Source: an uncultured Flavobacterium sp. (GTDB lineage: Bacteria; Bacteroidota; Bacteroidia; Flavobacteriales; Flavobacteriaceae). From it: a stretch of 64,000 bases of DNA. The stretch covers positions 17,374-81,373 of the forward strand of contig NZ_CAMLDD010000026.1 of NCBI RefSeq assembly GCF_946478785.1. The letters are read 5' to 3'. A program made the position numbers and the translations under genes. Shown here piece by piece: positions 1-64,000 of the stretch; positions within the stretch are counted from its first letter, which is position 1; every line of letters starts with the position of its first letter. Under the pieces are notes generated by a model that saw only the letters and a program-made list of their open reading frames with translations, made no database searches and was not told where the DNA came from.

Positions 1-2022
1 AATGAAGTAGAAATAGGTCAAAACACGGTTTTAAAAGCAGGCGAATATTGGGTATTCATTACAGATGCCAAAGGATGTACAACGCAGGAAAGTGTTACGA
101 TTTTGCAGCCTCCAACACCACTTGCCATTAAATATACTGAAGTTCTTAACCCTAGTTTTTACAAAGCTACCAATGGAAAAATTGTGGTGGAAGTTACTGG
201 AGGAACTATTTTTATGGACAATACCTATTGGTTTGAATGGAAAAATAGTAAAGGGATAACACAAACGACAGCAACAACCCATTTTAGTAATGGAGTATAT
301 ACAATTTCTTTAAACGGGCTTCCGGAGGAAATGTATAGCTTAACGGTTCGTGATGCTAATTATAATCCTGCAACAAATAAGACAAGTTGTACCATGGCCA
401 ATTCTGTTACAGCTTTAGACGATCCGGATCCGCTTGAAGTTACTTTTGAAGTAGTTCGTACTATTTCTTGTAATGTGAATAATGAATTTGGAAACGAGAC
501 AGATGCTTATCCGTTAGACAATCAAAGAGATGAATCGCAGGATGGTATTTTAGTTGCTCATGTGAAGGGCGGAATTCAGCTGCAAGGAGACAAAAATAAT
601 GGGTTGCCTTATTTCTATACTTGGAAAAAACAACAAAAAGACGGTTCCTGGGTTCTTTGGAATGATCAGGATGAAACAGCAGAATACCTGTCAGACGGAA
701 CTTACGCTTTGAATATTGAAGATGCTAACGGTATAAAACTCGGAACCTATGTAAATAACATTTTAATAAAAGAAAATGATGTTACACAGTTTATGCCCGA
801 ACCGGAGAAACTAAATCTGACTTTTACAAAAATGAATGCCAGTTGTAACAATGGAAATGACGGTTGGGCAGAAGCACATGTTTCCGGTGGAACTCCGCCC
901 TATATCTATGAGTGGACAAATGGAGAAACATCACCAAAAATAGAAAATATTACCACAAATAATTATTTTGTAATCGTAACCGATGCGAAAGGCTGTGTGG
1001 TACAGCGAAGTATTTTTGTTGGTGATCCAAAAGGAATATTTACTACCGAAACAGTCAAAAATCCTGTTTGTTATAAAGGTAATGACGCCTCAATAGAACT
1101 TAATGTTACAGGCGGAAACTTGCCTTACAGCTATTTATGGAACACTGGAGCGACTACTAAAGACTTAAACAATCTTACAGCCGGGAATTACGAAGTAATC
1201 ATTACCTGTCCGGATTGTTGTGTGTACAAAAAGAAATTTGTTTTAAAAGATCCTCAACCCGTTATGGTTGCTATTGGGCCAGACAGGACCCTATGCAATG
1301 ATCAAGATCTGGATTTAGATGCGACAATTGCAGATCCAAATGCAAAATACAGCTGGACGTCTACAAACGGATTTACATCGAATGAAGCAAAAGTAACTGT
1401 AACAAAAGCCGGAACCTATCGTGTAAAAGTAACTTCAGATTTAGGATGTATGGGCGAAGATGAAATCGTAATAAAAACAAGTCAGGCAATTATTAGTTCA
1501 GAGTTTTTATTGAGTTCACAAGCCTATTTAGATGAGGAAGTAATTTTAGTGAATACCAGTAACCCTTTTGGTGAAAGTACAAATTGGGTGATTCCTGACG
1601 GAGTACAAATTGTTGAACAAAAAGAAAAATACATAACCCTGAAGTTTGATGCTGCAGGTGTATATGCCATTGGTTTAGAGCAAACCCAGGGAGAGTGTTA
1701 TGCAACATTCAGCAAAAATATTACAGTTGAGAAACGAAACGGATTGCCAAATGCAGGCACAACTTCGCAATTTATTGTCGATTTTATTGTAACCCCAAAT
1801 CCGAGTAATGGTAATTTTAAAGCACTTGTAACTTTAGAAAATACGAGTGCCATCAATTTAAGGTTGTTTTCTACCACAGGACAAAACACCATGATCCAGA
1901 AAAGTGAATCGGGAAAAAAGAAATATGAAATAGATTTTGTAACCTCATTAGAATCCGGAATGTATGTTTTAGTATTAGAAACGGGACAACAAACATTGAT
2001 TAAAAAAATTATCATCTACTAA
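1..2022 (+). CDS. Partial SprB-repeat surface adhesin with T9SS C-terminal sorting domain
   Basis: The reading frame is open from the first base, so the gene starts upstream and only its C-terminal 673 residues are visible. It contains SprB-type repeats: Cys-rich units that pass through a 'GGxxPYxYxW' strand and end near 'VTDAKGC', seen at about nt 40-100, 835-1030 and 1050-1215. A PKD/Ig-like part follows (about nt 1290-1480). The last 80 residues carry 'TPNPSNGNF' and end in 'TLIKKIIIY', the form of a type A T9SS sorting domain that is cleaved on export and leads to surface attachment. SprB repeats are known from the mobile gliding adhesin of Flavobacterium johnsoniae, but many non-gliding adhesins share them, so the role is adhesion in a broad sense. 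The next gene starts 2 bases after the stop, which suggests one operon. Confidence 0.88.
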   Translation, partial: NEVEIGQNTVLKAGEYWVFITDAKGCTTQESVTILQPPTPLAIKYTEVLNPSFYKATNGKIVVEVTGGTIFMDNTYWFEWKNSKGITQTTATTHFSNGVYTISLNGLPEEMYSLTVRDANYNPATNKTSCTMANSVTALDDPDPLEVTFEVVRTISCNVNNEFGNETDAYPLDNQRDESQDGILVAHVKGGIQLQGDKNNGLPYFYTWKKQQKDGSWVLWNDQDETAEYLSDGTYALNIEDANGIKLGTYVNNILIKENDVTQFMPEPEKLNLTFTKMNASCNNGNDGWAEAHVSGGTPPYIYEWTNGETSPKIENITTNNYFVIVTDAKGCVVQRSIFVGDPKGIFTTETVKNPVCYKGNDASIELNVTGGNLPYSYLWNTGATTKDLNNLTAGNYEVIITCPDCCVYKKKFVLKDPQPVMVAIGPDRTLCNDQDLDLDATIADPNAKYSWTSTNGFTSNEAKVTVTKAGTYRVKVTSDLGCMGEDEIVIKTSQAIISSEFLLSSQAYLDEEVILVNTSNPFGESTNWVIPDGVQIVEQKEKYITLKFDAAGVYAIGLEQTQGECYATFSKNITVEKRNGLPNAGTTSQFIVDFIVTPNPSNGNFKALVTLENTSAINLRLFSTTGQNTMIQKSESGKKKYEIDFVTSLESGMYVLVLETGQQTLIKKIIIY

Positions 2023-2023
2023 A

Positions 2024-5000
2024 ATGAAGAACCTTTTCAAGAACATATATTTATCAGTTTTATTTTTGTTTTTAAGTGTAACAGGATATGCGCAATTATA
2101 TCCGGTTCAGGTAACGCCTATTTTTAATAGTCCGTATAGCGTCAAAATATCTGAGTATGCTACTAGCATGGATACTAAAATGCAGCTGCTGATCAATCCT
2201 ACCGATATCTCAATATCGCAAAGACAAGTACGTTTAAAATTGTACATACAAGGCAACGGACTTAATATACAGAGTAGTGATCTTATGCAAGGACAGCGGC
2301 CAATTTTTATAAATGGCGGGGAATTACAAACGCTTACCAATACCGATATTGCTGCACTCTTTAGGTTAGAAAATCTACAGGGAATTTCTCCGGCTCAATA
2401 TGCAAACCCGTTGCCGGAAGGAATGTACAACTTCTGTTTTGAGATGTACGATTTCGTAACCAACCAAAAGATCTCTCAAAAAAGTTGTGCCAGTTTATAC
2501 CTCATTTTAAATGATCCGCCATTATTAAACACACCACAAAAAAACGAGCAAATTGCATCGACAGAATTTCCGAATATTTTATTTACCTGGACACCACGTC
2601 AGATAAATGCGACCAATATATCGTATAAGTTCGAATTAAAGCAGCTTATCGATCCTACATTAGATCCGCAAATTGCATTTCAGATGTCTCCTGTTTTATA
2701 TGAGGGAACACTTTTTGGAACGGCTTTGCTGTATAATTTGAGCATGCCGGTTTTAACCCCGGGATTTCGATATGCGTGGAGGGTAAAAGCTATTTCAACT
2801 ACTGGACTTTCAGAGAATGCCGTTTTTAAAAATGATGGCTATAGCGAGATATATTCCTTTAAATACACTGCTTCCTGTGCGGCTCCAACCTTTTTGTTGA
2901 GTGAATCCCAAAGTTCTAAAAGCGTAAAAATAACCTGGGAAGGAGTGCCGGAGCATACCCGTTATCAGGTACAATACAAAAAACAAGATGTACGCAACGC
3001 GCAATGGTTTTCATCAAACAGCTTAAACAAACAAACTTTAATCACCAATTTAGAACCGGGAGTTACCTATCAATTTAGAGTAGGCTCAAGCTGCGATCCT
3101 GTAAGCGAAGGCGTTCAGTCATTTACGTATTCAGGAATAAACACTTTTACAACACCTACAGAAACAACAGGCGTTCCGGCGTATAATTGTGGCATTGTTC
3201 CTCAAATTAATATTCAGAATCAAAAACCGCTTACTAATTTAATACAAAGCGAAACCTTTAAAGCAGGGGATTTTCCGGTAACCATTTTAGAACTTAAAGG
3301 CGAAAACAGCCCTTATTCAGGACGAGGTTATATTGTTGTGCCTTATCTGGGAGATACTAAAATTGCGGTAGAGTTTAATAACATCGTAATCAATACAGAC
3401 TATCAGTTGATTAGTGGTGTTGTAGAGACAAGTTATAATCCGGATTGGAAAAATATAGCTGATTTAAATCCAGATCCTCCGGTTAAAGAATCTTTAGAGC
3501 CACAGGATGAAACGGACACCGTACATAATGATGATGAAGTAATTACTAATATTGATAATAAACCTACAGGAGACAATGAGGGGACAAATCCAAGCATAGG
3601 ATCTGATGTAAATACAGTAACAGAACCTGTAGCTAATTTGGATCCTAATAATCCTGAAAATTCCGATACTACAGTAAATACTCCACCTGAAAAACCTATA
3701 GCGAATAATTCGGATAATAATAACGAAAATTCAGAGACAGGTAAAAGTGATTATTTTATAGAATTTAAAGGGAAAAAATATAGATCCGGGGAAAAAATAC
3801 AGATTCCATACAGTAGAAACTTGTTAGGGCACAATAGGTTTAAAATGCGTGAACTAAATAAAGAAATAAATGTAAAATACGAATTAACTTATCAAAGTGA
3901 AAACGGAGTTAAACCTGAAAAAATAGAAGGAGATAATTACTTAAAGAAAATGGAATCAAAAACTGAAGCTGATTTTGATTTTAGTTTTGATAATACTTTA
4001 AAGTATCAATTAAAATCTGTTGCAGATATCGATAAAAAGCCAAGTTTATCAAATGAAATTGATTTAATTGTTAAGCCTGTTCAATTAAAATTTTTAAAAG
4101 CAATTGATAGTTCTGACAAAAACAATAATAAAAGAGTTGCTGTTGAGACAGAAACATTGTATTATGTGGACAAAGATCCTAATTCTAAGCAAAACAGAAG
4201 AACAAAATTTTTAATTGGTTTAAGTATACCAACAGACGAAATTCCAAAACAAAATATAAAATGGAAATTTGATGAAGATTATAAATTAGATTATGAGGGA
4301 CTAGATGTTCTTGATTACGTTTATATGTACGATGATGCAAAAAATGTCAAAGTAACATCAATAGTAGGGTTTCCATCTGAAAGTATTAAAAATCTTAATA
4401 TTAAATGGATTGACAAACATGCAGTCGCATGGTCTTTTGTTCCGCCGGGGATTAGTCAAGCTATTAATACCTCTTTTGAAGAAATAGATGGAAATTTAAA
4501 GAAACTAGATAGATTTATAAAAATTAGTAAATTTTTAAAACTTAAAGTTGATAAAGTTAAAATAAATGGGTCAAAATATAACGAAGAAGATACAGAGTCA
4601 AGACTTTATAAGAAAATGGAAGTAGGATCCGTTTCAGGTGGATTCGGAGTAGAAACTCCTGAAAAAGTAATTCCAGTACCTGCACTAGCAATGTTGTCAA
4701 GAGCAGGGATAGTAGATATCGGATTGTATTTTAAAGCATCGTTTGGAGTTGAGGTTGAGGGAGGGGTTGAGAGATATATATTAGCAGAACAAACAAAATA
4801 TATTAATAATAAGAAAGCATTTTTTAAGATTGGCCCCAAAGGTAGTCTTACTGCAGGTGTAAAAGCTGAGTTATTAGTAGCTAAGGATCAAGTAAAGTTT
4901 GATGTGCGTGGGGGAGCCGAGGTAAGTTTAAAAGGTGATATAAATTACAGTTTTTCTGATAAAAAATTGGTAGGAGAAATTTACTTTCCTCCAGTAATTC

Positions 5001-5119
5001 TCTTTGCAAATATTCAAATAGAAACTAAAGGATTTATTGAATTTGAATTGGTTGATTATCAAAAATCTATAGAAGTAACAGATAAATTCATACTTTATGA
5101 GTACAACAAACAGTTTTAG
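2024..5119 (+). CDS. Secreted fibronectin type III protein with divergent AT-rich C-terminal module
   Basis: 1,031 residues. A signal peptide (1-23) ends 'VTGYAQ'. A beta-rich N-terminal region (25-280) leads into one fibronectin III domain (about 285-378) and a further conserved-looking beta domain (about 385-480, 'GRGYIVVPYLGD'). Residues about 480-580 are an Asp/Asn/Pro/Thr-rich linker. After it the codon use becomes far more AT-rich, and the C-terminal module (580-1031) has alternating beta strands ('GSLTAGVKAELLV', 'GGAEVSLKGDINY'). No T9SS tail is visible. The ATG lies 2 bases after the upstream adhesin stop, so translation is probably coupled. The layout of conserved front, linker and foreign-looking tail followed by small AT-rich genes resembles polymorphic effectors, but no toxin fold is recognised. 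The exact function is unknown. Confidence 0.8.
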   Translation: MKNLFKNIYLSVLFLFLSVTGYAQLYPVQVTPIFNSPYSVKISEYATSMDTKMQLLINPTDISISQRQVRLKLYIQGNGLNIQSSDLMQGQRPIFINGGELQTLTNTDIAALFRLENLQGISPAQYANPLPEGMYNFCFEMYDFVTNQKISQKSCASLYLILNDPPLLNTPQKNEQIASTEFPNILFTWTPRQINATNISYKFELKQLIDPTLDPQIAFQMSPVLYEGTLFGTALLYNLSMPVLTPGFRYAWRVKAISTTGLSENAVFKNDGYSEIYSFKYTASCAAPTFLLSESQSSKSVKITWEGVPEHTRYQVQYKKQDVRNAQWFSSNSLNKQTLITNLEPGVTYQFRVGSSCDPVSEGVQSFTYSGINTFTTPTETTGVPAYNCGIVPQINIQNQKPLTNLIQSETFKAGDFPVTILELKGENSPYSGRGYIVVPYLGDTKIAVEFNNIVINTDYQLISGVVETSYNPDWKNIADLNPDPPVKESLEPQDETDTVHNDDEVITNIDNKPTGDNEGTNPSIGSDVNTVTEPVANLDPNNPENSDTTVNTPPEKPIANNSDNNNENSETGKSDYFIEFKGKKYRSGEKIQIPYSRNLLGHNRFKMRELNKEINVKYELTYQSENGVKPEKIEGDNYLKKMESKTEADFDFSFDNTLKYQLKSVADIDKKPSLSNEIDLIVKPVQLKFLKAIDSSDKNNNKRVAVETETLYYVDKDPNSKQNRRTKFLIGLSIPTDEIPKQNIKWKFDEDYKLDYEGLDVLDYVYMYDDAKNVKVTSIVGFPSESIKNLNIKWIDKHAVAWSFVPPGISQAINTSFEEIDGNLKKLDRFIKISKFLKLKVDKVKINGSKYNEEDTESRLYKKMEVGSVSGGFGVETPEKVIPVPALAMLSRAGIVDIGLYFKASFGVEVEGGVERYILAEQTKYINNKKAFFKIGPKGSLTAGVKAELLVAKDQVKFDVRGGAEVSLKGDINYSFSDKKLVGEIYFPPVILFANIQIETKGFIEFELVDYQKSIEVTDKFILYEYNKQF

Positions 5120-5591
5120 CACTAGTTTTAAAGGAATTATTTTATTAGCCTTTATATCTTTTTCAACTTTTTTTATTTTGTTGATTTCATTTGAATTTTA
5201 TGATAATTGCAAAATTTTATCATATAAAAGTGAGATTAAAAAAATAAAGGTTAAAATTGATTCGTTAGAAGTTTCAAGCACAAGAAGCGGAAAATCATCA
5301 TCAAGTTCAATATCAAGAAAATATTATTACAATAAGGGATTAATTTTTCAAGTACCAGAAACTAAGGGATTTTTACTAGAATATGAAAATCCTACGGAAC
5401 AAATTAACGAATATATGCAACATCATAAAGACTCTTTAAATTTATGGGTTTTAGAGAAGACACCAATAAAATACGCTAATGAAAAGGAAAAAGAGATAGA
5501 TGTGTCGTTAGAAAAAAGTAATAATATGATAATAATTTTTTATTTTATCCTATATATAATTTCAATGTTAATTATAAAATTTAAATTTTAA
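5097..5591 (+). CDS. Small two-helix membrane protein, unknown function
   Basis: 164 residues, starting inside the end of the fibronectin III gene (23-base overlap). Hydrophobic helices lie at about 13-33 ('IILLAFISFSTFFILLISF') and 140-160, with a polar loop between them that holds a Ser-rich patch ('SGKSSSSSIS'). The layout recalls small proteins with an extracytoplasmic loop between two helices, but I do not recognise a family. It is as AT-rich as the C-terminal module before it and the two genes after it, so the four probably arrived or evolve together. If the upstream module were an effector this would be a candidate immunity protein; that is inference only. Confidence 0.7.
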   Translation: MSTTNSFSTSFKGIILLAFISFSTFFILLISFEFYDNCKILSYKSEIKKIKVKIDSLEVSSTRSGKSSSSSISRKYYYNKGLIFQVPETKGFLLEYENPTEQINEYMQHHKDSLNLWVLEKTPIKYANEKEKEIDVSLEKSNNMIIIFYFILYIISMLIIKFKF

Positions 5592-5594
5592 AAA

Positions 5595-6293
5595 ATGAAT
5601 AAACAAATTATAATACTTATTTTATTAATTATTTTTTGTAAAAAAGTATATGCACAAAATGATTCAAATCTTAATCTTGGAATAGAGCAAGAATCAGAAC
5701 TGTCTTTTCAAGTGTATGATTCTTTAATTATAAAAAAAGAATATGTTAAACTTGAAGAGGTCAAAAATGATACTCCCGAAAATTTAATGAAATCAATACT
5801 TTCCGCAAATAGTCAGGAATGGATTGATTATAATACATTGGGTGGAAGCTCCAGATCTACTAAAAGAAAGGAAGATTATTTTGTAAAAATTAAACAGATG
5901 AGTATTAATAAAAATTACATTAAATTAATACATAAAGTTTCTTTTTTTATTAATAATACACCAACAGAAATAATCAAGTTTTATTTTAAACAGGAAAATG
6001 CAAAAGAAGTATCTGGCTGTTATGTTTTACAAAAAGTTGATAATCGTTGGTATAAAGTGTCAAATACTACAACATCTAATCTCTCTATAATTATAATGAG
6101 ATTAAAAACCGATATTCTTATTGAGTTGTTTTCAGGAAAAACATCGAATGTTTTAACGAAAGAATTATATGATACGATTAACTTAAATGGATATATAGAC
6201 TTAAGTAAGCTCGAAAGTATATTTTTTTCGTGGTACAGTCCAATTAAAAAAAATGAAAAGCTTAATTTATTCATAGATTCTAAAACTTGGTAA
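5595..6293 (+). CDS. Secreted protein of unknown function
   Basis: 232 residues with a signal peptide (1-20, ending 'CKKVYAQ'; the Cys could be read as a lipobox but 'KVYAQ|N' fits a normal cleavage site). The mature part is mixed alpha/beta and Lys/Asn-rich with no motif I recognise. It starts 3 bases after the preceding stop, and the next gene starts 2 bases after its own stop, so it is the middle of a tight AT-rich trio. Codon use is like its neighbours and unlike the genes further downstream. Confidence 0.7.
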   Translation: MNKQIIILILLIIFCKKVYAQNDSNLNLGIEQESELSFQVYDSLIIKKEYVKLEEVKNDTPENLMKSILSANSQEWIDYNTLGGSSRSTKRKEDYFVKIKQMSINKNYIKLIHKVSFFINNTPTEIIKFYFKQENAKEVSGCYVLQKVDNRWYKVSNTTTSNLSIIIMRLKTDILIELFSGKTSNVLTKELYDTINLNGYIDLSKLESIFFSWYSPIKKNEKLNLFIDSKTW

Positions 6294-6295
6294 TA

Positions 6296-6862
6296 ATGAA
6301 AAATATTTTAATCTTAGTTATCCTGCTAATTTCTCAAAAATCAATTAGTCAAAATAAAATTGAAACAAAAGCAAAATTTTTAAATGTTTTTGACCTTACT
6401 AATGCTTACGATTATACAAAAGAAGAAAATGATACACTGATGGATAGTAAATTTATAGGGAAATTACCTGAAAAACTATTGCAATCAGAAAAAGAAACTT
6501 CAATAAAATTGTTGACAAAAATTAAGATAGTTTACAATAATGAGGAGCACATTTATATTAAGTACTATGAAAAAACAGGAAATGTATCTGATTTAAAAAT
6601 AATAGATATTCTTTCTCGTAATAGTACATTTATAAAGAATGAATCTGTTAATATAATTTTAGATCCAATAAAAAGAATAATGAATTCAGTAAATGCGAAT
6701 ATATTGTTTGAATTTTATAATAAAGAAAATGATATTTCTTATCCTGAAATAAATGAACTCAAACCTCTTGTAAAATCGTCAAATGGAATTCTTGATATTA
6801 ATAAACTTGCAGATGTAGTTGAAAAGAACAAAAATATTTTATCTAAATATATATTCAAATAG
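6296..6862 (+). CDS. Small secreted protein, unknown function
   Basis: 188 residues from the ATG at 6296; an upstream in-frame TTG at 6287 is less likely because it would overlap the previous stop and the signal peptide begins at this ATG (helix 3-14, ending 'KSISQ'). It resembles its upstream neighbour in size, signal peptide, Lys/Asn richness and the ending 'LDINKLADVVEKN', which parallels 'IDLSKLESIFF' near the end of that neighbour. The two may be distant paralogues. No known domain is recognised. It is the last gene of the AT-rich run. Confidence 0.68.
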   Translation: MKNILILVILLISQKSISQNKIETKAKFLNVFDLTNAYDYTKEENDTLMDSKFIGKLPEKLLQSEKETSIKLLTKIKIVYNNEEHIYIKYYEKTGNVSDLKIIDILSRNSTFIKNESVNIILDPIKRIMNSVNANILFEFYNKENDISYPEINELKPLVKSSNGILDINKLADVVEKNKNILSKYIFK

Positions 6863-7177
6863 AATTTATTAGTTAACCTAAATGAAGTGAACAATGTTCT
6901 TTCAAGTATAAATATAATAATTGAATGAGAGTAATGAATTTAAGTGATGTTTACCAGTGTCTGGCGAGAGCATCTTGCTCGTGAGCGCAAAGAGGTGTGA
7001 GTTCATTCAAAATGAAAATAAGATACGTTCATTGAAATTTGGTTTTAGAAAGATTTGTAAAGTTAAATCATATTTATAATAATCCAATCGAAGCAGGTTT
7101 TTACTACGCTATTAAATCGGTTAGAAAAAAAATGATAAACTGAATATAAAATAAATATACAAACCTCAAAAATAAAT
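6863..7177. other. Intergenic stretch with a GC-richer imperfect inverted repeat and a transposase scrap
   Basis: No intact gene. Around 6958-6995 there is a GC-richer imperfect inverted repeat ('GCGAGAGC' against 'GCTCGTGAGCGC'), of the kind found beside REP-associated transposases. From 7036 a short coding scrap of such a transposase follows (separate entry). The promoter of the gene at 7178 should lie in the last 60 bases, but I see no clear TAnnTTTG box. Confidence 0.45.
7036..7143 (+). pseudogene. Remnant of a REP-associated (Y1, IS200-like) transposase
   Basis: In the frame starting at 7036, 35 codons read '...RFVKLNHIYNNPIEAGF...' before a TGA. 'HxxxNNPxxAG' is the typical C-terminal motif of REP-associated tyrosine transposases. 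The frame is closed just upstream (TGA at 7033), so only the 3' end survives. A GC-richer imperfect inverted repeat lies just before it, as these transposases often have. Short length limits confidence. Confidence 0.45.
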
Positions 7178-8023
7178 ATGAAAAGAATAATAGTAACAGC
7201 AATAGCTGTATTAATTGGAATTGGTGCTTTTGCACAAAAAATCAAGATTGATAAAGGAGAAATAAAACTCGATGATAAAACAATTGCTTATATAGAAGGT
7301 AAAAAACCGCTTTTTAAAATTTCAAATCTTGATAAAAGTTATTCAGTGACAGCAGAGCTAAAGAATGCTCCTAATGCTGATTCGATGACACTTCCGTGGA
7401 TAGAACTTAGAGATGAGGCAACGGGAAAGTCGAATGAATTAGAATTTAAGAATAAGAGTAGAAAATTCAGTGCCTTTAATTATGACAGAAGTATTATCTA
7501 TGAACTGTTTGACAGAAATTATATGAGTGCAGAAGGCTTAACTAAAGAAGCAATCGAAAGTTTTATTAATGGGCCATCAGCAGGGATAGCTGCAAAAAAG
7601 TTGGGAGTTCAGGGTGATATCGACAAGGTAAACAGTCTGGCAGATACGTATAATTTAACGATTGATGATGCTGGTGTCATATATAGCGTAAAAGCACAGA
7701 ATCCTGATCCTAACGATAAAAAAATAGGCTACATCAAAATGACTTCACCCTCCACAAATGGGGAATTAAAATATGAGGTTTTAGATCTGGATAACAGATT
7801 AATAGCTACATGGTTCGCAAGAGCAGGGATGATTTCAGGATATGATAAATTTTTAAACCAGGAACTAATCACATTTGATAAAGAAGTTCTTAAAGCAGCT
7901 TTTGATAATAGAGGTAACCCAACAGGATATAAAATGAGTAAAGATATTACGGTTATGAATATTGCAAGAGTACTGGTTGGTAACGGCTATACGTTAGGAA
8001 GTCATTATGCTAATAAAAAATAA
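7178..8023 (+). CDS. Secreted protein of unknown function
   Basis: 281 residues with a signal peptide (1-20, ending 'IGAFAQ'). The mature N-terminal third is beta-rich and mentions no catalytic motif; the rest is mixed. No transmembrane segment or sorting domain. It opens the second, less AT-rich half of the surface-protein run and is followed 35 bases later by a lipoprotein gene in the same direction. I do not recognise the family. Confidence 0.75.
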   Translation: MKRIIVTAIAVLIGIGAFAQKIKIDKGEIKLDDKTIAYIEGKKPLFKISNLDKSYSVTAELKNAPNADSMTLPWIELRDEATGKSNELEFKNKSRKFSAFNYDRSIIYELFDRNYMSAEGLTKEAIESFINGPSAGIAAKKLGVQGDIDKVNSLADTYNLTIDDAGVIYSVKAQNPDPNDKKIGYIKMTSPSTNGELKYEVLDLDNRLIATWFARAGMISGYDKFLNQELITFDKEVLKAAFDNRGNPTGYKMSKDITVMNIARVLVGNGYTLGSHYANKK

Positions 8024-8058
8024 TTTAAGTTAAATAGAAATATATAAAAGAATAAAAA

Positions 8059-9099
8059 ATGAAAAAAAGAATTTTATTAGTAGCCGTATTGCAGCTTTTT
8101 TTAACCTTGAATAGTTGCAGTGGAGGAGATGATTATGTACAACCTGTAGAGGAGATACAAGGAGAGATTAAGGCAGACTATATGACCTATGTTTCTTATC
8201 CTGACGATTTTATTATAGATAGCAATAACAATGTCTTTGTAACAGAAGAAGTTACAGGTGAGAGTTTTTCTTGTAGAGTTAAAAAAATAGATTCTGACGG
8301 CAAAGCTACAGTAATAAAGTCTCTTGATTTTGTAAATTTTAAGTCCTCTATTTTATCTACATCGCAAGATGGAAACATTCTTTTGGTAGCAAGATTCCAT
8401 AGCACAGATTGGGACAAAATATTTCGATTTGAAAATAATTTTTCAGATCTGAATCCTTTTTACAGTATGAAGCCTGTAAGTTCCCCTTCTGCTACTAAGG
8501 CCAGACTTTTTTCAATTTGTAACAATAATGATAATACATATTTTGTATTTGATTACAATACTAAGCAAATGAAAAGGGTTGTTACAGAATTAAATACAGA
8601 TGTTTTTGTAGCAGGTTCAGGAAAAAAAGAAATAAAAGATGGAACAGGATTAAATGCTGGGTTTGGGACTGTAAATAAAATAATTTCTAAAAATAATATT
8701 TTATATGTAGTTGACAATTTGTATTCTGCATCAGGTTCTGATTTATTGAGTTCTAACATCCGAAAACTGGAGTATATCAATAATGAATGGAAAGTAACGA
8801 CCTTAATTTCAACTACTAATAGTGATGCTTATTATAGTGATATTGCATTTGATTCTAAGAATGAATTATATGTGTTAGTTAGAGGAAAAGGAATCAGTAA
8901 ATTGAATATTGAGGATAACACTTTACACTCTTTTAGAGAGGGAGAATTTAAAGTTGGGAAAGGTAGTGTACATTCTTCTTTAGAATATAAAAATATCGAA
9001 ATGATGAAAATTAAAGAAAATGATATGTACTTAGTGGTAGATAACGAATTAATTAAGATTTCAGATTTCCAATCAAAATTTGCTTTAGCAGAAAAATAA
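8059..9099 (+). CDS. Lipoprotein, probable beta-propeller
   Basis: 346 residues. The signal peptide ends in a lipobox with Cys20 ('LTLNSC'), followed by 'SGGDD', the Ser/Gly/Asp pattern known as a surface-export signal in Bacteroidota lipoproteins, so it probably sits on the outer face of the outer membrane. The mature part has recurring blocks of the form 'IDSNNNVFVTEE', 'FDSKNELYVLV', 'KNNILYVVDN', as in NHL/SMP-30-like propellers, spaced about 50-60 residues apart. Likely a binding or scaffold protein; its ligand is unknown. Same-strand neighbours suggest one transcription unit with the PKD protein 57 bases downstream. Confidence 0.75.
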   Translation: MKKRILLVAVLQLFLTLNSCSGGDDYVQPVEEIQGEIKADYMTYVSYPDDFIIDSNNNVFVTEEVTGESFSCRVKKIDSDGKATVIKSLDFVNFKSSILSTSQDGNILLVARFHSTDWDKIFRFENNFSDLNPFYSMKPVSSPSATKARLFSICNNNDNTYFVFDYNTKQMKRVVTELNTDVFVAGSGKKEIKDGTGLNAGFGTVNKIISKNNILYVVDNLYSASGSDLLSSNIRKLEYINNEWKVTTLISTTNSDAYYSDIAFDSKNELYVLVRGKGISKLNIEDNTLHSFREGEFKVGKGSVHSSLEYKNIEMMKIKENDMYLVVDNELIKISDFQSKFALAEK

Positions 9100-9156
9100 A
9101 AAAGATTAAAAAACCACTATAATCTGTAAAGATGTAGTGGTTTCAAAGTACCCAGT

Positions 9157-10500
9157 ATGAAAAAAACTTTACTATCATTCTTATTTGTTTTTATTATTTC
9201 TTGTTATCAGGAAACTTCTATAGCCATAGAAGGTGATTTTACAACTTCGTATGTCAACGAGGACGAATCGATTCCTGTTATTGTTAAAATAGGCAATAAA
9301 GTTACCGGTGCAGATACTTATGAATGGACATTTGAAGGTGGTGAACCTGCCGTTTCATCTGCAAAAAATCCTGGTGAAGTGTTGTATAAAAAGCAAGGAA
9401 CGTATACCATTATACTAATAGCTACAAATATAGATGGAGAACGTAAAGAATTTAGCAAAAGTGTAGTAATAAAAGAGGGAATTAATATTGAGTTTACCCA
9501 TGAAATCATAAAAAGCAATTATTCTCCGGTTGAGGTCGTTTTAAAAAATTCTACTATAGGAGAAGGATTAACTTTTAAATGGGATTTTCAGGATGGAACT
9601 CCCGCAACTTTTACAGGAAAAACACCTCCAAATGTGGTATTTAAAAAACCTGGAGATCATCTTATAACGCTAACTGTTTCAAATGGTTTTGAGTCAGAAA
9701 AACAAACTCAAACCATACATGTTGCTCCTTATTTAGTGAGCCTGTTTTCGTGTGAGCCAAATTTTGAAGACGATGATAATGAGGCTCCCGTAACTATTAA
9801 CTTTGCTAATAAATCGATTAGTGCAACTCGTTATAAATGGAGTTTTGAAGGTGGAAATCCATCTATTTCAACAGAAGAAAATCCTAAAGTTGTTTTTACA
9901 AGTGCGGGCAGTCATGAAGTTACTTTGGAAGCTTTTAATGACAAAACGAGCCAAATTTTAAAATCAACTATGACGGTTTTACCAGATACGAATTTGCGCA
10001 CTTTAACTAATGTTAAATTAGGAATAAATTCGGCACATAACAACAATAATAGTGGTGCTATGTTCTCGACATCAACAAGACAGGTTTATAAGGCAAATGA
10101 AGTAAACGACCAAAACAGCGGTCTTATAGATATCGTTTTTCAGGGATTAAACAGCAATTTTACTTACAATAGATTTATATCACCGGATCAGGCAAATAAT
10201 TATGGTTTTTTTTCATTAAAAAATGCACAAAGCACCATTTTTATAAATTCTCAAAATTTGTGTAACTGTGGCTTAAATTTCACAGAATCGCAGTTTGATG
10301 CTATGGCAAATGACACTCCGATAAAATCTTTGAACATAAGTTACAGCGCTGCGGGAGAACAGCAATTTGGTTTGGTCTACCCAAGAATCATTTTATTTAA
10401 AACACAAGACGGAAGAAAAGGAGCCATAAAAGTTAAAGATATGGTTAAGAACGGAGCAAGTTCTTATATTTTATGTGACATCAAAGTACAAAAACAATAA
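9157..10500 (+). CDS. Lipoprotein with three PKD domains
   Basis: 447 residues. Signal peptide with lipobox 'FIISC' (Cys16). Three PKD-type domains follow at about 25-107, 110-192 and 195-277, each with the core 'Y/F-x-W-x-F-x-G/D-G' and a closing 'G-x-H/Y-x-I/V-T-L' strand. The C-terminal 165 residues are a separate domain with 'NLCNCGLNF' and no known signature. PKD domains mediate protein or glycan contacts outside the cell. It is followed 7 bases later by the barrel protein, so the two are probably translated from one message and may form one surface assembly. Confidence 0.85.
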   Translation: MKKTLLSFLFVFIISCYQETSIAIEGDFTTSYVNEDESIPVIVKIGNKVTGADTYEWTFEGGEPAVSSAKNPGEVLYKKQGTYTIILIATNIDGERKEFSKSVVIKEGINIEFTHEIIKSNYSPVEVVLKNSTIGEGLTFKWDFQDGTPATFTGKTPPNVVFKKPGDHLITLTVSNGFESEKQTQTIHVAPYLVSLFSCEPNFEDDDNEAPVTINFANKSISATRYKWSFEGGNPSISTEENPKVVFTSAGSHEVTLEAFNDKTSQILKSTMTVLPDTNLRTLTNVKLGINSAHNNNNSGAMFSTSTRQVYKANEVNDQNSGLIDIVFQGLNSNFTYNRFISPDQANNYGFFSLKNAQSTIFINSQNLCNCGLNFTESQFDAMANDTPIKSLNISYSAAGEQQFGLVYPRIILFKTQDGRKGAIKVKDMVKNGASSYILCDIKVQKQ

Positions 10501-10507
10501 TCAATAA

Positions 10508-12970
10508 ATGAAGAGAGAGAATAAGAAGATCTTGTTTTGGTTATGTATTGTTTTTGCCTGTTGTTTTTGCAGGAAGGGATATGCTCAGGATGTAGACTTA
10601 GAGAATTTTTATAAGCCAAATTTTAAAGTAACAGGTAATGTAAATGCGAATATGATGTATTATACATCTAATGCCGATATACACAATTCACGTGAGCCTT
10701 TTACCTATCTGCTTTCAGGTAATTTAAATATAAGTGCTTTTAACTTTAGTATTCCGTTGTTTTATAGTATTACCAATCAGGGAAATAATTTAGGTTATAC
10801 AGCCCCTTTTGATTTTAACAGATTAAGTATTATGCCAAAATATAAGTGGGTAAAAGCTTATATAGGTAATGTCAGTATGACTTTTTCGCCTTATACCTTA
10901 AGTGGTTTTCCGTTTAAAGGAGTTGGTTTAGAACTTACTCCGCAAAGCCCTTTTAAAATAACCTTAATGGGAGGACAATTATTAAAAGCGGTTTCAGAAG
11001 AAGAAGCTTTAGGCGGAATTCCAGTTTACCAACGTTTTGGTTACGGAGCAAAAATAGGTTTTGAAAAACAGAGATATAAACTTGGCTGGATTGGTTTTTA
11101 CGCCAAAGATGATCTTAATTCACTAACAATGGTTACTGACAAAGGAGTAACACCAAAAGAAAATTTTGTAAACAGTTTGATTTTTAGTACTTCTGTAATC
11201 AAAAATTTAAATTTAAATGTTGAATATGCTTTGTCTGTCTTAACCGATGATACCAGAAGTAATACTCTTTCAGGAGGAAATTTTAGAGATAAGTTATTTT
11301 CCAGCAAAGAAAGTACAAGTTTTATGAACGCATTAAATGTAAATTTTGATTATAATATTCAAAAAAGTATTGTAGGATTAACCTATGAGCGTATAGATCC
11401 TAATTACAATACACTAGGGGCATTATATTTTAATAATGATTTAGAAAATATTGCGTTGCGTTTTTCCCGTCCCTTTTATCAGGACAAAATTACGGTATCA
11501 ACCAGTTTAGGATTTCAAAGAGACGATTTGGCGAATGAAAAAAAACAGGATACTAAGCGTGTTGTTGGTGCCATTAACATGAATTATAGAGTAACAGATC
11601 AAATTAATATTACGGGTAGTTATTCAAATTTTTCAACCTATACAAATAAAAAGCTGGATCAGTTTGAGCTCATAAACAACCCAAATGTAGTAGTATCCGA
11701 TACTTTAGATTATAGACAATTGTCGCAAAATGCAAATGTAAACATGTCGTATGCTTTTGGTAGCAAAAGAAATCAAAATTTAAATTTTAATTATAGTATT
11801 GCTGGTCAGGCAAATGAGCAGAGAGGCGTGATACGCAGAGGGCAGGCAAGTACTGTTCAAAATTATAATGTAGCACATTCGATAAATTTTATTGAGATGA
11901 AAGTTGGCTTAAACAGCTCGCTAAATTACACTAATAATCAGGTGGGTATAAACAATAGTGCTTCAAGTGGAGCTTCAGTTGGAGTCTCTAAAAAATTATT
12001 TAAAGACAAGCTCAATACAAATTTGGGATTTTTGTATAATAATTCTCAGGGAGATATGAATTCGAGTTCTGTTTTTGGAATTAAGTTCAATAATAGTTAT
12101 ACATTCCTTGAACGACATAATTGTAATATAAATGTTATTTCGATGTTTAGAAGCAGTACAAATACCAAGAAATTTAATGATCTAACCGCTACATTCAATT
12201 ACGCCTACTCAATTGATAAATTAAAATTACCGGCGAAAAAAGAACCTAAAAAGGAAAAGGAAATTGTTTTAAATCCTGTTTTAAAAATAAATCATAAGGA
12301 AAAGGCATATCAGGGAACAAGGGATGAAATCATAAAACAATTACAGGATCTCCAGCTTGCTTTGCGACCAGTTCCAAAGGAAGATTCAGATGAATTGCAG
12401 CATTTGCTGACCCTTACAACTTTGACTCCGGATGATCAAAGTTTTAAAGAAAAAGCTCTGAATTATTTAAAAGCATATGATGTAAATAATGACATCTTAG
12501 ATAAGTATAAAAATTACATTTTGGAAACTGTAAAAAGTTTGCAGGAAGAAATGATACGAAAAGATGAAGGTTTTGAAAATGATTATGTTATGGCGCTTGG
12601 AAGAGTGAATAAACATAAACTACATGGGGTAAATGAAGAAGATATAACAGACAAAACGAGTTATAAATCGTATTTAAAATTAGTTGAGAGAAAAGATAAA
12701 AAGTTACAGCCTTTATTAATACATAGATGGATGATTAATGAAATTTCCCTACTTGCCAATACACCTGCAGCTGAAATTCACCAAAATGAGAATCTTTCAA
12801 ATTTTAATAAACAGCAGCTTAATCAATTCTTTAAAATGATGAAAGAGAAAAAAACGGATGCAGCAGTAATTGAAGAATTAAAAATCAAATTGATTCCTTT
12901 TTATCATGATTTAGCCAATAAAAACGTCAAAGAGGATGTAGTTGAATTCAAGTATTTAAAGAATAATTAA
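10508..12970 (+). CDS. Outer-membrane beta-barrel protein with helical C-terminal domain
   Basis: 820 residues. Signal peptide about 1-26 ('FCRKGYAQ'). Residues about 30-580 are a long series of amphipathic strands with alternating polar and aromatic residues ('LNLNFNYSIAG', 'ISFSTSVIKNLNLNVEYA'), typical of a large outer-membrane barrel. At about 581 the pattern changes to charged helices (residues 600-820, beginning 'PAKKEPKKEKE'), which would hang in the periplasm. No TonB box or plug is visible, so it is not a TonB receptor. It lies between the PKD lipoprotein and the giant secreted protein, with gaps of 7 and about 100 bases, suggesting a joint role at the cell surface, perhaps as a membrane anchor or channel for them. 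Confidence 0.75.
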   Translation: MKRENKKILFWLCIVFACCFCRKGYAQDVDLENFYKPNFKVTGNVNANMMYYTSNADIHNSREPFTYLLSGNLNISAFNFSIPLFYSITNQGNNLGYTAPFDFNRLSIMPKYKWVKAYIGNVSMTFSPYTLSGFPFKGVGLELTPQSPFKITLMGGQLLKAVSEEEALGGIPVYQRFGYGAKIGFEKQRYKLGWIGFYAKDDLNSLTMVTDKGVTPKENFVNSLIFSTSVIKNLNLNVEYALSVLTDDTRSNTLSGGNFRDKLFSSKESTSFMNALNVNFDYNIQKSIVGLTYERIDPNYNTLGALYFNNDLENIALRFSRPFYQDKITVSTSLGFQRDDLANEKKQDTKRVVGAINMNYRVTDQINITGSYSNFSTYTNKKLDQFELINNPNVVVSDTLDYRQLSQNANVNMSYAFGSKRNQNLNFNYSIAGQANEQRGVIRRGQASTVQNYNVAHSINFIEMKVGLNSSLNYTNNQVGINNSASSGASVGVSKKLFKDKLNTNLGFLYNNSQGDMNSSSVFGIKFNNSYTFLERHNCNINVISMFRSSTNTKKFNDLTATFNYAYSIDKLKLPAKKEPKKEKEIVLNPVLKINHKEKAYQGTRDEIIKQLQDLQLALRPVPKEDSDELQHLLTLTTLTPDDQSFKEKALNYLKAYDVNNDILDKYKNYILETVKSLQEEMIRKDEGFENDYVMALGRVNKHKLHGVNEEDITDKTSYKSYLKLVERKDKKLQPLLIHRWMINEISLLANTPAAEIHQNENLSNFNKQQLNQFFKMMKEKKTDAAVIEELKIKLIPFYHDLANKNVKEDVVEFKYLKNN

Positions 12971-13074
12971 GATATATAGTGCTCTAATAATAAATGTTTC
13001 AGAACTGTTTTAATACAGTTAGACAAAATAGAAGTTGTTATGCTTCATTTTATAAAAACCATGCTTATTTGCTT

Positions 13075-16000
13075 ATGAAAAAGTTTTACAAAATACAGTT
13101 ATCGGTAATATTTATCATGCTTTGGATTGTTTCATCTTATGGACAGGATATTGTACCACCTAAAGAATTAGGAGCAGCTTCAAGTGCTATTGAAAAGATT
13201 GAAGCCTCAGACCGTTGGGTAGATAAATTTTCGAATGAGGATCTCGTAGAATTACCAATCGGAATCCGTAAAACGGTAAGTAATGTTCAATATTCTATCG
13301 GGATTACAAAAGCTGTTTTTTCTCCAGAATATACTACTTTGACTGTTTTTTGCAGAGTTGATATTCCGCAAAAAGATAAAAATGGACAACCCATGCAACT
13401 GTTTTTTGGTGCTGATAATGTAAAATTATCGCATCAGGGAGGTATCATGGGCGAAGCTAAATTGGTATTACTGGGTAATGTAGACATCCCGTTTAGCGAT
13501 AATAAATGGCAGGTATCTTTGTATGGCGGTTTTGATATGGCAACCGGAGATGTTAAGGATTTAACGTATGTAACGATCGACTGCGATGGTTTTAAAGAAA
13601 TGAAAATATCAGGGGCAGTCGAATTTTCAAGAAATCTAATATTGCCAATTGATCCTCTAACTAAAACTGTAAATGAAGCAAAGATTACAGTTCCTAAAAC
13701 CTATTATAATGGGAAAACGGTTCAAATACCAAACAGGGTTAGAGGGGAGTTTAGCTTTATGGCAAGTAGCTGGAATGATATTTTAGTAAATGTAAGCTTG
13801 CAGCCTTTTACATTAAAAGATAAACGAAACGGACAAGATTTTGATGGTAATTTTCAGTTTTTAGTAAGTAATGCAGTTCTCGACTTAAGTGATTTAAAAA
13901 ATGATCCAACAGTTGTTTTTCCGGAATATTATACGAAAAATGCACTTTTAGTGCCAAGTCAGGAATCGTGGAAGGGAGTATTTGTACAGACTTTTGATGT
14001 AGGTCTGCCAAAAGAATTTCAAACCACTGATACCGCATCCAGTAAGGAAAGACTTCATGTAGGAGCACAAAATCTTATTATAGATAAATATGGCGTTTCG
14101 GGAACTTTTTATGCCGATAATGTTTTCCCACTCGATCGGGGTATTACAAGCCAGGAAAAATCATGGGCTTATTCCTTAGATCATATTGATGTAACTATTG
14201 CGGCCAATACATTTGTAAAAGCAAATTTAAGCGGGCAGATTCTTTTGCCAATAAGCAAAGCAACAGCAGAGAAGAAAGAGGCTACAACCACTGCAACACC
14301 AACTGCAGGGACAGCAGCAACACCGGCTAAACCGACCCAAACCAATAGAGCAGGTTTGGCTTATAATGGATTTATATCCATGGAAGAGCAGCAATTAATT
14401 GTAGTTACAAAAGATTCCATAGCTTTTGATATCTGGAAAGCAAAAGCTTTGCTGTTACCGAATAGTTCCGTGGAATTGAAATTAGTAAACGGAAGATTTC
14501 TACCCAAAGCAAATTTAAACGGAACAGTTTCTTTTGGAACCAACAAAGGAGCATCTGATGATAAGGAAGTAGAAGGAAAACGTACCGTTGATTTTAAAGG
14601 AATTTCTTTTGAAAACCTGCAACTGCAAACTGTTTCTCCTATTATTTCTGTTCGAAATATGGGCTATAAAGGTACCGTTGCCTTTGGTAATTTCCCAGTT
14701 TCGATTGGTAATATAAATGTTGCCATTAATGGAGATAATTCTCGAATCGATTTTGATTTAGGAATTAATTTAATGGAAAGTATTGGAGCCGGTGCCACAG
14801 CCAGAATTGGTATAAAAGGCAAAATGTATGATGATGGATACAGGCAGCGAAGCCGGTATGACGGTCTGGATTTATCGGCAATTAATATCGATTGTAAATT
14901 CAGTGGACTAACCATTAAAGGAGGTCTGATCTTAATGGAAAAAGATCCTGTTTATGGAGATGGATTTAATGCAGACCTTGAAGTAGATGTTGCCGATGTG
15001 GTAAATGTAAGTGCAAAAGCTATTTTTGGGCGTAGTACTTTTAGGTATTGGTATTTTGATGCAGCAGTTAAATTTCCTTTACCACCAACACCATCACCTT
15101 TTATGATTACTGGTTTTGGAGGTGGAGCATATTATAAAATGCATCGAAATCAAGATATAGCCATTGGCGATTTCTCTCCGTCAGGACTGAGTTATACCCC
15201 TGATGAAAAAATAAGTCTAGGGGTCAAAGCTTTAATTTATTTTAACATTGGTTCAGAAAGTGTTTGTGATGGAGAAGCCGGATTTGAAATTGCTTTCAAC
15301 TCAAAAGGAGGTGTAAACAGATTAGCTATTTTTGGAAAAGCAAATGTAATGGCTACAATACCAGGACTTAAAAATGTTACAGACCTAATGAGTAAAGTGG
15401 CATCTAATGTTACTGCAAAGAAAAGTTTTATGGGGGTAACGGATAAAGATCTAACAGGATCTTTCGCAAGCAAATATATTCCTGCAGCAAAAGAAGCAAT
15501 CCCCGGAGATTTATCTGCTCAGGTAGGGATAAGAATGGCGGCAGCAATCGAATTTGATTTTCAGAATAATTCATTGCATGCTACAACAGATGTGTATATC
15601 AATACGCCTGGTAATTTTCTTTCAGGGACAGGGCCAGGTGGACAAGCAGTTTGGGGTGTTTTTCATAAAGACCCCGAAAATTGGTACATGTATATGGGAA
15701 CCCCGGACAAAAGATGTGGCGTAAAGATTGGAGTAGCGGGAATGTTCTTAAAAACAACCAGTTATTTTATGGCTGGAACAGTACTTCCGGGAAGTCCGCC
15801 TCCACCACCTGTTGTTGCGCAGATTTTAGGTGTTGATGCTAAACAACTGGATTATATGCGTGATGAAAATGCATTGGCAAATGGAGGAGGTTTGGCCTTT
15901 GGGGCTAGTTTGGATTTTGACACCGGAGACTTAAGTTTCTTGCTTTTTTATGCCCGTTTCCAGGCTGGAATGGGATTTGACATTATGCTAAAGGATTATC

Positions 16001-17748
16001 AGGAAGCCAGATGTTCAAATACAGGAAAAACTGTGGGTATAAATGGCTGGTATGCAAACGGACAATCTTATGCTTATTTGCAAGGAGAATTAGGAATTAG
16101 AATCAAATTAGCATTTTTAAGATTAAAGATTCCAATTATTTCAGGAGGAGCCGCTGTTCTGCTACAGGCAAAACTACCAAATCCGGTTTGGATGCGAGGT
16201 TATGTAGCTGGAAATATGAATATTTTGGGAGGATTAATAAAAGGTAAATTTCGATTCAAATTTGAATTGGGAGAAGAATGCCAATTTGAAAATGGCTCAC
16301 CGTTGGGAGGACTTAAACTAATAACAGATGTAACTCCAAAACAAAATTCTGCTGATGTAGACGTTTTTGCTGTGCCACAAGCGGCTTTTTCAATGAAAGT
16401 TAATGAAGCTTTTGTAATTCCGGAAGATGCCGGTGATGTTACTTATAAAGTGATATTAGAGAAATTTAAGGTTTTTGACGGGACAAAAGAAATTCCAGGA
16501 ATTCTGGAATGGAGTTTTATGAAAGACAGAGCTAATTTTGTATCGGCAGATATCTTGCCTCCAAATTCAGCACTTAAAGTACAGGTTGAGGTTAGTTTCC
16601 AAAAGATGATTAATGGTGTTTTTGAACCTATAAAAGTAGATGGAAAAATAGCCACAGAACTTGAAGAGAGGTTATTTACGACTGGTGGAGCTCCAAATCA
16701 TATTCCGCTTAACAATATTAAATATTCATATCCGGTTGTAGATCAAAAATATTTCTTTGAAGAAGAATATCCGAAAGGTTATATTCAGCTTAAACGCGGT
16801 CAGGATTATTTGTTTGAAGATGGAAGTTGGGAAACAAGTATCAGGGTTGATCAGGAGGGAGCTTCTAATTCAAAAGCTACTGCTTTTAATTATAATATCA
16901 ATTCAAATGAAGTGTATTATGATTTACCTAATATTGATCAGGACAAGAAATATAATTTTTCAATAGTAAGTAATTTGAAACAAACTCCATCGAGAAATGC
17001 TACAACTTCGACCAAAACAAATACAATTAGTGAGGAAGGTAATGATATACAAATAGCAGAAAATCAGGCTGATGTATTATCTAAGTCAGAAGGAAGTATT
17101 GAACGTTTGTCTTATTCATTTCATACCAGTAAGTACAAAACATTCAATTCTAAAATGAATTCCATAAGTACACAAAGTTATAATTTTAAGGCGTTATTTC
17201 CAGATGTTGTATACCTGTCAAATACCATTTCAAGTGATGAAGCTTTTGATATTGTTGATTTGGAAGGGGGCAATTACAGTGATAATAAACCTTTTATAAC
17301 AGCCCAATCAAAATTGAATGACCAATATTATATTTTAGATATATATCCGTATCTCTACATGGATTATCCTCTTAATAATAATTATTTCATAACAAACAGG
17401 GATACTGATGATTTAGGGGTTATTCCGGCAAAAGCTATTACACTAAATTCATCCTACATAACAAATGTAGAAAACGACGTTAATCAATCTTGGACGATGA
17501 GAAATTTTCCTTTCAAATATAACATGCCTTTACTGTACAAACAAGATTGGGATGATTTAAATAATCAAATTATTAACGATTACGTAAATGGAAATTCAAA
17601 TGAATTACTAATAAAACGCTTTTTAGCTAGTAATTATCAATTTATGAGATACGGAAATTATGAAATAGTAATGAAATACAGTTTACCAGGAGATAAACAA
17701 GCGAACGAGTTTACTTATAAGTACAGAAACAATAATAATTTTAGGTAA
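13075..17748 (+). CDS. Giant secreted beta-rich protein, unknown function
   Basis: 1,557 residues from the ATG at 13075, where a clear signal peptide begins ('MKKFYK...SSYGQ'); an in-frame ATG at 12994 would add 27 residues that do not look like a signal. The mature chain is almost wholly beta: repeated strands with Gly and alternating polarity, a Thr/Ala/Pro-rich linker near residue 410-430, a 'GFGGGAYYK' segment, and a late Ig-like region ('TGGAPNHIP') after about residue 1080. The last 350 residues are more AT-rich and look like a distinct module. No T9SS tail or catalytic motif is visible. Its place after the barrel and PKD lipoprotein suggests a shared surface complex. It shares Gly-rich strand style with the C-terminal part of the gene at 2024, but I cannot prove homology by eye. 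Confidence 0.75.
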   Translation: MKKFYKIQLSVIFIMLWIVSSYGQDIVPPKELGAASSAIEKIEASDRWVDKFSNEDLVELPIGIRKTVSNVQYSIGITKAVFSPEYTTLTVFCRVDIPQKDKNGQPMQLFFGADNVKLSHQGGIMGEAKLVLLGNVDIPFSDNKWQVSLYGGFDMATGDVKDLTYVTIDCDGFKEMKISGAVEFSRNLILPIDPLTKTVNEAKITVPKTYYNGKTVQIPNRVRGEFSFMASSWNDILVNVSLQPFTLKDKRNGQDFDGNFQFLVSNAVLDLSDLKNDPTVVFPEYYTKNALLVPSQESWKGVFVQTFDVGLPKEFQTTDTASSKERLHVGAQNLIIDKYGVSGTFYADNVFPLDRGITSQEKSWAYSLDHIDVTIAANTFVKANLSGQILLPISKATAEKKEATTTATPTAGTAATPAKPTQTNRAGLAYNGFISMEEQQLIVVTKDSIAFDIWKAKALLLPNSSVELKLVNGRFLPKANLNGTVSFGTNKGASDDKEVEGKRTVDFKGISFENLQLQTVSPIISVRNMGYKGTVAFGNFPVSIGNINVAINGDNSRIDFDLGINLMESIGAGATARIGIKGKMYDDGYRQRSRYDGLDLSAINIDCKFSGLTIKGGLILMEKDPVYGDGFNADLEVDVADVVNVSAKAIFGRSTFRYWYFDAAVKFPLPPTPSPFMITGFGGGAYYKMHRNQDIAIGDFSPSGLSYTPDEKISLGVKALIYFNIGSESVCDGEAGFEIAFNSKGGVNRLAIFGKANVMATIPGLKNVTDLMSKVASNVTAKKSFMGVTDKDLTGSFASKYIPAAKEAIPGDLSAQVGIRMAAAIEFDFQNNSLHATTDVYINTPGNFLSGTGPGGQAVWGVFHKDPENWYMYMGTPDKRCGVKIGVAGMFLKTTSYFMAGTVLPGSPPPPPVVAQILGVDAKQLDYMRDENALANGGGLAFGASLDFDTGDLSFLLFYARFQAGMGFDIMLKDYQEARCSNTGKTVGINGWYANGQSYAYLQGELGIRIKLAFLRLKIPIISGGAAVLLQAKLPNPVWMRGYVAGNMNILGGLIKGKFRFKFELGEECQFENGSPLGGLKLITDVTPKQNSADVDVFAVPQAAFSMKVNEAFVIPEDAGDVTYKVILEKFKVFDGTKEIPGILEWSFMKDRANFVSADILPPNSALKVQVEVSFQKMINGVFEPIKVDGKIATELEERLFTTGGAPNHIPLNNIKYSYPVVDQKYFFEEEYPKGYIQLKRGQDYLFEDGSWETSIRVDQEGASNSKATAFNYNINSNEVYYDLPNIDQDKKYNFSIVSNLKQTPSRNATTSTKTNTISEEGNDIQIAENQADVLSKSEGSIERLSYSFHTSKYKTFNSKMNSISTQSYNFKALFPDVVYLSNTISSDEAFDIVDLEGGNYSDNKPFITAQSKLNDQYYILDIYPYLYMDYPLNNNYFITNRDTDDLGVIPAKAITLNSSYITNVENDVNQSWTMRNFPFKYNMPLLYKQDWDDLNNQIINDYVNGNSNELLIKRFLASNYQFMRYGNYEIVMKYSLPGDKQANEFTYKYRNNNNFR

Positions 17749-18497
17749 ATACAGCCGAGTGATTCTTGATGATTTTTATGCAGCGGAGGAGAAGGAAGTA
17801 AAAAGCTTGCCTACAATAGAAAAGCTTGATGTATTAGCGGAAAAAATCTCAAACATCGGTAGATAATACTTTTGGTGATTTATTACCAGAAGACAAAGTA
17901 AATAAGGTTAATGAAATTAAAGCCACGTAAAGATAATACAAAAAGAAATTAAAACATAGAAACCTCGCAGATTGCGGGGTTTCTATGTTTTAAGCGATAT
18001 TTTATTGCGCTAATTGCTGATTTTTTTTTTTAAAAGTTATGAAAGCATCGAATCCTGCATCAATTCATAGTGCTTACGAGCTGATTAATTAAAAAGCTCT
18101 AAGCATAGTAAAAACGTTAAAGTTTAGTTCGCGAAACAACGTAAATAGCTCTTGAATGTAAAGTATCATTCCTTTCGTGAGAATTATAATTGGACAATTT
18201 TGAAGTTTTTAAATGATAGACAAGTGATTTTATATAATGAGGAAATTTAATGTAAATATCCAATTGAAATACTGGATCAGAGCAAGAACAACTCATCTTT
18301 TTAAGTGTATATCAAATCTTATTATGAAGAGTTTTGTTTTGGGATAAAACGTTCTCAATTTGAAATAATAATTTTTTCATAAATCCATCGAAAGAATGAT
18401 TAATACCAAATCTATGTATCATAAATCAGATAGTAGTTTATAACTAAACAAGATTATACAAGTGTGAATGTTATGAAAAAAAATGATGAAATGGCGC
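17749..18497. other. Gene-poor stretch with decayed coding scraps
   Basis: No intact gene. Just after the giant gene, a second frame (about 17700-17863) stays open and ends '...IEKLDVLAEKISNIGR' before TAA; it looks like the tail of a lost small gene. A strong terminator lies at 17951-17991. From 18039 a short frame (17 codons, then stop) is continued by another 20 open codons, perhaps a decayed small gene. The rest is plain AT-rich DNA. Confidence 0.5.
17951..17991 (+). terminator. Strong intrinsic terminator closing the surface-protein run
   Basis: An inverted repeat of about 18 bp (AAAACATAGAAACCTCGC against GCGGGGTTTCTATGTTTT, one G-T pair) around a 4-base loop. It is flanked by A- and T-rich ends, so it could also work in both directions. 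Confidence 0.85.
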
Positions 18498-18962
18498 CTA
18501 TAAGGCACCATCATCTATAAAGGAATAATAGTTTTCTGAAGTGATAATCAAATGATCCACTAATTTAATATCAAGCAATTCACCTGCCTGCTTCATTTTT
18601 TTAGTTATGTGCTTATCAGCTTCCGAGGGTGTCGGATTGCCTGAAGGATGATTGTGGGCAATGACAATGTTGGTGGCATTGGCCTTCAGGGCTGCCGAGA
18701 AGATCATACGCAGATCGACAATAGTTCCGGTGATACCACCTGAGGACATTTCATAAAGCCCTAAAACTTTGAACGACTGGTTGAGAAATAGAATTTTAAA
18801 TTGCTCGAAGAATTCAATTTTTCCCTGATCCCATGAGGATTTCAAAAGGAGATAAAGATCCTGAGATGATTTGATTTGAGGTCTTTCAGATGCTTTTACT
18901 TTCGATTTGTAGATCAGTTCGATTTCCGATACGATCTGCCAGTTTTGACTTGAAGTTTCCAT
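18498..18962 (-). CDS. radC: RadC-like JAB-domain protein
   Basis: 154 residues from the ATG at 18962; an in-frame start at 19058 would add a Cys-rich leader that lies in GC-rich intergenic DNA and is unlikely. The JAB/MPN metal site is visible as 'HNHPSGNPTPSEAD' with the preceding 'VLGLYEMSSGG' and a following 'DHLII'. The helix-hairpin-helix part found in chromosomal RadC is missing, so this is the short form common on conjugative elements, plasmids and phages. Despite the name, its function in DNA repair is not established. It lies downstream of the DUF932 and ssb genes on the same strand. Confidence 0.88.
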   Translation of the reverse strand: METSSQNWQIVSEIELIYKSKVKASERPQIKSSQDLYLLLKSSWDQGKIEFFEQFKILFLNQSFKVLGLYEMSSGGITGTIVDLRMIFSAALKANATNIVIAHNHPSGNPTPSEADKHITKKMKQAGELLDIKLVDHLIITSENYYSFIDDGAL

Positions 18963-19227
18963 GATTTCTAATTGTTTAAGATTAATTATGGAACCTCTGC
19001 CGGGCAGGGCTGAGCAAGCGCAAAAAGCAACGCAATAAAGTGTGGCGGAGCCACGCATTTATGGGGGAATTTTTTGAAAGCGCACCGACGACAGTGCCCG
19101 AACTTTGTGATACAATTCAGCACAACACTCTGCCAATACTTTTTCAGTACCAAAAACCATAAAACTTTCCGGTGTCTGCCCGCGCCAAAAAACAGGGATC
19201 AATAACGAACTATCAATCCCTGCAGGG
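18963..19227. other. GC-rich structured intergenic DNA
   Basis: Between the radC-like and DUF932 genes. It holds several short palindromes, the clearest being 'GTGGCGGAGCCAC' at about 19040-19052 and a pair of 'GGGATCAATA...TATCAATCCC' arms at about 19195-19219, which would form a hairpin right after the DUF932 stop and may act as its terminator. No reading frame is credible here. Confidence 0.4.
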
Positions 19228-20256
19228 CTAATTTAAAATGCTGTTTCCCTTTTGGGCAAAATCCTCACAGAGATTAAAGGCCGTTTGTGATCTGGCCTGC
19301 GCATTGCCACCCAAAAGCACAGACTTGAGCTTGGCTTGCGGATCCTTATAGGATTTGACATTTTGGAAATAACCCGTTACGGCGTTATAGGCTCCGAAAA
19401 GTGTGCCTTGCGTGGTATGGGTCAACTGGGTTTCATCAGTCATGGCATACGCATAGGCATTTTCAATAATGTTCGAAAAGCAGGAGGAAAGTTCCTCAAG
19501 CTGGTCTGCTTTGAGGTGTTCGGTTACCTCTTTGCTTGGGGAAAGTGCCAGCGCAATGAGTTTTTTTACTTGCTGGTCTGTAACAGGCACTTTTGTCCAG
19601 TGGTTAAAAATGTTTTCTAATTTCCCTGATAGGCTGTCGGTTATTCCCATTACCTTATGTGCCTGTTCCAAACGTGCTTTTGCGTTGGTGGTGTGGCGGA
19701 TGCGTACGGTATTGGTCTGCGTGCGAAGGGCGGCATTGAGCGTGTTGGCGCACACAATCCGAATAGGAGTAAAGGCTGCCGTGATGGAACCGCTTCCGTC
19801 ATGCGAGGTGGTCAGGAACAGGTATCTTTCAATAAGGTCCTCTTTCCCGACACGAATGTGGTCAGGCAGTTTGGCGGTAATAAATATGCGTTCCCCTCTG
19901 CCCAGTGCGCCTGCAGTTTCATACAAAACGCCATGCTCTCTTGCAATAGCATCAAAAAATGAAAAGGCGTTTGTATTCTGTACAATCTGATAATCTTTCC
20001 CCACAACGCCCAGTACAGATTGCGTATCGGTTCGAAGTGTGCTGTACAATTCAGGTACTGCAATTTTTTCGTTTTCAAGGTATTCTGTGAACAAAGGCGT
20101 TTTGATAACCTCATAGTCCAGTCCCGCATGCACAATTGCTTCACGGCTGGTGGGATAGTCAGAAACAACCTGCCCCAGATTGTGCCATGGCTTTTCCTTT
20201 ACGGAAAAAAAAGAGTGTTTCTGTGTTACTTCGTTGAAATGGATTTGATGTGACAT
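19228..20256 (-). CDS. DUF932 (phage/plasmid-like TIGR03299 type) protein
   Basis: 342 residues from the ATG at 20256 ('MSHQIHFNEVTQKHSFFS'); an upstream in-frame start at 20370 would run back into the ssb gene end. The N-terminal 'PWHNLG', the central 'TSHDGSGSITAAFTPIRIVCANTL' region (written here as two parts of the same motif) and the C-terminal 'AYNAVTGYFQN' with 'LLGGNAQARSQTAFNL' are the marks of DUF932 proteins, which occur on conjugative elements, plasmids and phages. Biochemical role unknown. It lies 28 bases downstream of ssb, so the two are probably co-transcribed. Confidence 0.85.
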   Translation of the reverse strand: MSHQIHFNEVTQKHSFFSVKEKPWHNLGQVVSDYPTSREAIVHAGLDYEVIKTPLFTEYLENEKIAVPELYSTLRTDTQSVLGVVGKDYQIVQNTNAFSFFDAIAREHGVLYETAGALGRGERIFITAKLPDHIRVGKEDLIERYLFLTTSHDGSGSITAAFTPIRIVCANTLNAALRTQTNTVRIRHTTNAKARLEQAHKVMGITDSLSGKLENIFNHWTKVPVTDQQVKKLIALALSPSKEVTEHLKADQLEELSSCFSNIIENAYAYAMTDETQLTHTTQGTLFGAYNAVTGYFQNVKSYKDPQAKLKSVLLGGNAQARSQTAFNLCEDFAQKGNSILN

Positions 20257-20284
20257 GATATTTGAATTTAAAGTGAGACAATGG

Positions 20285-20674
20285 TTAAAAAGGCAGGTCG
20301 TCAGGTTCTTTTTCGGTGTTGGTTTTAGTACCAATATTGGCTTGTGGGGTTTCTTGCAGGCTTTTTGCAAAAGCGAGAATTTTAATATTGCTGGTGTGAA
20401 AAGTCAGGCTTCCGTGTGCTTGGGCATCATTGCCGATATAGACATTCATGCCGATACGACCGAAGAGTTCCACCATTGCGCCTTTTTTGAGCCATTGCGC
20501 TGATTTGGAGGAAAGCCAGTAAGAGCAATCGATATAGGTCACGATTTTTTTGAGCTCGGAGCTATTTTTGGGTTTATAGCTGTCGTTGACTGCTATAGTA
20601 AAATTTACCACCTCCCGGTTTTCTTTCAATTTAAAAACGGAGGCATCCTTTACAATTCGTCCTGTGATTTCCAT
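20285..20674 (-). CDS. ssb: Single-stranded DNA-binding protein (mobile-element type)
   Basis: 129 residues. An OB fold runs over residues 1-110 (start 'MEITGRIVKDASVFKL', middle 'VNFTIAVNDSY' and 'GRIGMNVYIGNDAQAHGSL'), and the acidic tip 'EPDDLPF' matches the SSB tail that recruits partner enzymes. It is shorter and more diverged than a housekeeping SSB, in keeping with a conjugative element that handles single-stranded DNA. First gene of the minus-strand ssb-DUF932-radC set; the exonuclease VII genes start divergently about 300 bases away. Confidence 0.92.
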   Translation of the reverse strand: MEITGRIVKDASVFKLKENREVVNFTIAVNDSYKPKNSSELKKIVTYIDCSYWLSSKSAQWLKKGAMVELFGRIGMNVYIGNDAQAHGSLTFHTSNIKILAFAKSLQETPQANIGTKTNTEKEPDDLPF

Positions 20675-20766
20675 GATACTTGATTTTTAGTGAATACTTT
20701 TTTAAGTTTTCTCCCCCATGTTTTCCAAATGAATTTTTTCAAAAGAAAAAACGGGAAAAAAGAAAG

Positions 20767-20872
20767 CACAAGTAAAGTGTCCGGATAAGGAGCCGGAGTG
20801 CTATAAGTCCCGAAGGGCGGCGTGAGCCGTTATGCGAATGCAGGTGACGGCGGGCACTACTTTAGCTGCCTT
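20767..20872. ncRNA. Candidate structured RNA or cis element between ssb and xseA
   Basis: A GC-rich block in an AT-rich genome with nested pairing: an outer stem AGTGTCCG against CGGGCACT, and inside it short hairpins CCGG...CCGG, CCC-GAA-GGG and GGC-GTGA-GCC. It has no coding potential and lies between divergent genes of a conjugative element. It could be a small RNA, a leader, or a DNA-level element such as a single-strand origin or transfer origin. Strand unknown. Confidence 0.4.
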
Positions 20873-20914
20873 TTAGTCCGTTTTGATGAAAATCATACTG
20901 TCCTTTTTAAGCCT

Positions 20915-20946
20915 TTTGAAATTCCGGCCTAATAGTAGTACCTTAG
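20915..20946 (+). promoter_or_regulatory. Probable Bacteroidota promoter of xseA
   Basis: TTTG at 20915-20918, then 20 bases, then TACCTTAG at 20939-20946 (TAnnTTTG with one change). A transcript would start near 20952, so translation most likely begins at the ATG at 20970 rather than at 20883 or 20949. Confidence 0.5.
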
Positions 20947-20969
20947 CCATGCACAAGAAATCCCGGTCA

Positions 20970-22406
20970 ATGGAAGCCCACCCCTATATCAGACTCTCAG
21001 CACTTAATGACATGATCCATGATGCGCTCCATGCGCATTTTGCAGGACAGCGTTTCTGGGTACTGGCCGATATCACCAATCATTCTTACAAGGCAGATAA
21101 GAAGATCCATTATTTTGAGCTGGTGGAGAAAGCACAGAACGGCAATGCGGTAACGGCCAAGATCATGGGAAAGTCATGGGGTACAGGAGCCATGCGTATT
21201 GAGGAATTTGAAAAAAATACAGGACAGTCTTTTACCAACAACGTGCATGTACTGGTTCAGGTAAACGTAGATTATCATCCTTTATACGGCTTGTCTGTGA
21301 GTGTGCTGGATATCGACAGCAATTTTATGCTGGGAATCTTGGAACAGCAGCGAAATGCGACCCTTGATCGTCTGGTAAAAGAAAATGATTTTATCCAAAA
21401 AGAGGGTGATTGTTACTCCACGTATAACAGCCGGCTGAAACTTGCAGCGGTAATTCAGAGGGTAGCGGTAATTTCTTCGAGCAGTTCGGCAGGAAATGAG
21501 GATTTCCGCCACACTATGCAGCATAATGATTTTGGATACGCTTTCCAGATCGATGATTATTATACGGTTGTGCAGGGAGATAACAATGCAAAACTATTCC
21601 TCAATAAACTCATCGAAATCTATAATACCGGAATCCCATATGATGCCGTTGTGATCAACAGGGGAGGAGGTTCCCAGTCTGATTTTCTGATTTTTGACAA
21701 CTATAACATCGGACGGGCGGTGGCCAAGTTTCCCATCCCGGTCATAACAGGCATAGGGCACCAGAAAAATATCAGCATCACCGATTTGATGGCCCATACC
21801 CATACCAAAACACCAACCAAGGCGGCGGAGTTTATCATTGCCCATAATCGAAGTTTTGAGTTAGGAATCCTTTCGCTGCAGCAAAATATTGTGATAAAAT
21901 CACAGCAGCTTTTTCATGAACATTACAAAGTGCTAAGCGAACTAAAAAATACTATTTCCCATAAGGCCAGGGAACTGGTACAGAAGCACGTAGAAGAGCT
22001 GACAAAAACCAATCAGCGGATCATCAATAGTTCAAGAGCCGTTTTGTATGGACATCAAAAGGCACTGATCCTAACAGCACATCAGCTGGTGCAGAGTCCG
22101 AGAATGCTGGTACAGCAGAAAAAAAATGATCTGGTGAATATAAAAAACACAATAAAGAATTCTGCAAGTGAGTATCTTCGTCGGGAGAAACTTACTTTGG
22201 AGCACCAAAAAAAAAGCGTACAGATGATGTCCCCGCAGAATATCCTTCGCAAAGGCTATGTAATTGTGAAAGCCCGTGAAAAAATTATCAGTACAGCCGA
22301 AAAAATAGAAGTTGGACAGGAGATAGAAGTAATACTGAAAGACGCCAAACTAAAAAGTACCGTTAAAGAAAAAATATTATATGATGGAAGAAATACTGAC
22401 CTATGA
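20970..22406 (+). CDS. xseA: Exodeoxyribonuclease VII large subunit, accessory copy
   Basis: 478 residues from the ATG at 20970 (chosen from the promoter; in-frame ATGs at 20883 and 20949 lie at or before the predicted transcript start). N-terminal OB-like domain (to about 130), then the catalytic part with 'VINRGGGSQSDFLIFD' and 'ITGIGHQKNISITDLMAHTHTKTPTKAAE' (one motif, about 250-310), then a coiled-coil region and a C-terminal 'QNILRKGYVIV' element. With XseB it forms ExoVII, which degrades single-stranded DNA from both ends. The family is normally a single chromosomal gene; a copy inside a mobile-element remnant is unusual and may serve recombination or repair of transferred DNA. Its end overlaps xseB. 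Confidence 0.88.
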   Translation: MEAHPYIRLSALNDMIHDALHAHFAGQRFWVLADITNHSYKADKKIHYFELVEKAQNGNAVTAKIMGKSWGTGAMRIEEFEKNTGQSFTNNVHVLVQVNVDYHPLYGLSVSVLDIDSNFMLGILEQQRNATLDRLVKENDFIQKEGDCYSTYNSRLKLAAVIQRVAVISSSSSAGNEDFRHTMQHNDFGYAFQIDDYYTVVQGDNNAKLFLNKLIEIYNTGIPYDAVVINRGGGSQSDFLIFDNYNIGRAVAKFPIPVITGIGHQKNISITDLMAHTHTKTPTKAAEFIIAHNRSFELGILSLQQNIVIKSQQLFHEHYKVLSELKNTISHKARELVQKHVEELTKTNQRIINSSRAVLYGHQKALILTAHQLVQSPRMLVQQKKNDLVNIKNTIKNSASEYLRREKLTLEHQKKSVQMMSPQNILRKGYVIVKAREKIISTAEKIEVGQEIEVILKDAKLKSTVKEKILYDGRNTDL

Positions 22407-22590
22407 GGCCGCAAAGACTGAACTGACGGCGATTTCAAAACAAATAGAAAGCGATGAAATATCAGTTGATGAACTGGCTTCAAAAGTAAAAAGAGCATCA
22501 GAATTGATCGAGTTCTGCCAGGCCAAACTTAAAAACACAGAAGCGGAAGTGACCAGGATCATCAGCAGGATGGAAAATCCTGAGGGCTGA
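22381..22590 (+). CDS. xseB: Exodeoxyribonuclease VII small subunit
   Basis: 69 residues, an antiparallel helical hairpin ('YEAAKTELTAISKQIES', 'DELASKVKRASELIEFC'), the standard XseB fold that binds the long helices of XseA. Starts 26 bases before the xseA stop, so translation is coupled and a complete ExoVII is encoded. Two ATGs in a row (22381, 22384) leave the exact start open by one codon. Confidence 0.88.
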   Translation: MMEEILTYEAAKTELTAISKQIESDEISVDELASKVKRASELIEFCQAKLKNTEAEVTRIISRMENPEG

Positions 22591-22795
22591 AAACAGGGTC
22601 TGAATAGATAAAATTGTTGCATCCTTTATTTCAAATGTAAACAATATAGGATGTTTATGAATCAAAATATCTTTGAAGATTTAAAAAAACACCATATTTT
22701 TTAAATTCAGGTGCCGAACAAATTACACAGACAATAAAAATCATTTATTGTAAGAAAAATTGATTATATTTACATGTAACCAATAATTAAAAAAA

Positions 22796-22987
22796 ATGCA
22801 GAAAGGTACAGTAAAATTCTTCAATGAAGAAAAAGGCTTCGGGTTTATAACACCAAAAAATGGCGGAAGTGAAATTTTTGTTCACGCTACCGGTTTATCA
22901 GAAAGTATTCGTGAGAACGATCAGGTACGTTATGAGGTAGAGCAAGGAAAAAAAGGCCCTAACGCCGTAAACGTGGTGGTGGTATAG
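22796..22987 (+). CDS. cspA: Cold-shock protein
   Basis: 63 residues, full length for the family. The nucleic-acid binding motifs RNP1 ('KGFGFI') and RNP2 ('EIFVHAT') are present. It acts as an RNA/single-stranded DNA chaperone. It has its own upstream AT-rich region of about 200 bases with a possible TATATTTA box at 22765-22772, and its own terminator. Lies between the ExoVII genes and the repair operon. Confidence 0.93.
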   Translation: MQKGTVKFFNEEKGFGFITPKNGGSEIFVHATGLSESIRENDQVRYEVEQGKKGPNAVNVVVV

Positions 22988-23064
22988 GGACAAACAAGAA
23001 AGACTGTTCTCAGTTCGGAACTTTTTGTTTAATCAAATCTTACTTTATTAGATTCGTAGCAAGC

Positions 23065-23104
23065 AAAGCGCTGATTTCATTTGAAACCAGCGCTTTGTTT
23101 TTTT
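23065..23104 (+). terminator. Terminator of the cold-shock gene
   Basis: Perfect 9-bp inverted repeat AAAGCGCTG/CAGCGCTTT with a 14-base loop, followed by a run of T. It lies about 80 bases after the cold-shock stop; the rest of the gap up to 23273 is plain AT-rich DNA. Confidence 0.85.
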
Positions 23105-23273
23105 ATAAGTATCTACATATTGCTATTTACTAAGCGCCTTAACATTTGCTTATTTCGTTTGTATTCAAGAATCTAATTTTTTTAGTATCATTAAAACGTA
23201 TTTCATGATTTTTTTATAAGATTGCGATTCACAACATTTTACAAAGGTTAACTGGAGAAGGCCAGCAGTTATC

Positions 23274-23924
23274 TTATCTGACCTGACGGAAAGTTAAATT
23301 AATTCGGGGCAGTACATCACGCGCGGTTTTGGGTACCTGATGTTCCCAATAGGTATTGGTATGTCCTGCCATAAGCAAAAAAGTACCGTGATGCAGGTGT
23401 ATTTCAATCTGCGGAATATCTTTGCGTGTTTTATGGCGCAGACGGAACAGTCGTGTCTCACCAAAAGTTACAGAGGCAATGTTCATGTCTTTGTTGCTGC
23501 TGGTCGTTTTATCGCTGTGCCAGCCAACTCCGTCAGTGCCGTCCCTATAGAGATTGAGCAGTACGGCATTAAATTCAATATTGGTCTGGTGCTCCACGCG
23601 CTCCCTGATCTGAAGCAGTTCTGCGGGCCACTGCGGATTTGATTTTCGTGAAGTCCTTTTGGATTCTCCATACCAGGAAATCATTCTTGGAGCCGTTACG
23701 ACTTTGTCATACATGTGCATTTCATATTCCCTCCACTGGGTAGTGTGATATAAAAAAGTATAATAATAATCGGATTCTTCCTTATTGAAGAAGTTATCGA
23801 TCAATAGCAGATCCGCATCAGGTGCTTCAAATATTTTTGTGCCTCCTTTTCCTGATGAAAAAATTTCAGTGTCATTAAACAGCATCATTGTCCTTTTCGT
23901 TTTTAATTTAAACTCTTTTGTCAA
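23274..23924 (-). CDS. alkB: AlkB-like 2-oxoglutarate/Fe(II) dioxygenase (DNA dealkylation)
   Basis: 216 residues. The iron ligands are visible as His136-x-Asp138 ('GWHSDKT') and His195 ('WEHQVPK'), and the 2-oxoglutarate contacts as Arg207 and Arg213 ('RINLTFR'). The layout, including 'ISWYG' near residue 82, matches the ALKBH2/3-like AlkB branch that removes methyl groups from bases in DNA or RNA. Third gene of the dinB-dnaE-alkB operon, 29 bases after dnaE. The true start may be the MM pair at residues 13-14. It pairs direct reversal of damage with translesion synthesis. Confidence 0.92.
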   Translation of the reverse strand: MTKEFKLKTKRTMMLFNDTEIFSSGKGGTKIFEAPDADLLLIDNFFNKEESDYYYTFLYHTTQWREYEMHMYDKVVTAPRMISWYGESKRTSRKSNPQWPAELLQIRERVEHQTNIEFNAVLLNLYRDGTDGVGWHSDKTTSSNKDMNIASVTFGETRLFRLRHKTRKDIPQIEIHLHHGTFLLMAGHTNTYWEHQVPKTARDVLPRINLTFRQVR

Positions 23925-23953
23925 TTCTTAAATCTCACAGTCCTAAAAATATT

Positions 23954-26900
23954 TTAACGGGTCATTTTTTCCCTTGGCAAATTAATTTCATGCTCCTGTG
24001 GATAAGGTGCGCGATGGGTCATACTTACGTCTTCGCGAATCTGTTGCTGGGCATGAAATCTTCTCTCATCAGTAGCACTGTATCGGGGGTCAGCAATAAA
24101 GGGCATCTTTGCCATTTTTAATATGGTAATGGTCGGGAAATGATAATCGACTTCGACCTTACCCAGCAAGAGATAGCAACCACCTCCCAGAAAAGGATAC
24201 TTTTGAAGAGAGTCTGCAAAATGCGCCGTATCGAAAAAATCTCCCTGCGCATCTATCCAGGTGCCAAAAAACATATCGCCCCGTTTGGTGGGAACGTGTT
24301 TTCTTGCAATCAAATAGGCAAGCATCCTGACTGTTTTTTTATGGAATCGGGTTAAATCCTTTGCCATTACATCGCCGCGGAAAGAAGTCTGAAGCAAATT
24401 GAACGGGGTTACCGAAACAGGGAAACTAAGCAGTTCAATTTCATCAAAAGCATCTTCATATGGAGAGCGCTCGAGTACCGGCAATTTATATTCTTTTACA
24501 GGTTCCTGAAGAAGCTTCAGGGTGCGGTTCTCAGGTTTGAAGTTGATCAGGATCAATCGTGCAATAATCAGCAATTCGTTTTTCTGTTTGCCGGTAAAAC
24601 GGAATGCACCAATAAAGATCAAAATCTGTATGGCTTCTATTCCTATGGGAACACGTTCGATGAAATCCTCAAGGGATTGATAAAGGCCATTCTCATGCCT
24701 TTCCTTTACAATCAATTCGGCAGTCAGAGAAGGCAGGCTTTTCAGATGCTGAAATCCAAGGTAAATATGGTTTCGGTATAAATTGGTCTGAATATCGCTT
24801 TTGTTGACACAGGGATTATGGATTTTGGCCCCGGACATCCTTGCCTCATGTATGTAAACCTCTGTGCGGTAAAAACCGCCAAAATTGTTGATTACCGCCG
24901 TCATGAACTCAATAGGGTAATTGACTTTCAGATACAGGCTCTGATAACTCTCAACCGCGTAAGATGCCGAGTGCGCCTTGCAGAACGAATAACCTGCAAA
25001 GGATTCAATCTGGCGATAGATTTCCTGGCTTAACGGCAAAGGATGCCCTTTTTGCGCGCAGGAAGCAAAAAAGTTGTCTTTCACTTTTTGCAGGGCGGCT
25101 TTTGACCGCCCTTTGCCTGACATGGCACGGCGCAGGATGTCCCCGTCTGCTGCGGGGAGTCCGCCGTAATGCAGGGCAATCTTTATCACATCTTCCTGAT
25201 ATACCATGATTCCGTAAGTTTCACCCAACTGTTCCCTGAATACCTCATGAAAATATTCAAAACGATCGGGATGATTGTGCCTGAAAATGTATTCTTTCAT
25301 CATGCCCGATTGGGCAACCCCGGGACGAATAATAGAAGAGGCTGCCACCAGTACCTTATAATTGTCACATTTGAGCCTTCGCAAGAGCCCTCTCATAGCC
25401 GGACTCTCAATATAAAAACATCCGATGGTTTTGCCATGGCTTAAAAACTCGTTGCATTTTGCCTCATCTTTGGAAAGTGCAGTATCACGGATATCCACAT
25501 TGATATTGCGGTTTTTCTTAATCAGTTTTACCGCGTCATCAATATGGCCAATGCCACGCTGGCTTAAAATATCAAATTTGTCAAAACCGATCTCTTCCGC
25601 GGTATGCATGTCAAACTGAATGATTGGAAAACTCTTTGGAGGCAGTTCCAAAGCCGAATAATTGGTAATAGGCTCTTCGGAAATAATAATCCCACAAGAA
25701 TGCATACTGCGCTGGTTGGGATATTTCAAAAGCATCATCCCGTATTGTTGCACCATCCTGACCACATCGTTTTTATGATGTTTGGTCATGGGATTTTTAG
25801 CCAACTGGTCCAGTTCTTCTTTAGGCAGGCCGAAAACTTTTCCAACCTCTCGAAAAATGGATTTGTGCTTGAACTCTACATTGGTACCGCAAAATGCGAC
25901 ATGGTCGGCGTCATATTTCTCAAATATGTACGTTAAGATCGAATCACGTTCGCGCCAGGACCAGTCAATGTCAAAATCGGGCGGCGTTTTTCTGTTCAGG
26001 TTCAGGAAACGCTCAAAATACAAATCAAGCTCCAGGGGACAGATATCGGTAATATCAAGGCAATAGGCCACGATGCTATTGGCACCGCTTCCTCGTCCTA
26101 TGTGAAGAAATCCCTGACTGATACTGTATTGAACAATATCCCAGGTAATAAGAAAGTAACCGCTGAATTGCAGCTCGTCAATCACACGGAGTTCCTTTTC
26201 CAGTCGCTGCAAAGCTTGTGAATTGTCAGGCCCGTATCTTCGGATCATTCCTTCATGAGCCAGTCGGGACAGCAATCTTAGATCCTCCTGTCTGTTTGCC
26301 GTATAATGCCTTTTGTTTTTGGGAGTCGTAAAATCATATTTGAAATTGCACAGTTCAATTATTTTTTGGGTGTTTTTTAAAATAACCGGATAGTCGCTGA
26401 ATTTCGAAACAAGGTCTTCCTGAGGCAGCATCACATCGGAAATCCTGCAATGGTCACTAGCAGTGAGCTTTGAGCCAATGATATTCAGATCAATTGCCCG
26501 TAGTATTTTATGCAGGCTGAATTCCTTTTTTGTCCGGTAGGTAACACTCTGCAGTACCACCATTTTATCAATTCTGTTTTTCAGGACGGGATTATACAGT
26601 TTAGTAAGCTGCTCAGCGGTAATGCCAATAAATTCATTTTCCTGCAGCACATCAGGGAAATTGTCCAATGGATAGACAACAAAGACATTTTTAAAATGAG
26701 GAGCATGGGTGGGAAGCTGACTCTTTTCAAGATTGTGCCTGGTCAGTAAACGGTTCATCTCGGCCATACCTTCGCTGTTTTTTGCCAGACCCACATAGAG
26801 CTGCCGGCAGTCATTACGGAAGTCAATCCCCACCAGCGGTTTTATTTGCAAAGGTTCGCACGCTTTTATAAAATCATAAATACCTGTTATAGTGTTAATA

Positions 26901-27010
26901 TCTGTAAGCGCCATGGCCGTAACGCCAAATGCGCCGGCTTGCTGTACCAGTTCATTTAGTGGAATAGTGCCGTAACGCAGCGAGTGGAAGCAATGGCAAT
27001 TCAGGTACAT
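23954..27010 (-). CDS. dnaE2: Error-prone DNA polymerase III alpha-like subunit (DnaE2/ImuC type)
   Basis: 1,018 residues. PHP domain 1-220, polymerase core with 'GRGSGANSIVAYCLD' and the catalytic Asp347/Asp349 ('PDFDID'), then helix-hairpin-helix and OB parts ('FSKAHSASYAVESYQS' style finger region, here beginning 'YSFCKAHSASYA'). In the PHP domain the metal ligands are changed: 'LNCH' where an HxH is expected and 'TDIN' in place of 'TDH', so it probably has no PHP nuclease function, as in translesion DnaE2 enzymes. It starts in a TAATG overlap with the dinB stop, so the two polymerases are translationally coupled and likely act together in damage-induced mutagenesis. Confidence 0.9.
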   Translation of the reverse strand: MYLNCHCFHSLRYGTIPLNELVQQAGAFGVTAMALTDINTITGIYDFIKACEPLQIKPLVGIDFRNDCRQLYVGLAKNSEGMAEMNRLLTRHNLEKSQLPTHAPHFKNVFVVYPLDNFPDVLQENEFIGITAEQLTKLYNPVLKNRIDKMVVLQSVTYRTKKEFSLHKILRAIDLNIIGSKLTASDHCRISDVMLPQEDLVSKFSDYPVILKNTQKIIELCNFKYDFTTPKNKRHYTANRQEDLRLLSRLAHEGMIRRYGPDNSQALQRLEKELRVIDELQFSGYFLITWDIVQYSISQGFLHIGRGSGANSIVAYCLDITDICPLELDLYFERFLNLNRKTPPDFDIDWSWRERDSILTYIFEKYDADHVAFCGTNVEFKHKSIFREVGKVFGLPKEELDQLAKNPMTKHHKNDVVRMVQQYGMMLLKYPNQRSMHSCGIIISEEPITNYSALELPPKSFPIIQFDMHTAEEIGFDKFDILSQRGIGHIDDAVKLIKKNRNINVDIRDTALSKDEAKCNEFLSHGKTIGCFYIESPAMRGLLRRLKCDNYKVLVAASSIIRPGVAQSGMMKEYIFRHNHPDRFEYFHEVFREQLGETYGIMVYQEDVIKIALHYGGLPAADGDILRRAMSGKGRSKAALQKVKDNFFASCAQKGHPLPLSQEIYRQIESFAGYSFCKAHSASYAVESYQSLYLKVNYPIEFMTAVINNFGGFYRTEVYIHEARMSGAKIHNPCVNKSDIQTNLYRNHIYLGFQHLKSLPSLTAELIVKERHENGLYQSLEDFIERVPIGIEAIQILIFIGAFRFTGKQKNELLIIARLILINFKPENRTLKLLQEPVKEYKLPVLERSPYEDAFDEIELLSFPVSVTPFNLLQTSFRGDVMAKDLTRFHKKTVRMLAYLIARKHVPTKRGDMFFGTWIDAQGDFFDTAHFADSLQKYPFLGGGCYLLLGKVEVDYHFPTITILKMAKMPFIADPRYSATDERRFHAQQQIREDVSMTHRAPYPQEHEINLPREKMTR

Positions 27011-28218
27011 TATTCCGGATTTTTAAGGTTACTATTTTGTGCTTTGGGAGTAGAGATGATATTCCCTGCTTTTGATTTAAGGTTCCTGCCTCCGCAGCGG
27101 GTAACGGCTTCAAAGCCATAACGCTTTTTGAGTTTGTCCATTACCTGATAAAGCGCCAGCATCTCTTCGGTGTTTTCAAACATGTTGATCTGGAAGTTTC
27201 CGCGTACCAGATTGGTAAAGGTGACTCCCACAAGACGGATGCGCATACGGCGGTTGTAGAGTTTTTGAAATAACTCCAGTGCTATTTTACCCAAAATATG
27301 ATCACATGAGGTATATGCTATTTTTTTTTGCATGTTTTGGGTATCAAAATTGGCATATCGTATTTTGACCGATACAGTCGAAACCAGCCACTGTTCACAT
27401 CGTGCCTGAAAACCCAGTTTTTCGACCATTCCTAAAATGAGGGATTCTACGTGTCTAATGTCAATAGTATCCTGAAGATAAGTATGTTCTGTTGAAAGGG
27501 ATTTCCTGTCGGTATAAGGCTCAACGGGCGAATTGTCAATGCCATTGGCTTTTTTCCATAATTCCAGCCCATTTTTCCCTATCAGGCTTTGCAGCACTTC
27601 AGCGGGTGTTTCGGACAATTTTTCTATGTTTCGGATTCCCAGTCGCGAGAGCAGGTTAAAGGTGACTTCGCCCACCATAGGAATTTTACGGATGGAGAGC
27701 GGATTAAGAAAGGGCTGCACCATATGACGCGGGATTTCAAGGTTGCCTTTTGGCTTTCCTTCCCCGGTTGCTATTTTGGAAACTGTTTTATTGACCGACA
27801 AGGCAAAACTTATAGGCAGCCCTGTTTCACGGATTATGGTTTGTGAGAGTTCGTTTGTCCATTTGTAGCTGCCATGAAACCTGTCCATCCCTGTAATGTC
27901 GAGATAAAATTCATCAATACTGGCTTTTTCTACCAATGGGGCTTTCTCTTCAATAATCTGGGTTACTTCATGGGACTTGTTTGAGAAGAATTCCATGTCC
28001 CCTTTAACGACTTTTGCCTGTGGGCAAAGCTGCAAAGCCATGCGAATGGGCATTGCAGAGCGTACCCCAAAATACCTCGCTTCATACGAACAGGAAGCGA
28101 CAACGCCCCTTTCACCGCCGCCTACAATCAGAGGGATTCCCTGAAGTTTCGGATTATTTAATTTGACGCAGGAAACAAAAAACGTATCCAGATCCATGTG
28201 TACAATTGCCCGCTCCAT
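27010..28218 (-). CDS. dinB: DNA polymerase IV (Y-family translesion polymerase)
   Basis: 402 residues, normal for Pol IV plus a short tail. Catalytic residues are in 'MDLDTFF' (Asp8, Asp10) and 'ASIDEFYLD' (Asp/Glu near 105). Helix-hairpin-helix region near 'IRKIPMVGEVTFNLLSRLGI', then the little-finger domain. The tail ends '...NSNLKNPE' with no clear clamp-binding motif. First gene of the operon; a palindrome about 60 bases upstream is a candidate SOS operator. Confidence 0.94.
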   Translation of the reverse strand: MERAIVHMDLDTFFVSCVKLNNPKLQGIPLIVGGGERGVVASCSYEARYFGVRSAMPIRMALQLCPQAKVVKGDMEFFSNKSHEVTQIIEEKAPLVEKASIDEFYLDITGMDRFHGSYKWTNELSQTIIRETGLPISFALSVNKTVSKIATGEGKPKGNLEIPRHMVQPFLNPLSIRKIPMVGEVTFNLLSRLGIRNIEKLSETPAEVLQSLIGKNGLELWKKANGIDNSPVEPYTDRKSLSTEHTYLQDTIDIRHVESLILGMVEKLGFQARCEQWLVSTVSVKIRYANFDTQNMQKKIAYTSCDHILGKIALELFQKLYNRRMRIRLVGVTFTNLVRGNFQINMFENTEEMLALYQVMDKLKKRYGFEAVTRCGGRNLKSKAGNIISTPKAQNSNLKNPE

Positions 28219-28278
28219 TTTTCTTTTATTTAGTACGGCACAAAATTAGCACAGAGTATAACATTTTTAAACATCGTA

Positions 28279-28297
28279 TTGTTATAAATCATAACAA
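28279..28297. promoter_or_regulatory. Palindromic operator candidate upstream of dinB
   Basis: Perfect inverted repeat TTGTTAT-AAATC-ATAACAA between the divergent dinB operon and the small gene at 28380. A CAAAATTA at 28241-28248 reads on the minus strand as TAATTTTG, a fitting -7 box for dinB, and the palindrome lies about 30-50 bases upstream of it. Its position suits a damage-response repressor of the LexA/S24 type; no such gene is in the window. Confidence 0.5.
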
Positions 28298-28379
28298 ATT
28301 CATTTTATACCCCTTTTTAGTGGGCAATAAGTTGATTTGTTTTCATTAAGTTTGCCTAATTATTTTAAATGAAAATGGT

Positions 28380-28625
28380 ATGGATAAAACTATAAAACTG
28401 CGGATAAAAAGAGGAATTGATTCTGGTAATGAACTTAAAATATTAAAATTAAAAGGTACATTAATCACTGAAGGTTTTACTGAAATCATTCACATTGCAG
28501 ATGAAAACGAAGATTTTTATCTCAACTCCTTTTCTATTTCAAAAGATGATAAGAAGAAAGCCGAAGACTTTGTTTTAGGTTATATTTCAAGTCATAATCT
28601 AACTGATGCCATTACAATACTATAA
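28380..28625 (+). CDS. Small hypothetical protein
   Basis: 81 residues, mixed alpha/beta, no signal peptide and no motif I recognise ('KLKGTLITEGFTEIIHIADE'). Divergent from dinB and sharing its control region, including the palindrome at 28279. It could be regulated with the repair operon. Codon use is more AT-rich than the neighbouring repair genes. Confidence 0.6.
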   Translation: MDKTIKLRIKRGIDSGNELKILKLKGTLITEGFTEIIHIADENEDFYLNSFSISKDDKKKAEDFVLGYISSHNLTDAITIL

Positions 28626-28695
28626 GGCCATCATTAGTCATTAAATACTTAATTTTGATAGTAATCAAAGCCATAACTGCCGATATTATGGATAA

Positions 28696-29109
28696 TCATT
28701 TTTTCTTTATTATTAAATACGACAAACCTGAATCGAGGATTCTTTCTATTTCTGAGTTGATAATATCCTGTATGTCAAGCTTTATCTGCTGATAATTTTG
28801 ATGTATTATGTGCTGATCAATTTTACGTATCACAGGGATATTTTCATAAGCAGACTCTTCCTTTTTAAGCTCCTCATGATTGTTTATAATTTCAGAGTGA
28901 AAAGTTTTCAGTTCTATTTTACAATCAGGATCATCTGATACCATACCTACAAATTCACCCGAACTCAAGGCCGAAATTTTAGAAGCCGGAACGGCTGATT
29001 CCAATTGTTTGGAGCGGCTGATCGAGGTATCGGAACTATTGATGGAAAGGCTCTCCCTGTCCTGCATAATTTTTCCAAACCGTTCTGATAATTGCTTGGC
29101 CGTATCCCC
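28696..29109 (-). pseudogene. mobC: 3' remnant of mobC/traG conjugative coupling protein
   Basis: In the minus strand about 138 codons read 'GDTAKQLSERFGKIMQDRES' and then 'DTSISRSKQLESAVPASKI', 'LSSGEFVGMVSDDPD' and a C-terminal 'IDQHIIHQNYQQIKLDIQ'. This is the C-terminal part of the VirD4-like coupling ATPase (MobC/TraG family) of Bacteroidota conjugative elements. The ATPase core, which should lie at higher coordinates, is missing; homology stops at about 29109 and a transposase fragment follows. The gene is therefore dead. Confidence 0.75.
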
Positions 29110-29286
29110 GGTATCCTGCTACCGTCTGGACACATCTTGGAATAGTTGCCATCCCTGCATAATTGAAGTAAATTTTTGTACTCCAATCCAAAATGTGGTT
29201 ATTCCAGGTTTGCGTTCTGAACTATAGCCTTTCCAGCCTCCCAATCTTGCAATTGCCCAAACATAACGTTTTAAATCTTTGCCCAG

Positions 29287-30036
29287 TTAAGGGTTTTTCA
29301 ACTTTTCAGTCTTTCCCTCTAAAGCTATTATTTGATATTCCAGACATTTTATTTCATCTTCTGAAAAACAGCTGCCAGATCCAATCTCTTCTTCAGGACA
29401 ATTATAGGCTATTTGCATCAAAAATAATTTTACAATAGTTTCCATCATAAGCAAAGAAAGTTTACGTATGGATTTAGCATAAGTTAGTTCACTTGCTTCT
29501 ATGTTAAAGCCTTCTTTTTTCAAGATCCTAAAAACTTCTTCTATAACCCATCTGCAGGTATACCAAGTAATGCAGTTTAAGGCTGTTTCCAGGTTCTCGA
29601 CATTTATAGTTGTCAATAATCTCCAACAGATAGGATTTTCAACATCGGTATTTATTTCCTTGGCTTCTATGATATTAAGTGTGATATTTTGCGGAGCAGT
29701 TTTAGAACTTAAGTCATTTTTATTTATCGTCACTTCAGAGAAGCGAACTTCTAAAACTGCTTCTCTTTTTTTTATATTCTTTCTTTTATCTCCCTCCAAT
29801 TCTATTGTATAAGTTCCTTTGGATGGCTGGTTTGCGATATAATCAAAAAGTTTTGTCTTATCTGAAAGGGTTCTATTGGCTCTGGCACGGACTAATAGAT
29901 GCGTTTTTTGGTCTGGAACAATCCCGAATTGCTCATAAATATCGCCTTCTCTATCCTGAATGATTATAATTTCTTTTGCCTGGCTCAAAACCTTTTTCGA
30001 GTTTTGAGAAGACTCTATCCATTTGCTGCTGGTTCC
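29287..30036 (-). pseudogene. Truncated IS4-family (Tn5-like) transposase
   Basis: An open frame from about 30036 with a possible ATG at 29988 (233 residues). 'DREGDIYEQF' carries the second catalytic Asp and 'YTCRWVIEEVFRILK' the Y-R-E-K signature of the IS4 family with the catalytic Glu. The first third, with the first catalytic Asp, is missing, so it is inactive. Upstream the frame is replaced by unrelated sequence. It sits against the mobC remnant and was probably involved in the deletion there. Confidence 0.8.
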
Positions 30037-30449
30037 TTGACCCGGTACATTACAATTTCTTCCTGAAGCTCCTGGTTGCCCAGTTCCCCGATTTCGAATC
30101 CCTCTTCACCGGATTATCCTTTTAGGGTTCTATGGTCTCAAAGGGATCATTTTTCAGCCTCATTGCTTTTGTTGGTATTCATATCAGTTTGAGACCCCCT
30201 TTAAAGGGTCATTCTCTATAAGGTACTTTTCTATGTCCTTGCGGGTTATGTCCTTGGGGCCGCTGTCGGGTTCCTTTTAAGGGTTCTGCGGGTCATAGGG
30301 GCTGGGTGTTTTTGGACTGTGGTTTTTGGGTCTTTGATTTGGTTTTGGGAATTACGGTCTTCATGATCGTAATTTTTCGTTGTATGGGAATTTTTTATTT
30401 TATTTTTTTTAATTATTGCTGTTTCTTTTTAGGTTTAATATTATTTTTT
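30037..30449. other. Decayed coding DNA, probably from conjugation genes, then AT-rich filler
   Basis: No intact gene. On the minus strand short pieces are readable in changing frames: 'LGNQELQEEIVMYRVKEPAANG' split by frame changes, and 'KDIEKYLIENDPLKGVSN' before a stop near 30187. The GC level and position, upstream of the mobC remnant, fit the tail of a relaxase or neighbouring mobilisation gene, but I cannot name it. From 30300 to 30449 the sequence is G/T-rich and featureless. Confidence 0.35.
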
Positions 30450-30560
30450 AGGAGCTTTTTCCCGCTATCCGTTCCAATCTTTTGCGCCGAACCACGGCAC
30501 AAAAGGATTTCCACTGCACACGAGCGAAGCGAACTGGCGAAGCAATCGGGGCTAGGGCTG
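30450..30560. repeat. Dispersed intergenic hairpin repeat, copy 1
   Basis: Begins AGGAGCTTTTTCCCGCT and ends GGGCTAGGGCT, with a central hairpin CTTTTGCGCCG-AACCA-CGGCACAAAAG (30479-30505). The same layout recurs at 46909-46990 with a changed stem that still pairs. Between the hairpin and the end this copy has about 27 extra bases. Confidence 0.7.
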
Positions 30561-30610
30561 CTGATCTGCCCGGTTCCTTAGACTAATAAAAATAAGTGAG
30601 ATTATAAAAA

Positions 30611-30642
30611 AATGGCTCCAATTGTCTTCAATTGGAGCTATT
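30611..30642. terminator. Hairpin, possible terminator
   Basis: 14-bp inverted repeat AATGGCTCCAATTG/CAATTGGAGCTATT (one G-T pair) around TCTT. The following T-run is weak, so it may be a simple hairpin. The rest up to 30880 holds no gene; a pair of inverted 13-mers there is listed as an observation. Confidence 0.5.
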
Positions 30643-30880
30643 TGGCTTGTTTGTGACTTCGACGGGACAACTTTCAACATCTTTTTTGGATGATTTGAAA
30701 AAATTGGCTTACTATATATAATGTCTGTCTTCCATTGGCTTAGTAAATTTGGTTTAGCTGTCCTGTTGGGATTGATCTAAAAATTATAAAACTAAATTAG
30801 TTTATGGTAGTAAACTAATATACAATTCTACAAATAAGGTTGAACGTATACTTTTCCCATAATTAACATATCTAATAATA

Positions 30881-31510
30881 TTAGTAAACTTTTGTTATCA
30901 TTTCATCTATAGGTAAACGAACTTTTTTCGTAGCTGCCATATAATCTTTTTCCAAATCACGATATCCTAAAGCGAGGATAACTGCAGCATGCAGACCTTT
31001 CTCCTTCAAACCCAAAACCTCATCGATAGTGGCGGCGTTAAATCCTTCGATAGGAGTGGCATCCACTTTCAATTCTGCTGCACCAATAAGTGCTGTTCCT
31101 AGTGCAATATAAGCCTGTTTGGCCGCCCAAAGGGCTTTTTGTTCTGCATTTAGAGCGCTGAAATAGGAATGCAGTCCATTTCTAAATCCTGACAAGGTAC
31201 CAGCATCAAGACCTCTTTGCTTTTCTGTCATTGCCATATAATCGTCAATGTAAGTAGAAGACATGTCAGTGAAAGCAGCGAAAACCAACAAATGAGAGCA
31301 AGAGCTAATCTGTCCATTATACGAATCAGCACCTAATTTCTTTTGGATTTCCAGGTTGCTTACAATAAAAACACGGTAAGATTGCAGACCACAGGAAGAT
31401 GCTGAAAGATTTATAGCCTCTAAGATCTGATCGATCTTCTCTTCTGTTACTTTAATGTTATTGTAAGCTTTTGTGGCGTAGCGCCATTTTAAATTTTCTA
31501 TCAAATTCAT
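30881..31510 (-). CDS. NAD(P)H-dependent nitroreductase-family flavoprotein
   Basis: 209 residues from the ATG at 31510 ('MNLIENLKWRYATKAYN'); the frame extends 9 codons upstream but that start lacks support. The FMN-binding N-terminus 'LKWRYATKAY' and 'NLSASSCGLQSYRVFIV', and the C-terminal 'EVLGLKEKGLHAAVILALGYR', fit the NfsB-like group of the nitroreductase family, which binds FMN as a dimer. The substrate is unknown. It is divergent from the methionine gene pair and shares its control region, so it could supply reduced flavin to the oxygen-dependent MesX/MesD reaction; that link is inference. Confidence 0.88.
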   Translation of the reverse strand: MNLIENLKWRYATKAYNNIKVTEEKIDQILEAINLSASSCGLQSYRVFIVSNLEIQKKLGADSYNGQISSCSHLLVFAAFTDMSSTYIDDYMAMTEKQRGLDAGTLSGFRNGLHSYFSALNAEQKALWAAKQAYIALGTALIGAAELKVDATPIEGFNAATIDEVLGLKEKGLHAAVILALGYRDLEKDYMAATKKVRLPIDEMITKVY

Positions 31511-31534
31511 TGCGATGTCTATCTTAAATTTTGG

Positions 31535-31561
31535 CAAATATAAATGATATTGTTATCATTT
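31535..31561 (-). promoter_or_regulatory. Nitroreductase promoter -7 box overlapped by a palindromic operator
   Basis: Minus-strand TATATTTG (31542 to 31535) is a perfect -7 box for the nitroreductase gene. Directly upstream of it lies a perfect palindrome AAATGATA-TTGT-TATCATTT at 31542-31561, in the spacer where a regulator would block RNA polymerase. The same regulator could influence the divergent mesX gene. Confidence 0.5.
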
Positions 31562-31777
31562 TCGAGTTTTTCAATCGCTCTTAGAAACGCCAAATCAATC
31601 ATCTTAGGCTACTAAAGAATATTTATCTGTTTTGCTTCATTAATACATTCGTTTAGAGATTAATAATCTTTAAAAATATCTATAAAAAGAATCTTTATCT
31701 GATTTTTAGTATTAATAAAAATATTAAATCTTTTATTTTCAAATTTGCAGGGTAAAAAAACTAAATACTATCATCAG

Positions 31778-32830
31778 ATGAAAGCGAGTATACAAGAAGA
31801 TAGGGGCATAAACGAAACGCAGGATGTTGAAAACACCCAGAATACAATCCACAATGATTTTGAATTCACACTAAAGAGCACTCGTTTAGATGAAAACTAT
31901 CACCCCTCAAGCGAAACGCGTTTGACAACCAATTTTGCAAACCTGGCCAGAGGAGGTAATCGCCAACAAAACTTACGTAATGCCTTAAATATGATTAACA
32001 ATCGATTCAATGCATTGGCTCATCTGGATAATCCAAAAGCGGATCGTTACCTTGTAGAACTTGAAATCATCACAGTAACGATGAGTATTGATGATAAGAA
32101 TGGTATCAACAATCTGCCGTTGATTGAAGTTTTAAAAACGAATATTCTTGACCGCAAAACTAGCCAGCGTATCGAAGGTATTGCCGGTAATAATTTTTCT
32201 TCCTATGTTCGTGACTATGATTTCAGTATTTTATTGATCGAGCACAATAAAAATAAATCTAATTTTTGTATTCCTGAAAATTTTGGCGATTTGCACGGAA
32301 AACTTTATAAGTGCTTTGTGAGTTCAGCCACTTATAAAGAGCACTTTAAGATGTCACCGATCATTTGTCTAAGTGTATCTAGCAACAAAACTTACACTCG
32401 CACTGACTATCAGCATCCGGTTCTTGGTTTTGAGTATCTGCAGGATCAGTATTCTGTCACTGATGAATATTTCTCTAAAATGGGCTTAAAGGTTCGTTTT
32501 TTCATGCCTCCCAATAGTGTGGCACCGATGGCTTTTTATCATTCCGGAGATTTGCTTGCTGATTATACTGATCTTGGACTAATCAGCTCAATCAGCACGA
32601 TGGAGACTTTCCAGAAGATTTATCGCCCTGAAATTTACAATGCAAATTCAGTGGCTGGGAAAATATATCAACCTACTCTTAAACACGAAGATTATTCACT
32701 GACCCGCGTGGTGTATGACCGCGAAGAACGCAGCCAATTGGCAGTTGAACAAGGTAAATATGCAGAAGAGCATTTCATTAAGCCTTACAAAAGTCTTCTG
32801 GAAAAATGGTCTGCTAATTTTACTCTTTAA
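31778..32830 (+). CDS. mesX: DUF1852 protein, MesX-like partner of methionine synthase
   Basis: 350 residues from the ATG at 31778; an in-frame TTG at 31745 lies over the possible -7 box CAAATTTG and is unlikely. The protein matches the DUF1852 family in length and in the N-terminal 'FEFTLKSTRLDENYHPSS' and 'TNFANLARG' segments. DUF1852 proteins are found beside short MetE-like proteins; in Acinetobacter such a pair (MesX with MesD) is reported to make methionine in a folate-independent, oxygen-requiring way. The next gene, 30 bases downstream, is exactly such a protein. Catalytic residues of MesX are not established, so none are claimed. Confidence 0.85.
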   Translation: MKASIQEDRGINETQDVENTQNTIHNDFEFTLKSTRLDENYHPSSETRLTTNFANLARGGNRQQNLRNALNMINNRFNALAHLDNPKADRYLVELEIITVTMSIDDKNGINNLPLIEVLKTNILDRKTSQRIEGIAGNNFSSYVRDYDFSILLIEHNKNKSNFCIPENFGDLHGKLYKCFVSSATYKEHFKMSPIICLSVSSNKTYTRTDYQHPVLGFEYLQDQYSVTDEYFSKMGLKVRFFMPPNSVAPMAFYHSGDLLADYTDLGLISSISTMETFQKIYRPEIYNANSVAGKIYQPTLKHEDYSLTRVVYDREERSQLAVEQGKYAEEHFIKPYKSLLEKWSANFTL

Positions 32831-32860
32831 TTGATTACAACGCATTAATATTATACTATT

Positions 32861-33892
32861 ATGAAGAAATTATTATTACCCACCTCTATTGTTGGAAGTT
32901 TACCCAAACCAGCCTGGCTTGCACCACCCGAAAAACTTTGGTCGCCATGGAAATTAGAAGGTGATCAGCTAATTGAAGGGAAACAAGATGCGTTGCGCAT
33001 TTCGCTGCAGGAACAACAATTGGCAGATCTGGATATCATTTGTGACGGAGAGCAGACACGCCAGCATTTCGTAACCACCTTTATCGAGCATTTAAGTGGT
33101 GTAGATTTTGAAAATCGTAAAACAGTAAAAATCCGTAACCGTTATGAGGCGAGTGTTCCAGTTGTTGTAGGTGAGGTTGCACGTCAAAAAGCAGTTTTTG
33201 TCGAAGATGCTAAATTTTTACGTAAACAGACTAACAAGCCTATAAAATGGGCATTGCCAGGTCCGCTGACAATGGTAGACACCTTGTACGACGACCATTA
33301 TAAGAGCCGCGAAAAATTGGCGTGGGAATTTGCGAGAGCCCTCAATGAAGAAGCAAGAGAACTTCAAGACGCAGGGGTAGATATTATCCAGTTTGATGAA
33401 CCTGCCTTTAATGTGTTCTTTGATGAAGTAAACGATTGGGGAATGGCAGCATTAGAAAGAGCCATTGAAGGTTTACACTGTCAAACTGCGGTTCATATTT
33501 GCTATGGTTATGGAATACAGGCAAATACTGATTGGAAAAAGACATTAGGTCCAGAATGGCGACAATACGAAGAAATTTTTCCGAAAATTCAAAAATCTAA
33601 AATTGATGTGGTGTCTTTAGAATGTCACAACTCCAATGTACCTTTACATTTAATGGAACTTGTTCGCGGTAAAAAAGTAATGGTCGGTGCCATTGATGTG
33701 GCAACCAACACTATCGAAACACCAGAAGAAGTAGCGAAAACCCTGCGTAAAGCTCTTGAGTTTGTAGATGCCGAAAATCTTTACCCTTCTACAAACTGCG
33801 GTATGGCACCGCTATCTCGAAACGTAGCCAGAGGCAAGTTAAGTGCTTTAAGCGCAGGAGCCGAAATTATACGCAAAGAACTTGGGATTTAG
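32861..33892 (+). CDS. mesD: Short MetE-like methionine synthase, MesD type
   Basis: 343 residues, only the catalytic C-terminal barrel of MetE; the folate-binding N-terminal half of the normal 750-residue enzyme is absent. Zinc ligands are visible: His and Cys in 'AVHICYGYG', Glu in 'VSLECHNSN' and Cys in 'STNCGMAPLS'. The substrate segment 'GSLPKPAWL' is near the N-terminus and 'DIIQFDEPAFN' in the middle. Role: methyl transfer to homocysteine, with an unknown methyl donor in this family. Its DUF1852 neighbour places it in the MesD group rather than MesA-C. A transporter and an Lrp regulator follow. Confidence 0.88.
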   Translation: MKKLLLPTSIVGSLPKPAWLAPPEKLWSPWKLEGDQLIEGKQDALRISLQEQQLADLDIICDGEQTRQHFVTTFIEHLSGVDFENRKTVKIRNRYEASVPVVVGEVARQKAVFVEDAKFLRKQTNKPIKWALPGPLTMVDTLYDDHYKSREKLAWEFARALNEEARELQDAGVDIIQFDEPAFNVFFDEVNDWGMAALERAIEGLHCQTAVHICYGYGIQANTDWKKTLGPEWRQYEEIFPKIQKSKIDVVSLECHNSNVPLHLMELVRGKKVMVGAIDVATNTIETPEEVAKTLRKALEFVDAENLYPSTNCGMAPLSRNVARGKLSALSAGAEIIRKELGI

Positions 33893-34013
33893 TCTTAATG
33901 TATTAATTTTGAATATGGTTTCCTTGTTTGAAGCCTGCTGTCCGTAGCATTTAACAGAGCGACTCTGCGAACAGACTAGTGAATCTAGAAAATCCACGTT
34001 TATCTGCGTAAGA

Positions 34014-34021
34014 TATATTTG
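34014..34021 (+). promoter_or_regulatory. Probable -7 box of the transporter gene
   Basis: TATATTTG, a perfect TAnnTTTG box about 40 bases before the transporter start. No clear -33 TTG is seen at the right distance. It suggests the transporter can be expressed apart from the mesX-mesD pair. Confidence 0.4.
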
Positions 34022-34059
34022 TAATCCTGACTCTGCGGAGTAATAATATTTAAAGCACG

Positions 34060-35052
34060 TTGAAGAAATTATTAGAAGTATTAAAAAAAGCAGGTTTCGA
34101 CGGTTTCCTGTTAATGATAGCCGCCATGATTCTGATGGCTTATTTTTTGCCAAAGCCAGGCATGGTCAAAGAACCTGTTTCGCTGGAGGAGATTGCAAAT
34201 GCTGGCGTTTCCTTGATTTTCTTGTTTTATGGCATGCGGCTGAGTGTTGAGAAACTAAAAGCCGGACTTTCCAACTGGAAAATGCACATTGTTGTTCAGT
34301 TGACAACCTTTTTATTTTTTCCGCTCATTGTTTTGGCATTTCGCCCGTTGTTTGTCAATAACGGCTTCGAGTTGCTTTGGCTCGGTGTATTTTTTTTGGC
34401 AGCATTGCCGTCCACAGTTTCCTCTTCCGTGGTCATGGTTTCCATCGCTAAGGGAAACATTCCCGCAGCCATTTTCAATGCAAGCATTTCCAGTTTGATC
34501 GGAGTAGTCGTGACGCCGATCTGGGTTGGGCTGTTTATAGCTTCTGCGACAGGTGATTTTGATGTTACTCATATCGTCATTAAGTTGATTCTGCAGGTCT
34601 TGCTGCCTGTCATCATTGGCATAAGTCTCAATTCCCGTTTCGGCGCCATTGCCGAAAAATACAAGAAGCAGCTCAAATATTTCGATCAGGCAGTTATTCT
34701 AACGATTATTTACACGTCGTTTTGCAAGTCATTTTCCGAGCATCTTTTTGAAGGCTTTACCGCCCTTGAACTTGCCGGACTCGCTGCAGGGATGATGGCG
34801 TTGTTTTTTGCCGTATTCTTTTGTGTCGGCCTACTCAGCCGCCTGCTTGGCTTTTCAGATGAAGACCGTATTACTGTCTTATTCTGCGGGTCTAAAAAGT
34901 CATTGGTACATGGCACTGTTATGTCAAAAGTACTTTTTCAGCACAGTACCATCACTGGCATCGTATTGCTGCCGCTCATGCTTTATCATGCATTGCAATT
35001 GATTGCCGCCAGTATCATCGCTCAGGGTATGGCTCGACGAAAAGAAATATAA
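34060..35052 (+). CDS. Bile acid:sodium symporter-like (SBF-like, YfeH type) membrane transporter
   Basis: 330 residues with about ten hydrophobic helices. The pattern ('IFLFYGMRLSVEKLKAGL', 'LPSTVSSSVVMVSIAKGN', 'FCGSKKSLVHGTVMSKVLF' across the last third) matches the SBF-like CPA group of putative Na+-coupled carriers. The start is a TTG at 34060; the first ATG would remove part of helix 1. Substrate unknown. It lies 167 bases after mesD and before an Lrp-type regulator, so a sulfur amino acid or precursor is a reasonable guess but not shown by the sequence. Confidence 0.85.
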   Translation: MKKLLEVLKKAGFDGFLLMIAAMILMAYFLPKPGMVKEPVSLEEIANAGVSLIFLFYGMRLSVEKLKAGLSNWKMHIVVQLTTFLFFPLIVLAFRPLFVNNGFELLWLGVFFLAALPSTVSSSVVMVSIAKGNIPAAIFNASISSLIGVVVTPIWVGLFIASATGDFDVTHIVIKLILQVLLPVIIGISLNSRFGAIAEKYKKQLKYFDQAVILTIIYTSFCKSFSEHLFEGFTALELAGLAAGMMALFFAVFFCVGLLSRLLGFSDEDRITVLFCGSKKSLVHGTVMSKVLFQHSTITGIVLLPLMLYHALQLIAASIIAQGMARRKEI

Positions 35053-35216
35053 TTTTATTTATGATGTGGCCGTTTATCTTTTTTCGATAAAGGGCACCAG
35101 GGATAACGCTCCCTGCTATAAAATAATGCCTTTTAGATTTTTATACTTTGAAGTTAACGCTGCAGTATGTTATGTTTTAAACTTGTTCAAAATAAGATTT
35201 TTGTATTGTTTTTGGT

Positions 35217-35224
35217 TACATTTG
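35217..35224 (+). promoter_or_regulatory. Probable -7 box of the Lrp-type regulator
   Basis: TACATTTG, a perfect TAnnTTTG box 52 bases before the ATG. The -33 region is T-rich without a TTG at 19 bases. Confidence 0.4.
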
Positions 35225-35276
35225 AAGAATTTTATTCTGATTTAAAAATAAATTAACCTGTTTAAAGTAATATTCT

Positions 35277-35729
35277 ATGGAACAAATAGACGCTATTGAT
35301 CTTCAGTTATTAAATATACTTCACGATAATTCTAAATACACTGTAAAAGAGCTTGCTAAAATGGTAAATCTTTCGGCATCGCCTGTTTTTGAGCGGATTA
35401 AAAGATTGGAAAACAGCGGTTACATTAAGAAATATATAGCCCTGCTGGATGCAGAAAAACTAAACAGGGGATTCATTGTTTTTTGTAATATCAAGCTTAA
35501 ACAGCACGATCGTAATATCGGGAATCAATTTGTTAGTGATATTATGAAAATAGAAGAAGTTGTGGAATGTTATAATATCTCAGGTGATTACGATTTTTTA
35601 ATGAAAGTTTCTGCCAAAGACATGAAGCATTATCAGGATTTTGTGTTTAATAAATTGGGATCAGTTGAAAGTATAGGCAGTACCCAAAGCACCTTTGTTA
35701 TGTCGGAGATAAAAAATATGTATGGATAG
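35277..35729 (+). CDS. Lrp/AsnC-family transcription regulator
   Basis: 150 residues, typical length. N-terminal winged helix-turn-helix ('YTVKELAKMVNLSASPVFER'), then a RAM ligand-binding domain with 'YNISGDYDFLMKV'. This family senses amino acids and often controls nearby transport or synthesis genes. Its position after mesX, mesD and the transporter suggests it responds to methionine or a related amino acid and acts on this module; the palindrome at 31542 is a candidate site. Confidence 0.93.
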   Translation: MEQIDAIDLQLLNILHDNSKYTVKELAKMVNLSASPVFERIKRLENSGYIKKYIALLDAEKLNRGFIVFCNIKLKQHDRNIGNQFVSDIMKIEEVVECYNISGDYDFLMKVSAKDMKHYQDFVFNKLGSVESIGSTQSTFVMSEIKNMYG

Positions 35730-35891
35730 ATGGTTTATTTATTTGAAATTGGAAATTTTTTTATCATTTGTATAAATTTTCATAGACTAGGAGCCTGATT
35801 TTGTCCAGGTCCTCGTTGGCGCTTGCTTCTGGCTCGTGAACCCTTACATGGCAAGATAGTAGAGAAATGAAGCAAATTATTTTATTTATGT

Positions 35892-35899
35892 TATTTTTG
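35892..35899 (+). promoter_or_regulatory. Possible -7 box of the TonB receptor pseudogene
   Basis: TATTTTTG fits TAnnTTTG and lies 44 bases upstream of the receptor ATG at 35943. No matching -33 element is clear. Confidence 0.35.
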
Positions 35900-35942
35900 C
35901 CCCGAAAAAAAACTTTTATTTAAAAATACTTCCACATATCTT

Positions 35943-37688
35943 ATGAAGTTCTTAGCTGCTTTTGGATGCTTCATTTTATCTATTTCTCTTCAGTCCCAAT
36001 CTTTAAATGGATTGATAAAGGATGATAGGGGAACACCACTTTCTGATGTTTTGGTTCGTGATTTAGTTTCAAAAACACATGCTCATACTGATAGCAGTGG
36101 AAAATTCACGTTGGAAAATGCTGTCATTGGTGACAGTCTTCAAATCTCCAAACAAGAATTTGTAACGCAAAAGATTATATTAACTTCTTTTGATTTTCTG
36201 ACGATCTCACTTGGCCAGAAACCTTTTTTACTGGAAGAAGTAACCATTACCAAATCCTTGAAATATTTAAATACCATTTCCAAAATTGATTTGGAAATTC
36301 AGCCCATATCCAATTCGCAGGATTTACTGCGAAAAGTTCCCAGGCTTTTTATCGGCCAGCATGCAGGGGGAGGAAAAGCAGAGCAGATTTTCCTTCGTGG
36401 TTTTGACTGTGATCATGGAACAGATATTAATGTTTCAGTTGATGGAATTCCGGTCAATATGGTCTCACACGCACATGGGCAGGGGTATGCCGATCTTCAT
36501 TTTGTAATTCCCGAAACCGTTGACAATATAGATTTTGACAAAGGATCGTATTTTGTTGATAAAGGTGATTTTACAACTGCAGGATTTGTGGGTTTTAATA
36601 CCAAAAATGTTTTGCAGCACAGTTCCCTTTCTTTCGAAGGCGGGCAGTTTGATACATTTAGAACCGTGGCTTTATTTAATTTACTGAGCAATGAAAATCA
36701 GTCGGCCTATTTTGCCGGTGAATATATGATGACCAATGGGTATTTTGATGCGCCGCAGAATTTTAACCGAATCAATCTGTTTGGAAAATATTCGGCAAAA
36801 ATGAAAAATGGAGATAAACTGGCGCTTTCTGTTTCGCATTTTAAAAGCCAGTGGGATGCCAGCGGGCAGATTCCCGATCGCGCGGTAAACGATGGGACGA
36901 TCTCGCACTTTGGGGCAATTGATCCCAATGAAGGAGGAACGACCGGCAGGACCAATTTTAATCTGCAGTACGATGCCAGAATTGATGAGGACACCCATAT
37001 TAAAAATACAGCGTATATAAGCAAATACGATTTTGAACTGTACTCGAATTTTACTTTTTTTCTCAATGCCCCTGTAAACGGCGACCAGATCAAGCAAAAA
37101 GAAAACAGGACTATTGTAGGTTTTGAGTCCCAGTACAATGAGCAACTAAATGATAAATGGCTTTTTAAACTAGGCGCCGGACTTAGAAATGACAATAATA
37201 AAAATGTGGAATTATCACATACTGTAAACAGAAATACGGTTTTGGAATAGCTAAGTTTAGGAAATGTAAATCAGACCAACCTGTTCTCATACTCCAGTTT
37301 AGACTTTACTTCCGGCAAATGCGTAAACGGTGGTTTACGTTTGGATTATTTCAAGTTTGGGTATGAAGACCAATTGGCAGCAACCTATACCAACCAGACA
37401 CAGTCAAAAGCCATCCTAAGCCCGAAATTAAGCTTTCTGTATACCCAGAATGAGAAGCTGCAGTATTTCTTTAAAAAATTTACTGCCCCTTATGGAAGTT
37501 TTGGACAGTTTGCTAATTTAAGATCTCTTTTGGATTATTTCGATAATGGTGTTCTGGGTGCCGATAATCTTGATCCGATTCTTAAAGAAAATGGCAGACG
37601 AATTCCGCTTACCGAAGAAGAAAAAAATAATCTTACTGCCTTTATGAAAACTTTAAGTGACAGTGAGTTTTTAGGAAATTTAAATTAG
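35943..37688 (+). pseudogene. TonB-dependent receptor with an internal stop, fused to a cytochrome c peroxidase tail
   Basis: The first 435 codons encode a signal peptide, a carboxypeptidase-like beta domain ('GLIKDDRGTPLSDVLVRD'), a plug with 'QIFLRGFDCDHGTDINVSVDG' split over two strands and 'VSHAHGQGYADLHF', and part of the barrel. A TAG at 37248-37250 interrupts it; the same frame then stays open with barrel strands to about 37475. There it changes into 'SLLDYFDNGVLGADNLDPIL', 'GRRIPLTEEEKNNLTAFMKT', which is the C-terminus of a MauG/cytochrome c peroxidase protein. So a deletion has joined two neighbouring genes, and the usual 'MHNG' heme-region motif is lost at the junction ('FTAPYGSFGQF'). 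The His-rich plug suggests metal uptake in the ancestor. Not functional. Confidence 0.85.
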
Positions 37689-37864
37689 TAAAATATTCCA
37701 TTAACGATTGTAGTTTACTTCAATGAAATAAGATATTTATTCTGAAATTCCCTTATTGTTAATTTCCAAGAGCAGAAGGTCTTCTAAATCCATTATAGTA
37801 ATGATTCGAACTTAAGGTTTCAAGTGATTGTATAACAGTATTTTAAATTTGTTCGAAAAAGTGA

Positions 37865-37882
37865 TGCACCGATTCTGCACCT
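37865..37882. repeat. Left attachment-site repeat
   Basis: TGCACCGATTCTGCACCT, identical to 42041-42058. It is itself built from TGCACC twice, 11 bases apart, as expected for a core site with two recombinase-binding arms. The remaining DNA from 37689 to 37980 holds no gene. Confidence 0.75.
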
Positions 37883-37980
37883 AAATTCAAATATGTTAAT
37901 TTAAATATTTTACTGCGTAAAAAAATCTTTATAATACAGTTTAGAACCTAAACTCGTCACCACTTGATTTGACTGAATTT

Positions 37981-38163
37981 CTAGTTTTCAATGTACTCAG
38001 GTGCAGTATTGCCTAAAATAACACAGCCATCCAAAATCAACTTGCCTTCTTCACAAAGCTGGTAGGCTTCTTCGGTGGAATGACTATTCACGATTTCTAC
38101 CACGGTTGTGTTGTCGCAGTTTTGGCACTTTGTGGGTTTATGGGAAACTTTGATTGCGTTCAT
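37981..38163 (-). CDS. Small protein with one CxxC pair, unknown function
   Basis: 60 residues. One CxxC ('KCQNCD') near residue 13 and two further Cys ('QLCEEG', 'DGCVIL') could hold a zinc. It resembles no family I can name with certainty. It lies 13 bases downstream of the DUF4391 gene on the same strand and inside the element, so it is probably cargo. Confidence 0.55.
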   Translation of the reverse strand: MNAIKVSHKPTKCQNCDNTTVVEIVNSHSTEEAYQLCEEGKLILDGCVILGNTAPEYIEN

Positions 38164-38176
38164 TTGTTTTCAAGTT

Positions 38177-38815
38177 TTAATTGCTTGATTCTAATAGTTT
38201 CGTCAATTCATTCAACCGAATATTTAATTCAACTTTTTTATTAAATTGGTTGCAACGTTTGATTTCTGACTTAATTTGCTCGATTTCCTTGGCCATTGAA
38301 TCCATTCTTTTTTCTTTTTCAATTAGTTCTTTAATTGAAGAAAAATTACTTTTTGTTGATTTTAATTGCTCACAAAAATTTTGAAATACCCAATCCAAGT
38401 TATTTTTTAATTCTATTGTATAAGGTTGATTAATTAAATCTAGCCAACATGACTTAAAAGTATAATCGATAACAGCACTATCTTCATTAGACGGATGAAT
38501 ATGCTTTGCAGAAGTAGATATATAATATTCATCAAGATATTTAATAACAAATATTATGTTATAGGGTATTGCTTTGTCTATGATTGTCAATAAATCCTTG
38601 GCTTCAAATTTATCTTTTAATTCGACTTCAAAAAACAGAATTTCTTTTACTTCTTTACCTGAAATATTAATAGTATCTAATGACACTTTGTTTGTCCAAG
38701 TAATCCGTAATATCTTTTCCGTAAACACTTTCTTTTGCTTCGTATTGGTATAAAAATCAAAAGCATTTTTTGGAATAATTTTTTTTACAAAAGTAGATTT
38801 AGGTAAATTAAACAT
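38177..38815 (-). CDS. DUF4391 protein of a restriction-type defence cluster
   Basis: 212 residues. The N-terminal 'FNLPKSTFVKKIIPK' and 'ITWTNKVS', the central 'EILFFEVEL' and 'IPYNIIFVIKY', and a C-terminal coiled coil match DUF4391. In intact clusters this gene lies between a large SNF2-type helicase and a Type III-like methyltransferase plus restriction subunit. Here the helicase is upstream (9 bases away) but broken, and no methyltransferase or nuclease follows, so the system is not complete. Confidence 0.75.
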   Translation of the reverse strand: MFNLPKSTFVKKIIPKNAFDFYTNTKQKKVFTEKILRITWTNKVSLDTINISGKEVKEILFFEVELKDKFEAKDLLTIIDKAIPYNIIFVIKYLDEYYISTSAKHIHPSNEDSAVIDYTFKSCWLDLINQPYTIELKNNLDWVFQNFCEQLKSTKSNFSSIKELIEKEKRMDSMAKEIEQIKSEIKRCNQFNKKVELNIRLNELTKLLESSN

Positions 38816-38824
38816 AGCTACAAT

Positions 38825-41800
38825 CTATTTTACTATTAAAAATGAGATCAATTTAAAATCCTCACTTCCCTTAAACTTTTCCTTCATTACACTTGTACCT
38901 CCTGATTTAAATAAGCTCAGTACTTCTTTTTCATCTTCAGTTTCTAAAATTGTTGAAATAGATTTTTTGAGCAATTCTGAATAGGCAGACATATTGTGAT
39001 ATTCATCAGTTTCTACATTTAGTTTCTCGCATAGTGAAGTTATAGGTTCTTTAATTCCTTTGCTTAACATTCGAATAGCATCGAGGATTTTCTTTGAATC
39101 AATATGATTGAATAAAAGCTTTCCTTCATTGTTGATATAAACCAAATAGAAAGGATGTAATCGGTTTAATTTATTAATATTAATACTTTCGTTGATATTC
39201 TTTAAAACATAAATTACTCCAGATTTTAAGGTTTCAGTAGATTGAACAACAGCGTGAATACCTTCAGGAATATCCACCATTTCGCCATATTCTTTAATAA
39301 AATTAGATAAATCTATCCTAAAATCATTAAGTCCTAAATCGGTAATATCAATTCCCTCTCGCAGGTCTTCCAAATCTGTTACCTCATCTTGTAATTTTTG
39401 CAATTGAATTTTACGATATTCTAAATCTTTTTGATTTTCTTTCAAGATGTTATCGTCTGCTGTACTGGCCATATCAGAAATTAGCATCCTATCTTCTACA
39501 CGTTGCTTCAAATTGATATAATTATCCAAAGTCATATCAGGCCAGAAGTTGACCAAGGTTATAGCGTCATTTTTAGAGCCTATACGGTCAATCCTCCCAA
39601 AACGCTGGATAATACGAACTGGATTCCAGTGTATATCATAGTTAATAAGATAATCGCAATCTTGGAGATTTTGCCCTTCGGAAATACAATCTGTTGCAAT
39701 TAAAATATCGATCTCTTCATTGATTGTCGGAAACAATAATTCTTTATCCTTCGATACCGGGGAAAAACAACTCAGAAGCGTATTTAATTCTGTAGGGATG
39801 GTTTTAGCAGTCGTAACTCTTCTAGAACCTGAAATCAAAGCAGTATTGATTCTGAATTTATCTTTAAAAAGTGTACTTAAATTTTTGTATAAATAATCAG
39901 CAGTATCAGCAAATGCAGTGAAAACAATTATTTTCCTATTGTTTTGGTTAAATGGTTTTTCAATCTTATTGGTAATATTTTTTATAATGGTTTGAAGTTT
40001 GTAATCCACTTCAGGTGTAATTGTATTTACTTTTTTTAGAAGTTCATTGAGTGTTTGTAAGTCCTCTTCTAAATCTTCTTTCCATTGTCTTCGATCAATA
40101 TCAGCCAAGTGAACCTTTACCTTTTTACCAAAAACATTTTCTTCATCGCCCCAATTAGAATCCCAATCAAAATTTTCATCCTGGGTATCAAATTGCGGAC
40201 TAATAAGGTCGTCCAATCCTTCTTTTGACAAAGCCTTTATGGTTTGTTCTATCTGATTCACAAGACCATTGGTTGTAATTCTAAAAGAATCAATAGAGCT
40301 TTCAATACGTTTGAGCATATTGATACGCATCAAAATCTTTAAGCTTTTTTCTCGGTCAATTTGTGTAAGTTTTGCTCCTTTGGTCTTTTTGTCATATCGT
40401 TCCTCATATTTTGGCAATTGACTTGGCAAGATATATTTTAGCGGGGTATAAACAGAAAGATTTAAACGGCTTAATAGTTCAGCTACTTCTACATAAGTCA
40501 ACGATTGATCTTCTGTTAAGGGACATTCAATTGAAACAGGCTTATTTCGCTTTGGAAATTTACCAATGTCGCTGGTATCATAATAGGTAGTAATATGTTT
40601 TCGAGAACGCGCTATGGTCAAGGAATCTAAAATTTCGAAGAAATCAAAATCCAACATATCCAATAATTTCTCTGTGGTTCTATCAGACAAATCCATTTTT
40701 GTCCAATCGTTGAATGCTTTTTGAGTCCTTTTAAAAATCCTGTCGATTCCTAAAGCTGTATCTAATTTTTCATCTATCAATTCAGAATCGCCTTCATACG
40801 CCAATGCCAATTGATTTTTCAGATCATTGAACTTATTATTTACTGGGGTAGCTGAAAGCATCAGCACTTTGATATGCGTGTTTAATGTAAAAGGAAAGCC
40901 ACACAAGACTGCCACCTCCTTTAGATACTCATTCATTTTCTGGTTGGATGAAACAGGAAGCACGGTTCCACGCTGGATACACAGCGGGTGCTCTTTATAT
41001 TTTTCAACTATTTTCAGTGCTTGGGGAAGAAGAGGGACATTAAATGATGAGTTTGTTTTCTGCCTTTCGGACATAATCCATAGATTTCCATCAATGCCTT
41101 CTTTGATATCAGTTTTCTTTAATTGATAAGCGTCTATGTAAGCCAGGCCAGTGTAGCATTGGAAGACAAATACATCCCTTACGACATTGAGCCTGTCAGT
41201 TGTGAAATAATGACTTTCAAGTTCGTACAATTCCTGTGCGGTGAGTGGTTTTTTTACCAGTTTTGTTTTACGTCCCTTAAAGTTCTTAAATGGGTCCTTG
41301 GTGATTAATTCCTTATCAATGGCGCGGATTACAATCTTTTTGAAATTTGCAATATACTTTAGGGTTGTGTTGTTGCTGCAGTCGCGTACAGTTCTAAGGT
41401 AAAACTCGAAGTCCTTTACAAACTCAAGATTCAAATCCGCAAATTCAAGATCGTGCTTTTTAAGCTTGAATTTGATAAAAGCTGTTAAATGGTTTTTAGT
41501 AATGGTAAACCGGTCAAGGGTGCCTTTTGCATAGCCTTTTCCAAGAAGCGCCTCCATTTCATCATTATGCTTTTGAAATTCTTCGAGCACCTTAATCTTT
41601 GGCGCTGTCCTTCCCAGAACCTCGTCCATAATTTTCTCAGCGGTTATGGTTTTGCCGCTGTACATCATTTCGGTTTTGATTTCATTGATTTTTAAAGTCA
41701 GCGAATCCAAAAAGAAGTTCAGCGACTTTGCATCTTCCTTTGAGCCGACCGCTCTTTCGAACCTTTGATCCCATCGTGTATTATCCCATTTTCTCTTAGT

Positions 41801-41914
41801 TGAGCTTTCCTTACGGATACCGTCAACAGTTATTCTGAAATATACGATCCATTCTTTACTTTCTATTTTGGGTCTTTTTAAAAAGAATCCCAAACCAAAA
41901 CTGCTTTCCAACAT
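38825..41914 (-). CDS. Chimera of tyrosine integrase (front) and SNF2-type helicase (back)
   Basis: One open frame of 1,029 codons. Residues 1-348 are a Bacteroidota tyrosine recombinase: arm-binding domain, SAM-like core-binding domain ('LDRFTITKNHLTAFIKF'), and the start of the catalytic domain ('FQCYTGLAYIDAYQL'), up to 'FPFTLNTH', where the catalytic 'ARHTFA...GH...Y' should follow. Instead, at about nt 40870, the chain becomes a helicase from motif III on ('KVLMLSATPVNN'), with motif V-VI 'TDCISEGQNLQDCDY' and 'IQRFGRIDRIGS'. The Walker A and DEAH motifs are missing. Both enzymes should therefore be inactive, yet the fused frame has no stop. It looks like the product of an internal deletion in the element. 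Confidence 0.85.
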   Translation of the reverse strand: MLESSFGLGFFLKRPKIESKEWIVYFRITVDGIRKESSTKRKWDNTRWDQRFERAVGSKEDAKSLNFFLDSLTLKINEIKTEMMYSGKTITAEKIMDEVLGRTAPKIKVLEEFQKHNDEMEALLGKGYAKGTLDRFTITKNHLTAFIKFKLKKHDLEFADLNLEFVKDFEFYLRTVRDCSNNTTLKYIANFKKIVIRAIDKELITKDPFKNFKGRKTKLVKKPLTAQELYELESHYFTTDRLNVVRDVFVFQCYTGLAYIDAYQLKKTDIKEGIDGNLWIMSERQKTNSSFNVPLLPQALKIVEKYKEHPLCIQRGTVLPVSSNQKMNEYLKEVAVLCGFPFTLNTHIKVLMLSATPVNNKFNDLKNQLALAYEGDSELIDEKLDTALGIDRIFKRTQKAFNDWTKMDLSDRTTEKLLDMLDFDFFEILDSLTIARSRKHITTYYDTSDIGKFPKRNKPVSIECPLTEDQSLTYVEVAELLSRLNLSVYTPLKYILPSQLPKYEERYDKKTKGAKLTQIDREKSLKILMRINMLKRIESSIDSFRITTNGLVNQIEQTIKALSKEGLDDLISPQFDTQDENFDWDSNWGDEENVFGKKVKVHLADIDRRQWKEDLEEDLQTLNELLKKVNTITPEVDYKLQTIIKNITNKIEKPFNQNNRKIIVFTAFADTADYLYKNLSTLFKDKFRINTALISGSRRVTTAKTIPTELNTLLSCFSPVSKDKELLFPTINEEIDILIATDCISEGQNLQDCDYLINYDIHWNPVRIIQRFGRIDRIGSKNDAITLVNFWPDMTLDNYINLKQRVEDRMLISDMASTADDNILKENQKDLEYRKIQLQKLQDEVTDLEDLREGIDITDLGLNDFRIDLSNFIKEYGEMVDIPEGIHAVVQSTETLKSGVIYVLKNINESININKLNRLHPFYLVYINNEGKLLFNHIDSKKILDAIRMLSKGIKEPITSLCEKLNVETDEYHNMSAYSELLKKSISTILETEDEKEVLSLFKSGGTSVMKEKFKGSEDFKLISFLIVK

Positions 41915-42014
41915 AATCCTACTTTTTAAATTAATAAATGTAGAATAATATTACTGCCAAATCAAGTCGTTAATCTCGTTAACCCCTGTAATATAAGGGA
42001 TTTTTACTGTTTCT

Positions 42015-42046
42015 GGTGCACTTTTCAGCGCGCCGGAAAGTGCACC
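42015..42046. promoter_or_regulatory. Inverted repeat next to the right attachment site
   Basis: GGTGCAC and GTGCACC face each other across 18 bases with further pairing (TTTTC against GGAAA). The right arm overlaps the first bases of the 18-mer, so this may be a recombinase or accessory-factor binding site. Confidence 0.45.
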
Positions 42047-42058
42047 GATTCTGCACCT
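42041..42058. repeat. Right attachment-site repeat
   Basis: Exact second copy of the 18-mer at 37865. It lies upstream of the integrase start, 128 bases after its ATG region, and 148 bases from tRNA-Tyr. Confidence 0.75.
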
Positions 42059-42102
42059 TTAATTTTGTGAGGATTTATAAATATTGAAAACAGGCCTAAA
42101 AT

Positions 42103-42134
42103 AAAAAAAACCTGCAAATCCTTGAATTTGCAGG
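42103..42134 (-). terminator. Terminator of tRNA-Tyr
   Basis: On the minus strand, CCTGCAAAT-TCAAGG-ATTTGCAGG followed by eight T. It lies about 70 bases after the 3' end of tRNA-Tyr. Confidence 0.85.
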
Positions 42135-42205
42135 TCTTCAGACATTTTTTGTGGCTTTTTAAAAAGAATGAAAACTTTAAGTTTTCCGCCTTTTAGGCCT
42201 TTCCG

Positions 42206-42286
42206 TGGGGAGAGCAGGATTCGAACCTGCGAAGTTCACACAGCAGATTTACAGTCTGCCCTCGTTGGCCGCTTGAGTATCTCCCC
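42206..42286 (-). tRNA. tRNA-Tyr (anticodon GTA)
   Basis: 81 bases with a 7-bp acceptor stem (GGGGAGA with TCTCCCC), the anticodon loop CTGTAAA with anticodon GTA, a T-arm with GGTTCGAATCC, and a long variable arm as expected for tRNA-Tyr. CCA is not encoded. A typical promoter lies 40 bases upstream. Confidence 0.95.
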
Positions 42287-42325
42287 GAAGCTTGTATTAT
42301 ATGTGCTTGTTGTTCTAAGCGGTTG

Positions 42326-42356
42326 CAAATATATAAACGTTTTTGATGTTTGCAAA
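42326..42356 (-). promoter_or_regulatory. Promoter of tRNA-Tyr
   Basis: On the minus strand TTTG (42356-42353), 19 bases, TATATTTG (42333-42326). This is a perfect Bacteroidota promoter and supports the group assignment. Confidence 0.8.
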
Positions 42357-42694
42357 CTAAAATCGAACTTAATTTTAAGTTATTTATTAATTAACTGGTA
42401 TTGAATAAAGTAAAAATTGATATTTTTTAATGTTTTTTAAATTACTGAAAATTGCTATCAATAATTTAGTTTAATTACAAAGATTAATACCGTTATGATA
42501 ATCCATCATTATACAGAAAGTTTTTTTTCATATTTAAGAAGCCATTTATTTAAAAGAAACATAATATCTAATTAATAACTTGTTGTTAGAGTATTTGAAC
42601 GATTATTTAAGTTTTTAATCGAATAAATTTCTCCGAAAAGTCGTTTAAGCCTATTTTAGTAGTATTAAAACGACTAAAATGCCTTGAATTAAGT
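42357..42694. other. AT-rich intergenic DNA, nothing recognised
   Basis: Between the tRNA promoter and the LamG gene. No open frame of substance, no repeat. Possible control region of the LamG gene. Confidence 0.5.
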
Positions 42695-43579
42695 ATGATG
42701 AAGATAAAATTGCTTACGTTGTTGACTGTCGCTTCAATAGATGCTAACGCCCAAAAAACGATTCAGGAATTTAATTTTAATGGCACATTACATAATACAG
42801 AAAACACCATATCTTTTACCGGAACAGAAAATTATGTAGCAGATAGGATTGGGAATGAAAAAAGCGCACAAAGATTAATAAACAAGACTTTAGAAGCCGT
42901 TATTGACAATCTTCCACAAGATGGTGCTCCCAGAACTATAACTATTTGGGTAAAAATGCATGATATATCTTCTGCAAATTATATTGGGGGTTATGGGTCA
43001 GCTTATAATGCTCAATATTTTGGATTACTGCAACAAGGTACAACAACTTCTCATTCTGTTTTGAGTTTGGCAGGTTGGGGAGCCTCGAATGATCTTTTAG
43101 TGAATGTTCCTTTGTGTACAAATACATGGTATCAATACAGTATTACCTTTGATGGCAATACTTCAAAAATATACAGAAACGGAGAATTATTAAAATACAT
43201 AAAGGGTATGTCCCGTGATACAAAAGGAACAATTTTTAAATTAGGGGAAATCAATACAACAATAGGAATAAACGCTGATGTCGATGATTTAAAAATTTAT
43301 GATGTTGCTTTATCTGATCAGGAAATATATGAATTATATAATGTTTCAAAACATTCTCTTCCTGTTGCGATTGCAAAAGAAAATCAAAAAGAAATTCCTG
43401 ATTCAACGACTAAAATTTTAAAATCTAATGTTTTAACAACAAAGAAAGTAGAAGTGTTTTCTCAGGGTCAAAAGGTATTAAGCAATAATCTTCACGGAAT
43501 TAATATAAATCAACTTCCGGAGGGTACTTATTTATTAAAAATAACTAATCAGCCGTCTAAAAAAGTCACATCAAAATAG
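42695..43579 (+). CDS. Secreted LamG-like (concanavalin fold) protein with degenerate T9SS tail
   Basis: 294 residues. Signal peptide 1-19 (ending 'IDANAQ'), a LamG/concanavalin-like domain about 20-215 ('RTITIWVKMHDI', 'WYQYSITFDGNTSKIYRNGELL', 'DVDDLKIYDVALSDQEI' are shown in parts), then a short region 'VEVFSQGQKVLSNNL', 'INQLPEGTYLLKIT' that resembles the end of a type A T9SS domain but lacks its first strands. LamG domains bind sugars or act as surface adhesion domains. Single gene with its own terminator. Confidence 0.8.
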   Translation: MMKIKLLTLLTVASIDANAQKTIQEFNFNGTLHNTENTISFTGTENYVADRIGNEKSAQRLINKTLEAVIDNLPQDGAPRTITIWVKMHDISSANYIGGYGSAYNAQYFGLLQQGTTTSHSVLSLAGWGASNDLLVNVPLCTNTWYQYSITFDGNTSKIYRNGELLKYIKGMSRDTKGTIFKLGEINTTIGINADVDDLKIYDVALSDQEIYELYNVSKHSLPVAIAKENQKEIPDSTTKILKSNVLTTKKVEVFSQGQKVLSNNLHGININQLPEGTYLLKITNQPSKKVTSK

Positions 43580-43624
43580 ACTTTAATTGATTAAAAAATT
43601 CTTATTGAAAGCATGTAAACAAGA

Positions 43625-43662
43625 AAGGCTACCCGTTAAGATAGCCTTCCTCTTTTTATTCT
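43625..43662 (+). terminator. Terminator of the LamG gene
   Basis: AAGGCTA-CCCGTTAAGA-TAGCCTT followed by a T-rich run. About 45 bases after the stop. Confidence 0.8.
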
Positions 43663-44320
43663 AGTTTTAAAAAATTGTAATTAAAAAAAAACAGAAATAA
43701 AATAATCTTTAATTTTAATGTATTTTAAAAAGTAAAACTTTTACGAATTTTTAGAGTTACTTTTTTTTTAACGAATGTCTTTTAAACAATCAATTCATTT
43801 TTGTTCAAAAACAATCAATCAATTTCACGGCTGAACCTTTGGTTTGATAATATCGTTTATAGAAAGTTTTCAATTTAATTCTCAATTATCATAATCTTTG
43901 CGATAAATTGAATATGCAATTCTACTATTTAACCCTCGGTGTTACTATCTTTTTCTTGTAGTTGAAACATATGAATAAATCATTTGCCCATTATTTTTTG
44001 TTCTATAGTTAAAAACCGTAAAAATATGAGCGACAATTTTTTTAATTTTTCTCAAAAAAGTCATTTTTTAGGTTAATAAATCAGTGAAAGAAAATCAATC
44101 TTTAAATCAATAAATAAAATGTATCTTATTGATTTCTAGGTTGTAAAATTACTTATTATTTTTTAAAAACAAGTGTTAAAAAGTGTTATTTTTTTATTTT
44201 TCATGCGCATATTTTATTTACATAATCTTATTTAAAAAATGACTTGCTGTGAATTGAGTAGGTAAAAATGTAAAAATGGTTTATTTTTACACTATAATTT
44301 TTTAAAACAAATAAATACAA
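43663..44320. other. Long AT-rich intergenic DNA upstream of menB
   Basis: About 650 bases with no credible frame on either strand and no repeat. The last 60 bases hold the start of the menB unit; I see no perfect promoter box. Confidence 0.5.
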
Positions 44321-45154
44321 ATGGATTGGATAACTGCCAGAGAATTCGAAGATATAACATATAAAAAATGTAACGGAGTAGCTAGAATAGCTTTTAACAG
44401 GCCAAATGTTAGAAATGCTTTCCGTCCTAAAACTACCTCAGAATTATATCAGGCCTTTTACGATGCACAGGAAGATACTTCAATAGGAGTAGTTTTGCTT
44501 TCTGCAGAAGGACCTTCAACAAAAGACGGAGTATATTCTTTCTGCAGTGGAGGAGATCAAAATGCACGTGGACACCAGGGTTATGTTGGAGATGATGGAC
44601 AGCATCGTTTAAATATTCTCGAAGTTCAGCGGTTAATCCGTTTTATGCCAAAAGTAGTAATTGCTGTTGTCCCGGGTTGGGCAGTTGGCGGCGGACATAG
44701 TTTGCATGTGGTTTGCGATATGACACTAGCCAGTAAAGAACACGCTATTTTTAAACAAACAGATGCAGATGTAACCAGTTTTGATGGTGGATACGGATCT
44801 GCTTACCTGGCCAAAATGGTAGGACAGAAAAAAGCACGTGAGATTTTCTTTTTAGGAAGAAATTATTCAGCTCAGGAAGCAATGGATATGGGAATGGTAA
44901 ATGCCGTTATTCCACACGATGAGTTAGAAGCAACGGCTTATGAATGGGCTCAGGAAATTCTTCAAAAATCTCCAACCTCAATAAAAATGCTAAAATTTGC
45001 CATGAACTTAACGGATGACGGAATGGTTGGCCAGCAAGTTTTCGCCGGCGAAGCAACGCGTCTGGCTTATATGACAGAAGAGGCAAAAGAAGGAAGAAAT
45101 GCCTTTTTAGAAAAAAGAAAGCCTAATTTTGGCGAAAATAAATGGCTTCCATAA
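44321..45154 (+). CDS. menB: 1,4-dihydroxy-2-naphthoyl-CoA synthase
   Basis: 277 residues, full length. Crotonase fold with the oxyanion-hole Gly segments 'FCSGGDQNARG' and 'GWAVGGGHSLHVVCD', and the MenB-specific 'TDADVTSFDGGYGSAYLAK' segment. It closes the second ring of the menaquinone head group from O-succinylbenzoyl-CoA. The menA gene follows 68 bases downstream, and a metallo-hydrolase after that, so this is a menaquinone operon. Menaquinone is the only quinone of Bacteroidota. Confidence 0.96.
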   Translation: MDWITAREFEDITYKKCNGVARIAFNRPNVRNAFRPKTTSELYQAFYDAQEDTSIGVVLLSAEGPSTKDGVYSFCSGGDQNARGHQGYVGDDGQHRLNILEVQRLIRFMPKVVIAVVPGWAVGGGHSLHVVCDMTLASKEHAIFKQTDADVTSFDGGYGSAYLAKMVGQKKAREIFFLGRNYSAQEAMDMGMVNAVIPHDELEATAYEWAQEILQKSPTSIKMLKFAMNLTDDGMVGQQVFAGEATRLAYMTEEAKEGRNAFLEKRKPNFGENKWLP

Positions 45155-45222
45155 AAAAGCTGACGATTTTAGCTCTTAAAGAATCAAAAACGATTCAATA
45201 ATTAAACGAATAAACAACAAGA

Positions 45223-46185
45223 ATGAAACATTGGATTGAAGCCGCCAGATTGCGCACATTACCTTTATCAGTTTCCGGAATTATAGTAGGAAGTATTTAC
45301 GCCTTATCTAATCCAACAGAAGCCATCAATACACCAACAGAAGTCTTCAGCTGGAAGATCTTTGGTTTTGCACTTTTAACAACACTTGGGTTACAGGTTC
45401 TTTCCAATTTTGCAAATGATTATGGAGATGGTGTCAAAGGAACTGATAATGCTGATAGGGTAGGGCCTCAAAGAGCTATTCAGAGTGGTGTTATTACGCC
45501 TAAGGCTATGAAAAAAGCTATTATCATTACTTCATTATTAACGCTTTGTTCTGCAATCACACTGATATATCTTGCTTTTGGAGAAAGTAATTTTGTCTAT
45601 TCAATTTTTTTCTTGCTTCTGGGAATAACAGCAATTGCTTCAGCAATTCGGTATACAATCGGTAATTCTGCTTATGGATACAAGGGTTTTGGAGATATAT
45701 TTGTTTTTATATTCTTCGGATTGGTAAGCACTTTAGGAGTTAATTTTTTACATTCTAAAGAAGTTGATCCACTGTTAATTTTGCCGGCCATTTCAATAGG
45801 TTTATTAAGCGTAGGAGTATTAAACCTGAACAATATGCGGGATGAAGAATCCGACAGAAAATCAGGAAAGAACACCATAGTGGTTCAGATTGGCGGAGAA
45901 AAAGCTAAAGCTTATCATTTCACTTTGATAATTACGGCCATGCTTTTGGTGCTTATTTTTGCTGTTTTAAGCGATTATAATTTTGATCAATATTTATTTT
46001 TATTAGCCTACATACCTTTAACAAAACATTTAATTACCGTTTATAAAAATCAAAACCCCAAGCTGTTAGATCCTGAATTAAAAAAACTGGCACTTAGTAC
46101 TTTTTTGCTTTCTATATTGCTGACAGTTTGTATGATATCGCTAATTTCTGATATCATTGTAAATCTTTTTTTAGGAGGAAGATAA
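45223..46185 (+). CDS. menA: 1,4-dihydroxy-2-naphthoate prenyltransferase
   Basis: 320 residues with about eight hydrophobic helices. The two Asp-rich substrate motifs of the UbiA superfamily are visible: 'NFANDYGDGVKGTDN' (about 64-79) and 'NMRDEESDRKSGKNT' (about 205-219). It attaches the isoprenoid tail to the naphthoquinone head in the inner membrane. Directly follows menB. Confidence 0.96.
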   Translation: MKHWIEAARLRTLPLSVSGIIVGSIYALSNPTEAINTPTEVFSWKIFGFALLTTLGLQVLSNFANDYGDGVKGTDNADRVGPQRAIQSGVITPKAMKKAIIITSLLTLCSAITLIYLAFGESNFVYSIFFLLLGITAIASAIRYTIGNSAYGYKGFGDIFVFIFFGLVSTLGVNFLHSKEVDPLLILPAISIGLLSVGVLNLNNMRDEESDRKSGKNTIVVQIGGEKAKAYHFTLIITAMLLVLIFAVLSDYNFDQYLFLLAYIPLTKHLITVYKNQNPKLLDPELKKLALSTFLLSILLTVCMISLISDIIVNLFLGGR

Positions 46186-46210
46186 TTGTTTCACTTTAAA
46201 TTTTTATCAA

Positions 46211-46888
46211 ATGAAAATTACATTTTATGGCCACGCATCCCTTGGAATTGAAGTAGGAGGAAAACATATTATTGTTGATCCTTTTATAACTGGAAATCCA
46301 TTAGCTTCAGCGATTGATATAAATACATTAAAAGCCGATTATATTTTGCTTACCCACGCACATGCAGATCACGTTCTCGATGTTGAGGCAATTGCAAATC
46401 GTACGGAAGCTACCATAGTTTCAAATGCAGAAATTGCAAGTTATTATGCAAAATCAGGTTTAAAAGCACATCCAATGAACCATGGCGGAAGCTGGAATTT
46501 TGACTTCGGAAAAGTTAAATATGTCAATGCAGTGCATTCCAGTTCATTTCCTGACGGAAGTAACGGAGGGAATCCTGGAGGTTTTGTTATCGAAGGCGAG
46601 CATAAAAACATCTATATCGCCGGAGACACAGCCTTAACAATGGATATGAAACTGATTCCAATGCGTACCAAACTGGATTTAGCAATTTTGCCTATCGGGA
46701 GTAATTTTACAATGGATGTCGAAGATGCCATTATCGCTTCTGATTTCATCGAATGTGATAAAATACTCGGCTATCATTTTGACACTTTCGGATACATCGA
46801 AATCAATCATGAAGAGTCTATTCGCAAATTTTTCGACAAAGGAAAAGATTTAATGCTTCTCGAAATCGGAGAATCAATCGAATTATAA
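46211..46888 (+). CDS. UPF0173-type metal-dependent hydrolase (metallo-beta-lactamase fold)
   Basis: 225 residues. 'LTHAHADHV' is the metal-binding HxHxDH motif; further ligands appear in 'NAVHSSSFPDG', 'AGDTAL' and the C-terminal 'GYHFDT'. This family (YtkL-like) has no settled substrate. It lies 25 bases after menA and is probably co-transcribed, but a role in menaquinone synthesis is not known. Confidence 0.92.
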   Translation: MKITFYGHASLGIEVGGKHIIVDPFITGNPLASAIDINTLKADYILLTHAHADHVLDVEAIANRTEATIVSNAEIASYYAKSGLKAHPMNHGGSWNFDFGKVKYVNAVHSSSFPDGSNGGNPGGFVIEGEHKNIYIAGDTALTMDMKLIPMRTKLDLAILPIGSNFTMDVEDAIIASDFIECDKILGYHFDTFGYIEINHEESIRKFFDKGKDLMLLEIGESIEL

Positions 46889-46908
46889 ACTGAATATATT
46901 TCAAAACA

Positions 46909-46990
46909 AGGAGCTGTTTCCTGCTGTACACTATATCTTTTATGCCGAACCCCGGCATAAAAGGATGCCGTTTCCATCAGGGCTAGGGCT
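46909..46990. repeat. Dispersed intergenic hairpin repeat, copy 2
   Basis: AGGAGCTGTTTCCTGCT at the start, GGGCTAGGGCT at the end, and a perfect central hairpin CTTTTATGCCG-AACCC-CGGCATAAAAG (46937-46963). It matches copy 1 at 30450-30560, with paired stem changes. The rest of the gap up to 47190 is AT-rich without features. Confidence 0.75.
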
Positions 46991-47190
46991 TCAGTTTTCA
47001 TAACAAACTAATTAAATATTTGAGTTAATACATCAGAATGTTTTGAGTAGTAAAATGGAACAAAAAATATAAAAAAAGCCCTTTTTAAATTCTAATTTTC
47101 TTGTTATAAATAAAATCCTGTATAAAAAGAGTATTATTCAAACTGACAAAAAATCCAAAATCTAAATTCAGAAATCTAAAATAAAAATCA

Positions 47191-48525
47191 ATGTCTAAAC
47201 AATTCGCATCATTAGGAATTTCAGCACCAATTTTAAAAGCATTAAGCGAATTGAATATTGTTGAGCCAACAGAAATCCAGCAAAAAACAATTCCGTTACT
47301 TTTATCTGAAACCCACGATCTGGTTGGTTTAGCAAAAACAGGAACTGGAAAAACCGCTGCTTTCGGATTACCATTATTGCAATTAATAGACACAAAATCT
47401 TCTGTTATTCAGGCAGTAATTTTAGTTCCGACAAGAGAACTCGGACAGCAAATCTTTAGAAACCTGGAAGATTTTTCAAAACATATTCCAAATATTTCTA
47501 TTGCAGCAACTTGCGGTGGAATTCCAATAAAACCTCAAATCGAACGACTTACAAGTCCAACACACATTGTTGTAGCAACTCCGGGCCGTTTAATAGATTT
47601 GATTCAGCGAAAAGCTATAGACTTAAAACAGACCCAATATTTAGTTTTAGACGAAGCCGATGAAATGGTTTCTATCCTTAAAGAAAGCTTAGATGAAATC
47701 ATTGCCGAGCTTCCTAAAAAACACCGTACTTTATTATTTTCTGCAACTTTACCCGGAACCATAAAACAACTGATTCAGAATTACTTAAACAAAAATGTAG
47801 TTCAAATTAGCGCCAACATGGAAACAGTTGGTAACCAAGGTATTGATCATGAATATATTGTTGTTGATCCAATAGAGAAATTAGATGTTTTAATGCATTT
47901 TTTAAACTCAAGAGATGGAGAACGTGGAATCATTTTTTGTAAAACCAAAGCAGCTGTCAATAAACTAGCTAAAAACTTAGCCATAAACCGCTTTTCTTCA
48001 GGAGCTATTCATGGAAGTTTATCACAAGGAATCCGCGACAGAATTATGGAGCAATTCCGTGAAGGACACATTAATATTTTAGTAGCAACCGATTTGGCAG
48101 CCAGGGGAATTGATGTAAAAGAAATCTCTTATGTAGTCAATTATCATTTACCCGATGTTTATGAGACATATGTACACAGAAGCGGAAGAACAGCAAGGGC
48201 AGGAGCAAAGGGGCTTTCCCTAACCGTTTTGCAACAGGAAGAAGTAATTGAAATTCCTGAATTTGAAAGAGAATTAGGTTTGAAATTTACGCAATTCAAA
48301 AAACCTTCTGTTGCAAGTTTAGAAGAAAATAATACGCTTTTATGGGCAAAACAAATCTTTAAAACAAAACCAAACCACGATATTTCAAACGATTTAAAAA
48401 CAAAAGTTAAAACGGTTTTTCATCATCTTACAAAAGAGGAATTAATTGAAAAGTTACTGGCCAACTATGTTTTACAAAACAAGGTTGAAATAACGGAAAA
48501 GCCTGTGAAAAAGTTTAAAAAGTAG
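47191..48525 (+). CDS. DEAD-box ATP-dependent RNA helicase
   Basis: 444 residues. Motifs in order: Q motif 'EPTEIQQKTIP', Walker A 'AKTGTGKTAAFG', 'PTRELGQQ', 'TPGRLID', DEAD box 'VLDEADEM', 'SAT', and the second domain's 'ATDLAARGIDV' and 'HRSGRTARAG'. The short C-terminal tail is basic. Likely role in ribosome assembly or RNA turnover, perhaps at low temperature. It is a monocistronic core gene followed 31 bases later by a GNAT gene. Confidence 0.96.
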   Translation: MSKQFASLGISAPILKALSELNIVEPTEIQQKTIPLLLSETHDLVGLAKTGTGKTAAFGLPLLQLIDTKSSVIQAVILVPTRELGQQIFRNLEDFSKHIPNISIAATCGGIPIKPQIERLTSPTHIVVATPGRLIDLIQRKAIDLKQTQYLVLDEADEMVSILKESLDEIIAELPKKHRTLLFSATLPGTIKQLIQNYLNKNVVQISANMETVGNQGIDHEYIVVDPIEKLDVLMHFLNSRDGERGIIFCKTKAAVNKLAKNLAINRFSSGAIHGSLSQGIRDRIMEQFREGHINILVATDLAARGIDVKEISYVVNYHLPDVYETYVHRSGRTARAGAKGLSLTVLQQEEVIEIPEFERELGLKFTQFKKPSVASLEENNTLLWAKQIFKTKPNHDISNDLKTKVKTVFHHLTKEELIEKLLANYVLQNKVEITEKPVKKFKK

Positions 48526-48556
48526 TTGTGATTATAAACTCTTAAAATATTTAAGA

Positions 48557-49081
48557 ATGAATAACATTGAAATAAAGAAAATTTCGCTTAAAGAAATTGA
48601 TCAATTACAAAAAATTGGCAGACAGACTTTTCAGGAAACATTTTCAGAATCAAATTCTGAGGAAAATATGAAAAGCTATGTCGAAGAAGGATTTTCTAAC
48701 GAAAAATTAACAGCAGAACTGAATGATAAAAATTCTGAATTTTATTTTGCAATATTGGATAGTAAAGTGATTGGTTATTTAAAAATAAACTTTGGAGAAT
48801 CACAAACCGAATTAAAAGACAACAAAGCACTTGAAATAGAACGAATATACGTTTCAAAAGAATTTCACGGAAAAAGTGTGGGCCAATTACTTTATGATAA
48901 AGCGATAGAAATAGCAAACCAAAAAAACTCAGAATATGTATGGTTAGGTGTTTGGGAAGAAAATCAAAGAGCAATAAATTTTTATAAGAAAAATGGTTTC
49001 GTCGAATTTGACAAGCATATTTTTAAATTAGGAAATGACGAGCAGACAGATATTATGATGAGGCTCAAATTGATTAATTAG
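48557..49081 (+). CDS. GNAT-family N-acetyltransferase
   Basis: 174 residues. The acetyl-CoA segment 'IERIYVSKEFHGKSVGQLLY' includes the V/I-x-x-x-x-R/Q-x-x-G/A core (here H-G-K-S-V-G), followed by 'VWEENQRAINFYKKNGF', the typical end of the fold. Substrate unknown; the general form is like amino-acid or polyamine acetyltransferases. Probably transcribed with the helicase gene. Confidence 0.92.
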   Translation: MNNIEIKKISLKEIDQLQKIGRQTFQETFSESNSEENMKSYVEEGFSNEKLTAELNDKNSEFYFAILDSKVIGYLKINFGESQTELKDNKALEIERIYVSKEFHGKSVGQLLYDKAIEIANQKNSEYVWLGVWEENQRAINFYKKNGFVEFDKHIFKLGNDEQTDIMMRLKLIN

Positions 49082-49237
49082 CGCTAAAACAGACAAAAAT
49101 AAATTAACAATATTAATTTGTGTAATTTTAAAAAATAAATTTCTAAGATGAGTTTGTACTTGGAATTATTAATGTTAAATTTATAAAGTAATCTAACAGA
49201 ATAAGTTTTTGTACAAAAGTCTAAAATACAATATATT

Positions 49238-50500
49238 ATGAATATAGTCATCATTGGAGGTGGTTTTGCCGGATTAAATTTGGCAAAAGAACTTCTAAAT
49301 CATCCTGAAATACAAGTAACTCTTGTAGACAAAAACAACTACAATTTTTTTCCACCCCTTATATATCAGGTTGCTACCGCTTTTTTAGAGCCATCAAGTA
49401 TCAGCTATCCCTTTAGGAAGTTTTTTGCCGGTAAAAAAAATCTTCAATTTCGTTTAGGCGAATTATTATCTGTTGTGCCTTCAGAAAACAAGGTAATTTT
49501 GAGCAACGGCGAATTATCATATGATCATTTGGTTTTTGCAACAGGCGCTGAAACCAGCTATTTTGGTATGGAAAACGTGATGAAAAATGCCATTCCGATG
49601 AAAACTCTAAATGATGCCATCGTAATGCGAAATACATTGCTTAAGAATTTAGAAAAAGCAGCTATTTGCAAAGAAATCCGCAAACGCCGTAAATTATTGA
49701 CGATTGTTGTTGCTGGTGGAGGACCGACAGGAGTAGAGGTTTCAGGTATGTTTGCTGAAATGCGTAAAAATATATTATTAAAAGAATATCCTGAATTAGA
49801 TACAACGGCTAGTAACGTTTATTTAGTTGATGGTGGAGATGCATTGCTTGCGCCAATGAGTGAAGCTTCTCAAAAAGATACGTTGGAGGCACTTACAAAA
49901 TTGGGTGTAGTAGTTAAGTTAAACAGTAAAGTAACTGATTATGTAGATGATACGGTATATTTTGAAAACGGAGAAACCATTAAAACAAAAAATTTAATAT
50001 GGGCAGCCGGTGTTACTGCTAAAATTTTTGAAGGAATGCCAGCTGAAAGTTATGGCCGTGGAAGAAGAATGGCTACTGACGCTTTTAATAAAGTGAATGC
50101 TACAGAAAATATATATGCTATTGGTGATACTGCTATTTTAACTGCTGATAAAAACTTTCCTAATGGGCATCCTCAGGTAGCACAGGTTGCAATTCAGCAA
50201 GGGATAAATCTTGCTAAAAATTTTAAAGCTTCACTTCAAAATAAACCACTTAAACCTTTTGTTTACAATGACAAAGGATCAATGGCAATTATTGGAAAAA
50301 ATAAAGCTGTGGTAGATTTACCAAATCCTAAATGGCACTTTAACGGATTCTTCGCATGGTTTATTTGGCTATTTGTTCATTTGATTTCCCTTATAACTTA
50401 TAGAAACCGATTAAACACATTTTACAATTGGATGGTCGCTTATTTTGCAAGAGACCAATCCCTGAGAATGATAATCAGGCCAGACAAAAAACAACCTTAA
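49238..50500 (+). CDS. ndh: Type II NADH:quinone dehydrogenase (NDH-2)
   Basis: 420 residues. FAD-binding 'IIGGGFAGLNLAKEL' at the N-terminus, NADH-binding 'VVAGGGPTGVEVSGMFAEM' in the middle, and the second FAD contact 'IYAIGDTA', followed by 'HPQVAQVAIQQG', the quinone-site segment of NDH-2. A C-terminal hydrophobic region ('FFAWFIWLFVHLISLITY') docks it to the membrane. It passes electrons from NADH to menaquinone without pumping protons. Own transcription unit, ended by the terminator at 50507. Confidence 0.94.
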   Translation: MNIVIIGGGFAGLNLAKELLNHPEIQVTLVDKNNYNFFPPLIYQVATAFLEPSSISYPFRKFFAGKKNLQFRLGELLSVVPSENKVILSNGELSYDHLVFATGAETSYFGMENVMKNAIPMKTLNDAIVMRNTLLKNLEKAAICKEIRKRRKLLTIVVAGGGPTGVEVSGMFAEMRKNILLKEYPELDTTASNVYLVDGGDALLAPMSEASQKDTLEALTKLGVVVKLNSKVTDYVDDTVYFENGETIKTKNLIWAAGVTAKIFEGMPAESYGRGRRMATDAFNKVNATENIYAIGDTAILTADKNFPNGHPQVAQVAIQQGINLAKNFKASLQNKPLKPFVYNDKGSMAIIGKNKAVVDLPNPKWHFNGFFAWFIWLFVHLISLITYRNRLNTFYNWMVAYFARDQSLRMIIRPDKKQP

Positions 50501-50506
50501 AAAAAA

Positions 50507-50537
50507 AATCCGGAATTCTAAATTCCGGATTTTTTTT
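50507..50537. terminator. Two-way terminator between ndh and the exporter gene
   Basis: Perfect AATCCGGAATT-CTA-AATTCCGGATT with A-run before and T-run after, serving the convergent genes on both sides. Confidence 0.9.
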
Positions 50538-50538
50538 A

Positions 50539-51765
50539 TTAATGTCCAATAGCAACTTCATCAGAGGATATCTCTATTTTCTGCTTGATAAAGCGTTTAC
50601 CAATATTCAGAATAATAAAAGCCAAAATGGTTGATGCTGTCATAATTATTACCATCGGTGCTACAGAATCTTTAACAAAATTTCCTATTACAAAAGAAGC
50701 CAAAGCTCCTAAGCCTAGCTGAATTGCGCCCATTAAGGCAGAAGCACTTCCTGCATTTTTAGCAAAAGGAGCTAAAGTAAGTCCCGCAGTATTGGGATTT
50801 GATATGCCCAGGCAACCCAAAAATAAAAATAACATTCCAATGGTTTCGTATAGTCCTAAAAGATTATTTAAGGACAGAATTAGAAAAATAATACTTATGA
50901 CTGATTGTGTAATTAAAGCGCCAAAAATCAATTTCTCACTTGAAAATTTCTTTAATAAAACCGAATTTAATTGGCTGGCACCAATGAAGCTTACGGACAT
51001 AAATGCGAAAATCCAGCCATAAGCCTTAGCATCAACATGGTAAATATCCATAAAAATGATAGGTGAGGCGGCTACGTATGAAAATAATCCGGAAAATGCT
51101 ATGGCACCAGTAAAAGCATATGTGAAAAACTGAGGCTCTTTTAGTACTTTTAAAAAATTAGAAATGATTGGTTTTGGTTTTAATGAAATTGAAGTATCAG
51201 GTTTATAAGTATTCGGTAAACCAATTTGTGATGCTGCCAGAATAGCAATTCCCATACACATCAGTATTAAAAACACAACATGCCAGCCATAATCTTCAGT
51301 TACATAACCACCAATTGTAGGTGCCAGCATTGGCGAAAGCCCAAGAACAAGCATTAATAATGAAAAAACTTTAGGAATGTCCTTTACAGGGAATAAGTCC
51401 CTTACCATAGCAACAGAAGCGACCGTTGCGGCGCAGCTTCCAATAGCCTGAATAAAGCGTAACAATATAAAAGTGTCAATATCTGCAACATAAACACATC
51501 CTAAAGATGCCAAAATGTAAACCATCAAACCCACAAACAAAGGTTTTTTTCGACCAAAACGATCCAATAAAGGACCATACAACAATTGTCCTGCAGAAAT
51601 TCCGATAAAATAACTTGACAAGCTCATGGAAACTTTTGCTACAGTAGTATTTAAATCTGCTGCAATTCCTGAAAAACCAGGTAAGTACATATCAATTGAA
51701 AAAGGTCCAAGTGCTGTTAAGGAACCTAAAATAAGGATTAGTTTGATATATTTTTTTGTTGTCAT
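50539..51765 (-). CDS. MFS multidrug exporter of the Bcr/CflA type
   Basis: 408 residues with twelve hydrophobic helices. 'GPFSIDMYLPGFSGIAADL' at helix 1 and 'GQLLYGPLLDRFGRKKPLFVG' (motif A, given in parts) are marks of the Bcr/CflA drug exporters, as is 'RFIQAIGSCAATVASVAMVRD' around helix 4. Likely proton-coupled drug export across the inner membrane. Substrate unknown. Confidence 0.93.
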   Translation of the reverse strand: MTTKKYIKLILILGSLTALGPFSIDMYLPGFSGIAADLNTTVAKVSMSLSSYFIGISAGQLLYGPLLDRFGRKKPLFVGLMVYILASLGCVYVADIDTFILLRFIQAIGSCAATVASVAMVRDLFPVKDIPKVFSLLMLVLGLSPMLAPTIGGYVTEDYGWHVVFLILMCMGIAILAASQIGLPNTYKPDTSISLKPKPIISNFLKVLKEPQFFTYAFTGAIAFSGLFSYVAASPIIFMDIYHVDAKAYGWIFAFMSVSFIGASQLNSVLLKKFSSEKLIFGALITQSVISIIFLILSLNNLLGLYETIGMLFLFLGCLGISNPNTAGLTLAPFAKNAGSASALMGAIQLGLGALASFVIGNFVKDSVAPMVIIMTASTILAFIILNIGKRFIKQKIEISSDEVAIGH

Positions 51766-51907
51766 TTTCTTAAAATATTGCTTAAAATTTCATTCAAAGA
51801 TAATAATTTACTATCTTGTTATATATAATAATTTTTTTTATGCAAAAACTGGTTATTATAATAGTCTTCAAAAATATTTTAAAAACTTCAATTCTAAATT
51901 CAAAATT

Positions 51908-52324
51908 ATGAAAAATTTCACCTTACTATTAGCTTTTATTTCTACAACAATTTCATTTGCTCAAACAATTACTTCTAAACAGGAAAATGCAGATGCAGCG
52001 CAATATGCACTGCTCACTAAAGTAAATGAGTATTACCCGGATATAACATTAAACAAAACGATTACAAATTTTTATGCTGATGGAAAAATAATTGATTCAC
52101 AGCAGCAATTTGATTTGAAAGGAACAAAATTTTCCAGTTATAAATTAGGCATTGAACCAGACAACAAAAAATTATTATTTGAGTATGTATCTGACGAAAC
52201 AGGAAAAGTATATGGAGATATCACGATTTTTAAAGGAAATGCTTTACGAACAACTTTTTATGAACAAAAAGGAGAAATCGAAGTTGCATTGAATGGTAAA
52301 GCAGTTTATTCTAAAAAGATTTAA
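51908..52324 (+). CDS. Small secreted protein, unknown function
   Basis: 138 residues from the ATG at 51908, where a signal peptide begins ('MKNFTLLLAFISTTISFAQ'); the frame runs further upstream but overlaps the divergent exporter's start. The mature part is beta-rich, about 120 residues, with no known motif. Last host gene before the prophage-like element; the left dif-like site lies 60 bases after its stop. Confidence 0.75.
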   Translation: MKNFTLLLAFISTTISFAQTITSKQENADAAQYALLTKVNEYYPDITLNKTITNFYADGKIIDSQQQFDLKGTKFSSYKLGIEPDNKKLLFEYVSDETGKVYGDITIFKGNALRTTFYEQKGEIEVALNGKAVYSKKI

Positions 52325-52384
52325 AAAAATCAACATACGGTTAATTAAAAGCATTATTATTTAATGCTTTTAAAACAACTCAAT

Positions 52385-52412
52385 TTGAACTATAATTTAT
52401 AGTATGGAAAGC
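52385..52412. repeat. Left dif-like attachment site
   Basis: TTGAACTATAA-TTTATA-GTATGGAAAGC. The centre GAAC-ATAATTTATA-TATG-AAA is shared with the right site at 59492-59519. The XerD-side half is less like dif than in the right copy, as is common when one half comes from the phage. Confidence 0.65.
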
Positions 52413-52460
52413 ACTTTTTTCGGAATGTTTTAAGTATATTTGTCATAGATTTTTATCAAT

Positions 52461-52504
52461 AAGAGGCGAGGTTTTGGCGAACCGTTCGAGCCTCTTTTTT
52501 TTAT
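52461..52504 (+). terminator. Hairpin with T-run near the left end of the element
   Basis: AAGAGGC...GCCTCTT with further pairing inside, followed by eight T. Could end transcription from the host side, or be a packaging or replication hairpin of the phage. The DNA from 52325 to 52660 holds otherwise the left site and repeat copy A, and no gene. Confidence 0.55.
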
Positions 52505-52515
52505 GGTTAATAATT

Positions 52516-52614
52516 TTAACGTTGTTTTGTTGTTCCTGGAAAAAGCACCGGTTATTGTTTTAACGTTGTTTCTTTCTTCAGCTGAACAGATCAATTTTTT
52601 TTATAACGTTATTT
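52516..52614. repeat. Three-fold AACGTTRTTT repeat block, copy A
   Basis: Holds AACGTTGTTT (52518), TCCTGGAAAAAG (52534), AACGTTGTTT (52562), TCAGCTG (about 52578), and AACGTTATTT (52605). The same words in the same order occur at 57962-58061. Candidate phage intergenic region such as Rep-binding iterons or a strand origin. Confidence 0.7.
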
Positions 52615-52660
52615 GCTCTTAGGGTTAGGGCTACGCCAGTTAACGAATTAATAATATAAC

Positions 52661-52894
52661 CTAAAAATTTAAATGTTCTTTATTTCTTGTAATATATCCG
52701 ATTTGTGGACCACAAGAACCATCTTCGTTTTTTAGATAGATTTTAAGGTATTTAAAAGCTTCTTTGCTTCGCCAGTAATAACTGAGATATTGCAAAGAAG
52801 CTTCTTTAAATTTGAACCAACACGAGTTTGTACCGTTCTTAAGTATGTGATTAAAAGTGACTTTTAGTAAGCCGTTCTTTAGTTTTGTAGACAT
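52661..52894 (-). CDS. Small phage-element protein, unknown function
   Basis: 77 residues, rich in aromatic and basic residues ('CWFKFKEASLQYLSYYWRSK'), no membrane helix. It is the last gene in the minus-strand direction, 150 bases after the structural gene at 53049. A small hairpin (GACAC...GTGTC inside CGAGA...TCTCG) lies just upstream of its ATG. The frame is short, so it may not be a real gene. Confidence 0.45.
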   Translation of the reverse strand: MSTKLKNGLLKVTFNHILKNGTNSCWFKFKEASLQYLSYYWRSKEAFKYLKIYLKNEDGSCGPQIGYITRNKEHLNF

Positions 52895-53048
52895 GTATTT
52901 AGATTTTTATCAACGAGAGACACTTGGCGGTGTCGTTTTATTTCTCGCAGAAGTTTTGCCAAATATACATATATTTTTGATTTTAAATGTTAAAATTTTA
53001 AGAGTTAAACTCTACCCCTACCCGAGTGGAGAGGGGCAAAGTTTTTTT

Positions 53049-53933
53049 TTAAGGAACAATATAGATATCTGAATTTCTAAATACTCCCTGAGCATCACGA
53101 ATATAAATCTCAGTACCGCTAACAAAGTTGTTTACTCCTAAATAGATATCAGGGTATGAAGAAGGATTTAAACCGCCTGTAGATTCAAAAGCTTGCATCT
53201 CCGGCGTTTTAATCATTACAATAATTCTATTGTTGTAATTTGCGTCCAAAATGCCTTGCTCTAACCAAATATTAAGAATGTACGTTTCAGTGTTATATTT
53301 GTTGATTACACCGCATTTCGGTATGAAATACTCACTCAAATCATAAGTTTCACTTTTTCGACCTGTAAACAAATCTTTGAAATAAACATATCTAAAAGGC
53401 TTTAAACTGTTATAAGATTCATCTGTTCTAAATTCAGGAACAACGTAGTAAGATACGTTTGTTTGGTCTCCATTCTGAGAAACTACGATTGAGGCTGTTG
53501 GTCTGTCTTCACTTTCCCAAAATGCCTTATCAAATCTCTCCCAATTTCCATCCGGTACACTAAAATAGATATCATGCGGAGATTGATAATTGTTATAGCG
53601 AAGAACTGGCAAACCTTCATTAAACCAAATCATAGGTTCAAATGAATAATCTATAGGATAAATTTCGTCAACCTGACAGACATTTTCTAAGTAAGTGAAT
53701 GCTTTTCTAAAGTCTGATTGTTTGATTACCGAAGTATCGAAAAACTCTGTAGATATGATTAAACGCTCTAAATCCGTCAACTTTAAGCATTGATGCGGTT
53801 CTTTTATAAACTCAATACCTTTTCTGATATTGGTAAAAATGCAAGCTTCATTTAACAGGATTGGAGCGTTTAAATTCTCGACCTCTATCGTATGAAGTGC
53901 ATAATTTTCATTGATGTAATATAGTACATACAT
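53049..53933 (-). CDS. Phage-element protein, possibly spike or other structural protein
   Basis: 294 residues, almost wholly beta by pattern, no signal peptide, no membrane helix and no family I recognise. It is the largest product of the late part of the element and lies directly after (3 bases) a membrane-anchored protein gene, which would suit a vertex or receptor-binding protein. Function is inference from position. Confidence 0.65.
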   Translation of the reverse strand: MYVLYYINENYALHTIEVENLNAPILLNEACIFTNIRKGIEFIKEPHQCLKLTDLERLIISTEFFDTSVIKQSDFRKAFTYLENVCQVDEIYPIDYSFEPMIWFNEGLPVLRYNNYQSPHDIYFSVPDGNWERFDKAFWESEDRPTASIVVSQNGDQTNVSYYVVPEFRTDESYNSLKPFRYVYFKDLFTGRKSETYDLSEYFIPKCGVINKYNTETYILNIWLEQGILDANYNNRIIVMIKTPEMQAFESTGGLNPSSYPDIYLGVNNFVSGTEIYIRDAQGVFRNSDIYIVP

Positions 53934-53936
53934 AGC

Positions 53937-54482
53937 TTAAATTTTTAGACCATTTCTGACAAGAATTAACTCTTTATCGTCTAATAGTTCGTTTATATCT
54001 TTTCTTAAGTTCCTTGAATTTGTATCTATTTCGTAGTACAATTTTTCCAAAATAGGGAAGTAGTTACGATATTTTAAAAGTGTATTTCTTATTGAAGCAT
54101 CGTTTTCCGTCCAGCCTCTCGGGTTTAATCTATCTAACCAACCGCCTGTATCTGAGTAGGTAAAACCGAAATCATGTGCTAATTTTGTTGATGCTGCCCA
54201 AAGTTCAGAACTGCCCGTAATTTTTCTACGTCTGGAATTTTGTGAATTGGGATTAGCATTTTGTATTACTTTGATTTCCTTGACTACTTCAAACGTTTTT
54301 TCCGTTTCTTTTAGAAGATTGTCAGATTGATTGTTTTTTATGGCTGTCTTTTGATCGTCTAAGTATCTTTTTAAATAAGGGACTGCAATTAGCAGTCCCG
54401 TTATTACTATCCAGTTACGTTTTATGAAGTCTAAAAAATCATTAACGCCCGTTTTTTTGGATGTTTTACTATTTCTTATCAT
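53937..54482 (-). CDS. Phage-element membrane-anchored protein
   Basis: 181 residues with one membrane helix near the N-terminus ('WIVITGLLIAVPYL', about 29-42), then a coiled and globular part ('TKLAHDFGFTYSDTGGWLDR'). Overlaps the 36-codon membrane gene upstream by 14 bases. Likely a virion membrane protein. No known family. Confidence 0.65.
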   Translation of the reverse strand: MIRNSKTSKKTGVNDFLDFIKRNWIVITGLLIAVPYLKRYLDDQKTAIKNNQSDNLLKETEKTFEVVKEIKVIQNANPNSQNSRRRKITGSSELWAASTKLAHDFGFTYSDTGGWLDRLNPRGWTENDASIRNTLLKYRNYFPILEKLYYEIDTNSRNLRKDINELLDDKELILVRNGLKI

Positions 54483-54579
54483 GGATAAAGATTTTGTAAC
54501 CTAAGGCAACTACGCCAATTACTAATGCTCCAATGATGTAAACTTGATTTGCGATGATAAATGTTTTTACTTTTTCCAT
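54469..54579 (-). CDS. Tiny membrane protein of the phage element (36 residues)
   Basis: Reads 'MEKVKTFIIANQVYIIGALV...' and ends 'IFIHDKK'. One hydrophobic helix with a charged tail; start and stop overlap the neighbouring gene in the phage manner. Confidence 0.6.
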   Translation of the reverse strand: MEKVKTFIIANQVYIIGALVIGVVALGYKIFIHDKK

Positions 54580-54647
54580 TTTTAAATGATTTTTCTAATT
54601 ATAAATTAATTTTCTATTTGTGCTTTTTTTTCTTTTATCGAACCATG

Positions 54648-55175
54648 TTAGCAAAAAAAAACAGCCAAAAATGCTAATGCGGGTAATAGTGGCTTCCAAC
54701 TTTTTTTAATAACAACTTGTAAAACGTTATCGGACATGTTTCCTAAAACTTCTAAAGCTTGCTGTATATCTGAATCGGTAACTTGTGTGTGGGATGCTCC
54801 AAGTTCTACTTTCATTATTGCCCTTGCTAATTGAATCAAAAAGGCGTTATTAATGCTCGTAATTTTTTGGTCAGCTGTAACGCCCAAAGTTTTGCAAACA
54901 GCGGTAATATATGCCTCTGTGTTGTTTTCTGTTGGTGGTGCGTACTCCTTGATTAACAAACGAACGGTGTTTTTGCCTTTCTTGATATCGTTAATCAAAT
55001 CCCTCAGCATAGCACGGATGCCAAATTTTAAAGTTGTGAACTGCTCAAATTTCAAGTCTTTGCTCTGTGGAAATGGTATTTTTCCCTGCCAAGCTATTGA
55101 GGTTCTAATAAGGTTGCCCGGATTGTTGTTTCGTAAACCTCTTACGGTGTGATTATTCAGAAATGACTTCGACAT
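54648..55175 (-). CDS. Lysozyme/transglycosylase-like phage protein with membrane tail
   Basis: 175 residues. The N-terminal 'RGLRNNNPGNLI' and 'FTTLKFGIRAMLRDL', with 'YAPPTENNTEAYI', are typical of the structural muramidase-like proteins found in tailless membrane-containing phages and in some tailed phages. A C-terminal hydrophobic helix ('LLPALAFLAVFFC') would anchor it in a membrane. Likely opens the peptidoglycan during entry or release. It overlaps the 51-codon gene upstream. Confidence 0.8.
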   Translation of the reverse strand: MSKSFLNNHTVRGLRNNNPGNLIRTSIAWQGKIPFPQSKDLKFEQFTTLKFGIRAMLRDLINDIKKGKNTVRLLIKEYAPPTENNTEAYITAVCKTLGVTADQKITSINNAFLIQLARAIMKVELGASHTQVTDSDIQQALEVLGNMSDNVLQVVIKKSWKPLLPALAFLAVFFC

Positions 55176-55308
55176 CTTTTGGCTCTTTTGGGTTTAGGTC
55201 TTCTATCGTTTTTATAGCAAATTCAACTATTTTGAAGATTGCTAAGGCGTAAACTCCGAATTTCGATACAGTTCTTAAACCGTTTAATAATTTTTCAAAT
55301 TTTCCCAT
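55153..55308 (-). CDS. Tiny membrane protein of the phage element (51 residues), holin-like
   Basis: Starts at the ATG at 55308 ('MGKFEKLLNGLRTVSKFGVY'). One amphipathic to hydrophobic helix ('GVYALAIFKIVEFAIKTI') and an acidic tail ending 'DVEVISE'. It overlaps the lysozyme-like gene start by 23 bases; that place would suit a holin, but it could be a virion membrane protein. Confidence 0.6.
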   Translation of the reverse strand: MGKFEKLLNGLRTVSKFGVYALAIFKIVEFAIKTIEDLNPKEPKDVEVISE

Positions 55309-55311
55309 GAT

Positions 55312-55803
55312 TTAAGATTTAAAGTTTTTTCCAAAATATCCGGTTACTCTTTTTCCTTTTCGTGTAACTCCTGAACCGTTTGGAGTGATACACAAACTCA
55401 GTTCCTGAATTACAATAACCTGACTTTTTAAATTCATTAGAACATGATACGTTTGACTTGTCCCGAGAGTAGTATTTTTGATTGTACAAATCATTTTTTG
55501 ATACTCTTTTTCTTGGTTTCCCGATTTACCCTGAGAATTGACAATTTCAAGACCTTTTTTTCCTTGACCGGAATAAGGTGCTACTGTGGCAGTCATTAAA
55601 CCCATTTTTGTAGCCCTCCAAGCATTTACAATTGTATCGCCTTCGAATGCACCTTTTCTAATCTTTGAATAGGTTGCACCGCTACGCTTATACTGCTGTT
55701 GTTGTGCTTGTGGTGCTTGCTGTCTTTGTGGAGCAAATGACGCGTTTTGCGCTCTTACTGGGTAAAAATTACCGTCTGTGCCTTTGTAATATTGTTGTGA
55801 CAT
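55312..55803 (-). CDS. Phage-element protein with Gln-rich N-terminus
   Basis: 163 residues. N-terminal 'YYKGTDGNFYPV' then a Gln/Ala/Arg-rich stretch (20-40), then a basic, beta-rich domain ('KIRKGAFEGDTIVNAWRATK'). The basic region could bind DNA; single-stranded DNA binding proteins of small phages are of similar size. No family is recognised. Confidence 0.6.
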   Translation of the reverse strand: MSQQYYKGTDGNFYPVRAQNASFAPQRQQAPQAQQQQYKRSGATYSKIRKGAFEGDTIVNAWRATKMGLMTATVAPYSGQGKKGLEIVNSQGKSGNQEKEYQKMICTIKNTTLGTSQTYHVLMNLKSQVIVIQELSLCITPNGSGVTRKGKRVTGYFGKNFKS

Positions 55804-55805
55804 GA

Positions 55806-55985
55806 TTATTGTAGATTTTGATTACTAATTACTTCTTTTGGCTTTTTGAACATTTTCCACAATGTTGCAATTCCTATAACAACCTGAATTGCGATTTTTA
55901 TAATCTCACTCGTTGGAGTGGGAGCGGGAAAGGTTTCAACTCCTTGAATTGCACCTATCCCGACTGTACCAGTTAAAAAATGCAT
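55806..55985 (-). CDS. Tiny membrane protein of the phage element (59 residues)
   Basis: Reads 'MHFLTGTVGIGAIQGVETFP', then a helix 'EIIKIAIQVVIGIATLWKMF' and a Lys-rich end. Stop-start overlap with the gene before it at 55985. One-helix membrane protein, probable virion component. Confidence 0.6.
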   Translation of the reverse strand: MHFLTGTVGIGAIQGVETFPAPTPTSEIIKIAIQVVIGIATLWKMFKKPKEVISNQNLQ

Positions 55986-56494
55986 TATCTGCGACCTCTT
56001 TTTGATGAACTACTACCCATTTTTTTGTAGAAGAAAAGACCTCCGCAAATGACACCTGCACCAATCAATAAATGTGACCAATGTTTTTTGAACCATGCAT
56101 TTATCCCGTAATCAGCTACCGTACTTGCTACAGTTCCGAGTGTTTGCTTTGTTGAATCCGAAGCTTGTAAAATCAATTCGTCAGTTACACCTTTTGAAAA
56201 GGTTTTTAAAGTACTTCCTGCAACCTGACCAACGTTTGCGCCTGCAAGTTGTGCCTGTTGTTGTGCTACCTGAGCATAGTATTCTGCCTGTGCTTGGTTT
56301 CCAGCCTCTATAGCTGCTTTTTCTGCTTTTTTCGCCTCATGTGCCTCACTTAATCCAGATACGACATTTTGAGCTAAGCCACCAACTACGGGTACCATAG
56401 ATAAAAGCGGTGTACCGATTTTAACCACGTTTTTAAGCGAAATTTGTTTCGCTCCCTTTTTGATAGCCTTCCCGATTTTTTTAAAGAATCCCAT
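55985..56494 (-). CDS. Phage-element protein with Ala/Gln-rich coiled region and membrane helix
   Basis: 169 residues. N-terminal basic amphipathic helix ('FFKKIGKAIKKGAKQI'), a small hydrophobic region with Gly ('PLLSMVPVVGGLAQNVV'), a long Ala/Gln/Glu-rich helix (50-95), and a C-terminal membrane helix ('HLLIGAGVICGGLFFY') with a basic tail. The form is like minor capsid or DNA-ejection proteins of small phages. The 1-base overlap with the candidate capsid gene shows tight coupling. Confidence 0.65.
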   Translation of the reverse strand: MGFFKKIGKAIKKGAKQISLKNVVKIGTPLLSMVPVVGGLAQNVVSGLSEAHEAKKAEKAAIEAGNQAQAEYYAQVAQQQAQLAGANVGQVAGSTLKTFSKGVTDELILQASDSTKQTLGTVASTVADYGINAWFKKHWSHLLIGAGVICGGLFFYKKMGSSSSKRGRR

Positions 56495-57213
56495 TATCCT
56501 TCAATTCTACATAAAAGGTTAACGATATTCCCTTGTGACTTTCTGATGTTTACAGAAGTGACACCAAATAAAGGAATTTGAATTTTTGAAGCAAAACCAC
56601 TCAATACAGTACCGTCCTGCTTTACGTAGGCTACTGGGTCGATTTCACGGCTTAAACATTTCAATTCGTGCAATGTGTATTTTACTACTACACCATTCAT
56701 GAAAGTGTAAGCGATTTCAGTAATATCTGCGGAATTGTCTAATAAAGCCAAATCGCAATGCTCGATATCAAAAGTTTTGTCTTTGTCATCGGATGACATT
56801 GATTTGTTTTCAAAAGCAAGAACAGATTCAGCAAGTTGTGGCTCTTCGATTGTATTCAACACATAAGTGTTTGCTGTTTTCAATCCCTGCAACTCGATTT
56901 TGATAACGTCTTTTTCGTCCAAAAAGATGTAACCATTTTCGGCAATCTCACAAACTGCAAGTGTTTTGTAAGTTGCATCAGCTGAAACTGCATCGCCATT
57001 GAAAGTAGTAAGCAAAATAAAGTCCATTAAAGACATAAAGCCTTTTGTAATCTCCAAGTTGCCACTTTTGCGCTCAACTTCGATTTTAATTTGCTCAGTT
57101 GTCAATTCCTCGACACCAATAGACAAAGAAAGTAACAAGCCTCCGAAGGATTTGTTTTGGGTAATCGTTCCCGATTTGGTAAGGTTCTTACCTTGTGAAT
57201 TAAAAATTTCCAT
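56494..57213 (-). CDS. Candidate major capsid protein of the phage element
   Basis: 239 residues, beta-rich throughout with no signal peptide or membrane helix. First gene after the terminator at 57263, i.e. the head of the structural block, with an AT-rich leader. Strand-rich soluble protein of this size, followed by membrane proteins and the lysozyme-like protein, suggests a jelly-roll capsid protein. No sequence signature supports this; it is an inference from order and composition. Confidence 0.5.
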   Translation of the reverse strand: MEIFNSQGKNLTKSGTITQNKSFGGLLLSLSIGVEELTTEQIKIEVERKSGNLEITKGFMSLMDFILLTTFNGDAVSADATYKTLAVCEIAENGYIFLDEKDVIKIELQGLKTANTYVLNTIEEPQLAESVLAFENKSMSSDDKDKTFDIEHCDLALLDNSADITEIAYTFMNGVVVKYTLHELKCLSREIDPVAYVKQDGTVLSGFASKIQIPLFGVTSVNIRKSQGNIVNLLCRIEG

Positions 57214-57262
57214 GTTTTTTCATAATTGATTTATAATTATTTTCAGAGGCAAAAAAAGGCAC

Positions 57263-57287
57263 AAAAAAACCGCACTATTTGCGGTTT
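57263..57287 (-). terminator. Terminator after the small regulator gene
   Basis: AAACCGCA-CTATT-TGCGGTTT with seven A on the low-coordinate side, i.e. a T-run on the minus strand. It separates the regulator from the structural block. Confidence 0.85.
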
Positions 57288-57345
57288 GTTCTTTTCTGTA
57301 CTTTATTGTGCAATATTGTATTTTATATGTCGTTTTGATTTGTGT

Positions 57346-57507
57346 TTATTTGGCACTAATTTTGAAATATCGGTTTATATGGTCAAGACAAACAATTTGT
57401 ATTACATACTCTTTCTTTATATCAGAAATGTATTTTTTTGCAGTATTCAAATGGACACCCATCGATGAGGCTAATTCTTTAGCGGTAATTACTTTTAATG
57501 TTTCCAT
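57346..57507 (-). CDS. Small helix-turn-helix protein of the phage element (53 residues)
   Basis: Reads 'METLKVITAKELASSMGVHL' then 'NTAKKYISDIK'. 'ITAKELASSMGVHLNTAKKY' is a clear helix-turn-helix of the kind found in small phage regulators and excisionases. Probably controls the element's own promoters. Followed by a terminator. Confidence 0.75.
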   Translation of the reverse strand: METLKVITAKELASSMGVHLNTAKKYISDIKKEYVIQIVCLDHINRYFKISAK

Positions 57508-57554
57508 GTTATTAGGTTTTGGGTTAGAAAGGGGAGGGGTGCAACCCTCCTTTT

Positions 57555-57779
57555 TTAGTTGAACAAATCAAACTGTATTACTGGCAATTTACTTACATCT
57601 ACGAGGGGGACGAAAATTTCATTTTCGCTTAGTGCTTGTTTAGGTAAATGGAACTTACATTTGTCACGCTTGAACGTGATTTCTGTAAATTTTGTACACA
57701 TTCCTGCATCACGGGTAGCGGTGTGATGTAGGAATTTTGAATTATCGAATGAGGCGCAATTTTCGCATGTTTCAGCCAT
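57555..57779 (-). CDS. Small Cys-rich protein of the phage element
   Basis: 74 residues with 'CENCASF', then a Cys in 'GMCTKF' and one in 'DKCKFH', a four-Cys pattern that could bind zinc. Small zinc proteins with nucleic-acid roles are common near phage replication genes. The gap from 57780 to 58055 contains repeat copy B. Confidence 0.65.
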   Translation of the reverse strand: MAETCENCASFDNSKFLHHTATRDAGMCTKFTEITFKRDKCKFHLPKQALSENEIFVPLVDVSKLPVIQFDLFN

Positions 57780-57961
57780 ATTTTCAGATTTAGTAAATTA
57801 ACACTTTTGTTAAATGAATCCCGACTATCATTAGTCGGGATTTTGAACTTTTTTGAACTCAGATAAAAGCCATTTACAAACGGCTATAAAATCTTGAAAA
57901 TTCAGTATCATTTTTGTAAGAATTTAGATTGATTTTTGTTTTACATAAGTTTTTTTATGTT

Positions 57962-58061
57962 TCAACGTTATTTTTAGTGTTTGATCCTGGAAAAAGTTGC
58001 ATGTTTTAACGTTGTTTTAGTCAGCTGCAGAAAAGATCCGGAACAAGTTTTAACGTTATTT
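57962..58061. repeat. Three-fold AACGTTRTTT repeat block, copy B
   Basis: AACGTTATTT (57964), TCCTGGAAAAAG (about 57985), AACGTTGTTT (58008), TCAGCTG (58021), AACGTTATTT (58052). Same words and order as copy A at 52516-52614, in the same direction. The last unit overlaps the stop of the next gene. Confidence 0.7.
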
Positions 58062-58301
58062 CTTTTTAAACAAAGCATTAAAATGACCTTTGAATCCATC
58101 TACATGATATTTTAAATCACGTAAATCATTTTTAGCGGTATGAAGTTGAGTTCTTAAATCCTCAATTTCTTTCAATTTCTTTAAATAATTGACTGTACAA
58201 TATTCTACAGCTTTAGAATTTGTATTGATTTCAAAACGAAGTTTAACCTCGTTTACTGTGTTTTCAAAATCTTCTGAGATGTTTCTTAAATCTATATTCA
58301 T
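58056..58301 (-). CDS. Small coiled-coil protein of the phage element
   Basis: 81 residues with a predicted helical, heptad-like centre ('LKEIEDLRTQLHTAKNDLRDL') and a basic end. Lies 11 bases downstream of the rep gene and is probably translated with it. It could help Rep or bind DNA. Confidence 0.6.
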   Translation of the reverse strand: MNIDLRNISEDFENTVNEVKLRFEINTNSKAVEYCTVNYLKKLKEIEDLRTQLHTAKNDLRDLKYHVDGFKGHFNALFKKK

Positions 58302-58312
58302 AAGCTTAGTTT

Positions 58313-59440
58313 TTAAAGGTTTACACCTATGTTTTGTAAAAATTTGTTACTACGTTCGTTATTGATAATTTGAGTTTTTAAATTCTTATCACGGTTTTTT
58401 AAATCATCAATAAGCTTTTTTGCTTTGGTTTTAGTTCTTGACCTTGAAACAGGACAATCAATTAAATGTGTAAAACCAAGTAATTTTTCTTGGTCAAATC
58501 CTAATTTTATTAGGTTCTCGATGTAAAATTGTACCATAATATCGGAGGGGTTTAATTCTTTATCTACTTTCGATTTGGCTTTAGGCTCTATGTAGTGAAC
58601 AATGCCACTTTTAGCGATTAATGCCAAATCTCGGGGACTGGCTTTTAATAAATCGAAAAAGGTTTTAAAATCAGCTTTAAAGCCTTGTTTACATAAATAT
58701 TCCTTGTGTTTATGTGCTTTGATTGTAAACTCATATCTAACAAGATTATCAATTACGCTTGCTTTCATCGGCTCGAGAAAAGCCTTATAAAAGGTGATAG
58801 ACTTTGATAGCAATTCAAAGCCTTTATGATAAATTTTACAGTAAGGTGTTGTATTTGTTGCTTTTTCACGTTTATTGAAGTCTAAACCAAGATTATTAGT
58901 GTTTTTGATAGAATTGGATTGCGAAATGTGATGTAGTAAAGGTTTTTTTCCTGAATTTGGATTTTCAAGGATTAAAGAAAATGCAGTTTTTAAACTCTTT
59001 AAATCAATGAGTTGATTAATGCAAATATCGATATCAGAAACAAGGCCTTCCAAAAAGTCCTTAGTAGAAATCCTAATAACACCAAATGAATTAATATCGT
59101 CAACAATAGAACGATAATTTTCGGCAGTAATGCCCTCAAAATACTTTGATTTAAGCATCTTAGCCGAAATCTGAAAAACGATGTATTCATGCGCTTGTTT
59201 TTTTGAATCTATAAAGGCTTTGATATAAAACCTATACGTAATTCCGTTAATGATTTTTGTGAATGGTTCAGCTTTGCGATAGTTATCGCCAAGTTTTTGC
59301 TGTTCTGTTCCGTCATCGTCTAAGTGTGCGATATCAGGATAATACGCTATAAAGTCCGTAATCAACCGTTTATCAAGGATTTTTACCTTTTCCAGTTTTA
59401 CACGAATCTTTAGCGAATCTATTAAGCCAGTGTTAAACAT
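58313..59440 (-). CDS. Putative replication initiation protein (filamentous-phage gpII / Rep-like)
   Basis: 375 residues. The layout follows rolling-circle initiators of filamentous phages: N-terminal 'LIDSLKIRVKL', a central 'VSDIDICINQL' that corresponds to the R-x-D-x-x-x-D strand of these proteins, 'YCKIYHKGFELL' with the Tyr-rich motif, and 'NLVRYEFTIKAHKH' near residue 230. A basic C-terminus follows. It would nick the double-stranded form to start strand displacement. First gene of the minus-strand set, next to the right dif-like site. Family assignment rests on motif order only. Confidence 0.6.
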   Translation of the reverse strand: MFNTGLIDSLKIRVKLEKVKILDKRLITDFIAYYPDIAHLDDDGTEQQKLGDNYRKAEPFTKIINGITYRFYIKAFIDSKKQAHEYIVFQISAKMLKSKYFEGITAENYRSIVDDINSFGVIRISTKDFLEGLVSDIDICINQLIDLKSLKTAFSLILENPNSGKKPLLHHISQSNSIKNTNNLGLDFNKREKATNTTPYCKIYHKGFELLSKSITFYKAFLEPMKASVIDNLVRYEFTIKAHKHKEYLCKQGFKADFKTFFDLLKASPRDLALIAKSGIVHYIEPKAKSKVDKELNPSDIMVQFYIENLIKLGFDQEKLLGFTHLIDCPVSRSRTKTKAKKLIDDLKNRDKNLKTQIINNERSNKFLQNIGVNL

Positions 59441-59491
59441 ATCAAAAAGATTAGGATTAACAAGTTGACTATCAGGTATATGTTATATAAA

Positions 59492-59519
59492 GTGAACCAT
59501 AATTTATATTATGTAAAAT
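59492..59519. repeat. Right dif-like attachment site
   Basis: GTGAACCATAA-TTTATA-TTATGTAAAAT. It resembles the Escherichia coli dif halves GGTGCGCATAA and TTATGTTAAAT with a 6-base centre, more closely than the left copy does. The rest of the gap 59441-59788 is AT-rich with no gene. Confidence 0.7.
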
Positions 59520-59788
59520 AGAAAATTTGAGTCATTTATTTGCTACTGCCTATATCCTAAAATTTTTATAAAAAACAGCTGAGACAATAAACATACATGA
59601 TGTTTTCTACAAGACATTAGACCCCTAAATATAAGATAATGAGTAAATTGGTAAAATTAAATTAATATTATTTAATTAATTTAAGTAAAAAATCAAGATT
59701 TTGTAAATCATTTGTTTTGCTGTAACCAATATACCATAGTGATTTATTATTTTATTATTTTTACATTTGATTACATTTAAAATTAACT

Positions 59789-61705
59789 ATGAATACAATT
59801 GCTGAGCACATTGCGGATTTTTTAAAAGAATATCCGCCATTTGATAATTTGACTTTTCAAGAGCTCTTTAATATTGCAAGCAACATCCGTGTAATAAATT
59901 TAGAAAAGCATGCCGTATTGTTTCAAAATAACGATATACTGCATGATAGTTTCTATGTAGTATCTACCGGAATTATTAACCTGACTACAATTGCTGATGC
60001 AGAGGAAACTATTATAAACAAATGTCATGAAGGTGATATTTTTGGTTTGCGTCCGTTTTTTGCAAAAAATAATTACATGATGACTGCTAAAGCACGTGAA
60101 GAGAGCATTGTGTATGCTATTCCAATTGCTGTTTTCAGACCATTTGTAGCAAACAATTCGGATGTTTTAAATTTTTTATTAGAAAGTTTTGCAATTAACT
60201 CCCGCCATACAAAAGACACTATAAATACTGGCAATAAATTGATTTCTGATAACGGATTTTATTCGGATACCCAATCAGAAATGCAATACATCCAGTCACT
60301 TAACTACAACAATTCGCCATTAACAACTACAGCTGATAAGATTGTAAAAGATATTGCCATTTTAATGACAGACTCAATGGTTGATAATATTGTTGTCTGC
60401 GAAAACAACAATCCAATAGGTATTTTGACTGATGCTGACTTATCTTCAAAAATAGCGACAGGTCGTTTTCCAATAACAGAGACTATAGATAAAATCATGT
60501 CATCGCCCGTTGTCACTGTTATTGAAAATGTTTCTTTGGCAGAAGCCCAGTTATTGATGTTAAAACATAATGTTACGCATTTGTGTGTTACAAAAGATGG
60601 TACAAATAAATCTGTTGTTAAGGGAATTATTTCCGAACATGATTTAATTGTAGCTCAGGCCAGTAATCCCGGTGTATTAATTAAAGAAATTAAGCGCTCA
60701 CAATTACCAAAAGATTTAAAACAGATACGTGATCGATTATCTGATTTAATTCAGAACTCCATTCAAAAAAATATTCCAATTTCACACATTTCTAATATAG
60801 CCAACGAAATAAACCTGGCACTCATAAAACGAGCCGTTGAATTATCAATATTGGATTTAGGCTCCCCTCCTGCCCGTTTTGCATGGTTAAGTATTGGCAG
60901 CCAAGGCAGAAAAGAACAGCTATTGCTTACAGATCAGGATAGTATTTTGATTTTTGAAGATGTTACACCTGAAAAATACAGAGAAGTGAAAGATTATTTT
61001 TTAAGATTGGCCAAAAGAACAACATCTCTATTAGAAAAAGTAGGTTATGAATTTTGTCCTAACGGGCATATGGGAAGCAATATGTTATGGTGTAAATCGC
61101 TGACTGACTGGATAAAACAATACAACAGTTGGATGAATACTCCAGGTGAAAACAGTAATGATCTGAGCAGTATTTTCTTTGATTATGAGATTGTTTTTGG
61201 AGAACCAAAAATTGAGGAGGCTATTGAAAATATTATTTTTAAGAATGCGATTAATAATCCTTTGTTCTTTGACTTTTTAGGAAATGATGCCCTAAAAAAG
61301 AACTCACCATTAAGTTTTTTCAAAAAATTTATTTTGGAAGAAGAAGGCCCATATAAAATGAAATTTGATATTAAAACAAGAGCATTGATGCCTTTAATCG
61401 ATGCTGCGAGATTATTAATATTAAGCTTTAATATAAAAGGAATTAAAAATACTTACCTAAGGTTTAAGCAACTCGCAATTTCAGATTCAAAAAATGCTGA
61501 AATCTATTTAAGTTGCGCTGAAGCATTTTTGACATTGTTGAAGTTTAGAACAGTTGAAGGATTGAAAAATGACGATTCTGGTCAATATATCAATATTAAG
61601 GAACTATCTAAAACGGATAAAGAAAAATTAAAAAATGCGTTAGCTCCTATGCGTGATCTGGAGGAATTAATTAAAAGCAAATTTCAACTCACACAATTTT
61701 CATAA
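59789..61705 (+). CDS. cNMP-binding / CBS / nucleotidyltransferase (DUF294) signalling protein
   Basis: 638 residues. N-terminal cyclic-nucleotide-binding-like domain (about 1-135, 'GDIFGLRPFFAKNN'), two CBS domains (about 175-300, with 'NNPIGILTDADLSSKI' and 'VKGIISEHDLIV'), a DUF294 nucleotidyltransferase domain with 'GSQGRKEQLLLTDQDSILIF' (about 372-391, the G-S-x-G-R and D-x-D metal motif), and a helical DUF294 C-terminal part. Such proteins act as ligand-controlled nucleotidyltransferases; target unknown. The next gene begins 1 base after its stop, a conserved pairing in this group. Confidence 0.9.
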   Translation: MNTIAEHIADFLKEYPPFDNLTFQELFNIASNIRVINLEKHAVLFQNNDILHDSFYVVSTGIINLTTIADAEETIINKCHEGDIFGLRPFFAKNNYMMTAKAREESIVYAIPIAVFRPFVANNSDVLNFLLESFAINSRHTKDTINTGNKLISDNGFYSDTQSEMQYIQSLNYNNSPLTTTADKIVKDIAILMTDSMVDNIVVCENNNPIGILTDADLSSKIATGRFPITETIDKIMSSPVVTVIENVSLAEAQLLMLKHNVTHLCVTKDGTNKSVVKGIISEHDLIVAQASNPGVLIKEIKRSQLPKDLKQIRDRLSDLIQNSIQKNIPISHISNIANEINLALIKRAVELSILDLGSPPARFAWLSIGSQGRKEQLLLTDQDSILIFEDVTPEKYREVKDYFLRLAKRTTSLLEKVGYEFCPNGHMGSNMLWCKSLTDWIKQYNSWMNTPGENSNDLSSIFFDYEIVFGEPKIEEAIENIIFKNAINNPLFFDFLGNDALKKNSPLSFFKKFILEEEGPYKMKFDIKTRALMPLIDAARLLILSFNIKGIKNTYLRFKQLAISDSKNAEIYLSCAEAFLTLLKFRTVEGLKNDDSGQYINIKELSKTDKEKLKNALAPMRDLEELIKSKFQLTQFS

Positions 61706-61706
61706 T

Positions 61707-62303
61707 ATGCTCGACTGGCTTAAAAACATTAATAAAGAATATCCTGATTTTTGGAAAGACTATCTTAGCAAGTTTGAAACAAAGCCAAACAGATTTGTAG
61801 TAATATCTACCGAAACTTCAGGACTAAACCCATTGAAAGATGTAATTTTATCTATGGGTTCTTTTGCTATTGTTAATGACAGCATCATAATTCAGGATAA
61901 TTTTGAAGCCGTTTTATTGCAATATAAATACCTTCATGACAATGGTTTATCAAACGAGTTTATAATTGAAAGCAAGATGAAAAAGCTTCAGGAAAATGAG
62001 GCACTTCAGACTTTTATAGAATATTTAGGAAATGCTGTTTTAGTTGGTCATCATGTTAATTTTGATATTGAAATGATAAATGCTGCGCTTGAGAGACTAG
62101 ATTGCGGCAGACTAAAAAATGAAGCCTTGGATATCGATGTCATGTACAGAAAGTTACAGGATATTAATGATAAGCAATTTTCTTTGGACGATTTATGTGA
62201 GATTTACAAAATTCCAAAAAGTGACAGAAATTCCTCGGCAGAAGATGCTTATAGAATTGCTTTATTGTTTTTAAAACTTAAATCCAGATTAGGAATTAAA
62301 TAA
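61707..62303 (+). CDS. DnaQ-like 3'-5' exonuclease fold protein with altered active site
   Basis: 198 residues. The exonuclease fold is clear: motif I region 'VVISTETSGLNPLKDVIL', motif II 'VGHHVNFDIEMINAAL', motif III region 'SDRNSSAEDAYRIALLF'. In motif I the first catalytic Asp of D-x-E is Ser, and in motif III the His is replaced by Asn; Glu and the other Asp remain. So metal binding is doubtful and it may be a binding subunit. Its frame is tied to the CBS/nucleotidyltransferase gene (1-base gap), so they probably work together. Confidence 0.88.
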   Translation: MLDWLKNINKEYPDFWKDYLSKFETKPNRFVVISTETSGLNPLKDVILSMGSFAIVNDSIIIQDNFEAVLLQYKYLHDNGLSNEFIIESKMKKLQENEALQTFIEYLGNAVLVGHHVNFDIEMINAALERLDCGRLKNEALDIDVMYRKLQDINDKQFSLDDLCEIYKIPKSDRNSSAEDAYRIALLFLKLKSRLGIK

Positions 62304-62313
62304 GCATTATTTA

Positions 62314-62826
62314 TTAATAAGTAATTGCGGCAAATATTGGATAATCATTTATTTTAACTCTTCCGTTTAGAAAAGAAAGTTCCATTAAAAAATTAAACTG
62401 AATGATTTCACCTCCTAATTCATTTACTAAGTCAGCAAGTGCCTTAGCTGTTCCGCCAGTTGCCAAAACATCATCGTGAATCAAAACCTTATCTCCTTTT
62501 TTAATAGCATCAATATGTATTTCTAAGGAGTCTGTTCCGTATTCTAAATCATAAGATGCCGAAATAGTTTCGAAGGGAAGTTTTTTAGGCTTTCGGACAG
62601 GAACAAAGCCTGCATTTAATCGGTCGGCCAATAACATTCCGAAGAAAAAACCTCTGCTTTCTGCTCCTATTACTTTATCAATTTTTTGCCCATTTAAAGA
62701 ATTGATTAAAATTTTTAGACATTCTTCTCTTGCATTTGGGTCATTTAGTAAAGGAGTGATATCTTTAAATAAAATTCCTTCTTTAGGAAACCCCTGAATA
62801 TCACGTATATAATTTTCTAACTTCAT
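62314..62826 (-). CDS. apt: Adenine phosphoribosyltransferase
   Basis: 170 residues, full length. PRPP motif 'VLIHDDVLATGGTAKA' and 'VIGAESRGFFFG', and 'PVRKPKKLPFE', the APT-specific loop. It salvages adenine to AMP. Converges with the exonuclease-like gene with a 10-base gap. Confidence 0.95.
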   Translation of the reverse strand: MKLENYIRDIQGFPKEGILFKDITPLLNDPNAREECLKILINSLNGQKIDKVIGAESRGFFFGMLLADRLNAGFVPVRKPKKLPFETISASYDLEYGTDSLEIHIDAIKKGDKVLIHDDVLATGGTAKALADLVNELGGEIIQFNFLMELSFLNGRVKINDYPIFAAITY

Positions 62827-62854
62827 TTTTTTTAAATTTTATCTTATTTTTCGC

Positions 62855-62884
62855 TTGTATATCTCACATTTATACCTATATTTG
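62855..62884 (+). promoter_or_regulatory. Promoter of tRNA-Arg
   Basis: TTG at 62855-62857, 19 bases, TATATTTG at 62877-62884. A perfect Bacteroidota promoter, about 55 bases before the tRNA. Confidence 0.85.
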
Positions 62885-62939
62885 CACCCGCAAACAACGC
62901 TCATCAAAGCTACAAAAAATAAGCTTAATGAGAACATAA

Positions 62940-63013
62940 GGCCTCGTGGCGCAACTGAATAGCGCATCTGATTACGGCTCAGAAGGTTACTGGTTTGAAT
63001 CCAGTCGAGGTCA
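62940..63013 (+). tRNA. tRNA-Arg (anticodon ACG)
   Basis: 74 bases, acceptor stem GGCCTCG/CGAGGTC (one G-T pair), anticodon loop TTACGGC, T-loop TTTGAAT. Its 3' half overlaps the end of a recombinase gene on the other strand, which marks it as an integration site. Confidence 0.94.
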
Positions 63014-63920
63014 CTACTCGGGACAAAAGAAAAATATCATCTTTTGTCCCGTTTTTTTTTGCCCGTAACCTATTGTTTACCAGATAAATACAGTTGATGA
63101 TTTCGTTCACTCGGGCGGTGCGGATTCTGTTCTCTGAAAATGTAAAATTTTCAGGGAAAATTAAACCAATTATCTCCCTAGAATCAGCTAAAGTCCCGCC
63201 ATCAAAGGCGTCACCAAGCTTTAAAAGGTTTTCCAGTCCCGTGTTCGTTAGATACTCTATATTCTCTCTATCGTCATCTACATTTCCAATCTCTTTCTCT
63301 AACTTGCTGATAACAGCGCTGTATTCAATTTTCATAAGATGATAATCCTCAGCATCTATTTTCTCGGTGACTAATAAATTTCTGGCAACGGTCAATTTCT
63401 TTTCATAAACTGCAATTTGTTCAAGAGATTTCTTTTTTTCATTAATGATTAATCCAGTATGCTCCCTGTAGCCTTCAAGCAGAACTGCTGAATATAGTTT
63501 CTTCACTTCCGGTAAAGGTTTAAATTTATTTAAATGCACTTTAAATGTTTTATTCGCTATCTCAGAGTTTATCCTCCATTTACAAACTTTATCACAATGG
63601 TAATAGTAATAATACTTATTTCTTCCTTTGCATTTGCTTCCTGTTAGCTTCTGTCCGCATTTAGGACACATAAAAAAACCTCTAAGAGGAAAATTTTCTA
63701 TTGTTTTAATTTTCGGTCTATATGTCCGTGATTTACTATCAAGGACATCTTGTACCTGGTAAAACAATCCTTCGCTAATAATTGCATCATGCTGACCATT
63801 GACTAATCTCGCCTCTTCATCACGATACTGAGGAACAACTATCTTTCCGCAATAAAGAGGATTTCTTATAATAAGCCACAAGTTGTTTTTAGAGATACCA
63901 AAGCCTTTCTCTTTGGCCAT
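62979..63920 (-). CDS. Large serine recombinase, C-terminal part (recombinase and zinc-ribbon domains)
   Basis: 313 residues visible from an ATG at 63920; the frame continues upstream to a TAA at 63978-63980, and those codons ('HIFSTESIYQMAKEKGFGIS') look like part of the same recombinase domain. The chain has the recombinase domain ('LIIRNPLYCGKIVVPQY'), a zinc ribbon ('MCPKCGQKL' and a later Cys pair 'HCDKVCKW'), a coiled coil (about 155-220) and 'TSTGFKPVTF' at its end inside tRNA-Arg. The N-terminal resolvase domain with the catalytic Ser would lie beyond the window or has been cut by the stop, so it may be a pseudogene. It marks an element inserted at tRNA-Arg. Confidence 0.75.
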   Translation of the reverse strand: MAKEKGFGISKNNLWLIIRNPLYCGKIVVPQYRDEEARLVNGQHDAIISEGLFYQVQDVLDSKSRTYRPKIKTIENFPLRGFFMCPKCGQKLTGSKCKGRNKYYYYYHCDKVCKWRINSEIANKTFKVHLNKFKPLPEVKKLYSAVLLEGYREHTGLIINEKKKSLEQIAVYEKKLTVARNLLVTEKIDAEDYHLMKIEYSAVISKLEKEIGNVDDDRENIEYLTNTGLENLLKLGDAFDGGTLADSREIIGLIFPENFTFSENRIRTARVNEIINCIYLVNNRLRAKKNGTKDDIFLLSRVVTSTGFKPVTF

Positions 63921-64000
63921 TTGGTAAATAGATTCAGTACTAAAAATATGAGCCCCGATTACTATGATATAAACAAGTTAAAGAACATCTTTTTTTTAAA

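What the first reader, a model, noticed from the sequence alone, without database searches (positions are those of the whole stretch)
52385..59519. Compact 7.1-kb prophage-like element: Rep, lysozyme and many tiny membrane proteins, but no integrase, tail or packaging ATPase
All genes run on one strand, overlap by 1-23 bases, and include a rolling-circle-type Rep, a small regulator, a lysozyme-like protein with a membrane anchor, and at least five proteins of 36-181 residues with a single membrane helix. That set fits a tailless phage with an internal or enveloping membrane and a single-stranded genome. Filamentous phages would need a Zot-like ATPase, which I do not see; Microviridae do not usually carry this many membrane proteins. 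FLiP-like Flavobacterium phages are the nearest outline I know, but the capsid gene is not recognised, so this could be a new family or a satellite.
Basis: partly seen in the sequence, partly recalled or inferred. Interest (0 to 1): 0.85.

Follow-up and report, generated by a model that had tools for sequence, protein, structure and literature searches.

The report
Membrane-bearing ssDNA prophage integrated at dif
A 7.1-kb stretch of a flavobacterial genome is a dormant, apparently complete virus of a recently described kind (small tailless phages with an inner membrane) that is most likely inserted by the host's own chromosome-separating enzymes, so it is real but mostly ordinary apart from an unfamiliar replication gene.

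The parts
52386..59517 (-). whole prophage, attL to attR; genes on the minus strand
52386..52410 (+). attL: dif-like site with host-like XerC arm and degenerate XerD arm (GTATGGAAA)
   Evidence: arm names by comparison with the E. coli dif, recalled
59493..59517 (+). attR: dif-like site with perfect host XerD arm (TTATGTAAA)
52518..52613 (-). array 2 of three AAYAACGTT boxes, 43-44 bp apart
57964..58060 (-). array 1 of three AAYAACGTT boxes, 44 bp apart
52661..52894 (-). 77-aa ORF, weak likeness to Omtje gene 6
   Evidence: blastp E 0.002 in a 28-protein set; 84-85% identical copies in L005, L007, L036
53049..53933 (-). spike: N-terminal penton domain (1-88) and variable distal part
   Evidence: sequence match to PhiCjT23 gp13 not significant
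53937..54482 (-). 181-aa structural protein (PhiCjT23 gp12 / Omtje g1 type)
   Evidence: (phrog_19410, E 5e-6)
54469..54579 (-). 36-aa membrane protein (PhiCjT23 gp11 type, weak)
   Evidence: (E 0.018)
54648..55175 (-). lysozyme-like protein with hydrophobic tail (PhiCjT23 gp10)
55153..55308 (-). 51-aa protein, borderline membrane helix, position of PhiCjT23 gp09
   Evidence: position only
55312..55803 (-). 163-aa structural protein (Omtje g11 / PhiCjT23 gp07 type)
   Evidence: (phrog_20522, E 3e-25)
55806..55985 (-). 59-aa membrane protein
   Evidence: (copies in L003, L007, L013, L036)
55985..56494 (-). 169-aa membrane-type protein (PhiCjT23 gp06)
   Evidence: 34%, E 9e-30
56494..57213 (-). 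major capsid protein
57346..57507 (-). 53-aa HTH-like protein between Rep and capsid genes
   Evidence: below cut-off; copies in relatives
57555..57779 (-). 74-aa ORF, no family
58056..58301 (-). 81-aa ORF, no family above cut-off
58313..59440 (-). replication initiator of an unnamed family, Rep_trans-like predicted fold

Best explanation
This is an apparently intact prophage of the PhiCjT23 kind, that is, of a temperate, icosahedral, tailless phage with a ssDNA genome and an inner membrane. Shown by sequence or predicted fold: capsid protein, spike, lysozyme and several membrane-type genes in PhiCjT23 order between two dif-like sites at the place where relatives have an empty dif or another such prophage. 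Inferred: host XerC/XerD recombine a phage attP with a weak XerD arm into the chromosomal dif; the junction next to Rep then carries the host's perfect XerD arm and can still serve as dif, while the other junction carries the weak phage arm, which would make the prophage stable. Inferred: after excision Rep nicks the circle for rolling-circle replication, capsid trimers and pentameric spikes assemble on a membrane vesicle as proposed for PhiCjT23, and the membrane-anchored lysozyme serves entry or lysis. The initiator differs in sequence from that of PhiCjT23 and seems to be an exchangeable part in the slot between attP and the capsid gene.
Confidence: 0.94

Rival explanations
1. A remnant: the block comes from a PhiCjT23-like phage but no longer makes particles.
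For: No induction data exist; the paper itself says particle assembly from such prophages remains to be verified.
Against: All listed genes have open frames, both junctions are present and the core genes match PhiCjT23; capsid genes of the 16 hits in 199 genomes are also open, without internal stops.
Confidence: 0.2
2. A satellite or plasmid-like element that uses a helper's capsid.
For: Small size and no packaging ATPase recognised.
Against: It has its own capsid protein and a spike with the matching penton domain, and PhiCjT23, an isolated phage, has 7.6 kb and the same outline.
Confidence: 0.03
3. The 375-residue protein is not a replication initiator but another DNA-binding protein.
For: No Pfam or NCBIfam name; most other middling fold matches are TATA-binding proteins; profile search in the PDB gave no initiator.
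Against: It fills the slot that holds Rep_trans-type or Rep_1 initiators in relatives; the three best fold rows are all rolling-circle initiators, over residues 1 to about 311-314; 5 of 50 family members show weak matches to the G2P replication family, best E 7e-4; 28 of the 120 listed relatives have a longest contig of 5.5-7.7 kb, the size of the phage (counted by hand).
Confidence: 0.1

Closest known systems
Flavobacterium phage PhiCjT23 (ON067806) and the 57 putative PhiCjT23-like prophages of Kejzar et al. 2022 (PMC9719478)
   Same: Capsid protein family, penton fold of the spike, lysozyme, order of genes from Rep to spike, size, dif flanks.
   Different: Rep of another, unnamed family; spike sequence not recognisably similar; PhiCjT23 genes gp01, gp02, gp14 and gp15 gave no significant counterpart; AAYAACGTT arrays absent from PhiCjT23.
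Obscuriviridae (Cellulophaga phages Omtje, phi12:2, phi12a:1)
   Same: Capsid protein homologous (29-31%); relatives of the 163-aa and 181-aa structural proteins.
   Different: Rep of the Rep_trans type; lysozyme not matched; isolated as free phages; marine host.
Finnlakeviridae (phage FLiP)
   Same: Outline of a tailless membrane-containing ssDNA phage of Flavobacterium with a double beta-sandwich capsid (PMC9719478, abstract and sections).
   Different: FLiP is not among the 12 phage records matched by the capsid protein; FLiP has a separate canonical penton protein and spike, here one protein has the PhiCjT23-type penton. FLiP proteins were not compared one by one.

Membership tests
PhiCjT23-like phages and prophages | Major capsid protein homologous to PhiCjT23 gp5 | tested here: met
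   38.5% over 226 residues; 7zzz E 2.4e-47
PhiCjT23-like phages and prophages | Initiator gene followed closely by capsid gene in a block of about 6.0-8.4 kb | tested here: met
   Rep at 58313-59440, capsid at 56494-57213, block 7.1 kb; initiator status by fold and position
PhiCjT23-like phages and prophages | dif-like sites at both ends | tested here: met
PhiCjT23-like phages and prophages | One-protein spike with small-beta-barrel penton domain | tested here: met
PhiCjT23-like phages and prophages | Rep homologous to PhiCjT23 gp03 | tested here: inconclusive
   no blastp match of note (E 0.49 over 30 residues); weak profile match; both point to the Geobacillus rolling-circle initiator, one by fold, one by published HHPred
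PhiCjT23-like phages and prophages | ssDNA genome and lipid in the virion | not testable with these tools
   needs particles
Finnlakeviridae | Separate canonical penton protein plus spike protein | tested here: inconclusive
   the spike's penton domain is of the PhiCjT23 type; FLiP's own proteins were not searched for in the window
Obscuriviridae | Shared core proteins, Rep and lysis enzyme included | tested here: not met
   capsid and two structural proteins match Omtje, Rep and lysozyme do not
Inoviridae and other filamentous phages | Zot-like ATPase | tested here: not met
   no Zot family for the ten larger or structural ORFs in Pfam or PHROGs at E up to 1
Microviridae | Microvirus capsid protein | tested here: not met
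   capsid protein matches PhiCjT23 and Obscuriviridae only; GenBank's Microviridae label on Omtje is not followed by ICTV
Rep_trans (PF02486) initiators | Match to the Pfam model at its cut-off | tested here: not met
   0 families for the window protein; PF02486 is not among the 25 families listed for 50 family members
Rep_trans (PF02486) initiators | Fold of the initiator domain | tested here: inconclusive
Rep_trans (PF02486) initiators | Catalytic tyrosine and nicking | not tested
   an invariant Tyr-204 lies in a YHK motif, but its equivalence was not examined

The most novel reading that the evidence does not exclude
The dif site works as a meeting point at which membrane-containing ssDNA phages of flavobacteria exchange whole replication initiators: one capsid lineage carries three initiator classes (an unnamed family with a Rep_trans-like fold, PhiCjT23-type Rep_trans, and HUH-type Rep_1) in the slot between attP and the capsid gene, and the Obscuriviridae, so far known as free phages, belong to the same dif-using lineage. 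In the window the paired AAYAACGTT arrays flank attP and Rep, and integration parts array 2 from Rep, which could silence replication in the prophage.
Probability: 0.4. Interest if true: 0.55.

Novelty: new member of a known kind. Interest (0 to 1): 0.36.

Why it matters
PhiCjT23-like phages are used to argue how ssDNA and dsDNA viruses with double-beta-sandwich capsids are related. If a capsid lineage keeps its shell but changes initiators among close relatives, replication and capsid genes have separate histories, and a fixed integration site makes that countable across a genus. The work also gives a likely role to a family of 143 unnamed proteins.

Tried and rejected
Filamentous-phage reading: no Zot family. 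Microvirus reading: capsid relatives lie elsewhere. Direct phage match of the Rep: none by tblastn at E 0.01; in IMG/VR, 55 stretches matched a pattern but none encodes a relative. The Rep profile against PDB sequences gave a cohesin-loader chain (E 6e-4) and a septin (E 0.9); I take both as chance, since they are not initiators and cover parts. Spike against PhiCjT23 spike by sequence: not significant (blastp E 0.26; hhalign E 0.066; no PDB chain at E 1). Foldseek's listed top 50 showed neither the initiators nor the penton; both came from the second look. The FN3-like matches of spike residues 205-294 lie in a part with pLDDT mostly under 60 and are not used. Box arrays as a general feature: dropped; of 7 loci with this Rep class (window included) only the window shows a significant array-to-array repeat (129 columns, 67%, E 2e-9), L007 has two boxes at each place, L036 one and two, the other four none there. 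The IMG/VR scan with the capsid alignment gave two loci only, of 6453 and 6478 bases, both Cellulophaga phages by length. In the capsid tree the labels are clustered, not random (6 changes against a shuffled mean of 12.2, 0 of 200 as low), so initiators mostly follow the capsid; exchange is occasional.
Full report
What is there. Between 52386 and 59517 the plausible genes all run on the minus strand. In their order: attR, a 375-aa Rep, 81-aa, 74-aa and 53-aa (HTH-like) ORFs, the 239-aa capsid protein, 169-aa and 59-aa membrane-type proteins, a 163-aa structural protein, a 51-aa protein, a 175-aa lysozyme-like protein, a 36-aa membrane protein, a 181-aa structural protein, the 294-aa spike, a 77-aa ORF, attL.

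Integration. The end repeats recur nowhere else in the window, and in none of 100 shuffles. A scan of GTDB genome contigs with the capsid alignment gave 34 loci: 32 titled Flavobacterium, one Flavobacteriaceae, one Flavobacteriales. In 31 of 34, DUF294 lies on one side and NDH2, a Bcr/CflA transporter or a small ORF of the window on the other, as in the window; L010 and L021 end at a contig edge on the side in question, L034 has other flanks. Flank genes of L008 (F. salmonis) are 93-98% identical to the window's (small ORF 56%), while its prophage differs (capsid 41%, PhiCjT23-type Rep): close hosts, different phages, one site. Of 35 rows (window included) the spike-side site was found in 35 and the Rep-side site in 34 (L021 is cut), with up to 5 mismatches allowed (L019 needs 4). 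The Rep-side site has the perfect XerD arm in 33 of 34; the exception, L028, lies the other way round relative to the host genes and has it on the spike side. The spike-side arm begins GTATG in 31 of 35; the rest are L013 (TTATG, then diverging), L028, L031 and L032. A sample of 199 genomes of the genus gave the site in 69 and the capsid gene in 16, all 16 without internal stops. Of 30 loci fetched, 25 are from genomes without a capsid match; all 25 have one site with the uninterrupted host sequence, 24 have DUF294 within the 1.5 kb held on either side, and 13 also a gene of the other flank. PhiCjT23 carries the phage form of the site. Kejzar et al. already reported dif sites at both ends of such prophages and inferred XerC/XerD integration (sections 6, 7, 12 and 15 read; passages). 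Naming of the arms follows the E. coli dif, recalled.

Exchange of initiators. Of the 35 rows, 7 carry this Rep class, 25 a PhiCjT23/Omtje-type Rep, 2 a Rep_1 protein (PF01446, E 2e-13 and 2e-14), and L021 is cut before the Rep. The PhiCjT23 and Omtje Reps match PF02486 just below its cut-off. A tree of 45 capsid proteins (the 35 rows, PhiCjT23, Omtje, and 8 of the 16 loci; the other 8, near-copies or repeats of loci already in, were left out) puts 8 rows with the window's Rep class and 3 with Rep_1 in one supported group (100/98), and a supported set of 5 inside it (99/94) holds 3 and 2 of them, interleaved. Supported branches force at least 2 changes for Rep_trans, 3 for the window class, 2 for Rep_1. 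The ninth row of the window class (L084) falls outside that group on a long, unsupported branch. The labels are nonetheless clustered (6 changes, shuffled mean 12.2), so exchange is occasional. Identities to the window show the mosaic: L007 Rep 88%, capsid 53%; L006 87% and 51%; L005 83% and 52%; L036 82% and 77%; L013 79% and 68%; L003 33% and 66%. Mechanism and direction are inference; Rep lies next to attP, so one breakpoint could be the dif site itself.

Box arrays. AAYAACGTT occurs 6 times in the 64-kb window, all in the element, as two arrays of three, 43-44 bp apart. In the circle they would flank attP, Rep and the 81-aa ORF. A role in control or origin function is a guess.

Side result. 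Against two forms of the site, the 6453-base phage (phi12:2 by length) has 1 mismatch of 21 and the 6478-base one (phi12a:1 type by length) 2, neither reached in 500 shuffles; Omtje has 3 (2 of 500 shuffles as good). L034, sister of Omtje in the tree (100/98), lies between two such sites in a bacterial contig. So Obscuriviridae may be able to integrate. In PMC11946311 the whole words prophage, lysogen and dif do not occur; in PMC8776804, of which I saw 12 of 20 passages, Omtje has no integrase and lifestyle is judged by integrases. ICTV gives the family no realm (passages).

Literature. 'CjT23' occurs in 6 papers of the library, all listed. I read sections of PMC9719478 and passages of PMC11946311, PMC8776804, PMC12451628 and PMC13269007.

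Verdict. A well-supported new member of a known kind.

Noticed in passing
L037, L038, L002 (Cellulophaga phages) and L034:6051-12943: Phages of the Obscuriviridae type carry a dif-like site, and a relative lies between two such sites in a Flavobacteriales contig, so this family may be able to integrate at dif.
   Followed up: partly
L028:6717-14623: The only one of 34 rows whose prophage is turned round relative to the host genes; its perfect XerD arm is on the spike side.
   Followed up: partly
window 20883-28218: A DnaE-type polymerase (23954-27010), a Y-family polymerase (27010-28218), a DUF932 protein (19228-20370) and an exonuclease VII large subunit (20883-22406) lie close together in a stretch of higher G+C; resembles a mutagenic-repair cassette.
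   Followed up: no
window 46913-46988 and 30454-30535, minus strand: Two Flavo-1 RNA matches above the Rfam gathering score, consistent with a flavobacterial host.
   Followed up: no
window 10508-17748: Two long ORFs of 820 and 1584 aa in a row without any Pfam match at E 1e-5, behind a PKD-domain protein.
   Followed up: no
window 5001-7000: G+C drops to 23-25% against about 32-35% for much of the window; a 232-aa ORF there (5595-6293) has no Pfam match.
   Followed up: no
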